DNA of 64,000 nt from contig CM049316.1 of NCBI GenBank assembly GCA_026874595.1, positions 68,782,676-68,846,675 of the forward strand, read 5' to 3'. Source of the DNA: Sipunculus nudus (lineage: Eukaryota > Annelida > Sipuncula > Golfingiida > Sipunculidae). A model generated the notes under the pieces. The model had not been told where the DNA came from. It made no database searches and worked only from the letters and a program-made list of their open reading frames with translations. Made by a program: the position numbers and the translations under genes. This document shows positions 1-64,000 of this stretch, piece by piece; positions within the stretch are counted from its first letter, which is position 1; every line of letters begins with the position of its first letter.

Positions 1-19
1 TCCATTTTGTGGCTTTCAG

Positions 20-83
20 GAGCTGGCCCCTGCCATGTATAATGCAAATTTGAACCACAGTGCACGAATATTAAACCAACCAA
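20..83 (+). CDS. CYLD: Candidate upstream CYLD exon (weak)
   Basis: A pyrimidine-rich acceptor (ggctttcag) ends at 19. An open frame beginning GAG CTG GCC runs to a possible donor gtatcc at 84. Ending at 83 leaves one base of a codon, which is the phase needed by the next exon at 252. The encoded 21 residues have no recognisable motif, as expected for the poorly conserved linker between the last CAP-Gly domain and the USP domain. The donor is weak, so this is a phase-consistent guess. Confidence 0.25.
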
Positions 84-251
84 GTATCCTGGTACAGAAA
101 ACAATGAAGATAGACCTAGTTTTGTGATCTTTTGTTTTCCTATGCAGAGACAGATTATGCTTGGCCTAATTTAGTCATAATTGAATATTGTCACCATTAG
201 TTTCATTATTCTTGATATGTTCCTTTTTTTTTTTGTTTACATTGTATTCAG

Positions 252-507
252 AAGGCAGCCAATTACCAGGTGTACAGGGCTTTTCACAACCACTCGTGCA
301 ATATGATGTCAAAAGACTACTTGGTGTGAATAAAGGAATACAAGGACATCATAATTCTTGTTACCTGGATTCAACATGGTTTTGCATGTTTTCCTTTGCT
401 GATGTTTTTGATGAGATTCTCCACCGACCAAAAGGAAAAGATGATGTTGATGAATATAGGGATGTAGAGACTGTGCTTAAGGAACGCATTGTGAATAGAC
501 TTAGAAG
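252..507 (+). CDS. CYLD: CYLD exon 1 of window: USP Cys box
   Basis: The acceptor is tattcag before 252 and the donor is gtattt at 508. The exon starts at the second base of a codon and ends after two bases (AG), matching the start phase of the exon at 9245. The frame reads [20 protein letters not shown] and continues through [14 protein letters not shown] to IVNRLRR. This is the catalytic-cysteine box of CYLD; the Cys codon is 359-361. The upstream in-frame TTG at 188 lies in the polypyrimidine tract and is not a start. Confidence 0.92.
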
Positions 508-3500
508 GTATTTTCAGATTTGCTTTATTTCCCTTTTACCTAAGTTAAGTCTGTCATGAGTGGATGTGTTGTAGTATTTTTAGCTCAGCTGACTTTCCGT
601 CATGCTGAGTTATAGAGACCACCTTTGTTCTGGTATTCCCATATCTCCCTCCGCTAAAGCAATATACACTGTGTGTTATGCGTTAATTCTAAATGTTTAC
701 ACTGCATTGCCCAAGACTGTTCATACATTTCTAGATATTCCACGAGCATATTTGTTGGGAGTGGGAGAGTGAATGTTTCACAATAGTCCATCGAATAGGC
801 TATGTAGAGTATCATTCAAAGAGTGAATTCAATCTTGAAATACAAGGATTCTTTTTATTTATATACTAGCAGATAAATCCGGTAAACCAGGCTTTTTACT
901 GGGGTTGGGGAGATGTATTAATGGAGATAAGGAATTTGTGCTCATTTTTTTTATTCTAAAAGTTAAAAGACTCGAGTGATACTGTCTCAATAAGATATGT
1001 ACAAATATCTTTCCATTTACTTGGTGGCGCTGTGCTCTTGGCAAGAAATTCATACACCAGTATGTTGACCTTGAAGACCTGGTCAGTGACGATGTTTACA
1101 TTTGCAAAACAGAACAGGATGCAAGGGCATCAGATTTTTGAAGATATTTGACTGGTTACATACATTATTATTATTATTTATGTTAGACCTATAAAGGATA
1201 GATTGATGTAAGAAAGAATCATGAAAGATGAACAAAATGTATGTTTTAAGACAAGGAAGCTGATCCTAAAGAAAGAAACAGGAATATGCATACCTCGTTA
1301 GTTGCATAAGCGGGATCTGGACCCCCCCCCCCCCCACTTTTTTTCAGCTGCCGCAACCTTTCTGAAGGGTTTCAAAAACTCACTAAACGTAAGAAAACAA
1401 AGTTAAAAAAAATGATCAATTGATGAAGTCTTGATGGATGGCCTGCATGGCGGAGCACGGATTATCTGTATTAAGCACTGTTTGCCCCTGATGTCCTTGT
1501 TAACTTTAGGTTACATTCTCCCCACAGACGGTCTATCTATATGAATGTCAAGGAAAACCATGCGGCTAATATTCATCCGCACAGAAAGCTTTTATGCTGA
1601 AAATATGTCAATGCCAAGTGATAGTGCAGCGACACATGTTGCGGTCATTTCAACATTATGCAAACGGATATTACCTGAAAAATTGTGAAATTAACCATTT
1701 TTTCTAGTTCAGCTGACTGTAGGTCAACTGAGGTATAGGAATGGCGCTTTGTCCATCGACCGTTCGGCCGTCCGGTCGTCTGGCCGTCCGGTTGTCCGTT
1801 AGCAGGGCACAAATCATAACTGCTGGTCCTAGAAACTTCAAAGTGAACATCCAAGTAGGTCAATAAAAAACAATATATTAGCAGAAACTGACAAAAGCCC
1901 TCAGCCAAAAGAACAGTGTTTAGAGGTGGTAACAATAACAAGTACTAAATATCTGTTCTTACATGGATATATATCTGTACATGTCTCAGTTATAAATTTA
2001 AAATGGAGAGGTATGTACCATGATTCATAACAATCCACCAAATGCTTCCTGAAAAATAAGCTTCTAAGTTTTATTCTATTATAAGCTCTGTGACCTTGAA
2101 AAGTAAGTCAAGGTCACCCATCTTCAAACATCTTCACCAAAGATAAAATAAAATTCCTATTGTGAATCCTTTTAGAGGTATCTCGCTGCCAAGGCCAAAG
2201 TTGAAAAATCAAAGAAAAATTCATAAAAAATCAGAAATTGTAGGTGGCGCCCCTTAGCTTGTGCAGCAGTTACAGACCATCAGTCCCTATGATCATAGTA
2301 AGTATTGTAAAAATCCACCCAATGGTTCCTGAGAAATAAGCTTCTAAATGGTTTTCTATAATCGGCTCTAAAACGTTGAAAAATAGGTCAAGGTCACCCA
2401 TCTTCGAACTTGACCGAGATTTTGTCAATATACATCTTCACCGAAAAAAATAAAATTCCTACAGTGAATCCTTTTAGAGATATCCCGCTCACAAGCCCAA
2501 AGTTGAAAAATCTGATAAAAATTCATTAAAAATCAGTAATTGTAGGTGGCGCCACCAAACTTGCGTAACAGGTACAGACTATCAGTCCCAATAATCATAG
2601 TAAGTTTTGTGAAAATCCACCAAATGGTTCCTGAGTAATAAGCATCGAAGTGTTTTTCTATAATCAGCTCTAAAAAAGCCCGAACAAATACATGTGTGGC
2701 CACCAGGTTGCAGAAACTGATGAAACACTCCATGATCAATATCCATACAAACAATTATGGTGATCTCTGCATTAGCTGTTCAGATACTTCAGCTTTTGTA
2801 TCAAATTTTCCATTATTCTGAGCTGTATTTTGGAGTGCCATAGCTCAAAGGATATGGGTAACAGAGACCTAAATTCAGGTTTCCATGGAGACTTTCATGG
2901 GTCTCCGTGTGTGTCAAGAATGAAGATTCTAGGTCCAGTCGTTACAATTTGAACCCTGTTGACAGATAACTACATCCTTAAAGATCTCAAAAATAGAGAA
3001 GAAAAATTGAAAAAATTGAAAAATACAGGTGGCGCCACCAGTCTGCAGAAACTGATGAAACATCTCATGATCAATACGTATGCCAAAAATCATGACCATC
3101 AGTGATGTAGAGAAAAATAGAGAAAAAAAATGTAAAAATTTGAAAAATACAGGTGGTGCCACCAGTCTGCATAAACTGATGACAGATCTGATGATCAATA
3201 TGTATGCCAAAAATCATGACCATCAGTGATGTAGTTAATGAGATATTGAAGTATTCACTGTATTTGTATGAAATTTTTACTATTCTGGGGGGTACTTTGG
3301 GGCCCCATAGCTCAAAGGATACGGGTAACAGAGACCTAATTACTGGTTTCCATGGAGACTTTTCATAGGTCTCTCAGAATGTCTAGTCTTTACGATTTGT
3401 GCCCTGTTAACACATGTTCACATTTTAAAAGGTCTCTAAAATAGAGAAATAAATTAGTAAAAAAATTAAAAATTACAGGTGGCGCCACCAGTCTGCAGGG

Positions 3501-6500
3501 ACTGATGAAACGTCTCATGATCAATATGTATGCCAAAAATTATGACCATCAGTTATGCAGTTAATGAGATATTGAAGTTTTTGTATGAAATTTTTTACTA
3601 TTCTTGGAGGTACTTTGGGGCCCCATAGCTCGAAGGATATGTGTAACAGTGACCTAATTTCTGGTTTCCATGGAGACTTTTCATAGGCCTCTCAGAATGT
3701 CAAGAATGAAGGTTCTAGGTCCAGTCTTTACGATTTGTGCCTTGTTAACAGCGGTTCACCTTTTATTTAAGGTCTCAAAAATAGAGAAAAAAATTCGTGA
3801 AAAATAAAAAAAAAAAAATAGAGGTGGCGCACCCAGGCTGCAGAAACTGATGAAACACTCCATGATCAATATCCATGCAAACAATTATGGTGATCTCTGC
3901 ATTAGTTGTTCAGATACTTCTGCTTTTGTATCAAATTTTCCATTATTCTGAGCTGTACTTTGGAGTGCCACAGCTCAAAGGATATGGGTAACAGAGACCT
4001 AATTTCAGATTTTCATAGAGACTTTTCATGGGTCTCCCTGTGTGTCAAGAATGGAGATTCTAGGTCCAGTCGTTACAATTTGAACCCTGTTGACAGATAA
4101 CTACATCCTTAAAGGTCTCCAAAATAGAGAAAAAAAATTGTAAAAAATTTAAAAATACAGGTGGCGCCACCAGTCTGCAGAAACTGATGAAACATCTCAT
4201 GATCAATATGTATATCAAAAATCATGACCATCAGTGATGTAATTAATGAGATATTGAAGTTCTTTTATGAAATTTTTGACTATTCTGGTGGGTACTTTTG
4301 GGCCCCATAACTCGAAGGATATGGGTAACAGAGACCTAATTCCAAGTTTCCAAGGAGATTTTTCATGGACCACTCTGGATGTAAAGTAAGAAGATTCCAG
4401 GTCCAGCGGTTACGATTTGTACTTTTGTAACGGACAGACGGCCGGATGGCCGGACAGACGACGGACAAAGATTGATCGCTATAGCTCAGATGACTTACAG
4501 TCAGCTGAGCTAATAAAATTGATACAAAATCTTCAATATCTTGATAATTTATAATGCATGGATTGTCATGAAACTTGCCTTTAATATTGACCATGACTAG
4601 TTTTGTCAGTTCCCGAAAAGTGGTGGCGCCACCTGTATTTTTTCTAAATTTTACGAATATTTTTTTCTATTTTCTTTTACTATAAAATGACAACAATCAT
4701 GTCAATTTCTCAGCTGTGATTCCATCTAGTGTCCCAAAACCTGTTTTGTTTATTGATCACAAGTGGAAGCTCTGTCTGTTTGTTCATCTGTCTGTCTGTC
4801 TTTCCATCCGTCCATCCACACAAATTTGTTTCCAGATGATAACTCCAGGTTGGATTGACATATGGATTTCAGACATGACTTACACATGGCCAACCACTAA
4901 AGAAAGAATCTGTATGTTTTTGGGTCATGAGGTCAAAGATCAAGGTCATAAGACTCACTTATTTAAAAAGATTATGGCTGCATTTTAAGCCAAGCTTTTC
5001 ATCCCAAACTTTCTATTTTGCACATTTAGCTGACTTGCCAGTATAGGGAGAGCATAAATGAATTTGGGGTCACAAGGTCTAAGGTCAAGATCACAGGTGC
5101 CATCTGTTCACAAATTAGTTTCCAGATGATAACACCAGTTTAGTCTGACATATTGGTTTCAAACTTAACTTATATATGGCTCACCACGAAAGTAAGAACC
5201 CTGTCGATTTTGGGGTCCAAAGATCAAGGTCACAGAACCCATTTCTTTAAAAGAATTATGTATGCATTTCAAGCTAAATTTTTCATCAAAAACCTTCCAT
5301 CTTCAAGAAATTACTCACCTGCCAATAAGGAAAGATTCTTTTCAATGTTGGGTCATAGGTCAAAGGTCAAGGTCACAGGGCCCATCCATTCACAAATAAG
5401 TTTATGGGTGATAATTCTGCTTTGGCTAGACAGATTGGCTTCAAACTTGATTTATTAATGACTCACCACTTAAGTAAGAAACATATCAAGGAAAATAACT
5501 TCTCAGATGTTTTGGCCACAAGGTTGTTGGTTAAGGTCATAGGACCATCATTCTGAAAACATTTCTTAAAAAATATCCTGAAAGACAAACACAGCTGAGC
5601 GTTGAGACCCCTGGGTCTCTAGTTTTCTCTATTTTTGAGACCTTTAATGATGTGGTAATCTATTAACAAGATACATATCGTAACCATTAGATCTGGAATC
5701 TTCTAACTTGATTTCCAGGGAGGCCTATGAAAAATATCCTTAAAAACCTGATATTAGGTCTCTGTTACCCATATCCTTCGAGCTATGGGGCTCAGAAGTA
5801 CCCCCAAAATAATAAAAAAAATTGATACAAAAGCTCTAGTATCTGAACAAATAATGCATTGATCACCATGATTCTTTGCATGATTATTGATCATAGAGTG
5901 TTCATCATTTCCTGGAGGATAGTGGCGCCACCAGGATTTCTTTAGAATTTTTACTCATTTTTTTTCTCTATTTTTGAGGCTTTTTAAGATCATCCGTTAA
6001 CAGGGCACATATTGTAACAATTAGTCCTGGAATCTTCTAACTTAACATCCAGGGAGGACTGAAAATCTCCTTAAAAACCTTAAATTAGGTCTCTGTTACC
6101 CATATCCTCTGAGCTATGAGGCTCAGAAATACCCCCTAAATTTGAAAATTTGATACAAAACTCGAGTATCTGAACAACTAATGCATTGATCACCATGATT
6201 CTTTGCATGCGTATTGATCATGGAGTGTTACATCAGTTACTACAGACAGGTGGAGCCACCTGGATTTTTTTAGCAAACCTGTGAGTTTATGCGATGATGT
6301 GGCGTCGTCTGGCGTCTGTCGCCTGTCGTCCGTTGTCTTTACATTAACCCATACTATCTTGAAAACGGCAAGAGTTAGCATCACGAAATTTTATGCAAAA
6401 CATTAGTCAACTAAAACCTCTATCGAATGGGAAGCTGAATTTAGTCATATGCCATAACAGCCCATTTTAGCTCAGTGGCTACAAAGATCTTCTTCTCAAA

Positions 6501-9500
6501 AACAACTGGGCCAAATTTTCTTAAATCTCACACATCAATTGTCCTTGGATGTTGATAATTCAAGTTTATTTAAATGGTTTTGGTTCAGTGATATTTGGCT
6601 GAGTTAGGGGAAGCTTTACTTAGCCATTTTGCTGTATTTTCCTATATGAGTTATAAACCTGCAAAAGTTTTTCGTCTGACGCCACTGAGGCCAATTTGTT
6701 TAATATTTTACAAGAATAATCCCCTGAATAATTCTTATAATAATTGCCTTTAAGGTTCCAAAGAATGAATTTTGGCTGAATTATAAAGATTGAATTGAGT
6801 CATTTTACCATATATGTTAGCTGTGTGAAGCAGATAAATCTAGCCTGGCAACAGTTTATCAGCATCCATTACATCATGCCCCTAGATATTTAGATTTCAG
6901 GTTATCTATGATAAATATTGGCAAGAATGTTTTTCAAAAGCTTTAAAAAAGGAGATATATGATTTTAGATATCATCTGTACATTTACTCATAATTTCGCA
7001 GGAATAGCAGGAGCTACCATCCCCAGATTTGTCGCAATTATCTGTAACATTTCAAATCTTGTGGGATTTAGCTTCTTTTTGCTATCTGCATTTACTAAGA
7101 GTTTATAGGGAAAAAGCTGAAAAACCTTTAAAAGTCTTCTTCGTGTAAATGGTTCAGCCAAATTGTTCAATTTTTTACAGAAATGATCCCAGAGGCGAGC
7201 CCTCTCAAGTTTGTTCAAATGGTTTGTGTTTGAAAATTTTAACTGAGTTACATAAATTTAAACTTAGTCATTTGGCCAAGTAAGCATACCATTTGACATA
7301 GTAATCTGAGAAGTGACAGAAGCTAGCATTACCAAGTATTGTGGAAATGTTGGTCACATGACTCATATTTGAAATTGCAGATTTCGTGGTGCCACCTACA
7401 TTGACCTTTTTTATGGGCAAAAACCTCATAATATTAGCCTCTTTTAGCTTAAAAATTTTTATAAATAAACTGTCAAGTTGAATCGTTCAATTTTTCAAAA
7501 GAATTATCCTAGGACATGGTTCTGTCAATCATATAAGAGCAGATTGAGTTTGTTGATTTTTGGTTGAATCGTGAAAATCTCAAGTTTGTCTTATGGTCAT
7601 TATTATGTCTATTTCAAACTGAGGACAGCAATAGTGTTCTTCTACAAAATTGTTGTTTCAATTATAATTTCTGTAACATTGCACAAAGATTATTCTTAGG
7701 TGGCCTTTGTTCAAGTTTATTTGAATGATCTTTTGGCAGAATTATTGAACCTTTAACAAGAAAGGACTGCATCTTTTATTATTCTCGATATTTTGATAAA
7801 GGTGTTTATGAATATGTTAGCTTAAAAAAAATCAATTTTAGCCAAAGTCATTTAGTATGTGTAAACAGATTAACCAACAGGCCAAGATTGTGTCTGTATC
7901 TTGAATAGGTTGAGAAACTGCCAACTGTTTCAGATTTGGCAAGAGATCAAGAGTTCATTCAGTGCAGCCAGATATAGGTCAAGAGTTCAATCAGTGCAGC
8001 CAAGAATAAGGCATGTGATCACCTCATGAGCACCATGTGAACACCTCATGGGTAGCATGTGATCACCTCATGAGTATAATGTGATCACCTCATGGGTGAC
8101 ATGCCCCTCAGGGCTGCATGTGAAGCCAATCTGTGTGCTTATGCAATGGTGTAGCTACTATTTCAGATTTGGCAACAGGTCAAAGGTCAGTCTGGATCTA
8201 TTTATAGCTTTGGCAGACTGCCAACTGTATCAGATTAGGCAACAGGTAAAGAGTTCACTCAGTGCAGCCAGGTACAGGACAAAAGTTTACTCAGTCTATC
8301 CAGGTGCAGGTCAAGAGTTCACTAAGTGCAGTAGCCTGAGCCAGCAATTTATCACAGTTCACTCGATGCAATTGCCTTTCTCACCTAAGCCTGGTCAGCC
8401 CCGTGCATCAGACTCAAGGTAAGTTTGATGTATTGGCCTGATATTTTGACATGTCTATGTGTCTTTGATGGCTTTCTCGTTCACAAGACAGGTGTCACCA
8501 TCTACATATGACTTTTGTACAGTGTATGTGCCTGCTTATTTCTACGGAGGAATTTGATATATCAGCCTGAAATTTGGCATTTTTATACATTTCAAATAGC
8601 TCTGTCGTATACAAGACTGGTGGTGCCACCTACAATAATTTTTGCAAAGTGCGTGTACCTGTTTCTTTCTCAGGAGGGGTTTGATATATCAGTCTGAAAT
8701 TGGGCATATGTATATATCTCTGATAGCTTCTTTGTATACAAGACAGGTGGTGCCAGCTACAATCATATTTGTGATGTGTGTCAGAATATCAGCAGTGATG
8801 TTTGTGTAATTGTTTCTTGTTCAAAATGTTTAGTACTTGCATTGTTTATATATATGAAAAATAATGGTTCAGCATTGAAGCGTTAAACCTTGTGTATATT
8901 GCAATGCACAGGTTCACATTAGGCCTGTAGGCCTTGTATAAATTTCTCTATCAACCGTTAGGCAAAGTCAGCTGTGTACAACAATCCGTGGGTTCCTTGT
9001 TTCAAATGACTTATTAAGTCTACAATATATTTTATAAAGAGAGTGATATTAAATATTTATGTTTGTTAGACTTTATTACAGCTCAACATAATGTTCACAT
9101 AGCTTAATTGTCAAACAATGCATATAAAATCTTTTCTGCAATAAGTGAGACAATTTTTGTGAACATTTTCAATAAAGGTAGTTTATTCTGGATTTAGTTA
9201 TTCTATACATCCTCTCCTCCATGAAACTTTTTATTTCTTGATAGTGAGTTTCTGGTGCCAGCAGGCCAAATGATGCTGTTACGTGACCAGCTGGATAAGC
9301 TGAGTCCAGTTCAGGGACTGAGAAGTGAAGAGAAAGGTAAACAAACTTTTTTTACTTGTCATCCTGTCATAATATCTGAATTAATTGTTTGAGGGGTTCA
9401 TAATTTCAACATTTTATTTAAACAGAACTTTCTAATTGAATATGTTTGCATTTAATTTATGTGATTTTATTATTTAGATTCTATCTTTTAGTCTTACCAA

Positions 9501-12500
9501 CAGAAAAGTTTCATACTTATTCTGCAAAAATATTCTGAAGAATAACGGTTTAGCAGAAGTTTCTATTCACAATTTGGCTTTTGAATATGTATTGCTGTTT
9601 TTCTACTCAATGTTGTTGAGAGTTTCTTAACAGTTACGGGTAACATTGTTCTGTTTTAGATCCAGAAGAATTTCTCAATTGCTTGTTGAATCATGTTATG
9701 AAAGCGGAACCATTCGTCAGATTAAGGTAACAATGTAAATTTTCTTTTCTTTTTGTTCATATCCTAATCCTCGCCCCTTCCATCTTTCCATTTTGTGAAT
9801 CTCTCCTTCTTACTATCTCTCTTTCATACTTTTTTTAAATATACCGTTAAAGTGTGGCTCGTCATTTTCTTAAGTGGAATTGGTAGAAAGCCCTCATGAA
9901 TATAAGTATGTGTGCAGCATCATGCAAGCTGTTGTTCAAGATCTCTTGAGACCGCACTAAAACAGAGGTGCAAGGATGTCTAATTAATTCAAACATTCAG
10001 ATGGAAAGTTTAGTGGATGTTGTACAAACCACATACCATGCATTTCATGATCCAAAAAGCTGAGGACCTCACTTTGGCTATGATAATGGTATGTGTCAAG
10101 AAGTATGGTAGCAGACAACTCCTATGAACAAAGAACCCCAGTGGGGCATAGTAATAATATTCTTCTTCCCAGACATAGATGCCTTAGTTTTATACCTGAA
10201 GGGACGACAGTGCAACTCCAAAAAAGCCTGCTACATGATGGTATAATACAAAAGCTGTGCAGTGGTTTCTCTTTTATAAAGATTTATTTGACGTTTACAC
10301 ATGGCAGAATATTTTTTCCCTTTTGCTCTGCTGATCACACAGTTAAGTTCAATGACTGTGGACCACAGTAATTGTGAGTAACAAGAGTGGCAATTACATA
10401 TAATCCAAGTTGGGAAAGCATGCTTGTGCCCAAACCATGGCTAAAAACTGACTTTGAAATTCATCATTGTCACAGAAAAAATGCCACTAATCACCTTGCT
10501 GCATAAAAAAACTCCAGCATAACCAGTTTAAATCAACCACACCTTAGTTTCTCGATGAAAACTTACCAAGGTATTTTGCAATTTATTCATACAAATGGAT
10601 GGCCATAGGAGTACTGAGGATATCGATTTCTGCCCCCCCCCACCGCGCAGACACCCTACAGTAATCAAGATATCCATTTGTCCGTCTGTCAGGCAGTCGC
10701 ATTCTCTCAATAACTGTTCAAGCAATAAATATGAAAATTTACAGAAGATAAACAACTATGATTGTATCTGCAAGATAAAATTTCATACACATTTGAGAAT
10801 ATAACATGGCTTCCAGATAGCAGTCTTGTAATTCTATATGTTCCTACAAATTATCTCAAGAGTAGTTTCAGCAATGGTCCTGAAAAGATTGACATAAATT
10901 AGTGTATTGCCTCTATCAAATTTCAGAAATCCAGCATGGCCCCCAGAAGGTCAGCTTAGAATTCCTTTTGCTCACATTAATTTAAGAAATGTTCAGTTTG
11001 CTGTGTATTGCCTCTATCAAATTTCAGAAATCCAGCATGGCCCCCAGAAGGTCAGCTTAGACTTCCTTTTGCTCACATTAATTTAAGAAATGTTCAGTTT
11101 GCTGTGAATTTTTTACCCAAGATGACATTCATGATATCTAGAGCATGCCCACTATCAAATTCCAGACCCATCGGAAATCCAGTATGAACAATAGACAGAA
11201 ATATTGGAATTCTTTTCATGCACTTTATCTCAAGAACCTTTTGAGCAGTTGCCATGAAAATTTTACTGAGGAGTGACACCTGGGAGAGGATTTGCTCTTT
11301 AGAATTTCAGATATCTGTGGGACTTCCTTTTCCAAGTGTTACAGAGACAGCTAATAGAACAATGGAAATTAACATTAAACTGCTTTCAAGGAATAACAGT
11401 AACGTGTAAAAAAATCCAGCTACAATTATATGCAGTTATATAACTTGCATGCATTATTAATTTTATTGTCAGGATTTATTCGAGTTATAATGGGTTTTTC
11501 ATAGATGCTTATCACATGCCCTAAATATTCTCCTCCGTTGTGGATCCTGGATCTGCTCCTCACTGTAAACCCACACATTCAAGCTCATTGAACAATACTG
11601 GTATACACTGATCATCAATTATTTTTACAGTCTGATATGAAAGGATCTGTAGTGTTTATTCTTTTGCACCAATGCTTTAAGTGGTTAAGTATAGTTAGAT
11701 TGATCATCTAAGGGAGCCAGAACATTCCAACTATACCCTATCAAGCTTTTCCCAGCTTGCGTGTAAAGATATATAGAATATGTGGATCTTGTGTATAATA
11801 ACAGAAAAGAACAAAATTTTCACCTTATTGATTATTTTCCCATGTATTCTGAGCAACAAGTTTTGCCTTCTTTGTTTCATCTCTGATATATACCACTCCT
11901 TCCTTTCTATCAACGTACAGTTTTCGTGAGCAGAGGGGCATGCTTGTAAAATATGTCAGAAAGTGTAGAATTATATGCAGCTGACAGTTCGTCAAAAACT
12001 TCTTTATTATAATTGAGTAATCCACAATTAACAATGTTCTGCTTAAAATGTGTAATATTTATAGAATTTATCTTGCGAAAAGTATTTTTTTTTCTAAATC
12101 TTCCTCCCTCTAGAACATTAGATGCCCAAAACCGAACAGTGATCTGAAATGTATTCACCAGCCTTTAAATTGATCATTGTAATGTCAATGTTAAATCTGG
12201 TAACAATCAAATCAAATTTTTGGCCGGATGTATGTGTTAGATCTCTCAAATGATTTACAAAGTTCATGTTTTGCAACTAATTTTGTATCTCATGGGCATC
12301 GTAGTCAGTTTGTAATTCCATATGGGTATCAAAATCTCCAGCAATGATCAGGCCTTTACACATGACCACAGATTCCAAGAATTCACTAAATTTCTTATGA
12401 AATGTTCTGGTGGTAAGGGAATTGGGCAGACACCAATTACTCTAATAAATCTGGATTTATATCAGGACTCATGGCGCAAATTCACATGACTTTTTAGTTG

Positions 12501-15500
12501 GTAATATCCACATTTACAAGATCAAATTCCTGCCTATAAAGTAACCCCTATCCAACTCCAGTTCTACCCATTTGCAAAATGTAACTGATACGAAAACCCT
12601 CTTCATGTCGCTCAGTGTCAATTTCAGCTCTTCATATATCCTTTCAAAAACGTGGAAAAATGCTCCCACAATAATACCTGGCTGTTATGCACAGGCGCGT
12701 ACAGTTATGAGGGCAATTCATATAGATTACAGACTACATTGCCATGAACATATAAAATTTAAACTAATCTCATTTCCATATGCAAGAATTATTTAAGCCT
12801 TTTAGATAGCTTAGCACTGTGATCCATGGTCCCTTGTATTTTTTTGTCATCACACTGAATTCTACAAATGTCACACATTGCAACAAACATCTCATCAAAT
12901 AAGATTATTCATCACTATAATGCCATCTTCTGGTAACTACTAAGCTTCTAAGTTTTATTCTATTATAAGCTCTGTGACCTTGAAAGTAAGTCAAGGTCAC
13001 CCATCTTCAAACATCTTCACCAAAGATAAAATAAAATTCCTATCGTGAATCCTTTTAGAGGTATCCCGCTGCCAAGGCCAAAGTTGAAAAATCAAAGAAA
13101 AATTCATAAAAAATCAGAAATTGTAGGTGGCGCCCCTTAGCTTGTGCAGCAGTTACAGACCATCAGTCCCTATGATCATAGTAAGTATTGTAAAAATCCA
13201 CCCAATGGTTCCTGAGAAATAAGCTTCTAAATGGTTTTCTATAATCGGCTCTAAAACGTTGAAAAATAGGTCAAGGTCACCCATCTTCGAACTTGACCGA
13301 GATTTTGTCAATACACATCTTCACCGAAAAAAATAAAATTCCTACAGTGAATCCTTTGTGTGTGGCGCCACCAAACTTGCGTAACAGGTACAGACTATCA
13401 GTCCCAATAATCATAGTAAGTTTTGTGAAAATCCACCAAATGGTTCCTGAGTAATAAGCATCGAAGTGTTTTTCTATAATCAGCTCTAAAAAAGCCCGAA
13501 CAAATACATGTGTGGCCACCAGGTTGCAGAAACTGATGAAACACTCCATGATCAATATCCATACAAACAATTATGGTGATCTCTGCATTAGCTGTTCAGA
13601 TACTTCAGCTTTTGTATCAAATTTTCCATTATTCTGAGCTGTATTTTGGAGTGCCATAGCTCAAAGGATATGGGTAACAGAGACCTAAATTCAGGTTTCC
13701 ATGGAGACTTTCATGGGTCTCCGTGTGTGTCAAGAATGAAGATTCTAGGTCCAGTCGTTACAATTTGAACCCTGTTGACAGATAACTACATCCTTAAAGA
13801 TCTCAAAAATAGAGAAGAAAAATTGAAAAAATTGAAAAATACAGGTGGCGCCACCAGTCTGCAGAAACTGATGAAACATCTCATGATCAATACGTATGCC
13901 AAAAATCATGACCATCAGTGATGTGGTTAACGAGATATTGAAGTATTTGTATGAAATGTTTCACTTTTCTGGGGGGTACTTTGGGGCCCCATAGCTCGAA
14001 GAATATGGGTAACAGAGACCTAATTTCTGGTTTCAATGGAGACCTTTCATAGGCCTCTCAGAATGTCAAGAATGAAGGTTCTAGGTCCAGTCTTCACGAT
14101 TTGTGCCTTGTTAACAGATGTTCACATTTTTAAAGGTCTCAAAAATAGAAATATTCGTAAAAAAAAAAAAAAAAAAAAAAAATAGAGGTGGCGCACCCAG
14201 GCTGCAGAAACTGATGAAACACTCCATGATCAATATCCATGGAAACAATTATGGTGATCTCTGCATTAGTTGTTCAGATACTTCAGCTTTTGTATCAAAT
14301 TTTCCATTATCCTGAGCTGTACTTTGGAGTGCCTCAGTTCAAAGGATATGGGTAACAGAGACCTAATTTCAGGTTTTTAAGAGACTTTTCATGGGTCTCC
14401 CTGTGTGTCAAGAATGAAGATTCTAGGTCCAGTCGTTACAATTTGAACCCTGTTGACAGATAACTACATCCTTAATGGTCTCAAAAATAGAGAAAAAAAA
14501 ATGTAAAAATTTGAAAAATACAGGTGGTGCCACCAGTCTGCATAAACTGATGACAGATCTGATGATCAATATGTATGCCAAAAATCATGACCATCAGTGA
14601 TGTAGTTAATGAGATATTGAAGTTTTTGTACGCAAATTTTCACTATTCTGGGGAGTACTTTTGGGCCCCATAGCTCAAAGGATATGGTTAACAGAGACCT
14701 AATTTCCGGCTTCCATGGAGATTTTTTCATAGATCTCCTAGATTTTCAAGAATGAAGATTTTAGGTCCAATCTTTACGATTTGTGCCCTGGTAACAGATG
14801 TTCACATTTCTAAAGGTCTCTAAAATAGAGAAAAAAAAATCGTAAAAAAATAAAAAATACAGGTGGCGCCACCAGTCTGCAGGAACTGATGAAACATCTC
14901 ATGATCAATATGTATGCCAAAAATCATGACCATCAGTGATGTTGTTAATGAGATATTGAAGTTTTTGTATGAAATTTTTCACTATTCTGGGGGGTACTTT
15001 GGGGCCCCATAGCTCGAAGGATATGTGTAACAGAGACCTAATTTCTGGTTTCCATGGAGACCTTTCATAGGCTTCTCAGAATATCAAGAATGAAGGCTCT
15101 AGGTCCAGTCTTTACGATTTGTGCTTTGTTAACAACGGTCCACATTTTTAAAGGTCTCAAAAATAGGGAGAAAAATGCGTAAAAAAAAAAAATAAAAAAA
15201 AAAAAAAATGGAGGTGGCGCACCAAGGCTGCAGAAACTGATGAAACACTCCATGATCAATATCCATGCAAACAATTATGGTGATCTCTGCATTAGTTGTT
15301 CAGATACTTCAGCTTTTGTATCGAATTTTCCATTATTCTGAGCTGTATTTGGAGTGCCACTGTTCAAAGGGTACGGGTAACAGAGACCTAATTTCAGGTT
15401 CCATAGAGACTTTTCATGGGTCTCCCTGTGTGTCAAGAATGAAGATTCTAGCTCCAGTCGTTACAATTTGAACCCTGTTGACAGATAACTACATCCTTAA

Positions 15501-18500
15501 AGGTCTCAAAAATAGAGAAAAAAAAATGTAAAAATTTGAAAAATACAGGTGGTGCCACCAGTCTGCATAAACTGATGACAGATCTGATGATCAATATGTA
15601 TGCCAAAAATCATGACCATCAGTGATGTAGTTAATGAGATATTGAAGTATTCACTGTATTTGTATGAAATTTTTACTATTCTGGGGGGTACTTTGGGGCC
15701 CCATAGCTCAAAGGATACGGGTAACAGAGACCTAATTACTGGTTTCCATGGAGACTTTTCATAGGTCTCTCAGAATGTCTAGTCTTTACGATTTGTGCCC
15801 TGTTAACACATGTTCACATTTTAAAAGGTCTCTAAAATAGAGAAATAAATTAGTAAAAAAATTAAAAATTACAGGTGGCGCCACCAGTCTGCAGGGACTG
15901 ATGAAACGTCTCATGATCAATATGTATGCCAAAAATTATGACCATCAGTTATGCAGTTAATGAGATATTGAAGTTTTTGTATGAAATTTTTTACTATTCT
16001 TGGAGGTACTTTGGGGCCCCATAGCTCGAAGGATATGTGTAACAGTGACCTAATTTCTGGTTTCCATGGAGACTTTTCATAGGCCTCTCAGAATGTCAAG
16101 AATGAAGGTTCTAGGTCCAGTCTTTACGATTTGTGCCTTGTTAACAGCGGTTCACCTTTTATTTAAGGTCTCAAAAATAGAGAAAAAAATTCGTGAAAAA
16201 TAAAAAAAAAAAAATAGAGGTGGCGCACCCAGGCTGCAGAAACTGATGAAACACTCCATGATCAATATCCATGCAAACAATTATGGTGATCTCTGCATTA
16301 GTTGTTCAGATACTTCTGCTTTTGTATCAAATTTTCCATTATTCTGAGCTGTACTTTGGAGTGCCACAGCTCAAAGGATATGGGTAACAGAGACCTAATT
16401 TCAGATTTTCATAGAGACTTTTCATGGGTCTCCCTGTGTGTCAAGAATGGAGATTCTAGGTCCAGTCGTTACAATTTGAACCCTGTTGACAGATAACTAC
16501 ATCCTTAAAGGTCTCCAAAATAGAGAAAAAAAATTGTAAAAAATTTAAAAATACAGGTGGCGCCACCAGTCTGCAGAAACTGATGAAACATCTCATGATC
16601 AATATGTATATCAAAAATCATGACCATCAGTGATGTAATTAATGAGATATTGAAGTTCTTTTATGAAATTTTTGACTATTCTGGTGGGTACTTTTGGGCC
16701 CCATAACTCGAAGGATATGGGTAACAGAGACCTAATTCCAAGTTTCCAAGGAGATTTTTCATGGACCACTCTGGATGTAAAGTAAGAAGATTCCAGGTCC
16801 AGCGGTTACGATTTGTACTTTTGTAACGGACAGACGGCCGGATGGCCGGACAGACGACGGACAAAGATTGATCGCTATAGCTCAGATGACTTACAGTCAG
16901 CTGAGCTAATAAAATTGATACAAAATCTTCAATATCTTGATAATTTATAATGCATGGATTGTCATGAAACTTGCCTTTAATATTGACCATGACTAGTTTT
17001 GTCAGTTCCCGAAAAGTGGTGGCGCCACCTGTATTTTTTCTAAATTTTACGAATATTTTTTTCTATTTTCTTTTACTATAAAATGACAACAATCATGTCA
17101 ATTTCTCAGCTGTGATTCCATCTAGTGTCCCAAAACCTGTTTTGTTTATTGATCACAAGTGGAAGCTCTGTCTGTTTGTTCATCTGTCTGTCTGTCTTTC
17201 CATCCGTCCATCCACACAAATTTGTTTCCAGATGATAACTCCAGGTTGGATTGACATATGGATTTCAGACATGACTTACACATGGCCAACCACTAAAGAA
17301 AGAATCTGTATGTTTTTGGGTCATGAGGTCAAAGATCAAGGTCATAAGACTCACTTATTTAAAAAGATTATGGCTGCATTTTAAGCCAAGCTTTTCATCC
17401 CAAACTTTCTATTTTGCACATTTAGCTGACTTGCCAGTATAGGGAGAGCATAAATGAATTTGGGGTCACAAGGTCTAAGGTCAAGATCACAGGTGCCATC
17501 TGTTCACAAATTAGTTTCCAGATGATAACACCAGTTTAGTCTGACATATTGGTTTCAAACTTAACTTATATATGGCTCACCACGAAAGTAAGAACCCTGT
17601 CGATTTTGGGGTCCAAAGATCAAGGTCACAGAACCCATTTCTTTAAAAGAATTATGTATGCATTTCAAGCTAAATTTTTCATCAAAAACCTTCCATCTTC
17701 AAGAAATTACTCACCTGCCAATAAGGAAAGATTCTTTTCAATGTTGGGTCATAGGTCAAAGGTCAAGGTCACAGGGCCCATCCATTCACAAATAAGTTTA
17801 TGGGTGATAATTCTGCTTTGGCTAGACAGATTGGCTTCAAACTTGATTTATTAATGACTCACCACTTAAGTAAGAAACATATCAAGGAAAATAACTTCTC
17901 AGATGTTTTGGCCACAAGGTTGTTGGTTAAGGTCATAGGACCATCATTCTGTAAACATTTCTTAAAAAATATCCTGAAAGACAAACACAGCTGAGCGTTG
18001 AGACCCCTGGGTCTCTAGTTTTCTCTATTTTTGAGACCTTTAATGATGTGGTAATCTATTAACAAGATACATATCGTAACCATTAGATCTGGAATCTTCT
18101 AACTTGATTTCCAGGGAGGCCTATGAAAAATATCCTTAAAAACCTGATATTAGGTCTCTGTTACCCATATCCTTCGAGCTATGGGGCTCAGAAGTACCCC
18201 CAAAATAATAAAAAAAATTGATACAAAAGCTCTAGTATCTGAACAAATAATGCATTGATCACCATGATTCTTTGCATGATTATTGATCATAGAGTGTTCA
18301 TCATTTCCTGGAGGATAGTGGCGCCACCAGGATTTCTTTAGAATTTTTACTCATTTTTTTTCTCTATTTTTGAGGCTTTTTAAGATCATCCGTTAACAGG
18401 GCACATATTGTAACAATTAGTCCTGGAATCTTCTAACTTAACATCCAGGGAGGACTGAAAATCTCCTTAAAAACCTTAAATTAGGTCTCTGTTACCCATA

Positions 18501-21500
18501 TCCTCTGAGCTATGAGGCTCAGAAATACCCCCTAAATTTGAAAATTTGATACAAAACTCGAGTATCTGAACAACTAATGCATTGATCACCATGATTCTTT
18601 GCATGCGTATTGATCATGGAGTGTTACATCAGTTACTACAGACAGGTGGAGCCACCTGGATTTTTTTAGCAAACCTGTGAGTTTATGCGATGATGTGGCG
18701 TCGTCTGGCGTCTGTCGCCTGTCGTCCGTTGTCTTTACATTAACCCATACTATCTTGAAAACGGCAAGAGTTAGCATCACGAAATTTTATGCAAAACATT
18801 AGTCAACTAAAACCTCTATCGAATGGGAAGCTGAATTTAGTCATATGCCATAACAGCCCATTTTAGCTCAGTGGCTACAAAGATCTTCTTCTCAAAAACA
18901 ACTGGGCCAAATTTTCTTAAATCTCACACATCAATTGTCCTTGGATGTTGATAATTCAAGTTTTGGTTCAGTGATATTTGGCTGAGTTAAGGGAAGCTTT
19001 ACTTAGCCATTTTGCTGTATTTTCCAATATGAGTTATAAACCTGCAAAAGTTTTTCGTCTGACGCCACTGAGGCCAATTTGTTTAATATTTTACAAGAAT
19101 AATCCCCTGAATAATTCTTATAATAATTGCCTTTAAGGTTCCAAAGAATGAATTTTGGCTGAATTATAAAGATTGAATTGAGTCATTTTACCATATATGT
19201 TAGCTGTGTGAAGCAGATAAATCTAGCCTGGCAACAGTTTATCAGCATCCATTACATCATGCCCCTAGATATTTAGATTTCAGGTTATCTATGATAAATA
19301 TTGGCAAGAATGTTTTTCAAAAGCTTTAAAAAAGGAGATATATGATTTTAGATATCATCTGTACATTTACTCATAATTTCGCAGGAATAGCAGGAGCTAC
19401 CATCCCCAGATTTGTCGCAATTATCTGTAACATTTCAAATCTTGTGGGATTTAGCTTCTTTTTGCTATCTGCATTTACTAAGATTTTATAGGGAAAAAGC
19501 TGAAAAACCTTTAAAAGTCTTCTTCGTGTAAATGGTTCAGCCAAATTGTTCAATTTTTTACAGAAATGATCCCAGAGGCGAGCCCTCTCAAGTTTGTTCA
19601 AATGGTTTGTGTTTGAAAATTTTAACTGAGTTACATAAATTTAAACTTAGTCATTTGGCCAAGTAAGCATACCATTTGACATAGTAATCTGAGAAGTGAC
19701 AGAAGCTAGCATTACCAAGTATTGTGGAAATGTTGGTCACATGACTCATATTTGAAATTGCAGATTTCGTGGTGCCACCTACATTGACCTTTTTTATGGG
19801 CAAAAACCTCATAATATTAGCCTCTTTTAGCTTAAAAATTTTTATAAATAAACTGTCAAGTTGAATCGTTCAATTTTTCAAAAGAATTATCCTAGGACAT
19901 GGTTCTGTCAATCATATAAGAGCAGATTGAGTTTGTTGATTTTTGGTTGAATCGTGAAAATCTCAAGTTTGTCTTATGGTCATTATTATGTCTTTTTCAA
20001 ACTGAGGACAGCAATAGTGTTCTTCTACAAAATTGTTGTTTCAATTATAATTTCTGTAACATTGCACAAAGATTATTCTTAGGTGGCCTTTGTTCAAGTT
20101 TATTTGAATGATCTTTTGGCAGAATTATTGAACCTTTAACAAGAAAGGACTGCATCTTTTATTATTCTCGATATTTTGATAAAGGTGTTTATGAATATGT
20201 TAGCTTAAAAAAAATCAATTTTAGCCAAAGTCATTTAGTATGTGTAAACAGATTAACCAACAGGCCAAGATTGTGTCTGTATCTTGAATAGGTTGAGAAA
20301 CTGCCAACTGTTTCAGATTTGGCAAGAGATCAAGAGTTCATTCAGTGCAGCCAGATATAGGTCAAGAGTTCAATCAGTGCAGCCAAGAATAAGGCATGTG
20401 ATCACCTCATGAGCACCATGTGAACACCTCATGGGTAGCATGTGATCACCTCATGAGTATAATGTGATCACCTCATGGGTGACATGCCCCTCAGGGCTGC
20501 ATGTGAAGCCAATCTGTGTGCTTATGCAATGGTGTAGCTACTATTTCAGATTTGGCAACAGGTCAAAGGTCAGTCTGGATCTATTTATAGCTTTGGCAGA
20601 CTGCCAACTGTATCAGATTAGGCAACAGGTAAAGAGTTCACTCAGTGCAGCCAGGTACAGGACAAAAGTTTACTCAGTCTATCCAGGTGCAGGTCAAGAG
20701 TTCACTAAGTGCAGTAGCCTGAGCCAGCAATATATCACAGTTCACTCGATGCAATTGCCTTTCTCACCTAAGCCTGGTCAGCCCCGTGCATCAGACTCAA
20801 GGTAAGTTTGATGTATTGGCCTGATATTTTGACATGTCTATGTGTCTTTGATGGCTTTCTCGTTCACAAGACAGGTGTCACCATCTACATATGACTTTTG
20901 TACAGTGTATGTGCCTGCTTATTTCTACGGAGGAATTTGATATATCAGCCTGAAATTTGGCATTTTTATACATTTCAAATAGCTCTGTCGTATACAAGAC
21001 TGGTGGTGCCACCTACAATAATTTTTGCAAAGTGCGTGTACCTGTTTCTTTCTCAGGAGGGGTTTGATATATCAGTCTGAAATTGGGCATATGTATATAT
21101 CTCTGATAGCTTCTTTGTATACAAGACAGGTGGTGCCAGCTACAATCATATTTGTGATGTGTGTCAGAATATCAGCAGTGATGTTTGTGTAATTGTTTCT
21201 TGTTCAAAATGTTTAGTACTTGCATTGTTTATATATATGAAAAATAATGGTTCAGCATTGAAGCGTTAAACCTTGTGTATATTGCAATGCACAGGTTCAC
21301 ATTAGGCCTGTAGGCCTTGTATAAATTTCTCTATCAACCGTTAGGCAAAGTCAGCTGTGTACAACAATCCGTGGGTTCCTTGTTTCAAATGACTTATTAA
21401 GTCTACAATATATTTTATAAAGAGAGTGATATTAAATATTTATGTTTGTTAGACTTTATTACAGCTCAACATAATGTTCACATAGCTTAATTGTCAAACA

Positions 21501-24500
21501 ATGCATATAAAATCTTTTCTGCAATAAGTGAGACAATTTTTGTGAACATTTTCAATAAAGGTAGTTTATTCTGGATTTAGTTATTCTATACATCCTCTCC
21601 TCCATGAAACTTTTTATTTCTTGATAGTGAGTTTCTGGTGCCAGCAGGCCAAATGATGCTGTTACGTGACCAGCTGGATAAGCTGAGTCCAGTTCAGGGA
21701 CTGAGAAGTGAAGAGAAAGGTAAACAAACTTTTTTTACTTGTCATCCTGTCATAATATCTGAATTAATTGTTTGAGGGGTTCATAATTTCAACATTTTAT
21801 TTAAACAGAACTTTCTAATTGAATATGTTTGCATTTAATTTATGTGATTTTATTATTTAGATTCTATCTTTTAGTCTTACCAACAGAAAAGTTTCATACT
21901 TATTCTGCAAAAATATTCTGAAGAATAACTGTTTAGCAGAAGTTTCTATTCACAATTTGGCTTTTGAATATGTATTGCTGTTTTTCTACTCAATGTTGTT
22001 GAGAGTTTCTTAACAGTTACGGGTAACATTGTTCTGTTTTAGATCCAGAAGAATTTCTCAATTGCTTGTTGAATCATGTTATATAGGCGGAACCATTCGT
22101 CAGATTAAGGTAACAATGTAAATTTTCTTTTCTTTTTGTTCATATCCTAATCCTCGCCCCTTCCATCTTTCCATTTTGTGAATCTCTCCTTCTTACTATC
22201 TCTCTTTCATACTTTTTTTAAATATACCGTTAAGGTGTGGCTCGTCATTTTCTTAAGTGGAATTGGTAGAAAGCCCTCATGAATATAAGTATGTGTGCAG
22301 CATCATGCAAGCTGTTGTTCAAGATCTCTTGAGACCGCACTAAAACAGAGGTGCAAGGATGTCTAATTAATTCAAACATTCAGATGGAAAGTTTAGTGGA
22401 TGTTGTACAAACCACATACCATGCATTTCATGATCCAAAAAGCTGAGGACCTCACTTTGGCTATGATAATGGTATGTGCAAGAAGTATGGTAGCAGACAA
22501 CTCCTATGAACAAAGAACCCCAGTGGGGCATAGTAATAATATTCTTCTTCCCAGACATAGATGCCTTAGTTTTATACCTGAAGGGACGACAGTGCAACTC
22601 CAAAAAAGCCTGCTACATGATGGTATAATACAAAAGCTGTGCAGTGGTTTCTCTTTTATAAAGATTTATTTGACGTTTACACATGGCAGAATATTTTTTC
22701 CCTTTTGCTCTGCTGATCACACAGTTAAGTTCAATGACTGTGGACCACAGTAATTGTGAGTAACAAGAGTGGCAATTACATATAATCCAAGTTGGGAAAG
22801 CATGCTTGTGCCCAAACCATGGCTAAAAACTGACTTTGAAATTCATCATTGTCACAGAAAAAATGCCACTAATCACCTTGCTGCATAAAAAAACTCCAGC
22901 ATAACCAGTTTAAATCAACCACACCTTAGTTTCTCGATGAAAACTTACCAAGGTATTTTGCAATTTATTCATACAAATGGATGGCCATAGGAGTACTGAG
23001 GATATCGATTTCTGCCCCCCCCCCCCCCCACCGCGCAGACACCCTACAGTAATCAAGATATCCATTTGTCCGTCTGTCAGGCAGTCGCATTCTCTCAATA
23101 ACTGTTCAAGCAATAAATATGAAAATTTACAGAAGATAAACAACTATGATTGTATCTGCAAGATAAAATTTCATACACATTTGAGAATATAACATGGCTT
23201 CCAGATAGCAGTCTTGTAATTCTATATGTTCCTACAAAATATCTCAAGAGTAGTTTCAGCAATGGTCCTGAAAAGATTGACATAAATTAGTGTATTGCCT
23301 CTATCAAATTTCAGAAATCCAGCATGGCCCCCAGAAGGTCAGCTTAGAATTCCTTTTGCTCACATTAATTTAAGAAATGTTCAGTTTGCTGTGTATTGCC
23401 TCTATCAAATTTCAGAAATCCAGCATGGCCCCCAGAAGGTCAGCTTAGACTTCCTTTTGCTCACATTAATTTAAGAAATGTTCAGTTTGCTGTGAATTTT
23501 TTACCCAAGATGACATTCATGATATCTAGAGCATGCCCACTATCAAATTCCAGACCCATCGGAAATCCAGTATGAACAATAGACAGAAATATTGGAATTC
23601 TTTTCATGCACTTTATCTCAAGAACCTTTTGAGCAGTTGCCATGAAAATTTTACTGAGGAGTGACACCTGGGAGAGGATTTGCTCTTTAGAATTTCAGAT
23701 ATCTGTGGGACTTCCTTTTCCAAGTGTTACAGAGACAGCTAATAGAACAATGGAAATTAACATTAAACTGCTTTCAAGGAATAACAGTAACGTGTAAAAA
23801 AATCCAGCTACAATTATATGCAGTTATATAACTTGCATGCATTATTAATTTTATTGTCAGGATTTATTCGAGTTATAATGGGTTTTTCATAGATGCTTAT
23901 CACATGCTCTAAATATTCTCCTCCGTTGTGGATCCTGGATCTGCTCCTCACTGTAAACCCACACATTCAAGCTCATTGAACAATACTGGTATACACTGAT
24001 CATCAATTATTTTTACAGTCTGATATGAAAGGATCTGTAGTGTTTATTCTTTTGCACCAATGCTTTAAGTGGTTAAGTATAGTTAGATTGATCATCTAAG
24101 GGAGCCAGAACATTCCAACTATACCCTATCAAGCTTTTCCCAGCTTGCGTGTAAAGATATATAGAATATGTGGATCTTGTGTATAATAACAGAAATTTAA
24201 ATTTGCAGATTGTCATTTCTGTGCCTCTTTAACATCTGTGTTCATTCTGTACTGGTACAGGTACTTTACTGATACAGGCCCTTGCACTTGAGATGTCTTG
24301 CATAAATTTGTTTTGCATTTTTGCATGACTGGAAAGTGCTGGTGGTCATATTTTGCTTCTAGTGGTGATGACAACATACTTTGGAAATGACACAACATTA
24401 ATGCTTGGTGCATTGTTCTGAAAATAATTCTAGACAAATATTTTTTTTCATTGACAAATATGAATCTTTTAACAAAAAGAAATTTCCTTCTTGCTTTTCA

Positions 24501-25922
24501 AGAATATTTCAGAGAATATTTAAATGAAGATTAGGTCTTTTGAATGTATGATTTAAGGAATCTAATAACTGAAATATCCCATATTACATTACAATTTTAT
24601 TACAAAAATTAACCTTGTTTTATGTGTTTTAGACATATAAAAATATTGAAATTGTAATAAACATCATTATTGATAGCCTTTGCTATATTGCAGAATGCTT
24701 GGAGGAAATACATAGATATCTGCAATTTACTAAGGTTAAAGACTGACACATTTAACTGGTAAATTATGTTAATATATTTTAGACTTTATTAAATATAAAA
24801 ACATGTCATTGCACCTGTCACACAAACCAGTGAAATATAAATTGTGTTCTTGACTGTCATTTCCAGCTCTGGGGAAAATTGCTATTTTTACCAACTGTTT
24901 GTGGAAAAATGAGAGCTTGATCATGCCTACCACACAAAGACTTCTTTGCCTCTCATTCATGTATTTAAATGTCAAATTTGAGGAGGTATGTGAATATAGA
25001 TATTACTGTTTACAGATTTGAGATAAGATGACAATGTTGAATCTGAATGCAAAGCAGATAATGCTGCTTTGATGATATTGTTTTAAAAATTACTGTCATC
25101 ATATACTAAATAAAGTGGAATATTACTCTCGTAACAAAATATGTTATATAACAGTAGAGTGTAACATTTCTCCTCTTTTGACCAGAAAAAATGCAAGCAT
25201 TTGGATGTAACCATTGAATGTGTTATGAAAGCTGAAGCACAGTTTGTGCAAATTAATTTTAAGACTTCCATTTATTTTCATATTGAAAACAACAAAGCAC
25301 ATACAGCAGTTGTGTGACCACATAACAATCAAATGATCTGGGTTGGAAATATTTTCTCCTTTCTAAACCCTTATATAGTATGTTAAAATTAGTGAACCTA
25401 TGGAACATAGGAGTATTATTATTTCTTTACAAAAAAGGTTGAAAATAATATGAGGGCAAGTATTTGTCACTATATTAAAAATGAGTTTTATATATAAATT
25501 GATAAACACAATTCAAAATGTGGCCTTAAAAGGGATAAGATTATTATAAAATAGATTGAATCGGATGAACCATATATAAAGATCCTCTGTTTTCAGATCA
25601 AATTTCCTTTAAAGACTTTCAAGTTAGCATCAAGAAAGAAATACTCTAAGCTCAGCTTACTTTCAACCACGCTTAGCCCTGGTGATTGCAAATCTATCTA
25701 GATGTCAAGTTATCTGTTAGCAATTCATAAATAGTTACCTTTTACCCTAAAAATTCCCCCCTTTATATCCAGACAGGTAATTGTGAAATGTCTTTTAAAA
25801 CCAGAAATTAGGTGTTAGTAGTCTGTATTCTGTAAAGTATTGGACAACTCATAGATATTCAAGGCTGTTGAACAAAAATCGAGCAGTGAGTCACAAAATT
25901 GCAGGGAATAAAATATCATATG

Positions 25923-25962
<40 letters not shown>

Positions 25963-25972
25963 CATATATATT

Positions 25973-26015
<43 letters not shown>

Positions 26016-29000
26016 TTCACTGTCAACAACCAAAATTGAACAAAATATCATTTACAGATTCAGTATTTCACTGAAGGTTGAGTAAATATTCAAAATTCCC
26101 AGTTAACAAGAAAATCAGATAACTATTGACAAATTTATTGCCTAACAATTTCATGTGCCTTTAAATCCTACATGATATCACGCGCTATGGTGAGACTTAT
26201 GGTGCCATTGCAGGCAAGAGACTATTTTTCATACGGCCAGGTGACTTTCATGTCATTTTAACTGTGCATTATTATACCTGGCATAAGATAAATTGATACA
26301 GACACAAATCCTGGCCACCATTTAAAGATTCAATAAACTTTGGCACATTGACATATAGATAAAAAGAAAAAAAAATCATAATATTAAGTTTCCTCAGAGG
26401 TAAAGTTCAGCTACATTTTTCACTATAAGTAATGCATGGATTGCCTCACTATTTGTAGCTTATCATCTACAATATTTTCACAGATCTACCAAATTGGTGC
26501 AGCCAACTACAGAGTCATTATTCTTCGTGAGTTTCAGGATTTGTTTGAGACAGACATGTCAGAATATCAGCAAAGGAATCATATAGTTTTACCAATGCAA
26601 ATAAAGTACTTAACCATTCATGCAAAATCTGAACAAAATTGGGCCAAAAGAGGTGTGTGTGTAATGGTTGGGATTTCATTACTTTCAGTTCATTTTAACT
26701 GATACAAAAGCCCAATAACTTAATGATGCATGCATAGATTGCCTTGAAATTTGCTTTGCATGTGGATCTTAGATAGCTAAGAGGTCAGGGGTGCCACCTG
26801 TATTTTTAGCATATTGGCAAAATTAATGAGTACCTCAGTAATTTGACAACTGGACTACTGTTACTGTTTTTCATTTCCAGAAACCATCAGTTTTGATTCT
26901 TCAGATGCCTCGTTCAGGGAGCAGATTCAAGATGTTCAAGCGCATTATCTGCAGTTTGACACTGGATATCACTGACATGCTTGAAAAAGGTAATTATTTC
27001 CTGGTCAATTTTGATTTTTTTTCTCTTCAGCGCCGTACATACTACTTTTCCTGCAGGCACATATCAGGAAAATGCAAAATGTGTCGACTGTATAATATAT
27101 AATAGATAGCTGTAATTTTATCTCTGGTGACTAGAAGTCATCTGAGCAATAACATCAAACGATTTTTTCTTGTCCATTGTCTGTCTGACCAGACATCCAT
27201 TAACAAGACACGTTTGAAACCTTTTGACCAACGAATCCAAAATTCTACATACAGTTAGATTTACTAAAGTTTTCTTACCTAACTGCAAACTGAGTCACTG
27301 CAACTTTTTTCCTTTGCTTTATTAAGGGAAAACCACAATTTTCCATTAAAAATCTATACATTTCATTACTGCACACCATGAAAACCACTGGTGTTGCTTT
27401 GTTCATATTTGACATGACTTTTTCTGCATATATATATTTTATGTACATGCAAGAAATTAGATCAATATAAATTGAATTGTTGAAGTTATAAGCCCAAACA
27501 TAAGGCACTTTGTCAAAAATCAGGAACATTATTTTCATACTCCCATGATCATTGTTGAATCAAGAGAGTCTATTTCAACAATATAACTTTAATTTAGTTT
27601 TAATTGTACACCAGATATCAGATAAAAAAATTAAAAACATTTAAATTATAAGCATAATTGTAAAATTATTACCATAAATGTTGGATAACTTTGGCCATGA
27701 ATTATTTTTTCTGGTAAGCACTGTTAATTTACTCATCACATCCTGCAAAAATAATGATCTAATTTTTCATAATCTTAATTTGAAAAAAAGGTTAATAAAA
27801 CAATCTAGCTTTTATTGAAATTTTTAGAAGACAATCATATTTAACTTCACAGAAGTTGACAGTGAACTTGTACTGGTAGTTATTTTAATTGTTAATGTTA
27901 TACAGTTTATTTTTAGGATATAAATAGTTTAAGCTTATGTCTAAGCCTACTTGATCAGTTTTGTAAATTATAGAAAATATATATAAGCTTTAATTGAAAA
28001 AAAATCAACAAAAATTGCTTATAATTGGAACTTAGGACAATTCTTTACAGGAAGCACTTTGATTTGATTACTGATTCTGAATTTTGAAAGTTATTGCCCC
28101 AAACTGGACAAGTTTTAGAAGTTTTTAAAGAAGCCATACCATATTTCACTGTATTACCTGATGGTCACTAAAGTGCAAGAGTGCATTCCAGGGAAGCTTC
28201 CCTTGGATGGCCTTCAGCTGGACTAGTGGGGCTTGGCTACAGCAATTGTCAGATGCCAGTAGTTATCAAGAGAAAACCTGCTCCCGCCAGTTGATAGCAG
28301 ATTGTGTATCAACACAAGTTATAGATTTAGCGTTCAATTCATTTATTCTAGGAATGTTGATACATTTTGATGTTTCATATTACAATGGTTGACCTCATTC
28401 ACACATTCATCATCCACTCTGTGATTTATTGCTTGAATTTTTGTAATCACCATTAGTGCAGACGCTGTAGATGATATAAAAAAGGATCAACATTTTATAC
28501 ACCCGCCTGTGACGGGACGTTTTATGGTGTATCAACAGTCCGTCCCAGCGTCTTTCTGTTCATTAACTTTTAGTGTGGCCATGATAACTTGCCAGGGAAT
28601 CGATGGTTTTTCATGAAACTCACAATAACAACTTACCAATAGATTATCTCACTCGAGTTCGAATTTAGGAGAAAATAACACACATCTGACGAGGTCAGAG
28701 GTCACGAGGCTATTTTATGGTGTCGCTGTGATAACTTTTCAGGAGTATGATGGATTTTGATGGAACTCAACAGAAATATTAACCAATATATAATCTCTCT
28801 CCTAAGTTTGATTCCGAGCAAGTTATAAGCATATTTAATGAGGTCAGAGGTCACCAGACATTGGTGGCATCGGGATAACTTACCAAATATCTAATTTATA
28901 TTCATGGAACTCTTTGTAAGTATTGCATTTAATTGCATTAATCACTTGTATTTAATTATCTACAAAATTCATGCATATTTATTTATTTATTTATTTTGCA

Positions 29001-32000
29001 TTGCTTTTTTTTATGCCCCCGCCACAAAGTGGCCGGGGCATATAGTTTTACCCATGTCCGTCATTCTGTCATACCGTCATTCCGAAATAAACAGTTGTAC
29101 GGACGTTTTTTCGCAATGCCTGTAGATATTGGCCTGATTTTTCGGTTGACCTACTTTTGACGGTATGACGGCTCCTGAACATAGAAAATTACATTAAAAA
29201 TAGAAATTTTCATGACAAATGCACATGTACAGCCTTTTTCTCAATGCTTGCAGATACTGGCTTAATTTTTGGTGGGTGAGCGCATAACGACCACTCACAA
29301 ATCAAGTTCGCGTTTTGCCCCGTTTGACATATTTTTGACTGTATGACGGCTTCTGAACAAAGAAGATTTAATGAAAAAAGAATTTGCACGATAAATGCTC
29401 ATGTATAGACTTTTTGCAATGCTTGCGGATATTGACCTGATTTTTGGTGTGTGGGCGTATAACGACTTCTTACAGATCAAGTTCGCATTTTGTCCCAGTG
29501 ACCTACTTTTGACCGTATGACAGTTCCTGAACAGAAAATTTTACAAACTTTAACATATATTCCTAATTTGCTCCAGGCGGGGGCATTCGCGTCATTCTGT
29601 CACATCTAGTTTCTTATTTATTTTATTACAATCCATAATTTTTTCCCAGTGCCGTGACTTGACATTTGCTACCTAGGTAAAGTTACATTACACTTCGGAC
29701 AAAACTTTCTAATTAGCGTGATAGCACTCTTAATTATCATTGCATGGGATCTGATACAGTGGAAAGGATTATGTAATGACTTTTGAATAGATTAAGCCGG
29801 TTTGAATTTGCCTATATTTGCAGAATTAATTTCCTATTTTGTGCTTTGTAATTCCCTGAAATATTAACATAATCATGCAGATATAAGTATTTATGTTCTT
29901 ATATATTAGTATTGCACCATAGCAAGTTGGTAAGGTAATTATCTTAAATTAAATCAATGTGAGGGAGTTTAGCTGTGAAACTAGGCCAGCTGGAATTTAA
30001 GCTCAGCTGACTATAATTCATTTGAGCTATAGTCTTGGTTCTTTGTCCGTAAACAGGGCACGTTTTGAAAACGTTGGATCTACGAATCTAAATTTGGCAT
30101 CAGTTAGCTGTTCCAAAACTCTCCTACCATACCAAACATTGGGCCACAACGACTTCGTTCCTTCAAGATACTTTGGAAAAACCTCAATTTTTGATTAAAA
30201 ATCTTTTATTACATTTCAAGACGGCCTAATATCAAAACCACTGATCCGTTATTGATCATATTAAATATACATATTCTATACATTTGCTATATACATACCA
30301 GAAATTTTGTAAGTATTGCGTAATTTCTCGAAGATATGAGCCAAAACATAATTATGCACTTTTAAAAAAAACAGGAAATATATTTTTTCACTTAAAATGA
30401 GAATTGCTGAACCTAGAGACTCTTTCTCGGGGTTATAACTTTAACTTCATTTAAGCTAGATTCAAATGTATACAAAAAATTACATCTGAATTGTGCAATT
30501 TTTTTTAAGTTATCAGCATTAATTATTGGCCAAAGCACTTTTTTCCCCTGTATGCACTGTATGCTTTTCACAGCATGTATACATAAGAATTTAATCTTTT
30601 AAAATCTGAAATTTCAAATGAATTGATTGAAAAGAGTAGCTTTTATTCAAGTTTTTAGACACCATATCAAGTATTGTTTACATCAGGTTAGCTCAGATTA
30701 ACGATGGAGAGTAGTGGGTGATGGAGTCTTCACCTGTGTTACTGGTATGTATCACTCGACACTCCAGGTCAACTAAGCTTGGCTTCAACTTGGTCCAACC
30801 TTATGTATCACAAGAGGTCACAATGATTTAAGTACACATTTACTTGTGCCCACTAAGTGATGTAATGCTGTAAAAGTGTGGAGCATTCCATTAATACCTC
30901 AGTTCATACAACTGGTACACTCAATCAAGAATTTGGGCAAAATTTTCCTGGAATTTAACCTTTAGCTCATTTGGCAATATCTGTAAACTGGTTTTAGAAT
31001 CGATAATTACATTTTCACATTTTTGTTTAAAAGATATATCCTTTGGTATAAACCTTTATTCCCTGTTGCATGATTAAAATTGTTTCAAGTATATACACAG
31101 TGCACTATATACTTATTAAATTGATCTTATGCTCATTTGAAGTTGTACAATTCTAATTATCTTTACAGTATTTAATTTCAGTTTATAAATTAAATGTGTA
31201 AAATTATACAGCTCATCTCAATTTTCTTCCTTATTCTGTTGCTTGCAGGGTTCCATGTATTCCCAGTGAGTATTATAAACACATGTTATGTTCACATAAC
31301 ATAAATAGATATAGTTTTTACAAATATTTGATCAGTATTAAGAGGCTCCTGCATGTTTGATGTAGTCTAAAAAATGCACATGTAGTGTTTGTCTTGCATT
31401 AATATATTTACTATTTAATTATCACCAAATAGCAAGGCCATTTTCTCTTAGCTTTTCAGATGCTAATATGTAAAGAAATAGAAATAAGTACATTCTCCAT
31501 TTGCTAAATTTTGACAAAGTTAAGCTGAGCGCCATGGCCCATGGGTCCCTTGTTCTTTGTCTTTATTTGTTTTGATTAGAATTATATGAAAGTAGCAGTT
31601 TTCATGATGATGTATACAGTTTGTTGTCACCTAAACTGTTTCGCTCAACATTTTGAAATGACATGATCTTTCAGTAATTGTGTCACGGGGTTACTCTGGC
31701 CCGTGGCCAGGTTCGTTTGAAACATTAAGAAATTATGCCGAAGATAGCCGAGAACTCTCACATACACCCATGAACAAACAACAAAGACAGCAGGTATATA
31801 ACAACCTTATTGTATTGACTATATATAAGGTGAATTTCGATCAAATGGCTTGGCTAGTAGCGTCGCCGATATGAAGCTGGCCCAGGAGCTGTTACGGGTA
31901 CCAGGCTCACTGAGAGGGGAACCATCCCAAAAGTGCAATATCTGAAGACAAATAAAACCCTTATTTAATCTTTACGGTTCTCAACCAAATCATCCCTAGA

Positions 32001-35000
32001 GGAATGTGTCACAAGAAGGGAAATGTATTTACACAGGAAAATTGAAAACAAGTACATTAGGCCAAGAGATGATTGATTTTAAGACTATTAAATTTAACAG
32101 GGCACATGAAAAATTAATGAAGTAATAATTACAATAACGAAATATAATATCCAGCTAAGTTCTTTACTGAGGCTGTCAAACAGTGTCTTTTCAATGCGAT
32201 AAGGAAAATCGTAACAGGCTCATCAATATTGCATCGGAGTTTGAGGAATGTCCATTGTCACAGGTTGGTTGTGGTTTCGAACGGTTGTCATGGTATCCTC
32301 CACTCACAGGGTTTCTTCCGGTGCTTGTTTTTTTTCAACGTTTTTGCTGGCTTCAGTACAGATATGCTTGGCCAAAGATTGTTTTCAACTTCAGTTACAT
32401 GCCGCTATAAATAAAGTTCTGTTAGAGAGTTGGTTACTATTAAATGTTAATTTGGCCAACTTTAACGTGGTTCATGCTTCTTGAAGCAATGGGTGTTCAG
32501 GTCACTGGTGCACCTCTCACTTCCAGGTTCACAGACCAACTCTGGTCTTCACACAAAATTCCCAATGCATCAAGTAACAAAAAAAAATTACAGCCTCACT
32601 TTGAGTTGTGTGATTGCTGGGGCATAAGAAAGGACTTGTGACAGGGAGAAAGGGGATTCTTGGCCTGCAGAAAATAGAAAGTACAATTTAAAACCCAATG
32701 ACTACACAGGGCATTGAAAAACTGGACATGACATGGTCCACTGCACTTAGTCAAAACTTGAAAACTTATTAGGGATTTAAGGTTACAGGACTCTACTCGC
32801 CTGGGGAAAGTACACGGCAGGGGAAGAAAACTGAATCACATTTAAAATACATTAATAAATATTGTTTTCACCAGTCAACCTGTTACAAATTGCTTGTTGG
32901 TGTTATAAAGTGCAGGTAAAGTGAGACTGCAATGAATTGGTGCTTCATGTATTTCCTTCAAATTCAAGTTCACAAAGTTCCTCATATGTTGTTCCATTGG
33001 GGTGTCATAATCATGCATACACTTTTGTTAATACCTGACTTATGAATTTATTTGATAAACATTTCTTTCTTCTTTGATTCATTTTGTCATATGTTAATAG
33101 CTGCCAGAGAATGTTGTGTGTGTCATGGACTTGCAACTGAAGAATGCGCAGAGTGTTATAAGCAGTTCAGTGAGCACAAGGACATGTGTCTGTTTCCATT
33201 TTGTCTATTGTGCAGTGAAAAAGTAAGTTCTGATTTCATTTGTAACGAAAGTACTTTCATTCCCATAAGGCTACTTTTTCTCTGTACCCATTCCCTTTTG
33301 ATGTCTCTTGAAATATATTGAACTTTAAAGCAAAATCTCTATGAAATGTCAAAACTCAAAAGGGTCATGTAACCTGAATATTATCAAATTGCCAATTTCT
33401 TGAGCTGTGTTGCAAATATATAATTTTGATTCTTTTTAGTGACTGAGGTGGATGAACAATTTTGGGTTGGTTCGTCAAATAATAATATTGTGCTTCATCT
33501 ACATCTTTACAACTATTGGCAAAGAAAGTGTAAACAGAATCACTCATTCGATTTCTTCAGAAATGTTATCTTAAAAGTCCAGTTTAGTAAAACCTTCAAT
33601 ATCTCAGTAATCATTGCAAGGATTGCCATGTAATTTGCTGTGCTCGCATGTTTCTCTTTAAAGCTCCATTGCCGCCATTGGAGGAGTTTCACTCATGCTG
33701 AACTTTTGATGCCTTTGGTCTGTCACCGTTCCATCTATATAGTCTGTCCCGAAAATCTTGTCTGCATGTTGTTTCTCGATAATTATTATAAGAATATTCT
33801 AAAAAATGATCTTTGGCATAAGGGAAAAATCCATATATTCCATAAATTTTGTGTGAAGTAGTGCCATGTAAAATATTTACTTTGTGACTCTTGCATTAAT
33901 TATGCTTATGGACCTTGGATGGCTTATTTCCTGCACAGTCAGATGCACAGTTCCTCTATGGTACACTTTCCGTGTCTCTGGTTGCATGAGGTGTTTGTAA
34001 GACAACAGTGATGTCACAAAGACATCACAATGGTTATTCGCATTTGACCTTCAATTGCCTGATATCATCAGCTTGCCTGCAGGCTTGTTTATAATCAGTA
34101 CTCAGGTGATGTAACCTGTATGTCATAATCCGGATTGTCTCATATGAATTTCAAGCATGCTTGGTAAGGCATTATTTTTACAGAGGCAGTTGGCGGAATA
34201 GCTCCTCCAGACCAGAAATGTTTATACTGCTTCACTTGTATGAAAAATTAACCTGGAAAACAAGCAGACATGGGTACTGGGACAGACCATTGTCAGCCAC
34301 TGGTTGTGGGAGTGTTAGACCTAGTGTGTTCTCTCTTAAACTCCAGACGGGTCAGGGAGAAAGTTCCATTCTAATTATTCTATGAGCTATGCAGCCAAAA
34401 AAGAAACTGACTTTAAGACCTTGGAAATCATATTATTTCACAGTGTTCAAAGCTATTGAACAGAAATTTACAATTTGAACCCAAAACTAAATAAATACAC
34501 CTCATCTCCAGCCCCATAATGGAATATTGAACAAAACTCGCCCAACCAGTCCTGTAGAAATGTCATTCAAAAGTTATTAAATTTCACTGCAGTGGTTCCA
34601 TTTTTAGTATAATTGATACAGATGCTCCAGTTTCTAAAAAAAATGTGCCTGGTTTATCATGGACATCTTTTCTGTTTTATGAGATTAGTACTGCCCTATA
34701 TATTTTGTTTAAAAAATATTTAGTTGATATCCAAATTGAATGTCTACAATCTGTATCTCTTATGCATGGAGTACCTTGAAATTTGTCATGTTTATTCTTC
34801 CTGTTCATATCAAATTAATCAAATTCAACTGAGTTTTTGGTGTGAAACAACAAGAATCAACAGACATAAGCATTTATGTGCCATCTGTGCAACGCTGTAC
34901 ATATATTCAGTATAGGAATTAATTAAGAGACAATATGAATTAATAATTTTCAGTCAGTGAATGTGGAATATAGTATATGCAAGTCACAAGCTAATATTTG

Positions 35001-37678
35001 ACCATGAATCTGGTTTTTGTAGTGTCACAACCATCCAAACCGTCGTACACACAGAAGAAGACTCTTAGAAATGCCTGCTGATTTGATTAGATATATTTCT
35101 CATGATGGCAAACAACCTGAACCTATTAACAGGGAAACGCTTGAGCTGTTTGCCGTGATGTGTATAGAGACCAGCCACTATGTGTCATTTGTGAAATGTG
35201 GAACAGACAAAGGTGCCCCATGGGTGTTCTTTGACAGTATGGCAGACAGAGAAGGTAAGAGTTTCTCAGGCTTTTTCCATGTCATAAGAAGTGCCTATAT
35301 CTTATTTAAATATTGACTTTGGTATGTGAGAGGTCAATTAAAAGCCTAAAGCTGCTAATTATTGCTGTGATCATTTCATATGATTATTTAAGCAGTCTTC
35401 ATTGTTCTCAAAACTAGTCTCACAAGTTTATTCACCACAAGTTTTCATTTTATTTCTAATTGCAATCATTTTGGTGACTGATGAAATTATTAGGCAGTAA
35501 TGAATATCAAGTACACAAGTCAAGCTGTAGGTTTGAGGTTTATCAAATTGTATTATTTATTCTACCTTTCTCGTATCAATCTGTCATTTTACAATTTTAA
35601 AACAATTATCAGTATAGCCAAACAAAAGCCAGTATTCTTTGAAAATTTTATTTAGTTTGTAAGACGGGTTTTCACCTGCAGTCTTTGTTCATTTTAGAAT
35701 TTAGCTCAATGATATACAGTTTACAATGCAACTACCACCAAGTTAGGAAAATATAATTTACAAGCTCTCTTTATACACCTGTCATATGACGGGAGTATTA
35801 TGGTATACCCTAGGTCCGTCTGTCTATTAACTTTGAGTGTCTTCACGATAACTTACCGGGGCTTTGATGGATTTTCACGAAACTCACCATAGCTTCTTAG
35901 CAACAGATTATCTTGCCCTATTTCATTTAAGGGGCAACATCAACGCATATTTAATAAGGTCATAGGTCACTAGGCTAATTTGTGGTTTCGCCACGATAAA
36001 TTATGAAATATATGAAGGATTTTGAGAAAACTCGTCAGATATGTTAATCCGTAAACTATCTCTCCTTAGTTTAATTTCCAGCAAAATCAATTTATATTTA
36101 ATGAGGTCAGAGGTCAATTAACTTTGGAGGTGACTTGGTGACTTAGCAAAAATTTCATTAAACTCATAATACATATTTACTAATAGAGTTTCTAACCTAA
36201 ACCACATTCTCATCAAAATTCACACACATTTAATGAGGTCAGAGGTCACCAGATACATGACGGGCGAATTATGGAGGTTTGTGGTGCCCTTGTTTGGCAA
36301 ACCTGGCAAAGGTGTTGCCTTGTATGTCATCTATCATCTGTACATTAACCCATGCTACCGCAAAAATGGCAGGAGCCAGATTCACAAATGTTATGCAAAA
36401 ATCAGTGATCTAAAAACACCGGATTGAGTTTATTTTTTATTATCTACATTTACTGGGATTTTACAGAGAAAAAAGGTAAGAAAACATCTCCATTACTGTT
36501 CAATCAAATTGTTCAATATTTCACTGAAATAATCTTAGAGAGAAAATCTCTCTCAAGTTTTTTCGAGTGGTTCCAGTTCGGTAATTTCTTGCCGAGTTAC
36601 AGGAAGCTGAAATTAGTCATCAGGCGAAATAACGTATAATCTCTAAAAAGGCAAGAGCTATTACCGCCAAATTTATTCAAATATTGGTCACATGAGTCAT
36701 ATTTGAAATGGAGGTATTGGTGGTGCCACATGCATCAACCTTTTCCGTTAGGGGATCATTGGTCATTTGTACATTAACCCATAATATCTATTGAACAACA
36801 GGAGCTAGCATCACCAAATTTTAAGCAAAAAATACTCTTTGTGTCAAATGTTGTGGGGTTGAGCTTTGTGGTGCAAACTGCATTGACAAACATTTTATGG
36901 GGGAAAAGCTAGAAAACCTTCGAAAATCTTAGACTTGTGTACATGACTTGCGGCACCATATACATTTGTTTTTTTTGTTTCATGCATCTATGTACATAGC
37001 CCAAGATTGCCTGAAATTTTGAATGTCCATACATATTCGATGGTTTTCTCGTACGCAAGACTGATGGTGCCACCTTCAATCATTTTGTGATGTGTACATC
37101 CATGCCAGTATTTCAGGAGTGATGTTTGTGTAATTGGTGCTTAAAAATCAGGTTCAGAATATCCATTACCTGCATTGTACATTGTACATGTCACACATGT
37201 ACTTACAAAAAGTAATGGATCAGCATGGAAGCATAATACCTGATGTATGTTCCATTGCACAGGAGGGCATAAGGCTTGTAGGCCTTGTTAAAATAACCTA
37301 CTGGTTCTAGATGTTAAGGCATTAAATGGTCTTGATATGATGCAATGGTTATTAGGTTTTATATATTTTAATCATTCTGCACCTGAGAATGTTTTTACAC
37401 TATTGGAGCTCTATATAAATTAATGAATGTAATGTAATGAATGTAATGTATAATGTACATATGACGATATTATTATTGCAGGGGGCAGAAATATACCAGA
37501 GGTTTCTCTGTGTAAAGACGTGGATTATTATCTGAGCCCTGAAGGTCGCATTGATGCCACCAGCCAAGATGATAAACAGCTACCCGAGAAAATCAAGAGG
37601 TTACTCTCAGATCCATATCTGTGCATGTATCGACGTCCTGTGGACGAAATTGATGAAGATCTGTTTTATGGTCCATAA
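252..37678 (+). CDS. CYLD: CYLD-like ubiquitin carboxyl-terminal hydrolase, 3' part (USP domain), eight exons
   Basis: Exons 252-507, 9245-9336, 9660-9726, 24867-24985, 26881-26989, 33101-33222, 35023-35254 and 37482-37678 encode about 400 residues that follow the human CYLD USP domain from the Cys box to the C-terminus. CYLD cleaves Lys63- and Met1-linked ubiquitin chains in the cytoplasm and restrains NF-kappaB and JNK signalling. Seen here: the Cys box [16 protein letters not shown], the DPEEFLN motif, LILQMPR, four zinc-ligand pairs, [10 protein letters not shown] with the triad His, and FFDSMADRE with the triad Asp. All splice sites are GT-AG, and phases agree at every junction except inside exon 4, which is one base out of frame. 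The N-terminal CAP-Gly region is not in the window. Exons 2 and 3 recur at 21628-22109, where the second copy holds a TAG. Identity is confident; whether the locus is functional is not. Confidence 0.9.
508..1693 (+). other. CYLD intron, mostly unique
   Basis: AT-rich intron sequence with a family A head remnant (571-640) and a 15-base C-run at 1321-1335. No other feature was recognised. Confidence 0.5.
571..640 (+). repeat. Solitary family A head
   Basis: Sequence ttttagctcagctgactttc starts at 578 and runs into an imperfect hairpin (gctcagctgactttccgtcatgctgag region), the 5' signature of family A elements. No body or tail follows, so this is a remnant. Confidence 0.6.
1694..6262 (+). mobile_element. 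Nested family A Helentron-like composite, copy 1
   Basis: A plus-strand family A head lies at 1698-1815 (subterminal repeat, then a GTCC/GTCG-rich stretch). About 300-bp units fill 2035-2600. Units of 330-345 bp on the opposite strand fill 2600-4430, each with ggtggcgccacc and ccatagctc, and end with a minus-strand head at 4430-4515. Plus-strand body resumes at 4516, carries AGGTCA arrays, and ends at 5591-5625 with CAGCTGAGCG, the hairpin GAGACCCCTGGGTCTC and CTAGTT. Two more plus-strand units follow to about 6262. The pattern suggests an inverted family A element inserted inside another. Confidence 0.7.
6271..8938 (+). mobile_element. Family B Helentron-like element, copy 1
   Basis: The head subterminal repeat GCAAACCTGTG is at 6273-6283, followed by a GTCGTC/GTCTG-rich stretch. 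The tail CACAGGTTCAC at 8907-8917 is its near-perfect inverse, followed by hairpin AGGCCTGTAGGCCT at 8921-8934 and tgta. Internal tandem units include a 22-bp minisatellite (catgtgatcacctcatggg, 8012-8103) and a 30-40-bp unit containing gttcactcagtgcagccag. There is no coding capacity. Confidence 0.75.
8939..9244 (+). other. CYLD intron without recognised elements
   Basis: AT-rich sequence between family B and exon 2. Nothing beyond the splice acceptor tract was seen. The duplicate is at 21322-21627. Confidence 0.5.
9245..9336 (+). CDS. CYLD: CYLD exon 2, first copy
   Basis: The exon is bounded by tcttgatag and gtaaac, is 92 bp long, starts in phase 2 and ends in phase 1. It reads [20 protein letters not shown] followed by [10 protein letters not shown]. 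This aligns with the human CYLD segment that ends in SGFTSEEKDPEEF. It lies in duplication copy 1 and is identical to the copy at 21628-21719. Confidence 0.88.
9660..9726 (+). CDS. CYLD: CYLD exon 3, first copy (intact)
   Basis: The acceptor is ctgttttag and the donor is gtaaca. The 67-bp exon reads [19 protein letters not shown] and then VRLR, matching DPEEFLN...EPLLKIR of human CYLD. It ends with two bases of a codon (AG). This copy has ATG AAA at 9698-9703 where the second copy has ATA TAG, so it is the one compatible with a full-length protein. Confidence 0.9.
9727..11807 (+). other. CYLD intron with degenerate repeat units
   Basis: A C-run with a gtccgtctgtc stretch (10,625-10,695) and diverged units reading like ctcaagaactgttcaagc suggest an old tandem-repeat element from about 10,590 to 11,360. 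No gene was seen. The duplicate is at 22110-24195. Confidence 0.5.
10903..11104 (+). repeat. 101-bp tandem duplication
   Basis: Two nearly identical 101-bp units start with tgtattgcctctatcaaa at 10,903 and 11,004. The pair is also in duplication copy 2 (about 23,291-23,492), so it predates that duplication. Confidence 0.85.
11808..12800 (-). mobile_element. Decayed LINE fragment (CR1/jockey-type endonuclease)
   Basis: This is single-copy sequence between the two duplication copies. Read on the minus strand it gives [20 protein letters not shown], then [12 protein letters not shown] and ISDHC, typical of the apurinic endonuclease domain of CR1/L2/jockey-like LINEs, then [20 protein letters not shown] of the linker before the reverse transcriptase. 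Stops and frame changes are frequent. The fragment ends at the copy 1 boundary. It marks the filler between copies, which tandem duplication alone does not explain. Confidence 0.75.
12941..18660 (+). mobile_element. Nested family A composite, copy 2 (longer array)
   Basis: This is the duplicate of the composite in copy 1, without the plus-strand head. It has about five additional minus-strand units of roughly 320-340 bp between 13,920 and 15,510. Head on the minus strand is at about 16,826-16,911 and the plus-strand tail at about 17,987-18,020. Confidence 0.7.
18667..21321 (+). mobile_element. Family B Helentron-like element, copy 2
   Basis: This is the duplicate of 6271-8938, with the same subterminal repeats (18669-18679 and 21290-21300) and hairpin (21304-21317). 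It differs by a 13-bp deletion and a few substitutions. Confidence 0.75.
21628..21719 (+). CDS. CYLD: Duplicate of CYLD exon 2 (exon 2')
   Basis: This is the second copy of exon 2, identical in sequence and splice sites to 9245-9336. Exon 2 starts in phase 2 and exon 3 ends in phase 2, so the pair forms a symmetrical 159-bp, 53-codon cassette whose tandem inclusion would not shift the frame. Inclusion with exon 3' would still stop translation at the TAG there. It may be skipped, used as a poison cassette, or not exist in the real genome. Confidence 0.75.
22043..22109 (+). pseudogene. CYLD: Duplicate of CYLD exon 3 with in-frame stop (exon 3')
   Basis: This is the second copy of exon 3 with the same acceptor and donor. 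Codons ATG AAA of the first copy are ATA TAG here, so TAG at 22084-22086 ends the USP frame ten residues before the exon end. The three base changes fall within four bases, while the rest of the exon is unchanged. A transcript including it would be truncated inside the catalytic domain and likely subject to nonsense-mediated decay. It is either a dead copy, a poison exon or an assembly artefact. Confidence 0.8.
24196..24866 (+). other. CYLD intron, unique, before exon 4
   Basis: AT-rich sequence that does not match copy 1's right flank. No repeat or gene was recognised. Confidence 0.5.
24867..24985 (+). pseudogene. CYLD: CYLD exon 4, one base out of frame
   Basis: The acceptor is catttccag and the donor is gtatgt. 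The first frame reads [15 protein letters not shown] and then meets TGA at 24910-24912. The next frame continues [20 protein letters not shown] and then VKFEE, which follows human CYLD (CYFYQIFMEKNE, then VPTIQQLLEWSF). The switch falls at the A5 run 24905-24909. The exon is 119 bp; 118 or 121 bp would keep the frame set by its neighbours. A homopolymer error in the assembly, a rare allele or a true inactivating indel would all look like this. The identity of the exon is clear from similarity on both sides. Confidence 0.85.
24986..26880 (+). other. CYLD intron before exon 5
   Basis: Mostly unique AT-rich sequence with a TA microsatellite and, at about 26,700-26,820, a diverged family A unit containing ggtgccacctgtatttttag. 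Confidence 0.5.
25925..26017. repeat. TA microsatellite
   Basis: A (TA)n tract with a few C and TTT interruptions. Confidence 0.95.
26881..26989 (+). CDS. CYLD: CYLD exon 5
   Basis: The acceptor is tcatttccag and the donor is gtaatt at 26990. The exon starts in phase 0 with [20 protein letters not shown], continues [16 protein letters not shown], and ends in phase 1. The human counterpart is [20 protein letters not shown], then ITDLLED. This is the beta-strand segment of the USP fold before the zinc module. Confidence 0.92.
27120..28100 (+). repeat. Old family A-type (A3) remnant
   Basis: The sequence begins with a decayed hairpin head and a gtccattgtctgtctgacc stretch, then aacaagacacgtttgaaacc. 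The body resembles 30,040-30,700 and 46,300-46,600. The right end is uncertain. Confidence 0.5.
28495..28905 (+). mobile_element. Family D repeat, partial
   Basis: Head acacccgcctgtgacgggac is followed by a gtccgtcccagcgtc stretch and two internal units that each hold gaggtcagaggtcac. It resembles 35,770-36,297. No clear tail is present. Confidence 0.55.
29011..29609 (+). mobile_element. Family C Helitron/Helentron-like element
   Basis: Head ATGCCCCCGCC at 29013-29023 and tail GGCGGGGGCAT at 29576-29586 are perfect 11-bp inverted repeats. The head sits after a T-run and forms a hairpin with ggccggggcatatag. The body has about three tandem units of roughly 180-190 bp containing tgcaatgcttgcagatattg. 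The end is ACATCTAG before TT, matching the CTRR rule of Helitrons. It is non-coding. Confidence 0.75.
29999..31555 (+). mobile_element. Family A3 Helentron-like element, complete
   Basis: Head GCTCAGCTGA at 30001-30010 follows a hairpin plan. Tail AAGCTGAGC at 31522-31530 is followed by the palindrome-rich CCATGGCCCATGGGTCC and CTTGTT. The body of 1.5 kb has no open frame and lacks the AGGTCA arrays of other family A copies. Confidence 0.65.
31676..32892 (+). mobile_element. Solo LTR with 5-bp target duplication
   Basis: The 1207-bp element (31681-32887) starts TGTCACGGGGTT and ends AACCTGTTACA, so its termini are short imperfect inverted repeats of the TG...CA type. It is flanked by AATTG at 31676-31680 and 32888-32892. 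An AATAAA lies at about 31,949. No internal coding part is present, so it fits a solo LTR fossil left by LTR-LTR recombination. A Gypsy-type source is a guess from the terminal sequence. It sits in the CYLD intron before exon 6. Confidence 0.65.
32893..33100 (+). other. Intron sequence before exon 6
   Basis: Short unique stretch ending in the exon 6 acceptor. Confidence 0.4.
33101..33222 (+). CDS. CYLD: CYLD exon 6: zinc-binding B-box-like module
   Basis: The acceptor is atgttaatag and the donor is gtaagt. The exon enters in phase 1 and ends in phase 0. It encodes [18 protein letters not shown] and, further on, [10 protein letters not shown]. The C-x2-C, C-x2-C and C-x2-C pairs match the zinc ligands of the B-box-like insertion specific to the CYLD USP domain (human CRICGGLAMYECRECY). 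The last histidine ligands come from exon 7. Confidence 0.9.
33223..35022 (+). other. CYLD intron, no element identified
   Basis: AT-rich sequence. Part of 34,440-34,900 resembles decayed family A3 body, but I saw no ends. No gene was found. Confidence 0.45.
35023..35254 (+). CDS. CYLD: CYLD exon 7: catalytic His and Asp
   Basis: The acceptor is tttttgtag and the donor is gtaaga. The frame opens [13 protein letters not shown], completing the zinc module, and later reads [19 protein letters not shown] and [11 protein letters not shown]. The triad His codon is 35176-35178 and the Asp codon is 35233-35235, placed as in human CYLD (His871 and Asp889). The exon ends in phase 1. Confidence 0.93.
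35255..35767 (+). other. CYLD intron, unique
   Basis: AT-rich sequence with nothing recognised. Confidence 0.45.
35768..36292 (+). mobile_element. Family D repeat, fuller copy
   Basis: Head acacctgtcatatgacggg carries a palindrome, followed by gtccgtctgtc. Internal units hold gaggtcagaggtca (about 36,102 and 36,236). The tail acatgacgggcgaattatgg leads to ggtgcccttgtt. It directly abuts a family B head. Confidence 0.55.
36293..37291 (+). mobile_element. Family B element, short diverged copy
   Basis: The head is a decayed gcaaacctggc at about 36,298. The tail gcacaggagggcataagg is followed by cttgtaggccttgtta at 37,275-37,290. The body shares ggtgccaccttcaatcat-type units with other B copies but is only about 1 kb. 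Confidence 0.6.
37482..37678 (+). CDS. CYLD: CYLD last exon, C-terminus and stop
   Basis: The acceptor is attattgcag. The frame reads [19 protein letters not shown] and ends [16 protein letters not shown] plus 14 residues to TAA at 37676-37678. Human CYLD ends with ARRLLCDAYMCMYQSP, so the DAYMCMY-type C-terminal strand is present. The tail after it is a little longer and more acidic than in human. Confidence 0.9.
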
Positions 37679-38542
37679 TCTTGAACGCGGGTGTAATAAA
37701 GAGAGAAACTTGTAAATAGATCTGATAGCTTGAAAGGGTTAATGTGAATAACAATTTATAAACAGTGTAAACAGCATGAATAGAGAGTATGTTAATTTTC
37801 ATTGTGTAATATAGGATATTCTGCTATTGATTTAACTGCATATGGTTGCTGATTGGATATCACTGAGCATCCATGATCTGTTACTTTACTTGTTTTTATA
37901 AACCTACAAATTGATGCTTTTAGAAATCAGGTATTACTTCAAGCAATTGAACAAAACATGAAAGCTAAATGATAGGAAAATGCAACAACAGTTATGACCC
38001 AAGAAAAGGAAAATATTCCAACATTGGCGAAGATCATAATGATTTATGGACTTAATTTAACTTTATTAAGCCTTACCTTGTACCAATCACAATAGCAGTA
38101 AGTCCAAAGTCTCCATCATTTATCATGACCATTTTGTATTTATTTTTGTGTTTGTGCTGGTTTGTGGTTAAGACCTAACAAATTCAGAATGAGATAACAG
38201 CTGTTATTTTATATCTGAGGGCAAAACTGATATTTATACCATTTTATAGATATGGTTGCACTCAATCAAGATATATCACATTAAATAATGAATACATTTA
38301 ATAACATAATTTCAAGCTGTTGATAACTGCAAGCACATTATATTTGTATAGAGTAAAGAGTAACTTAAAGAGAAAAAGCCATTTCTTACAGTTAAATTTC
38401 AGCCAAAATCTTTTTATCAAATTTATTATCATTGCTTATTTGAAAAATATATAGCATTTGGAAAAAAGTAAACTGGCCCATTCCATTAAATAGTTCTGAC
38501 TTAATTGTTGCTTCTGACAGAGAAATCAAACGTTCATGCGTT
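37679..38542 (+). other. CYLD 3' UTR end and intergenic DNA
   Basis: After the poly(A) signal at 37,695 the sequence is AT-rich with no further gene or named repeat. Confidence 0.45.
37695..37700 (+). terminator. Poly(A) signal of the CYLD gene
   Basis: AATAAA lies 17 bp after the stop codon. The 3' UTR implied is very short. No stronger signal was seen in the next 100 bp. Confidence 0.55.
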
Positions 38543-38552
38543 GTGTCGCATT

Positions 38553-38595
<43 letters not shown>

Positions 38596-40619
38596 TCTTT
38601 CCTTTGGAATGCCTCAGAATATTTCCTTTTTTTTATATTTCGTATATTTTATTCTCTTTCATCATCGACATCCCATCATTAAATCGAGCTCAAAGTGAAC
38701 TAAATATGGTTCAATACAAAATAACATAATTATATACAAAATCATTTAACACGAAGACAATTCAAACGACAATCCTCAGATTTAACATTTGGTATTTAAA
38801 ATGGAGAGTATTTTCCCACATTTTTCCACATATTTATGTACTTCTCTTTCTTTTTCTGCTACCTTACGCTCGATTAATTCTTTATCTTTTATATACTTGA
38901 TAAATATACAGAGCGAAGGGACCCTTCCTTGCTTACGATATTTAAAAATAACGAACTTATATGTCAATATAAACATATCAATTAGCTTTTTGTATGGAAC
39001 ATCACTTGAACACCCTGAATATATTATTTCTCTCGTTAATGCTGGCATATAAATCCTTGCTCGACTGGCCCAACTTATAATATTGAAATAAAGAGCTTTG
39101 GTCAAAAAACATTCACAAAAAAGATGACAAACAGATTCCGTATCCATGAAACAATATGAGCATCTATTGCTATCTGTTAATCTCCATATATATAACTTCT
39201 CGTTAACAGTCAAAATATTATGTAGAATTTTAAATTGGAATTGCCTCAAATACATATCCTTTGTTGTTTCATATATATGCTTCACAGCTTTCTTCCAACA
39301 GAAATCGTTGGTTAAATCTCGTTGGAGATTTACTTTGTTCACTGGTTCTTCTATTTTTTTCAGGATCGATCGATTATACACGTGCTTAAAATTTAGTTTC
39401 TCTAGATTAATAAATATATCCCCCATAGGTATTATTTCGTCAGATAACATATCATCATTAGACAAGCCTGTTTTAATACTTTCTCTCCAATTCGGTGGAA
39501 CCGCCTCCTGTAACCCTCTCCAGTGAATAAAGTAAGAAGAATAAACAGTACTAACGGGAATCACTTGTGAAATTTCTTTTTTCCGACCATCATCATGTAA
39601 TATTTGGTATATAAATCTGATGCCTATATCATCTAAATATTTAATATATACCGATCTTCCTCCTAGCAATATATATTTATTATTCCACAGCTGTTGTTTT
39701 AATATGGTCTCAGAATTAATAGGTTCTATAGAGGTAAAATTTGACCATGCCAGTAAGCAGTGCTGATAGAACTTTGATACAGTTCTTTTTATACAACTAA
39801 TGTCAAAATTAACTGATATATTTGGCACTCCTCCTACACTTCTTAAGAAGTGATTCGGTATTTCAATACATTTTGCTTTCTTCAATAACTTCATTCTAAC
39901 AACCCACATTATTCTTTGTGTTTCTATAATAGTACTTATATCTGGCAATCCAATGCCCCCTACGTCTCTGTCGTTTAAAAGAACCTCATATTTAATTTTC
40001 GGCTTTCTTCCATACCATATAAAGTCTGAAATACAGCTTTTAATTTTCTTTACAAAGCTCGATGGAGGTTCTAGTATATATGAAACATACAGTAATTTCG
40101 AAATGCCTAAAGCTTTAACTATTGTATTTCTCCCGTATATTGTCAATGCTCTTTGTTTCCAGATATTAAAAAGGACTTCCATTTTATTGTGAATCCTATC
40201 AAAATTTAAAGTATTAGAAAGAGTAGTGTCATATGTATAATAAATCCCTAAAATTTTAATTGCGTCTTTACGTAAGTTGACCCATTTAATGTCATCTTCA
40301 CCTGCCGGTATATCCGTGCTAGTACCAAGCCAGGCAGCTTCACATTTGTTGTAATTTATTTCGAGAGATGAAATCTTCTCAAATTGTTTCAAAATTAATC
40401 TAACCTCTTTCATAGATTCTGAATCCCTTAGAAAAAAGGTTGTGTCGTCTGCATACATGCATTGCTTTATTTCAGAACCGTTTATACTTATACCTTTTAC
40501 CTTACTAGATTGGCGAATCATTATTGCTAACATTTCAATCACCAATATAAAAAGATATGGGGCCAATGGATCTCCTTGTCTTGTTCCTCGTTCCAAATTA
40601 AAATACCCAGTGTCGCATT
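38543..40619 (-). mobile_element. Young 5'-truncated L1/Tx1-type LINE with target duplication
   Basis: The element (38553-40609, minus strand) is flanked by 10-bp direct repeats GTGTCGCATT at 38543-38552 and 40610-40619. Its 3' end is a 40-base poly(A), seen as a T-run at 38554-38593. The 5' end is truncated inside the reverse transcriptase. Long open frame, clean poly(A) and perfect duplication all point to a recent insertion. It has landed at the edge of a GC-rich promoter-like island. Confidence 0.92.
38782..40608 (-). CDS. LINE ORF2 C-terminal part: reverse transcriptase and zinc-knuckle tail
   Basis: The frame is open for 608 codons from the truncation to TAA, with no stop. Near its start is ERGTRQGDPLAPYLF (RT block with RQGDP) and then QCMYADDTTFFL, the catalytic YADD motif. 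Next come the KILGI and IWYGRKPKI segments and GGIGLPDI, usual in L1/Tx1-clade proteins. A C-terminal CSYC-x7-CHLFCEC pattern looks like the L1-type zinc knuckle. The endonuclease and the first RT blocks are missing, so it cannot act alone. Confidence 0.88.
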   Translation of the reverse strand, partial: GYFNLERGTRQGDPLAPYLFILVIEMLAIMIRQSSKVKGISINGSEIKQCMYADDTTFFLRDSESMKEVRLILKQFEKISSLEINYNKCEAAWLGTSTDIPAGEDDIKWVNLRKDAIKILGIYYTYDTTLSNTLNFDRIHNKMEVLFNIWKQRALTIYGRNTIVKALGISKLLYVSYILEPPSSFVKKIKSCISDFIWYGRKPKIKYEVLLNDRDVGGIGLPDISTIIETQRIMWVVRMKLLKKAKCIEIPNHFLRSVGGVPNISVNFDISCIKRTVSKFYQHCLLAWSNFTSIEPINSETILKQQLWNNKYILLGGRSVYIKYLDDIGIRFIYQILHDDGRKKEISQVIPVSTVYSSYFIHWRGLQEAVPPNWRESIKTGLSNDDMLSDEIIPMGDIFINLEKLNFKHVYNRSILKKIEEPVNKVNLQRDLTNDFCWKKAVKHIYETTKDMYLRQFQFKILHNILTVNEKLYIWRLTDSNRCSYCFMDTESVCHLFCECFLTKALYFNIISWASRARIYMPALTREIIYSGCSSDVPYKKLIDMFILTYKFVIFKYRKQGRVPSLCIFIKYIKDKELIERKVAEKEREVHKYVEKCGKILSILNTKC

Positions 40620-41069
40620 AAGTATCGGTACCGCCATCTTGCGGCAACTCATATAACTAATTTGCCACTATTTGACCCTCTAATTTCATGGACTTGTAAT
40701 CTTGCCGGTTCCCGGACGGTCAGCGCCACACATCACTGCCTCGCTGAACTAAGGTCTTTTCCAGTGACGTCAGCAGTGGTCTTTCCCAGAATCTTTTTCA
40801 AAACTAAAAGGTTCATTCAGTAATCGCCTATTCCGGGCCTGCAGTTGGTTACAAATATTCCCACTTAATTTCTCTTAATAATTTTAGGTCGTCGCTTAAA
40901 CTGAGTTCGGCGAGACTTTATAAAACACTATAACCCTCAGCCTCAGTGTTAACGTTTATCAGACCAGCACTCTTAAAAGTCGGCCTGTTTAAACATAATG
41001 TAGGCCAAACTTTGGTTCAGCCAATCAGCGCGAGATATTCAGGTGCAGCACGCCACGAGCGCAGTCAAA

Positions 41070-41309
41070 ATGTACCGGCTGACTGAAACGATCACGATTC
41101 GCGAGTCGCAATTTGACAGTCAATACACGGGTTCAGACAAATGCAGCCAGCTGCTCTTGTCATCCCGGCAGAAGGAATTTTACTGGACCTGTCGGTACAA
41201 AATTGTTGCGATAGTGTCTACAATATGCACTTACATTTTGGCCATGGCCCGTACTATTCGTTCAGCAGAGATATCACAGAACACGAAGGTTCATATGTGG
41301 ACTACCTGA
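41070..41309 (+). CDS. Unrecognised short ORF in the island (79 aa)
   Basis: ATG at 41070 sits 45 bp after the CCAAT box with an acceptable start context (caaaATGt). The frame begins MYRLTETITIRESQF and ends NTKVHMWTT. It has one hydrophobic stretch (IVAIVSTICTYILAMA, residues 44-59). Another frame is also open here (about 41,140-41,335). No family was recognised, and either may be chance in a GC-rich stretch. Confidence 0.25.
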   Translation: MYRLTETITIRESQFDSQYTGSDKCSQLLLSSRQKEFYWTCRYKIVAIVSTICTYILAMARTIRSAEISQNTKVHMWTT

Positions 41310-41400
41310 ACACATGATTTCAGTGCGAATGTTACCAAACGGGTCGAGCTGTGGGACCGCTGTTGTCGTTCTCATAGCAACGATGCCACTCACATGAGGC

Positions 41401-41475
41401 GTGACGGCCTGATATGCAAATACGGGGGAATCTTCAGGTCCTCAGAGAGCCTTGTGACGCCTTGATATGCAAATA
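41401..41475 (+). repeat. Duplicated octamer-containing motif
   Basis: Two 22-bp units starting gtgacg and ending gatatgcaaata (41401-41422 and 41454-41475) differ at two positions. Each contains ATGCAAAT, the POU-factor octamer. The spacing is 53 bp, about five helical turns. Confidence 0.7.
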
Positions 41476-41540
41476 TCAGCGATTCACCCTACGGATTTTA
41501 CAGGGCTTTAGTGATAGGAGCTGGCACTGAGTTAAGTCTA

Positions 41541-42522
41541 TCAGTACATGGAATCACGTTTTATTGAAAGCATTTTATTAGTAAACGCAAATACTTAAGC
41601 CCTGGCAGGGCTAGGAAAAAGGTCAAGATATAAATAGAAATATTCTTCATTTAAAACAGGCCCATTCAGACAATAATAGTATGAAGCTATGCTTTGTTAT
41701 TGTATCCTCAGACAAAGTAACTATGGTTTAGGCACAGTCGCGCTGCCGCCGCAGAGATTTCTTACAGGCAAGATAACTCGAAAAATATTTCACGGATATA
41801 ATGGGTGAAAGGAGGAAGTCTATATAAAATGGGGTCATGACTTCACTAGAAGAGTGACCTTGACCTTGAATATGTCATTTTTGGGGGAAAATCACACAAA
41901 TTCTTAAATATCTCAAGAAATCTTGCATGGAAATCAAGTTGACCAAAGAATTTGGAAAGTGTTGTCATTTACCAGAAACTGGTGGCACCATCTATTATCC
42001 TTTTCTGGTTTTCATTCCGTTTAATATCCTCATCAATGCAACTTGACAGTACTGTAAGTAAAAAACGAATGGACAGATTTCTTTTATATTATGCATATAC
42101 ATAGATATGGGTTATGAATGTGGTACATTTAAATCGGGTCATGACCTCTGCAATGACAGTGGCCTTGACCTTAAATATTACCATATTTGGTGAAACATAA
42201 TGTTTCTCACTTTGATAGATGGAAGAAACCATGGTAGCTTGCCATGTGTCAGTATATGCTGCTGAAGATGGGGGCCAATTTATTAATGGAGGGGGTTAAT
42301 TATCTTGCGATACTATGGTACCGCCAAAAAATTCTAGTTTCTGCACTCAGCTGTTCAAATTATTAAACTTCATATAACTTATATCATACATTCATAAAGC
42401 AGGCCCATTTAGATGTTAATAGCATAAAGATTTGCAATACAATTTTATTTTGTTTCGAAGCTGAGATGTTGAAATTATTAAACTTTAAATGTTATATAAT
42501 GCCTACTTAATTATATGGATAT

Positions 42523-42563
<41 letters not shown>

Positions 42564-43769
42564 GTTCTTTTGCCTTGCCAATATGACCTGCTGGTGTGCA
42601 CTGACCTAATTTGTAATGAATCTGATTCTGAATAATGTTGGTTATATGACGTATCATTTATATTAAAATACATGATACATTTGAATACAAGAGTATGAGA
42701 GCATCTGATCCCAAAATTTTGATATCACTATTTTGCTATCACTATTATGGTTCACAAATGATTCAATCACTATTGTGTATATTCAGGCTTATATTATTTA
42801 TGTATGTAATAGTTATGATAAGGAAACTTTATAGAATTTCATGCGGTTAGCTGTATCTGGTATGTTTGAAGCTTTTAGGTACTGATATATATGGTTAATT
42901 TAAATATTAAATATATATATATATTTAATTTTTTTTTTGTTTCTTCTTTTGCTTATTTTGCATATAATGTATTTAATCAATAAGAGAGGTATCAGCTACA
43001 GGGCGAAATTGATTTTGATTCACTCTTATAAAGCTCCATTTTGCCCAAAAGCAGTCCTTGCAGTTCGCACAAGCTAGAGTTACAAGACTGATAGTCCAAA
43101 CTTGTTAAATATATAAACTATATTCTTTTTTCTAAAAAAAAATGTACCAGATCACTGGTTCGGGATGAAGAATCTTTTTCATATCAGTATGTAGCTGGTA
43201 GAAATCAATATTTCTTCCACGCTGTTTCTCCCTCTCATAGAATTGGATGTATTAGTGACTGTTAGTTCACATTACAGGGGACATTAACTAACCATTAGTT
43301 AAGATTGTATTAATCTGTATAATAATTGTTGTATAATAAATAAAAATATACCTATTAAAAAAACAATTGCCAAACAATAAGTAAAATAATTTTCTTGCTC
43401 TAAGTTGATGCTAACAGTAAGTCAGTTTGGTTTCATTTAGTCCTTTAACTCACTTTGACAAGACAAATCCTAATATAATTTATATGTCACACTTTCTTGA
43501 GGATTGCTAATGATGTATATGATCAGTGACTGCTTTCACATGTTTGTTTCTTTTGATTATTAAGAGAATAATTGCTGGAGAATAATACAATGCTGATTCT
43601 TGATCTGTTTCAATTATATTGTATCATTTATAGTACAGTATGCAACATGTCATCAGAGAATAAATCAGCTTTCAAAATGTTTTTCTTTTATCTTTTACTA
43701 TATTGAGACCTCAAAAGAAAAATGGAAGTATATCACAAATCAAGAAACACGTAATCTCTCTGTATCTTT
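41541..43769 (+). other. Intergenic, AT-rich, repeat remnants
   Basis: Remnants resembling ggtcatgacctctgcaatga units occur at 41,840-42,330. The rest looks unique. TA tracts lie at 42,529-42,563 and 42,910-42,925. No gene was recognised. Confidence 0.45.
42529..42563. repeat. TA microsatellite
   Basis: (TA)n with one TG interruption. Confidence 0.9.
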
Positions 43770-46285
43770 TTAGCTCTGCTGACTGTGCGTGATCTGAGCT
43801 ATAGTCATGGTTCTTTGTCAGGTGGTCCAATGTGCCGTCCGGCCGGCAGTTAACAAGGTTTTTAGCTCAGCTGACTTTCAGTCATGCTGGGCTATAGCGA
43901 TGGGTCTTTGTCCGTCGTCCTTCCGTCTGTCCGTCCGGCCGGCCGTCCGGCCGTTAGCAGGGCACAAATCGTAACCGTAGGGGCTAAGGCCATGAACCCT
44001 ATGCAGTCTTAGAGGTTCTAAAAAGATCTCCTTGCAAACCTGAAATTAGGTCACTGCGACCTATATTCTCGAAGTTATGGGGTGTGTTTGCACCCCCCAG
44101 AAATAATTCTTTTAGCCAAAATTTTCATCCCAAACCTTCCATCTTTCACATACAGCTCACCTACCAACAGGGGATGAACCATAATTATTTTGAGGTCACA
44201 AGGTCAAAGGTCAAGGTCACAGAACCAACTTCTTTGAAAAGCCTGTGGATGCATTTTAAGCCAAACCTTTCATCCCAATTCTTTGATCTTTCACATATAG
44301 CTCACCTACTAAGTGGGAGAGAATACTATAGATGTTGAGATCACAAGGTCAAAGGTCAGGGTCACAGGATCCACTTCCTTGAAAAGGTCGTGGACACATT
44401 TCAAGCTAGACCTTTCATTCCAAACCTTTCAGCAATGATATCGCTTCTCTGCCAACAGGGGAAAAGACCTGTTGATTTTGAGGTCAAAGGTCAAATCACA
44501 GCACCCTCTTCTTGCGTGGAGTCCTTTTCAGGCTAACTTTTCAATCTATACTTTCCATCTGTCATAAATGGCTTACCTACCAATAGGGGAAGAAGCCTAT
44601 TGATGTTGAGTTCAAAAGGTCAAAGGTCAAGGTCACAATATTGTTCTAAATGCTTCTGAACATATTTCAAATGAAACTGTTCAACCCAAACCATCAGTCT
44701 GTCACATATGCCACATCTATGCATCACTCAATGTGATTCAAACTTCATATTTATGGGTCTTTTTGCATGAAGAAATAACTAATTGATTTTGAGGTCAGCT
44801 GGTCAGGAGGTTAAAGGTTGCAGGTCTAAGTTATTCACCCATTGGTAGCCAAGTAATAACACCCGGCCAGATGTAATTGGTTTGTAGTTACCCTTCATTT
44901 AGAAAGAATCCAGTTGATATGTGGGCAAAAGGCCAAGGTCATAGGTCAGGTCAACTTATTTTGTAGACCATCTCTATTTTTCTTGTATATATAAGCTTGC
45001 ACTCCAGCTGGTACATCTCACCGTGTGGCTGTAATTGTGAGTGACACTGGTGACATATGACTCCCTTTTGTATCAGGCTATTTAGTGATAAGGCTGAGTG
45101 ATAAGTACCTCGTTACTGCATAACAAAACACTGTTGTTGGAATACTTCAGCCAGGAATTAACACTATGAGAGTATAGTAATAAGGTTTAGCTACTGATTT
45201 ATAGGATGATGGGAACATTTTGCAGTTTATTTTATGGAATCATAGCAATAAACATAGTTTCCTAGATATCTGAATATTTTTACATAAATCACCACATATA
45301 AAAGCAAGTGTTTGTTCTCATAATATGTGGATGTGTACTTGATTTAGGATGGCTTTATTTTATTATGAGACTCTTAGTCATGCTTTCTGCATTTCTTTTC
45401 CTTCAGGTTTTGCAGTTTACTAACCCTGCTGACCCCATTGAAAAGCAGAGTGATAATAAAAAATATTGGACCTACACTTTTACATTTGGATATCTATAAA
45501 TCTGATATGAGCGCCTGAACATGCCTTTTGAATTGTTTTGGACATTCATTACTGTAACATCATTTGGAGAATTTGCCCCAAGTTTGGTCTCTTATTGGAG
45601 GATGATATCAAATGTCAGACTTGTCAGAAATCCATTATGTCTGCCAGTTAGCCACCTTAGAAATCCTTTTTTCCGTGCAGTTTCAGTAATTTTCCTTAAA
45701 TTTTTGGTCCGATTTAGAGAATGGTTGTTGTCTGATTTCAGACCTGCCAGAAGTCCAAAATGGCCACCAGGCAACCATCTTTAAATTCCTTTTGAACATA
45801 TTATCTCAAGAACTGTTAAAGTGAAGGCAGTCGGATGTATATTAATGTAATCTTGCAAAGGATTAGGTCAAATATTTCTTAATAAATATTATCATCATAT
45901 ATAAAAGTGCAGTACAGTTGGCTTGTATTGAATAAAAATTCATACAGAAGCACCTGTTTCTAAAAATTCTTGCATGGATTTCCTTGATTTTTTGCTATAT
46001 ATTTTGTTCTTATATTTGCCCTTTGTGGTGTTCCTTTTGAGACTGACAGGTATCAAGTAAGCTATGGGAATAGTTCTGGATACCTTAACAATCATACATT
46101 TTCCTCAGACCATCAATTCACTGTGTTTTTAACCAGACATAGGTGATATATATTTCTGTTGTCGTAGAAAATTTCAACAAATTGGCAAATTGGTTCTTCA
46201 AAATTTGACTGGAAGTTGTGAATCTCAGCCCATGATGTCGAAGGTCATGCTTGGCAACTGAGCGTCATGACCCATGGGACACTTT
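43770..46285 (+). mobile_element. Family A3 element with nested family A insertion
   Basis: An A3 head (gctctgctga, 43773-43782) with gtccggccggcagttaacaa is cut at about 43,860 by a second head (GCTCAGCTGA, 43865-43874) with GTCC-rich stretch and gttagcagggcacaaatcg. Family A body with AGGTCA arrays runs to about 45,000. A3-like sequence then follows to a tail with CAACTGAGCG and hairpin CCCATGGG at 46,256-46,280. The inner element's right end is not clear. Confidence 0.6.
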
Positions 46286-47107
46286 TTTAACTGTAATTAG
46301 ACCTTTGAATCCTTAATTCCACATAGAGCTAGATGCCAGTAAGTTCTAACAAACCCAAAATTGGATCACTGCAGTTTCGATCTTTAGATATGAAGCGAAA
46401 ATCTCCATTTTTCACACACAAAAAAACAATTGTTACATTTTTCAGATTGCCCATTATTAAAACCACTGGAAATGTTTTGTTCAAAGTTAGCATGTATGGT
46501 CCTTAGTATATTTCCTATGCACTTGCTAGAAACTAGGTCAATATTGCTTACGTTATAGAAGTTACGGATCCAAACATAATATACCCTGTCAAAACAATCA
46601 CCTATCTCACCTTTAAAAACTAAAGGTAATCCCTTTGAGCTTTTATATGAATAGGCCTAGGTAAGAAAATGTGGATATCACTGCAAACAGGCTGTTTGTT
46701 TTGATTATATCAACGTGTTACAATATATAAGGGCCCACCAAAATAAATCAAATTCAGCAAGGGCATTTGGCAGCAAGTCATATAAGCCCGAGCTTTGCAA
46801 ATGGTGTTTTGGGAGAAGTGTCCTTTCTAACTCCGCATATATGCAGCCTACCACCTTCGGTTACATTTTTTTTCCCCGTTTGCCAACATTGCTGTGTTTA
46901 CAAACATGTTGATAAATACGTTCATACATCCTTCACGAAGGCGTTATAAGAATTTTTCACAATCAAAATTACCCTTCGGTCATTAATATATGCAAAGAGG
47001 AGGCCAGAAATCACAAATTCTTTTTCAAAAGGTAGGTGATTGGGCATCTATGAATTTTGTCATACTTTGAATATGGTAGGCCTACATTTTCCCCATGAGC
47101 CCTTTGT
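46286..47107 (+). other. Intergenic with old A3-like remnant
   Basis: Positions 46,290-46,640 resemble A3 body (compare 27,290-27,500). The rest is unassigned. Confidence 0.4.
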
Positions 47108-49692
47108 TAGCGAACCTGTGAGCTTATGCGATGGTGTGGCGTCGTCCGTCGTCCGTCGTCTGTACGTTAACCCATACTATCTTGAAAACGGCACGAATTA
47201 GCATCACGAAATTTTATGCATAAAATTAGTCATCTAAGAAACTATATCGGATTTTGCTTATTTTTTGGCTAACTGCATTTTCTTAGATTTTATAGGGAAA
47301 AAGCCAAAAAAGCTTAAAAAATCTTCTCCGAATCTGTTCAGCCAAATTGTCCAACATTTTACAGAAATGATTCCTGGAACAATCTCTCTCAATTTTGTTT
47401 GAATGTTTTAAGTTCGGTGATTTTTGGCCGAGTTACAGGAAGTTGAACTTAGTCATCTGTCCAAAAAGCATACTAAAATTACAATCTCAGAAATGGCTTG
47501 AGCTATCATCACCAAATTTTATGCTAATGTTGGTCACAAGAGTCATATCTGAAATTGAGGTATTGGTGGCGCCACCTGCATCGGCTTTTTTTATACGGGG
47601 GTCATCAATGCCCGTATCATACTGACAGCTACAAATAACTTCTTCTCTGAAACGAAATGGCCAAATTGTTTAATATCGCACAGAAATGATCCTGGGGAAG
47701 TGCTTTCTGAAGTTTGTTCAAATGGTCTCAGTTCATTGACTATTGGCTAAGTTATGGGAAGCTGAATTTAGTCATATGCAATAAAAGCCCATTTTAGCTA
47801 AGTGGCCACAAAAATCTTCTTCTCAAAAACCATTGGGCCAAATTCTTAAATCTCACACATTAATTATCCTTAGATGTTGATAATTCAAATTTGTTCAAAT
47901 GGTCCCAGTTCAGTGACTTTTGGCTGAGTTATTGGAAGCTGAATTTAGTCATATGCCATAACAGCCCATGTTAGCTAAGTGGCTACAAAATCTTCTTCTC
48001 AAAAACCAAAAAGCCAAATTCTTATATCTCACACAATAATTATCCTTAGAAGTTGATAATTCAAGTTTGTTCAAATGATTTTGGCTCAATGATTTTTGGC
48101 TGAGTAATGGGAAGCTGAACTTTGCCATTTTGCTGTATTTTTCTATATGAGTTATAAGCCTACAAAATGTTTTTCGACTGATGATACTGAGGCCAGTTTG
48201 TTTAATATTTTGCAAGAATAATTCCCTGAATCATTCTAATAATAATTGTCTTTTATGGTTCCAAAAATGAATTTGGGCTGAATTATAAAGATTGAATTGA
48301 GTCATTTTACCATATGTGTTAGCTGTGTGAAGCAGATACATCTAGCCTAGCACCAGTTTATCAGCATCCATTACAACATGCCTCTAGACATTTAGATTTC
48401 AGAATATCTATGGAATATATTGACAAGAATGTTTTTTAAAAGATTTTAAAAAATGTAGATTTATAATATTACATATCATCTGTACACTAACTCATAATTT
48501 CTCAGGAATAGCAGGAGCTACCATCCCCAAATTTTATGCAGTTATCAGTCACATATCAAATGTTGATGGATTCAGCTTATTTTTGCTATCTGCATTTACT
48601 TAGATTTAACAGGGAAAAAGCTGAAAAAAAACTTTAAATGTCTTCTTCTTGTAAACAGTCCAGCCAAATTGTTCAATACTTTACAGAAATGATTCCAGAG
48701 GCGAGCCTTCTCAAGTTTGTTCAAATGGTTTGTGTTGGATGAATTTTAGCAGAGTTACATAACAGGCCAGGATTGTGTATGTTTCTTGAATAGGTTGAGA
48801 AACTGCCAACTGTTTCAGATTTGGCAACAGATCAAGAGTTCATTCAGTGCAGCCAAATATAGGTCAACAGTTCAATCAGTGCAGCCAAGCACAAGGCATG
48901 TGATCACCTCATGGGCAGCATGTGATCATCTCATGGGTAGCATGTGATCATCTCATGAGTATCATGTGATCACCTCATGGGTGTCATGCCCCTCAGGGCT
49001 GCATATGGAGCCAATCTGTGAGCTTATGCAATTGTGTGGCTACTATTTCAGATTTGGCAATAGGCAAAAGGTCAGTCTGGATTTATTTATAGCTTTGGCA
49101 GACTGCCAACTGTGTCAGATTATGCAACAGGTCAAGAGTTCACTCAGTGCAGCCAGGTACAGGTCAAAAGTTCACTCAGTCTAGCCAGGTGCAGGTCAAG
49201 AGTTCACTCAGTGCAGTAGCCTGAGCCAGTAATTTTTCACAGTACACTCCGGGCAACAGCCTTTCTCATCTAAGCCTGGTCAGCCCCATGCATCAGACTC
49301 AAGGAAAGTTTGATGTATTGGCCTGATATTCTGACCTGTCTATGTGTCTTTAATGGCTTTCTCGTTCACAAGACAGGTGTCGCCATCTACAATGACTTTT
49401 GCAAAGTGTATGTGCCTGCTTAATTCTACGGAGGAATTTGACATATCAGCCTGAAATTGGGCATATTTATACATGTCAAATAGCTTTGTTGTATACAAGA
49501 CTTGTGGTGCCACCTACAATAATATTTGTGTTGTGCCAGAATTTCAGCAGTGATGTTTGAGTATTGTTTCTTGTTCAAAATGTTTAGTACTTGCATTGTT
49601 CATATATATGAAAAGTAGTGGTTCAGCATTGAAGCGTTATACCTGGTGTTTATCCATATGCACAGGTTCGCATTAGGCCTGTAGGCCTTGTT
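47108..49692 (+). mobile_element. Family B Helentron-like element, complete
   Basis: This is the cleanest family B copy. Head GCGAACCTGTG (47110-47120) and tail CACAGGTTCGC (49661-49671) are perfect inverted 11-bp repeats. A GTCGTCCGTC microsatellite follows the head. Tail hairpin AGGCCTGTAGGCCT (49675-49688) precedes tgtttt. The body has tandem units of about 200-300 bp, the 22-bp minisatellite at 48,899-48,990 and the gcagccaggtacaggtc units at 48,830-49,215. Confidence 0.8.
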
Positions 49693-49866
49693 TTAATTTC
49701 CACAATTTGTACACATATGGATTAAATCTTTTATAATCTAAATATTGAAAGCAATCAGTCAAACAATGTAGCTTTTATTTAAGTTTACACCACCAAGTCA
49801 AATATTGTTTACATCAGGAAAGCCCACAATGGTATGCACAGTAAGTGTAACTGATGTACTTTATTT

Positions 49867-50393
49867 TTTTGCGAACCTGTAAGTTTAAGCGATGGCGTGG
49901 CGTCCGTCCGCCGTCCATGGCTGTAGGTCAGAAACCGTCGGAGCTACAGCTCCAAATTACGTGTAATAATTAGTCACATGTAAAACTTGGTGCCCTAGAG
50001 CTTATTATTGGGTATCTGCATTAATTTAGATTTTATAGAGAAAAAAGCTTTAAAACCTTTAAAAATCTTCTTCTCTGAAACCTTCCAGCCAAATTGTCCA
50101 ATATTTCACAGAAATGATCCTTAGAACAATTTCTCGCAAATTTGTTTGAATGGCTCCAGTTCGGTGATTTTTGGCCGAGTTACAGGAGGTGTAACTTAGT
50201 CATCTGTGCAAAAAAGCATATTAAACTTAAAATATCTGAAACAGCTGGAGCTGTCATCACCAAATTTTATGCCAATGTTTGTCACATGATTCATATCTGA
50301 AATTGAGGTGTTGGTGGCGCCACCAACATTGATCTGTTTTTTACAAGCAAAAATGTAAGTTTAGACTCTTTTAGCTTATACACTGTTTTTTTT
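49867..50393 (+). mobile_element. Family B element, 5' part only
   Basis: Head gcgaacctgtaag at 49,872 with gtccgtccgccgtcc and body to about 50,390. It is cut off at a T-run where a family A head begins. Confidence 0.65.
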
Positions 50394-52508
50394 TAGCTCA
50401 GCTGACTGTAAGTCAACTGAAGTATAGGAATGGCGCTTTGTCCGTCGTCCGTCGGACGGTCCGGTCGTCCGTTAGCAGGGCATAAATCGTAACTGCAGGT
50501 CCTAGAAACAACTGAGTGAACATCCAAGGAGGTCAATAAAAAATCTCCTTGGAAACCTGAAATCAGTTCACTGTGACCTATATTATCCGAGCTATGGGGC
50601 TTGAAAGTACCCCCCAAAATAATAAAAAATATAATACAAAACCTTTATGCAATTAATGCATGGATATTGACCATGACTAGTTTTGTTAGTTCCCGAAAAG
50701 TGGTGGCGCCACCTGTATTTTTTGTTATTTTAACAAATATTTTTCAATTTTTTTTTTGCTATAAAATGGTAACAATTATGTCAGTGTTTCAGCTGTAATA
50801 ACATCTAGTGTCCTAAAACCTGGTGGGTTTAATGATCACAAGTGGATGCCATATAGTTATCACCCTGTCTGCCTGTCTGACTGTTTGTCTCTCCGTCTGT
50901 CCATCCGTCCATCCACACAAATTTGTTTCCAGATGATAACACCAGGTTGTATTAACACATGGATTCTAAACTTGACTTACGTATGGCCCACCACTAAAGC
51001 AGGAACCTAAATGATTTTGGGGTCACATGGTCAAAGGTCAAGGTCACTTATTTAAAAAGATTATGGCTGCATTTTAAGCCAAGCTTTTCATCCCAAACTT
51101 TCCATTTTGCGCATTTAGCTGTCTTGCCACTATGGGGAGAGCATAAATGACTTTCGGGTCACATGGTAAAAGGTCAAGGTGACAAGGGCCATGTGTTCAC
51201 AAATTAGTTTTCAGATGATAACTCTAGTTCAGGTCGACATATTGGTTTCGAACTTAACTTATATATGACCTACCACTAAAGTAAGAATCGTGTGGATTTT
51301 GGGGTCCAACGGTTTAAAGGTCAAGGTCACAGGACTCATTTCTTTAAAAAGAATGCATATGCATTTGAAGCCAAAATGTTGATCCCAAACCTTCCATCTT
51401 CAAGTTACTGCTAACCTGCCAATAGGGGAAGATTCTGTCCAGTCTTGGGGTCATGAGGTCAAAAGTCAAGGTCACAGTATCCACTTATTTAGAAAGATTG
51501 TGGATGCATTTTAAGCCAAACATTTCATCCCACACCTTCCATCATGCAAATATAGCTGAGCTGCCATCAGGGAAAGAACCTGATTGATTTGGGGGTCACA
51601 AGGTCATGGTCACAGTCACAGGGGCCCATCTATTCACATTTTTGTTTCTGGATGATAACTCCAGTTTGGATTGACATATTGGTTTCAGTTTTGACTTATA
51701 TATGACCCACCAATAATGTAAGAACCCTTTTGATTTTTGGGTCATCAGGCCAAAGGTCAAGGTCACAGGACCAACTCCTTTAAAAAGAATGCATATGCAT
51801 TTGAAGCCGAACTTTTGATCTTAAACCTTCCATCTTCAAGATACTGCTAACCTGCCAATTGGGGAAGATTTTGTTCAGTTTTGGGGTCATGAGGTCAAAG
51901 GTCAAGATCACAGTACCCACTTATTTAGAAAGATTGTGGATGCATTTTAAGCCAAACTTATTCATCCCAAACTACCATCTTGCACATATAGCTGAGCTGC
52001 CAATGGGGGAAGAACCTGATTGATTTGGGGATCAAAAGTCAGGGTCACAGGGGCCCATCTGTTCACATATTTATTTCTGGATGATAACTCCAGTTTTGAT
52101 TGATATATTGGTTTCAATTTTGACTTATATATGACCCACCACTAAAGTAAGAACTGTTGTTTCTGGGGTCATGAGATCAAAGGTCAAGGTCACAGGACCG
52201 ACTGCTTTAGAAAGATTGTGGATGCATTTTAAGCGTAACTTTTCATCTCAATCCTTCCATAGTCAACATGTGGTGCACCTGCCAATAGGGGAAGTTTCCT
52301 TTTGATTTTAGGGTCACAAGGTCAGAGGTTAAGGTCACAGGGCCCATCCATTTACAAATTAGTTTATGGATGATAACTCTAGTTTGGGTAGACAGGTTGG
52401 CTTCAAACTGATCACACGACCAATATTTTGGAAAACCTCATAAACATATATCCCTATAGACAAATACAGCTAAGCGTCGAGACCCATCTGAGGGCTGGTC
52501 CTGTTGTT
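50394..52508 (+). mobile_element. Family A Helentron-like element, complete
   Basis: Head GCTCAGCTGA (50396-50405) is followed by gtccgtcgtccgtcgg and gttagcagggcataaatcg. One ggtggcgccacc unit follows, then about nine units of roughly 150 bp (51,010-52,350), each with AGGTCA hexamers. The tail CAGCTAAGC (52,468-52,476), a weak gaccc...ggtc stem and ctgttgtta close the element. Confidence 0.7.
51010..52350 (+). promoter_or_regulatory. Array of AGGTCA nuclear-receptor-like half-sites
   Basis: About nine repeat units carry versions of AGGTCAAAGGTCAAGGTCA. This is a direct repeat with one-base spacing followed by an abutting third hexamer that creates TCAAGGTCA. AGGTCA is the known half-site of HNF4, RXR and COUP-TF, and TCAAGGTCA is the ERR/SF-1 site. 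Any binding is inference. Similar arrays lie at 4,920-5,560, 17,312-17,940 and 44,190-44,970. Confidence 0.4.
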
Positions 52509-54164
52509 AAACCCATTAATAAATGTTATACGCAAATAACTTATTCAGCACTTTACTTGTGTTACTTTTTGTATTTATTTACTTTATTAACCGAATGATA
52601 CCATACAAAACCAAGCCTCATCACATATGAAATCAAACAAACTTAATAAAAATGGATAATATTTAATGAAAAATGTAATCAGAAAATAATTAGTAAATAT
52701 TTGTGTTAATACAGAGGAAACCACGCGGTCCAGTACACTGCAGGGTTGCCGAGGACAGCCATGCATGAAACCAGATTGGGTGATGGGTTTCCTGGAAGCC
52801 TTTATACCTCCCCGCCACAGACATCACATACACAGACATCAAAGCACCTGAAAGTAATTAAGTGAAACCAGTACAGTGCCCCGCTAGCAGCGTCTGCAAT
52901 TATATATTCGCTGCACAGTTAGCTATCGGCATTAATGGAGAAGGTAAAAGTTTAAAAGGTTTTAATATTCATATTACGTGCTGCTGGATGGCTTATAGCG
53001 CTGTACAATACATAAAAGCCAGTCCAGATCTTGTTCGGGAACGCTGTCAATCAACTTCAGGATTCATTGATTTTTTTTTACATTATAAACTATATTTAAG
53101 TCTGGATACAGTTTTTAAAGTACTTATAAACATATGTCCTTTAAAAAATTTAACAAAAAATATATTTATTTTATGATTAACATGCCTATTCAATATTCGG
53201 TAATTGATAGGTGTCGTCATTCTAGGATGATATCGGTTTAACGTTACTAGCAGGTGTTCGTGTCTACAGTGTTCAAGTATGATTCTAAGCGGGGGATACA
53301 TTGGCAGTTCGAATGTTTGCTCATTGTGATTAGAGTAATTGTTGCTAATCAGTCACTTCACACCTGACGCGTGTCCCGGCGCGATGGCCCATAACCTAAT
53401 AACCGATGACCAGCCACTCGGAGCAGTAAGCTCCGCCTACTTCAGTTTGACAGTTCTTGAGATGTCAATTCATGTTAAAATTTCTTCCTTTTCACCATGA
53501 CAAACTATTTAATTTTCAATTTTGTTTATCGAAACCAATTCAGATCAGAATATATAGTGAAAATATACGACTGTCACTTGCGCTGATATTCCTGTTTTCC
53601 GTTGAAAACGAGATTTCTCTTCCCAAACAGTTTTTGGCCATTTTCTCAAAACAACAATTCAACAGACTGCACGGTCTTCCGCGCAATATTTTTAAAAAAC
53701 CACCACAAGCAGAGTTTTCAGATTTTGCATATAGGTAAGTTGACATGTTATCTAAAATGCGTTTTTTTTCTTTTTTTTTATATCTGTTATAGTTAACAGT
53801 TATACACCATTTAAAAAAATATGCATTGTTTGTATTATAAAATTTGTTAAAATTGAAAATTCAATAGGAAAAAAAGATTATAAATACATATAATCGCCTG
53901 GAGATATTTGTATGTACTTCCATGTGATACTATTTTTACATACATACTCTTTGCAAAATGGGAGATATATCGCGTTAAAAAAATATAAAATAAATAATTT
54001 AAAGTTTAAAATCTTCAAAGGAAAATCTGAGACAATGTTCATATATATCTCATCCAACAGCAGATATTCTAAGGATTCCAAATATGAATATACCATTGTG
54101 GCTAAAACTCATTTTAGTATGAATTCTAAAGCTAAATTAAACCAAGGTTGTTTGACGATCATTA
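52509..54164 (+). other. Intergenic, no gene recognised
   Basis: Stretches 52,710-53,030 and 53,330-53,450 are GC-richer. A possible first exon ATGGAGAAG followed by gtaaaag lies at 52,936-52,944, but there is no supporting similarity. The remainder is AT-rich. Confidence 0.35.
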
Positions 54165-54705
54165 GACCTTAACAGGGCAAACATCGTAACCATCGACCTA
54201 GAATCTTCTTGACATCCAGGGAGGTTCATGAAAAATCTCCTTAGAAACCTAAAAGTAAGTCTCTGTTACTCATATCCTCCGAGCTATGAGGCTCCGAAGT
54301 ACCCCCAGAATAATTTAAACTTTGTTATAAAAGCTCTAGTATCTGAATAGCCAATACATTGATTGCCATGATTCGTTCCATGAACATTGATAATGGAGTG
54401 TGGAGTGTTTCATCATTTCCTGCAGACTAATGGCGTCACCTGTATTTTTTAACGCATTTTTTTCTCTTTTTTTTAGACCCCTAAAGATGCAGTCGTCCAT
54501 AACAGAGCACAAACCGTAACCATTTGACCTAGAATCTTCTTACTTGACATAAAGGGAGGTTTCTGCAAAATCTCCTTGTTGACCTGAAATTAAATGTCTC
54601 TTACCCCTATTCTCGGAGCTATGGAGCTTATTGTTGCCCGTGCAAGGACATACTATCATCATGTCAGTCAACTGAGCATCATGACCCATGGGTCACTTGT
54701 TCTTA
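54165..54705 (+). mobile_element. Family A element, 3' part
   Basis: About one and a half plus-strand units (aacagggcaaacatcgtaac, gtctctgttactcatatcc) lead to a tail CAACTGAGCATC with the perfect palindrome TGACCCATGGGTCA and CTTGTT at 54,667-54,700. The 5' head is missing. Confidence 0.65.
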
Positions 54706-54959
54706 AATATCAACATTTGAAAAGCTAAGAGGAAATGGCCCTGCTATTTTGTTATAATCAAATAGCATATATGAATGCAAGATAAATACTGCATGTTCAC
54801 TTTTTTGGACTACATCAAAGATGCAGGAGCCTCTCATGATCAAATTTTTGTAAAACTTTCAGTATTTCAACAATGTGAAAGTAATATGTGTTTAAACTAC
54901 CCACTCGGAATATATTAAACCCTGTACAAAGTTTCGCACAGGTCAAGTTTCAGTCTATT

Positions 54960-55680
54960 TCTATAAATATCTTTTGCACACAGCATATTATTTCAGATTA
55001 GCAACAGGCCAGGAGTTGAGTCAGTGAAGTATCCACACCTGGTACATTAGTTACGCTTGACTTGGGGCAGCTGCCTTGATCAGCTGAGCTAGGCTCCCTC
55101 TCCCCGAAAAGAGAGGATGCATAAATAGCTGTGGCACCATGTAAGATTAAAGAGGGACTTGTGCTCTTATATAGCTGTTGCATTAGAACTGTTGTAGATA
55201 TCGCACTTTCGTGTTTTGTTCAGTATTGTGATATATTTTGCGTAGATTACGGTCCTATGTATAATATTTCCGGGGTGATTTGACATATAAACCTGAAATT
55301 TTAATGTGTATACATCTCGAATAGTATACAACACCGGTCGCGCCACCTGTATTTATTTATTTATTAATTTTTTTTTTTGCTCTGTGTGTGTTCCTGCTTA
55401 TTTTTCAGGAGTGATTTGACATATGAGCCTGAAATTGTTCATGTCCATACATTCCGGATAGTTTTGTCGTATTCTAGAATGATGGCAACACCTACAATTG
55501 TTATCGGTTGCCTGCATCTATGCACATAGGGCAGGTGATATGGAGTATCTGCCTGTAATTTTGCATGTCCATGTTTTCTCATATACAAGACTGATGGGGC
55601 CATCTACCATCGTTTTTGTGTAATGTACATCTCTGGCAATAATTCAGGAGTAATTTGAATTATCAAGTATACAAGAAAAC
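54960..55680 (+). repeat. Old family B remnant
   Basis: Diverged pieces of B body are present (gattagcaacaggccaggag; tttgacatataaacctgaaa; gcgccacctgtatttattt). Related remnant lies at 57,400-57,870. Confidence 0.55.
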
Positions 55681-55915
55681 TCACATTATAAACTGACTTG
55701 GCCATACTGCTCTGAAGCAAACAACCCGGGGAAAAACACAAATCCTCCCCTGCCCATAAATCATAAATTTTTATCTTATATTACTGCAACAGTGCTACAA
55801 ATGCAACCTAATGAGACGAATCTAGTAATGAAAGTTTAAGTAAAATCAAGACAAGACATTTTAAAATGACCTAGTGTTATGAATTCAATTTGCCAGTATT
55901 TACCAGAAAATGCCA

Positions 55916-57337
55916 GTATTTGCCGGGACTGCCTAAAACGCACGCACGCAGTTTTGCGTACCTAAAAAAGTACCTAAAAAGTATTCGGCCAGATTTTGCG
56001 TACAGTGTAACCCAATTTAATTGTCGTCGTGTAACCCAATTTACTTTAGATTACTCAAAATATGCTAGGCCACATATTCAGCGCATTAGAAAAAAAAATA
56101 AAAACGTAGCTCCAGTCCCAGTAGTAATATTTATTAAACGAAACAGATGGCACTATGCGGGAGAAGACCAACGAAATTATCGATCATTTTATTAAAATAA
56201 TTAAACAATATGGCCTGATTTTTAAATTCATATAAAGAATAAAATGTATCACTTATAATATTTATTGAGTGTTTTTCTTCAAAGGAAGTGGACTGTAGGC
56301 AAATATTGGTTACAACGAATTTATTTATACAACAAAACACAATATATACAGTACTTTAATACATTTATACTTGTACCATTTATACTTAATACAATACCAT
56401 TATTGTTATAACAAACATAAAATAAGCACAAAAGATAAATATATTGCTACAAACCAGTTACTGAGACCTGTACATATATATTCTAATCCCACTTAAAAAA
56501 AATAGCCAACCAAGAATATTTAGTTATGGCCTTGAATATACAGTTTAAATAGTCAACACCATAATCCCAAAGCAAATTGTGTACACAATGTACCAATAAT
56601 ACTGATGTAAGATATTTTAAGAAACTGACCATGCAAAACTTGCAAAACAATGACCATCACCAAATTCTTAAGTTTAAACCTTGCTTGTCGGTAAAATCAC
56701 TATTACAGTTATCTGCTTTAGAATTCTAATGAAAGAAAAAATGATCAAGACTGGAATACAGGTAATAATGTATCTCCATATAATAATGTAGATACTGCTT
56801 GCTTAAAAATGATCATCATATTATTAAGGAAACTAATTCGATCAAGTTTAAAAAAATATCAAATGCAACTATGGTTCAACAGTGATAAGTTTTGATATCT
56901 ATCTCATAATCCATATAGAATATCTGATTTATTAGTTAAGGTTGGGGTATGGGTAGGGATTGGGGCATATTCTTTAAATATACACAGGTGCTTCAGTTAG
57001 TTGTACTCAAATGGCAACAAAAAATTTACAAGTTTATAAGTGTAGAAACTTATCACAATCCCAGTTTTAGGCAGTATTATATCATTTATTATATTCTCAT
57101 TTCGCAATATTTTTAGGTGAATAATTATGTTACGGTTCAGTTATTTACAGGTAACTTTATCAACATGCAATCCTCCTTTAAATATAGAGAAAACAATAAT
57201 GATTGGGTCCTTTGTTGTTCTGATTGACTGAGCAAACTGACTGAGTAAATCATAGCAGCTGTATTATAACATTTCAGTTTATGTTTTGACAGGCTAATTA
57301 ATGCCCTGTACACGTTTTAGGCACTCCCGTATTTGCC
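55916..57337. mobile_element. TIR element with 9-bp target duplication (MITE-like, 1.4 kb)
   Basis: Left end GGGACTGCCTAAAACG (55925-55940) and right end CGTTTTAGGCACTCCC (57313-57328) are inverted repeats with one mismatch in 16. The flanks are GTATTTGCC at 55916-55924 and 57329-57337, a 9-bp direct repeat. The interior is AT-rich with no transposase. A 9-bp duplication would suit a Mutator-like source, but the flank itself contains similar gccagtattt repeats, so the duplication length is not firm. Confidence 0.65.
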
Positions 57338-57399
57338 AGAAAAAAGTGGCATTTCTAGGGATTTACCGCCGGCACGGACATTATGAGTATTTGCCGGCA

Positions 57400-57870
57400 T
57401 TATGCCAACCCCGGATATATCAGCCTAAAATTATGCACACCTGTACATCCGGGTTAGCTTTATGGTATACAAGACTGGTTGCCGAACATTTTACTTTTAC
57501 ATTGCATGGATCTGTGTTAATAACTCAAGAGTGGTGTGAACCATTTGCCTGAAAGCATTGATAGCTTTTACAATCAAGACTGGTGGTGTTATCTGCAAAC
57601 ATTTTTGCATTGTTTACATCAATACTAGTATCTCAGGAATGATGTTAGTGTAATCCGTGCTTGTACTCAGGTTCAAAATGCTAGTTCTTGCTTTTGTACA
57701 TGTATGTGCATGTCAAGTTACCCTCAAATAAAGGTCAAGTGTGTTATCAGGGAAGGATTTAACTGCGTAGTAAGAGAGCACGGGGCTAGGAAGGATTATA
57801 CCATGGTGTTTATCCCGATGCAGATTTCCCCGTTAGTCATGCGCCTTGTTAACTTTCTGAACACTAATCA
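57400..57870 (+). repeat. Old family B tail remnant
   Basis: Contains ggatatatcagcctaaaatt, gtatacaagactggtt and, near the end, cgttagtcatgcgccttgtt, matching the order of the family B 3' half in decayed form. Confidence 0.5.
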
Positions 57871-58567
57871 TCTTAAGGAGAACCATTTAAGCAATTGCCG
57901 TAAATTAGGCAGTCATCTTGGATATCATTTGCACACGTAAGCTCAAGGATCAAGTTGGTGGTTGCCCAAGTTTGGTTCAGAACAGAGGATATATGAAAAT
58001 TTCTAGTAAGTTTGCCAGGCAGCCATCTTAAATATCTTTTTGCAGCAATTACTGTGAATCTTCCAACTTGGTCCCTGTTTGAGAATTTGGGTTATTATAA
58101 ATTACAGATCAGATTTCTCAAGGATCCCAATTTGTCGCCAGGCAGCGATCGTAGACTTACATTAGTGCGCATTGTGTCAAGGGCAACTCGACCAATTGTA
58201 TCCTTCAGGTATGGTCTCCTTGAGAGAACTATGTGCATCCTTTGCTTTTACGCATCAAATTTGAGACACGTCAGATATTCATCGTAACCACCTAGCAGCA
58301 ATCTCAGAAAACGTTTGCACAGAAAATGCAAATGAAAGTAGAAAAATTGAAGGGTAATCAAACCAATATTTTAAAATATAAAAATCAAAGAATAAATTAT
58401 AATTATTTGTTAAGAAAAACCACCGACTTCTTTATTCATTCCCCTAGACATTTCACGCTGCCTAGTGTTACAAAATCTGATTTTTTTTAAACTCCGTGAC
58501 AAAATTTGTGCTGATCACGATTACGTGATCTGTTGTTGTTAGATTCCGTAACATAAAATTGTGGGCT

Positions 58568-58624
<57 letters not shown>

Positions 58625-58889
58625 CCTTTAATCGTTTGTGTGACACATTCAGAATAAATTAAAATTAAGTATAAGGGTTTAAAAATAAGGTATAATGTTT
58701 CTGATTTAGGTTACTTCAAAACTAGGTATTCCAAAACTCGGAATGGAACCAACGTCTTTCGTACTAATTATTAATATATGTCATCTCCAATATATAATTA
58801 TTGCTCTCTATAAGGAGGGGGAATAATTTCACTTTTTTTTAATGTAATTTTTTTTGGTGGAGTTAACCGCCTCCATTATTTGAAGCTTT
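57871..58889 (+). other. Intergenic
   Basis: A unit with gccaggcagccatctt (58,013-58,030) recalls the repeats at 45,760. A TA microsatellite follows at 58,570-58,621. No gene was recognised. Confidence 0.4.
58570..58621. repeat. TA microsatellite
   Basis: (TA)n with one AAA interruption. Confidence 0.9.
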
Positions 58890-58894
58890 CTTTA

Positions 58895-59240
58895 CTTTTA
58901 CTATGTACATTTGCAGAGTTCCATTCCGGTTTCGGACTACGTGACAGGGGCTTATACCCGTTATCCTGATGTCAACCAGGCTTGGTGTACCACTCCTGCA
59001 GGTCCTGGGTGTGTGTCATCCCTTTTTGCTGGGTCATAACATCGAGAAACCCCCGAAAGGCGCACTCGTTTGTGAGTGAAATATGATTGTTGGTCACAGT
59101 CACCCAATTAAGCGTGCAGAGCGCTCACCCTGTGTGGGTACGACCGTGAAAAATCTTACCGCATCAGCGGAGATTCCAACTCAGGATCTGGCGGCTTTGA
59201 TTCATGCGCTCTACCTCTGAGCCCCAGAAACTGGTGGGGA
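58895..59240 (-). mobile_element. tRNA-derived SINE
   Basis: On the minus strand the element begins near 59,226 with GGGGCTCAGAGGTAGAGCGC, which fits a pol III A box. About 30 bp later comes GAGTTGGAATCTC, a degenerate B box. A tRNA-unrelated body of about 260 bp follows. The head cannot fold as a full tRNA, and the body length suits a SINE. The exact ends and tail were not resolved. Confidence 0.6.
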
Positions 59241-60250
59241 TGATAACACTTGCTAAAAAGTGGGCGATACATACCCCCATCACCCTGAATTGACACCAAT
59301 GATAGTACATGTAATATGTTCTCAATTATTTACAATTTAATCAATCCGAGTTGCATTTGCAAAGATAGAGGACATAAATGCATAATCAGTCATACAATAT
59401 TGGTATTCCGAAGCACCTAATATTTTGTGATCCTATATTATCTAAAAATATCGTTACCGAAAAGTTGGTCTTTCGAAATGCAACCGTGATGTAATAATAG
59501 TCACAATAATTGCCAGAATTGTTGCAGTAATGTAATAAGAGGTCTGAATTCGGGCTATCGTCACAGAACGACTCAACAATTACGATCTTGAAAATGTTGT
59601 GAAGGTCTGAAATAAAATATGAGGTGCAAATCTGCTTTCTTCGATTCTAAATCTGACCACTGGCCAGTTTTGGGAAATCAGCCATACAACTGATCCAACG
59701 CAATTACGGATAAAACCTGAGGGAAGGCTTAATAATTGTAACAACCGAGCACGGTTAAACAATATCGGTTGTGAGAAGCAGTGAATATGCAACCACTATG
59801 CGATAATTATAAATATATAGAAGCCGTTATTGCTGAACGGGTTCCAGTACGTGATATCTGTGTCTAAGCGCTTATATATTAACCAACCGATGTATAAACA
59901 CATCTCATCAAAATATTTACACAGATAAAACGGTATTTGGTCTCTATTCGGAGACTCTTACACTGACAGATATCCCGATCCAAAGTCTGTGTCGTTCAAC
60001 GTTGATCAATATACAGCTTGGTCTCTTATATGAACACACACATAAGATTTGGCTGCATATGGAATAGCCCATGTATTGTCGAGGATGAGGTTTGACTTCC
60101 TGGTCGAAAATATATCTGCATGTTGAATTAAAAAAAACCTGGGCCACTTCAAGATTACAGAGGTTTCATCAAATAGAAGATCGCAGGCAATTAAGCCCAG
60201 TATTATTTGAACTTCAGTCTTATTATTAATGTTTGAACATTATCAACAAA
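59241..60250 (+). other. Upstream region of the TRIM-like gene
   Basis: No gene or named repeat was seen. It must hold the promoter and 5' UTR of the gene starting at 60,251, but no clear TATA box was identified. Confidence 0.4.
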
Positions 60251-61207
60251 ATGGCGACGATTCCTCCCATGTCTCTTGCCACAGAACTGAGGGAATGCCC
60301 AATCTGTCTGGATGACATGCTTAACAAGACACCGAAACTCCTGGAATGTAAGCATTCATATCGTATGTCATGTCTCTCAGGACTAGCTGTGCCACACGGA
60401 GGATCTGGTGTAAAAGTGTCTTGTCCAAAATGTAAACATAACACCGTTTTGAATTCTGGGATCTTGTCCGACCTGCCAAGTAATTTTTTGCTTGGGGAAG
60501 TGAAGGCCGCAATAGAAGAACACTTACGGTATCCTTACTGTTTCTATTGTAACAAACTTGGTAAAGAGACCAGGGCTGTCAGTCAATGCATGAACTGTCG
60601 CAGATACCTGTGTAAAGATTGTTTGGATAAGCACCAGAATAACCCATATTTTTCAAACCATGAAATAGTGACACTGAAGGTTGAAAAAGAAGAGCATTGT
60701 TCAAAACACGATGAGCCTGTTATGTATGCCTGTAGAGCTTGTACTCCTGCTCTCTTACTTTGCGATGTTTGTATGGTTCTGGATGACGAATGTCATGCCC
60801 CAGAAGATGTTATAGACTACGCGACAGCTGTTTCAGAAATAGAGTTTCAGATCAAATCAAAGATTAGCCAAAACATAGATGCAGATGATAAAGTATCAAA
60901 AGCTGAATCCAAACAGCGAACACTGACACAGAAAGTTGAGAAAAATGCGGATGCTTTTATAAAGTGTATAGAAGCAACCAAACTTAATATTGTCTCTAAG
61001 ATTAAGAAGGGCTTTGAAGTTCAGTCATTGAAGATTGCCGCTGAAAATGCCAAAGATTCAAAGCTGAAGGTAGAACAGTTGCTGAAGAAAGGAAAAAAGA
61101 GAATGGATGAACTCAGGGAAGCTACCGTGCAGATCAACAACACATTACAGAAAGTGTCAGAAGAGGAAGATAATGCCCTCCGTGTTGATACTTGCTTGTT
61201 TCACAAG
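60251..61207 (+). CDS. TRIM-like gene exon 1
   Basis: Encodes 319 residues (RING, two B-boxes, most of the coiled coil). The donor is gtaggt at 61208, after TGCTTGTTTCACAAG. Read-through beyond the donor would add only 31 residues to a stop, so the splice is the better model. Confidence 0.85.
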
Positions 61208-61743
61208 GTAGGTGAACCCCTACATATAGATCAAGCGTGCTTCTTATCATATTTGTTTAATTTAAGATTGCAGCCAATGTCTTAAGAGTCTTGCATTCAG
61301 TTTCTAAAGCCTTATTGATACTTTATAATATGAGGTTGTATTTAAACTTCATATTATTAGATTGTATTCAGAGACAGACGTTTTACATTTCTAAACTTCA
61401 GGTAAATGTCAGGATAATCCCGATCCCAACCACCCTTTCATCATTACCTGGTTAAATTGAAGCATTCGAATAATCCTTTTTACAATCTATGAAAGGGATA
61501 ATCTTACATATTCATCTCTTATGATCCTGTTTTTATCCTTAAAAATTGTGGAAAGGGATGATCCGGATTTATTTTTTAGGTAAACTGATGTTTATTCAGA
61601 AAAGATGTTTCAGCATTTTTAGGTTTGAGTTAGGAATGAATGACATGCTTACATATTACGTTTTGAACAGGAAGAAGTAACTATTGCTGGTAGTGAAGGA
61701 GCATACATGAAGTTTAGGTTATTGGACTTTCCAACAGAGATCG
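60251..61743 (+). CDS. TRIM-like RING/B-box/coiled-coil protein, 5' exons
   Basis: ATG at 60251 (context caaaATGg) is preferred over the in-frame TTG at 60233. Exon 1 (60251-61207) and exon 2 (61671-61743) join in phase 0. Residues 16-61 form a RING: C16, C19, C33, H35, C41, C58 and C61, but R38 stands where the fifth ligand is normally Cys. Residues 97-137 form a first B-box (C97, C100, C113, C116, C121, C124, H128, H137). Residues 150-182 form a second (C150, H153, C161, C164, C171, C174, H182). A charged helical coiled coil spans about 190-319. Such proteins are usually cytoplasmic E3 ligases, often in innate immunity. The C-terminal domain was not found, so the gene is incomplete here. 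Confidence 0.85.
61671..61743 (+). CDS. TRIM-like gene exon 2
   Basis: The acceptor is ttttgaacag and the donor is gtgagt at 61744. The frame reads EEVTIAGSEGAYMKFRLLDF then PTEI, and ends in phase 1. Phase agrees with exon 1. No specific domain is visible in 24 residues. Confidence 0.6.
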
Positions 61744-64000
61744 GTGAGTTTGCATACAACTGCACATCGTATACATCATTTGAAAACAAATCTGTCTCAT
61801 TCCATACCGATTAATATTTAATTATTATCGCTCTTAAATTGAGATATTGTACATATGTCATCCTATGGGTTACTGACTGAATTATTTTCTCAAAAACCTC
61901 TTAAATATTGAAACCCTGTTTTTTCCTATCTAAAGAAAGTAATATGTGACTAACATGTGGACTTTATACGGTAGTATTACTAAATACTTTTTATATGATT
62001 CTTATGTATTTTAGTTATTAGGGTATTTGGGATAGACCTTCCTCTATCACGCCTTCATTTTGTATGACACAGATCGTATTCATTGAAATGCAAAGTATAC
62101 AAGGCTTGACATGGCTTAAAATATTTATTTGACAAACATGTTCTGTACTGTGAAGTCACACATGCTAGTGTTCAAAACTGATAAAAAATAGTTGCATTTA
62201 AACTGCAAATGAAGTTGAATAAAACATATTTTGTGATAATGACTATTGTGAAATAATACACCAAAAGGTGTATGTCTATTGATCGATAAACAATAGCCAA
62301 ATGCTAATAATAAAATAAGTAATATTAAAAGCAGTTCTACGGTATTTCCTTGATTTCAGGGCCTTACATAGTCACATGCCTTATTTAGTAGCCGGGTCAA
62401 AAAAATACCTAAGAAAAATATACGCCGGCCTTAAATTGACACGGGGTCTTGTTCAGAGGCCTGGTACCAGAAAAGTTTCCATGTTTGTCGCCACGTCTTG
62501 TCCTGTAAATAAAAAGTATGTATGTACGGGACATTTTTTCCGGGGGAGATTGTTGTATGAATTTCTTTGTGTGTTCATACAATGTTTAATTCCTCCATAA
62601 ATCTTTCATTCAATTTTTCCTATTCCTCCTTTATGATGACAGCCGGTCACTCGTCTTAGCAAACGTGACGAAAATATAATGTCAACAGTGACGGTAATAG
62701 TATGAAATACGGTATTAGTCCTGGGAAAAATTTCAAAAAGGGGCCTAAATTTCGAGTTTGCTGCACCGCCGCAGGCAGAAATCTCCCATACATGCAGAGC
62801 AATATACGAATATATTGGGTTATTACAGAATATTTGACACACATGGCAGGTGTCGTTGGTGAGATAAGAAACTTATTAAAAGGTCTAGTGGGTTTATTTG
62901 AAGTGACACGATACTTGTAAGCAATGAGGCGTTGTCAAAAATGACGAAAATATTTGCATCCTCATGGGGCCTTATAATGCGATCCTCAGAGTTAAATGTC
63001 CAGGCACCCTGGCAGGCTGGTGATCTGGCCATAATACCAGAGGGCCGATCTGGCGCTAGATCACCGATATTCACGGCGTCCAGTTCGACCGACGTAATAA
63101 TGCATGATTGTCGAAAATTATCATTGGCGGCCCTGAGGACGCTGAAAACTTGTTTCCGTATATAAAACGGCTGCCCTTCTTTGCCAAATATTTTGAGGAT
63201 AAATTATCATCCTGTACACGAGTAAATACGGTAAGTATATATATTTTTCATTGCATAATACGTCCACATACGTACCTGAATTCAGTTTACCCGATTAGCA
63301 TGACCACATGCAGGGTCAGCCTTCACAGACATATTGAATGTTATACAGGACACACTTGACCACTGATTCTATTGTGTGTAACTAATATTATAATTATATT
63401 CGACGATAAAGCCCAACGGAGACAGAATAAAAACTTTTAAGCTTGGTGGGGAGAAATGAGGGCATAACGTTGCCTCATGTTATATTGGCTAGGGAGAAAA
63501 GTGAGGTTAGGATTGCTCATCCCTTAGTTTTCTTAAAGTGATCTACCAAATCCGGTGGTGGAGGGGGCTTATTACTGGAGGGGCGCTTATTACATCAAAT
63601 ACGGCAAGTCACTAATTATTGGACAATGCCAGAGTATAATAAAGCCCCGTAGATACAGACGCACACAAGCCGTTTATTGTGGGATAGCTTAGTAAGTTGA
63701 TTATTCAAATAATTAATTTCTATCGGTGCAGAACAACTTTGTGAGCTTGATAATTCAAAAAATATTTCACAGATCTTTATCAAACGTTACATGTGTATAG
63801 ATATGGGTAAGATGCAGACATGAGGTAATCGTAATCAGTTATCGTAATCAATTACAATTAATTACATTTTTTTAAGTAATTGAACAGATTATATTTATTT
63901 TAAAAGAAACGTTATTGTAATCGTAATCAATTACTCTCCCAGTGTAATCGTAATCATGATAGTTAGATATGATTACATTGAATAGTTTTGTATTTTTCAA
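61744..64000 (+). other. Downstream DNA without recognised exon
   Basis: Any further TRIM exons would need to start in phase 1; I found none with convincing similarity. Positions 63,540-63,605 carry ggagggggcttattactgg-type repeats. The last 150 bp are listed separately. Confidence 0.4.
63822..63985. repeat. GTAATCGTAATCA motif repeats
   Basis: The motif gtaatcgtaatca or close versions occurs about four times, mixed with its near-inverse aattgattac. It runs to near the window end, so the full element is not visible. Confidence 0.6.

Follow-up and report, generated by a model that had tools for sequence, protein, structure and literature searches.

A near-identical direct copy of a two-exon block within a CYLD gene: a candidate young duplication with a stop codon in its second cassette

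The window, by which we mean the whole 64,000-base stretch of DNA analyzed here, holds two direct copies of one block within a gene for the deubiquitinase CYLD, and each copy carries the same two neighboring exons. The second exon pair is closed by an in-frame stop codon. We narrowly favor a real, recent, and possibly polymorphic direct duplication within CYLD, with a dead second cassette, over a false duplication made during assembly; we give this reading about an even chance, and this and the other weightings below are judgements that were not computed. An initial annotation of this DNA had proposed a recent direct duplication with symmetric exon phases and a possible function for the extra pair; the first part stands, and the alternative that it named, redundancy in the assembly, is still in play, whereas the functional part is contradicted by the stop codon in the second copy.

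Results

The duplicated block sits within CYLD, of which eight USP-domain exons were placed on the plus strand and numbered E1 to E8, a numbering internal to the window. E1 (252 to 507) carries a 10-residue motif that we take to be the catalytic Cys site, and its donor phase suits E2 and E2' alike. The first copy of the block contains E2 (9245 to 9336; 92 bp) and an intact E3 (9660 to 9726; 67 bp) with a DPEEF motif, and the second contains E2' (21628 to 21719), identical to E2, and E3' (22043 to 22109). Downstream follow E4 (24867 to 24985; 119 bp), E5 (26881 to 26989), E6 with part of the B-box (33101 to 33222), E7 (35023 to 35254), and E8 with the C terminus and stop codon (37482 to 37678); E7 holds FFDSMADRE and a second 10-residue motif, which presumably contains the catalytic His. 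The reading frames of E1 to E3 and of E5 to E8 are open, the introns between E1 and E8 have AG/GT borders, and the phases agree except through E4. A full CYLD would have its N-terminal CAP-Gly part beyond the upstream end of the window. Rfam gave no matches within the window at gathering scores.

Spliced E1 to E8, with an X at the E4 shift, matched the CYLD USP structure 2vhf_A, which we take to be that of the human protein, from end to end (query residues 2 to 364; E = 2.5e-102). By sequence the protein has the USP fold, with CYLD as its best match; E1 to E5 also scored 29.3 bits against Pfam UCH (cut-off, 23.9). The active-site motifs, including FFDSMADRE (the FDSMAD motif), align to 2vhf, and presumably hold the catalytic Cys and His residues. 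A B-box lies within the USP domain, where the Cys and His residues of E6 and E7, which we assume to be ligands, align with those of 2vhf. Judged by these alignments, the USP domain is well conserved apart from its lesions.

One of those lesions is in E4. Its frame changes after VEK, the first part being CYLD-like in one frame and the second part in another, and the break falls at a run of five A residues (24905 to 24909) that is one base shorter than the protein alignment requires and is followed by a TGA at 24910 to 24912 (positions counted by hand). The plain order E1-E2-E3-E4 is broken by this shift. Because E4 lies outside the duplication, the plain gene is hit too, and the one-base frameshift deprives the assembled sequence of the continuous reading frame of an intact working CYLD. 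The shift in the A run may be a consensus error, in which case other features could also be errors.

The two copies of the block, located by self-blastn and mafft alignment, span 2057 to 11807 (9,751 bp) and 12941 to 24195 (11,255 bp) on the plus strand and stand 1,133 bp apart. To the right of a tandem repeat array (copy 1 positions 4421 to 11807) they are 99.82% identical (13 mismatches in 7,373 aligned bases; three indel events), and to the left of it (2057 to 2988) they are 99.4% identical (5 mismatches in 864 aligned bases, two of the five adjoining a 67-bp indel). The two parts summed give 18 mismatches in 8,237 aligned bases, or 99.78%, in line with the identity of about 99.8% outside the array that the initial annotation had reported for its recent direct duplication. 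Two stretches of copy 1, of 67 bp and 13 bp, are absent from copy 2, and the copies differ further by the length of a C run, by two single-base indels, and by about 1.58 kb of array found in copy 2 only. On the strength of the alignment, the match is too long and too identical for chance. The assembled sequence thus has adjacent, same-strand copies of neighboring exons in one gene, the arrangement of an intragenic tandem exon-pair duplication.

The greater length of copy 2 is due to its repeat array, which has units of about 340 bp and extends from 2989 to 4419 in copy 1 and from 13502 to 16816 in copy 2, where the additional sequence occupies 13925 to 15507. We compared 16 segments of 200 bp, starting at 13902 to 15402, with their three best partners each; a 17th (15502 to 15701) was excluded, being shared with copy 1. 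For 14 of the 16, the best-scoring other unit was at most 96% identical, and the remaining two had a partner at 99%. Most of the extra units of copy 2 are therefore too diverged for a recent expansion, which we set aside for most of the extra length, and copy 1 has probably lost about 1.58 kb of array.

Repeats of the block recur in diverged form at 47 to 52 kb, and with these as an outgroup four of the seven copy differences looked at could be polarized. Copy 2 has the derived state for the 13-bp deletion and at sites 6643 and 8349, and copy 1 has it at site 7101; sites 5556 and 7611 fell outside the outgroup's coverage, and site 6607 was uninformative. A comparison by eye with the neighboring unit suggests that copy 2 is again the derived one for the 67-bp deletion. 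Private derived changes are thus present in both copies.

The filler between the copies (11808 to 12940) is probably a decayed, stop-ridden LINE endonuclease and linker fragment in antisense orientation (minus strand), as read mostly by eye from its reading frames. It scored 21.1 and 21.5 bits against Pfam Exo_endo_phos_2, under the cut-off of 27.4 and alongside weaker unrelated matches, and its linker peptide matched no Pfam family. By blastn (E of 1e-3) the filler had no further match in the window, flanks included, so that identity with either flank was rejected. The idea that the filler is a further part of the LINE at 38782 to 40617 was also rejected, since six-frame tblastn against the rest of the window gave a single match with an E value of 0.84, at 33.8 kb. 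A whole inserted element was set aside as well, because the filler reads as an endonuclease and linker fragment without the reverse transcriptase part.

The two left edges of the block differ. At copy 1, a repeat unit runs uninterrupted across 2056/2057, and two further occurrences of it lie just within the block; at copy 2, this unit is cut short and abuts the filler. Because the unit is continuous at the first edge and cut at the second, the junction of the left flank with copy 1 is native and that of the filler with copy 2 new. A real event is supported by the continuous sequence, by this novel junction with captured filler, and by the private changes in both copies. In such an event, some 10 kb holding E2, E3, and parts of the introns on either side would have been copied beside itself, and 1.13 kb of probable LINE sequence would have been captured at the join, as in template switching or end joining with filler. 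Copy 1 would then be parental and copy 2 a dead passenger cassette.

The same features can be read as a false duplication, in which a misjoin in repeat-derived sequence set two alleles of a single block one after the other and the stop codon is a null allele or an error. We consider this a serious contender, somewhat short of an even chance. Mismatches of about 0.2% together with the indels and the change in array length are possible for two alleles, which could bear similar private differences; the join is probably repeat-derived, and the E4 shift hints at an imperfect consensus. The excerpted text of PMC9516828 documents false duplications by which a gene gains exons, and places 7 to 24% of false duplications on the same scaffold. 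However, the window has no gap (0 N among its 64,000 bases), whereas false pairs are described there as separated by a gap in most cases and linked only now and then by sequence that was filled in wrongly; the gap expected of a heterotype duplication is absent, though a wrongly filled one could be present. Moreover, copy 2 is preceded by filler and not by left-flank sequence, small indels are few (two single-base indels and one C-run difference), and divergence looks low, while the same excerpts link false duplication to relative heterozygosity and read errors. The marks of false duplication that they name are half depth, gaps, discordant reads, and single-copy k-mers, of which half depth can also arise from a real duplication on one haplotype, a case that they mention.

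The exon pair measures 159 bp (92 bp for E2 plus 67 bp for E3), and is entered in phase 2 at E2 and left in phase 2 at E3, which bears out the symmetry noted in the initial annotation. The splice-site flanks are the same in both copies over 14 bases before and 8 bases after each exon. Compared with tandem duplicated exon substitution, the pair has the phase symmetry but not two coding copies, given the TAG in E3'. Symmetric phases by themselves are no guarantee of a usable cassette.

E3' differs from E3 by three mismatches within four bases (copy 1 positions 9700, 9701, and 9703), which change Met-Lys to Ile-stop and place a TAG in frame at 22084 to 22086. The open frame of copy 1 E3 and its match to 2vhf and relatives indicate that E3 is the original state. 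When 13 changes, as many as the mismatches to the right of the array, were placed at random 200,000 times, a cluster of three within four bases appeared with a frequency of 0.0001. A template for the cluster was sought on both strands, with words of 7 to 14 up to about 600 bp from E3 in copy 1 and with words of 9 to 18 elsewhere in the window; no exact match spanning the changed bases was found, and a local template switch as the source of the cluster was rejected. This cluster and the E4 frameshift had both been overlooked in the initial annotation.

All 16 order-keeping choices of E2, E3, E2', and E3' between E1 and E4 to E8 were translated, with E4 left uncorrected, and 13 terminated early. 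Inclusion of both pairs (E1-E2-E3-E2'-E3'-E4) ended at the TAG in E3' after 182 residues, counted from the beginning of E1, so that the longer USP domain once envisaged from double inclusion does not arise. The copy 2 pair alone reached the same TAG after 129 residues, which likewise disposes of two alternative working cassettes; for the present sequence, the E3' stop rules out both proposals. The copy 1 pair alone stopped in E4 after 152 residues. Three choices stayed open to the C-terminal stop (E2; E2'; and E2-E3-E2'), in each case only through an E2 or E2' that joins E4 without its partner exon and so compensates for the E4 shift; in all three the first 13 residues of E4 are in a foreign frame. 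We take the openness of these three to be a coincidence.

A stop codon with exon junctions downstream of it leads to nonsense-mediated decay. A message with both pairs would have five exon junctions downstream of its stop, and nonsense-mediated decay would be expected. Under a real duplication, splicing in of both pairs would thus bring the E3' stop into a message that should then be degraded, and normal enzyme would require both the skipping of E2' and E3' and that the E4 shift be a sequence error. Should that shift be real too, this gene copy would be a young pseudogene or null allele.

A third reading, which overlaps the real and the false ones, starts from that last case: CYLD was already a pseudogene or null on this haplotype, its E4 frameshift being real, and gathered the duplication and the stop without constraint. 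We regard it as rather unlikely. Two lesions in one gene, the E3' TAG and the E4 shift, speak for it, as does the early end of 13 of the 16 exon choices. Against it, E1 to E3 and E5 to E8 retain open frames bordered by AG/GT, and the gene still has its C-terminal stop, its active-site motifs, and the Cys and His residues of the B-box; with all of these in place, any loss of CYLD must be very young. The E4 shift also lies in an A run, and errors in homopolymer length are named in the quoted part of PMC8812927 as the commonest of those left in bacterial assemblies made from long reads only.

Use of the extra cassette, either as a regulated poison pair or in an isoform E1-E2-E3-E2'-E4 that skips only E3', would be very unlikely. 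It is consistent with splice-site flanks that are intact in both copies and with the place of E2-E3-E2'-E4 among the three open choices, but that choice is open only since the omission of the 67-bp E3' offsets the E4 shift, and it would bring about 30 extra residues into the USP domain in addition to the foreign frame of the first 13 residues of E4. We think it slightly more improbable still that the E3' stop was favored after a real duplication, by turning a harmful double-cassette message into a target for decay and the pair into a splicing-controlled off switch for CYLD (a poison cassette). The only cluster of three mismatches within four bases among the 18 outside the array lies in one of two short exons, which make up 159 of the roughly 8,200 aligned bases; this position in E3' was noticed after the fact and is at least suggestive of such a switch.

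Discussion

If the duplication is real, a pair of exons was doubled within its gene very recently, and a stop codon shut the frame-neutral cassette before the copies drew apart in sequence, which exemplifies one possible end of such an event. If it is false, it is a clear case of spurious exon gain, to be removed through a check of reads before gene models are built.

A search of the CYLD literature (splicing, exon duplication, bivalve, mollusc) gave, among the matches listed, no title on CYLD exon duplication. Mammalian CYLD isoforms that lack exon 7 or, in mouse, exons 7 and 8 appear in the excerpt of PMC10320722, and we take these exons to lie upstream of the part seen in the window. A closer likeness is dmrt1 of Solea senegalensis, in which a neighboring exon pair is also duplicated within one gene: in the passages of PMC7605655 that describe it, exons II and III are duplicated and a cloned cDNA has the order I-II-III-II'-III'-IV-V. 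Both pairs are thus present in the dmrt1 cDNA, whereas the CYLD arrangement is seen in genomic sequence and its E3' carries a stop. The alternative oxidase of Crassostrea virginica offers another tandem exon duplication in an invertebrate gene, with exon 10 duplicated and both copies expressed, different from each other, and alternatively used, according to the text extracted from PMC5589949; those copies differ and work, while the CYLD copies are near-identical and one is dead. Human tandem duplicated exons are, in the passage quoted from PMC9741552, mostly ancient with both copies coding. The CYLD pair resembles them in that alternative use of its tandem copies would preserve the frame, but it is young and not coding in both copies. 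It also resembles the false duplications of assemblies, in which near-identical blocks lie side by side and a gene gains exons, although in the sections of PMC9516828 drawn on here these usually come with a gap and the CYLD copies have none between them. Intragenic duplication of an exon pair is a known kind of event. Because its second copy holds a stop codon, the CYLD block provides no new enzyme cassette and is either a recent duplicate or a product of faulty assembly.

Differences between the copies and repeats related to the duplicated block

We counted mismatches by hand from the alignment of the two direct copies of the CYLD block, taking the part of copy 1 to the right of the tandem array (4421 to 11807) against copy 2. 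Transversions accounted for 8 of the 13 mismatches and transitions for the remaining 5; this transversion share is high, yet 13 differences constitute a small sample. As the outgroup for the comparison of copy 1 with copy 2, we used repeats of the duplicated block that recur at 47103 to 52409 as diverged copies (about 71 to 92%), in an order that differs from that within the block. A 101-bp tandem doubling (98% identity) was also observed at 10902 to 11110 in copy 1 and at 23290 to 23498 in copy 2. Since both copies share it, this doubling probably predates the block duplication.

Other features of the window

The 12-base motif GGTGGNGCCACC occurred at 20 distinct sites spread over 2545 to 50713 (33 matches with both strands counted; shuffled control mean of 0.00, 100 shuffles), and 13 of these 20 sites were the perfect palindrome GGTGGCGCCACC. 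In CYLD exon E4 (24867 to 24985), which lies outside the duplication, the reading frame shifts by one base where five A's follow one another; this shift may reflect an error, a null allele, or a pseudogene. A LINE reverse transcriptase fragment with an RVT_1 match (611 codons) lies on the minus strand at 38782 to 40617. The open frame at 60230 to 61285 (351 codons) encodes a RING protein, in which matches to zf-RING_UBOX and zf-C3HC4 exceeded the cut-off, whereas B-box matches fell below it. This protein is probably of the TRIM type.
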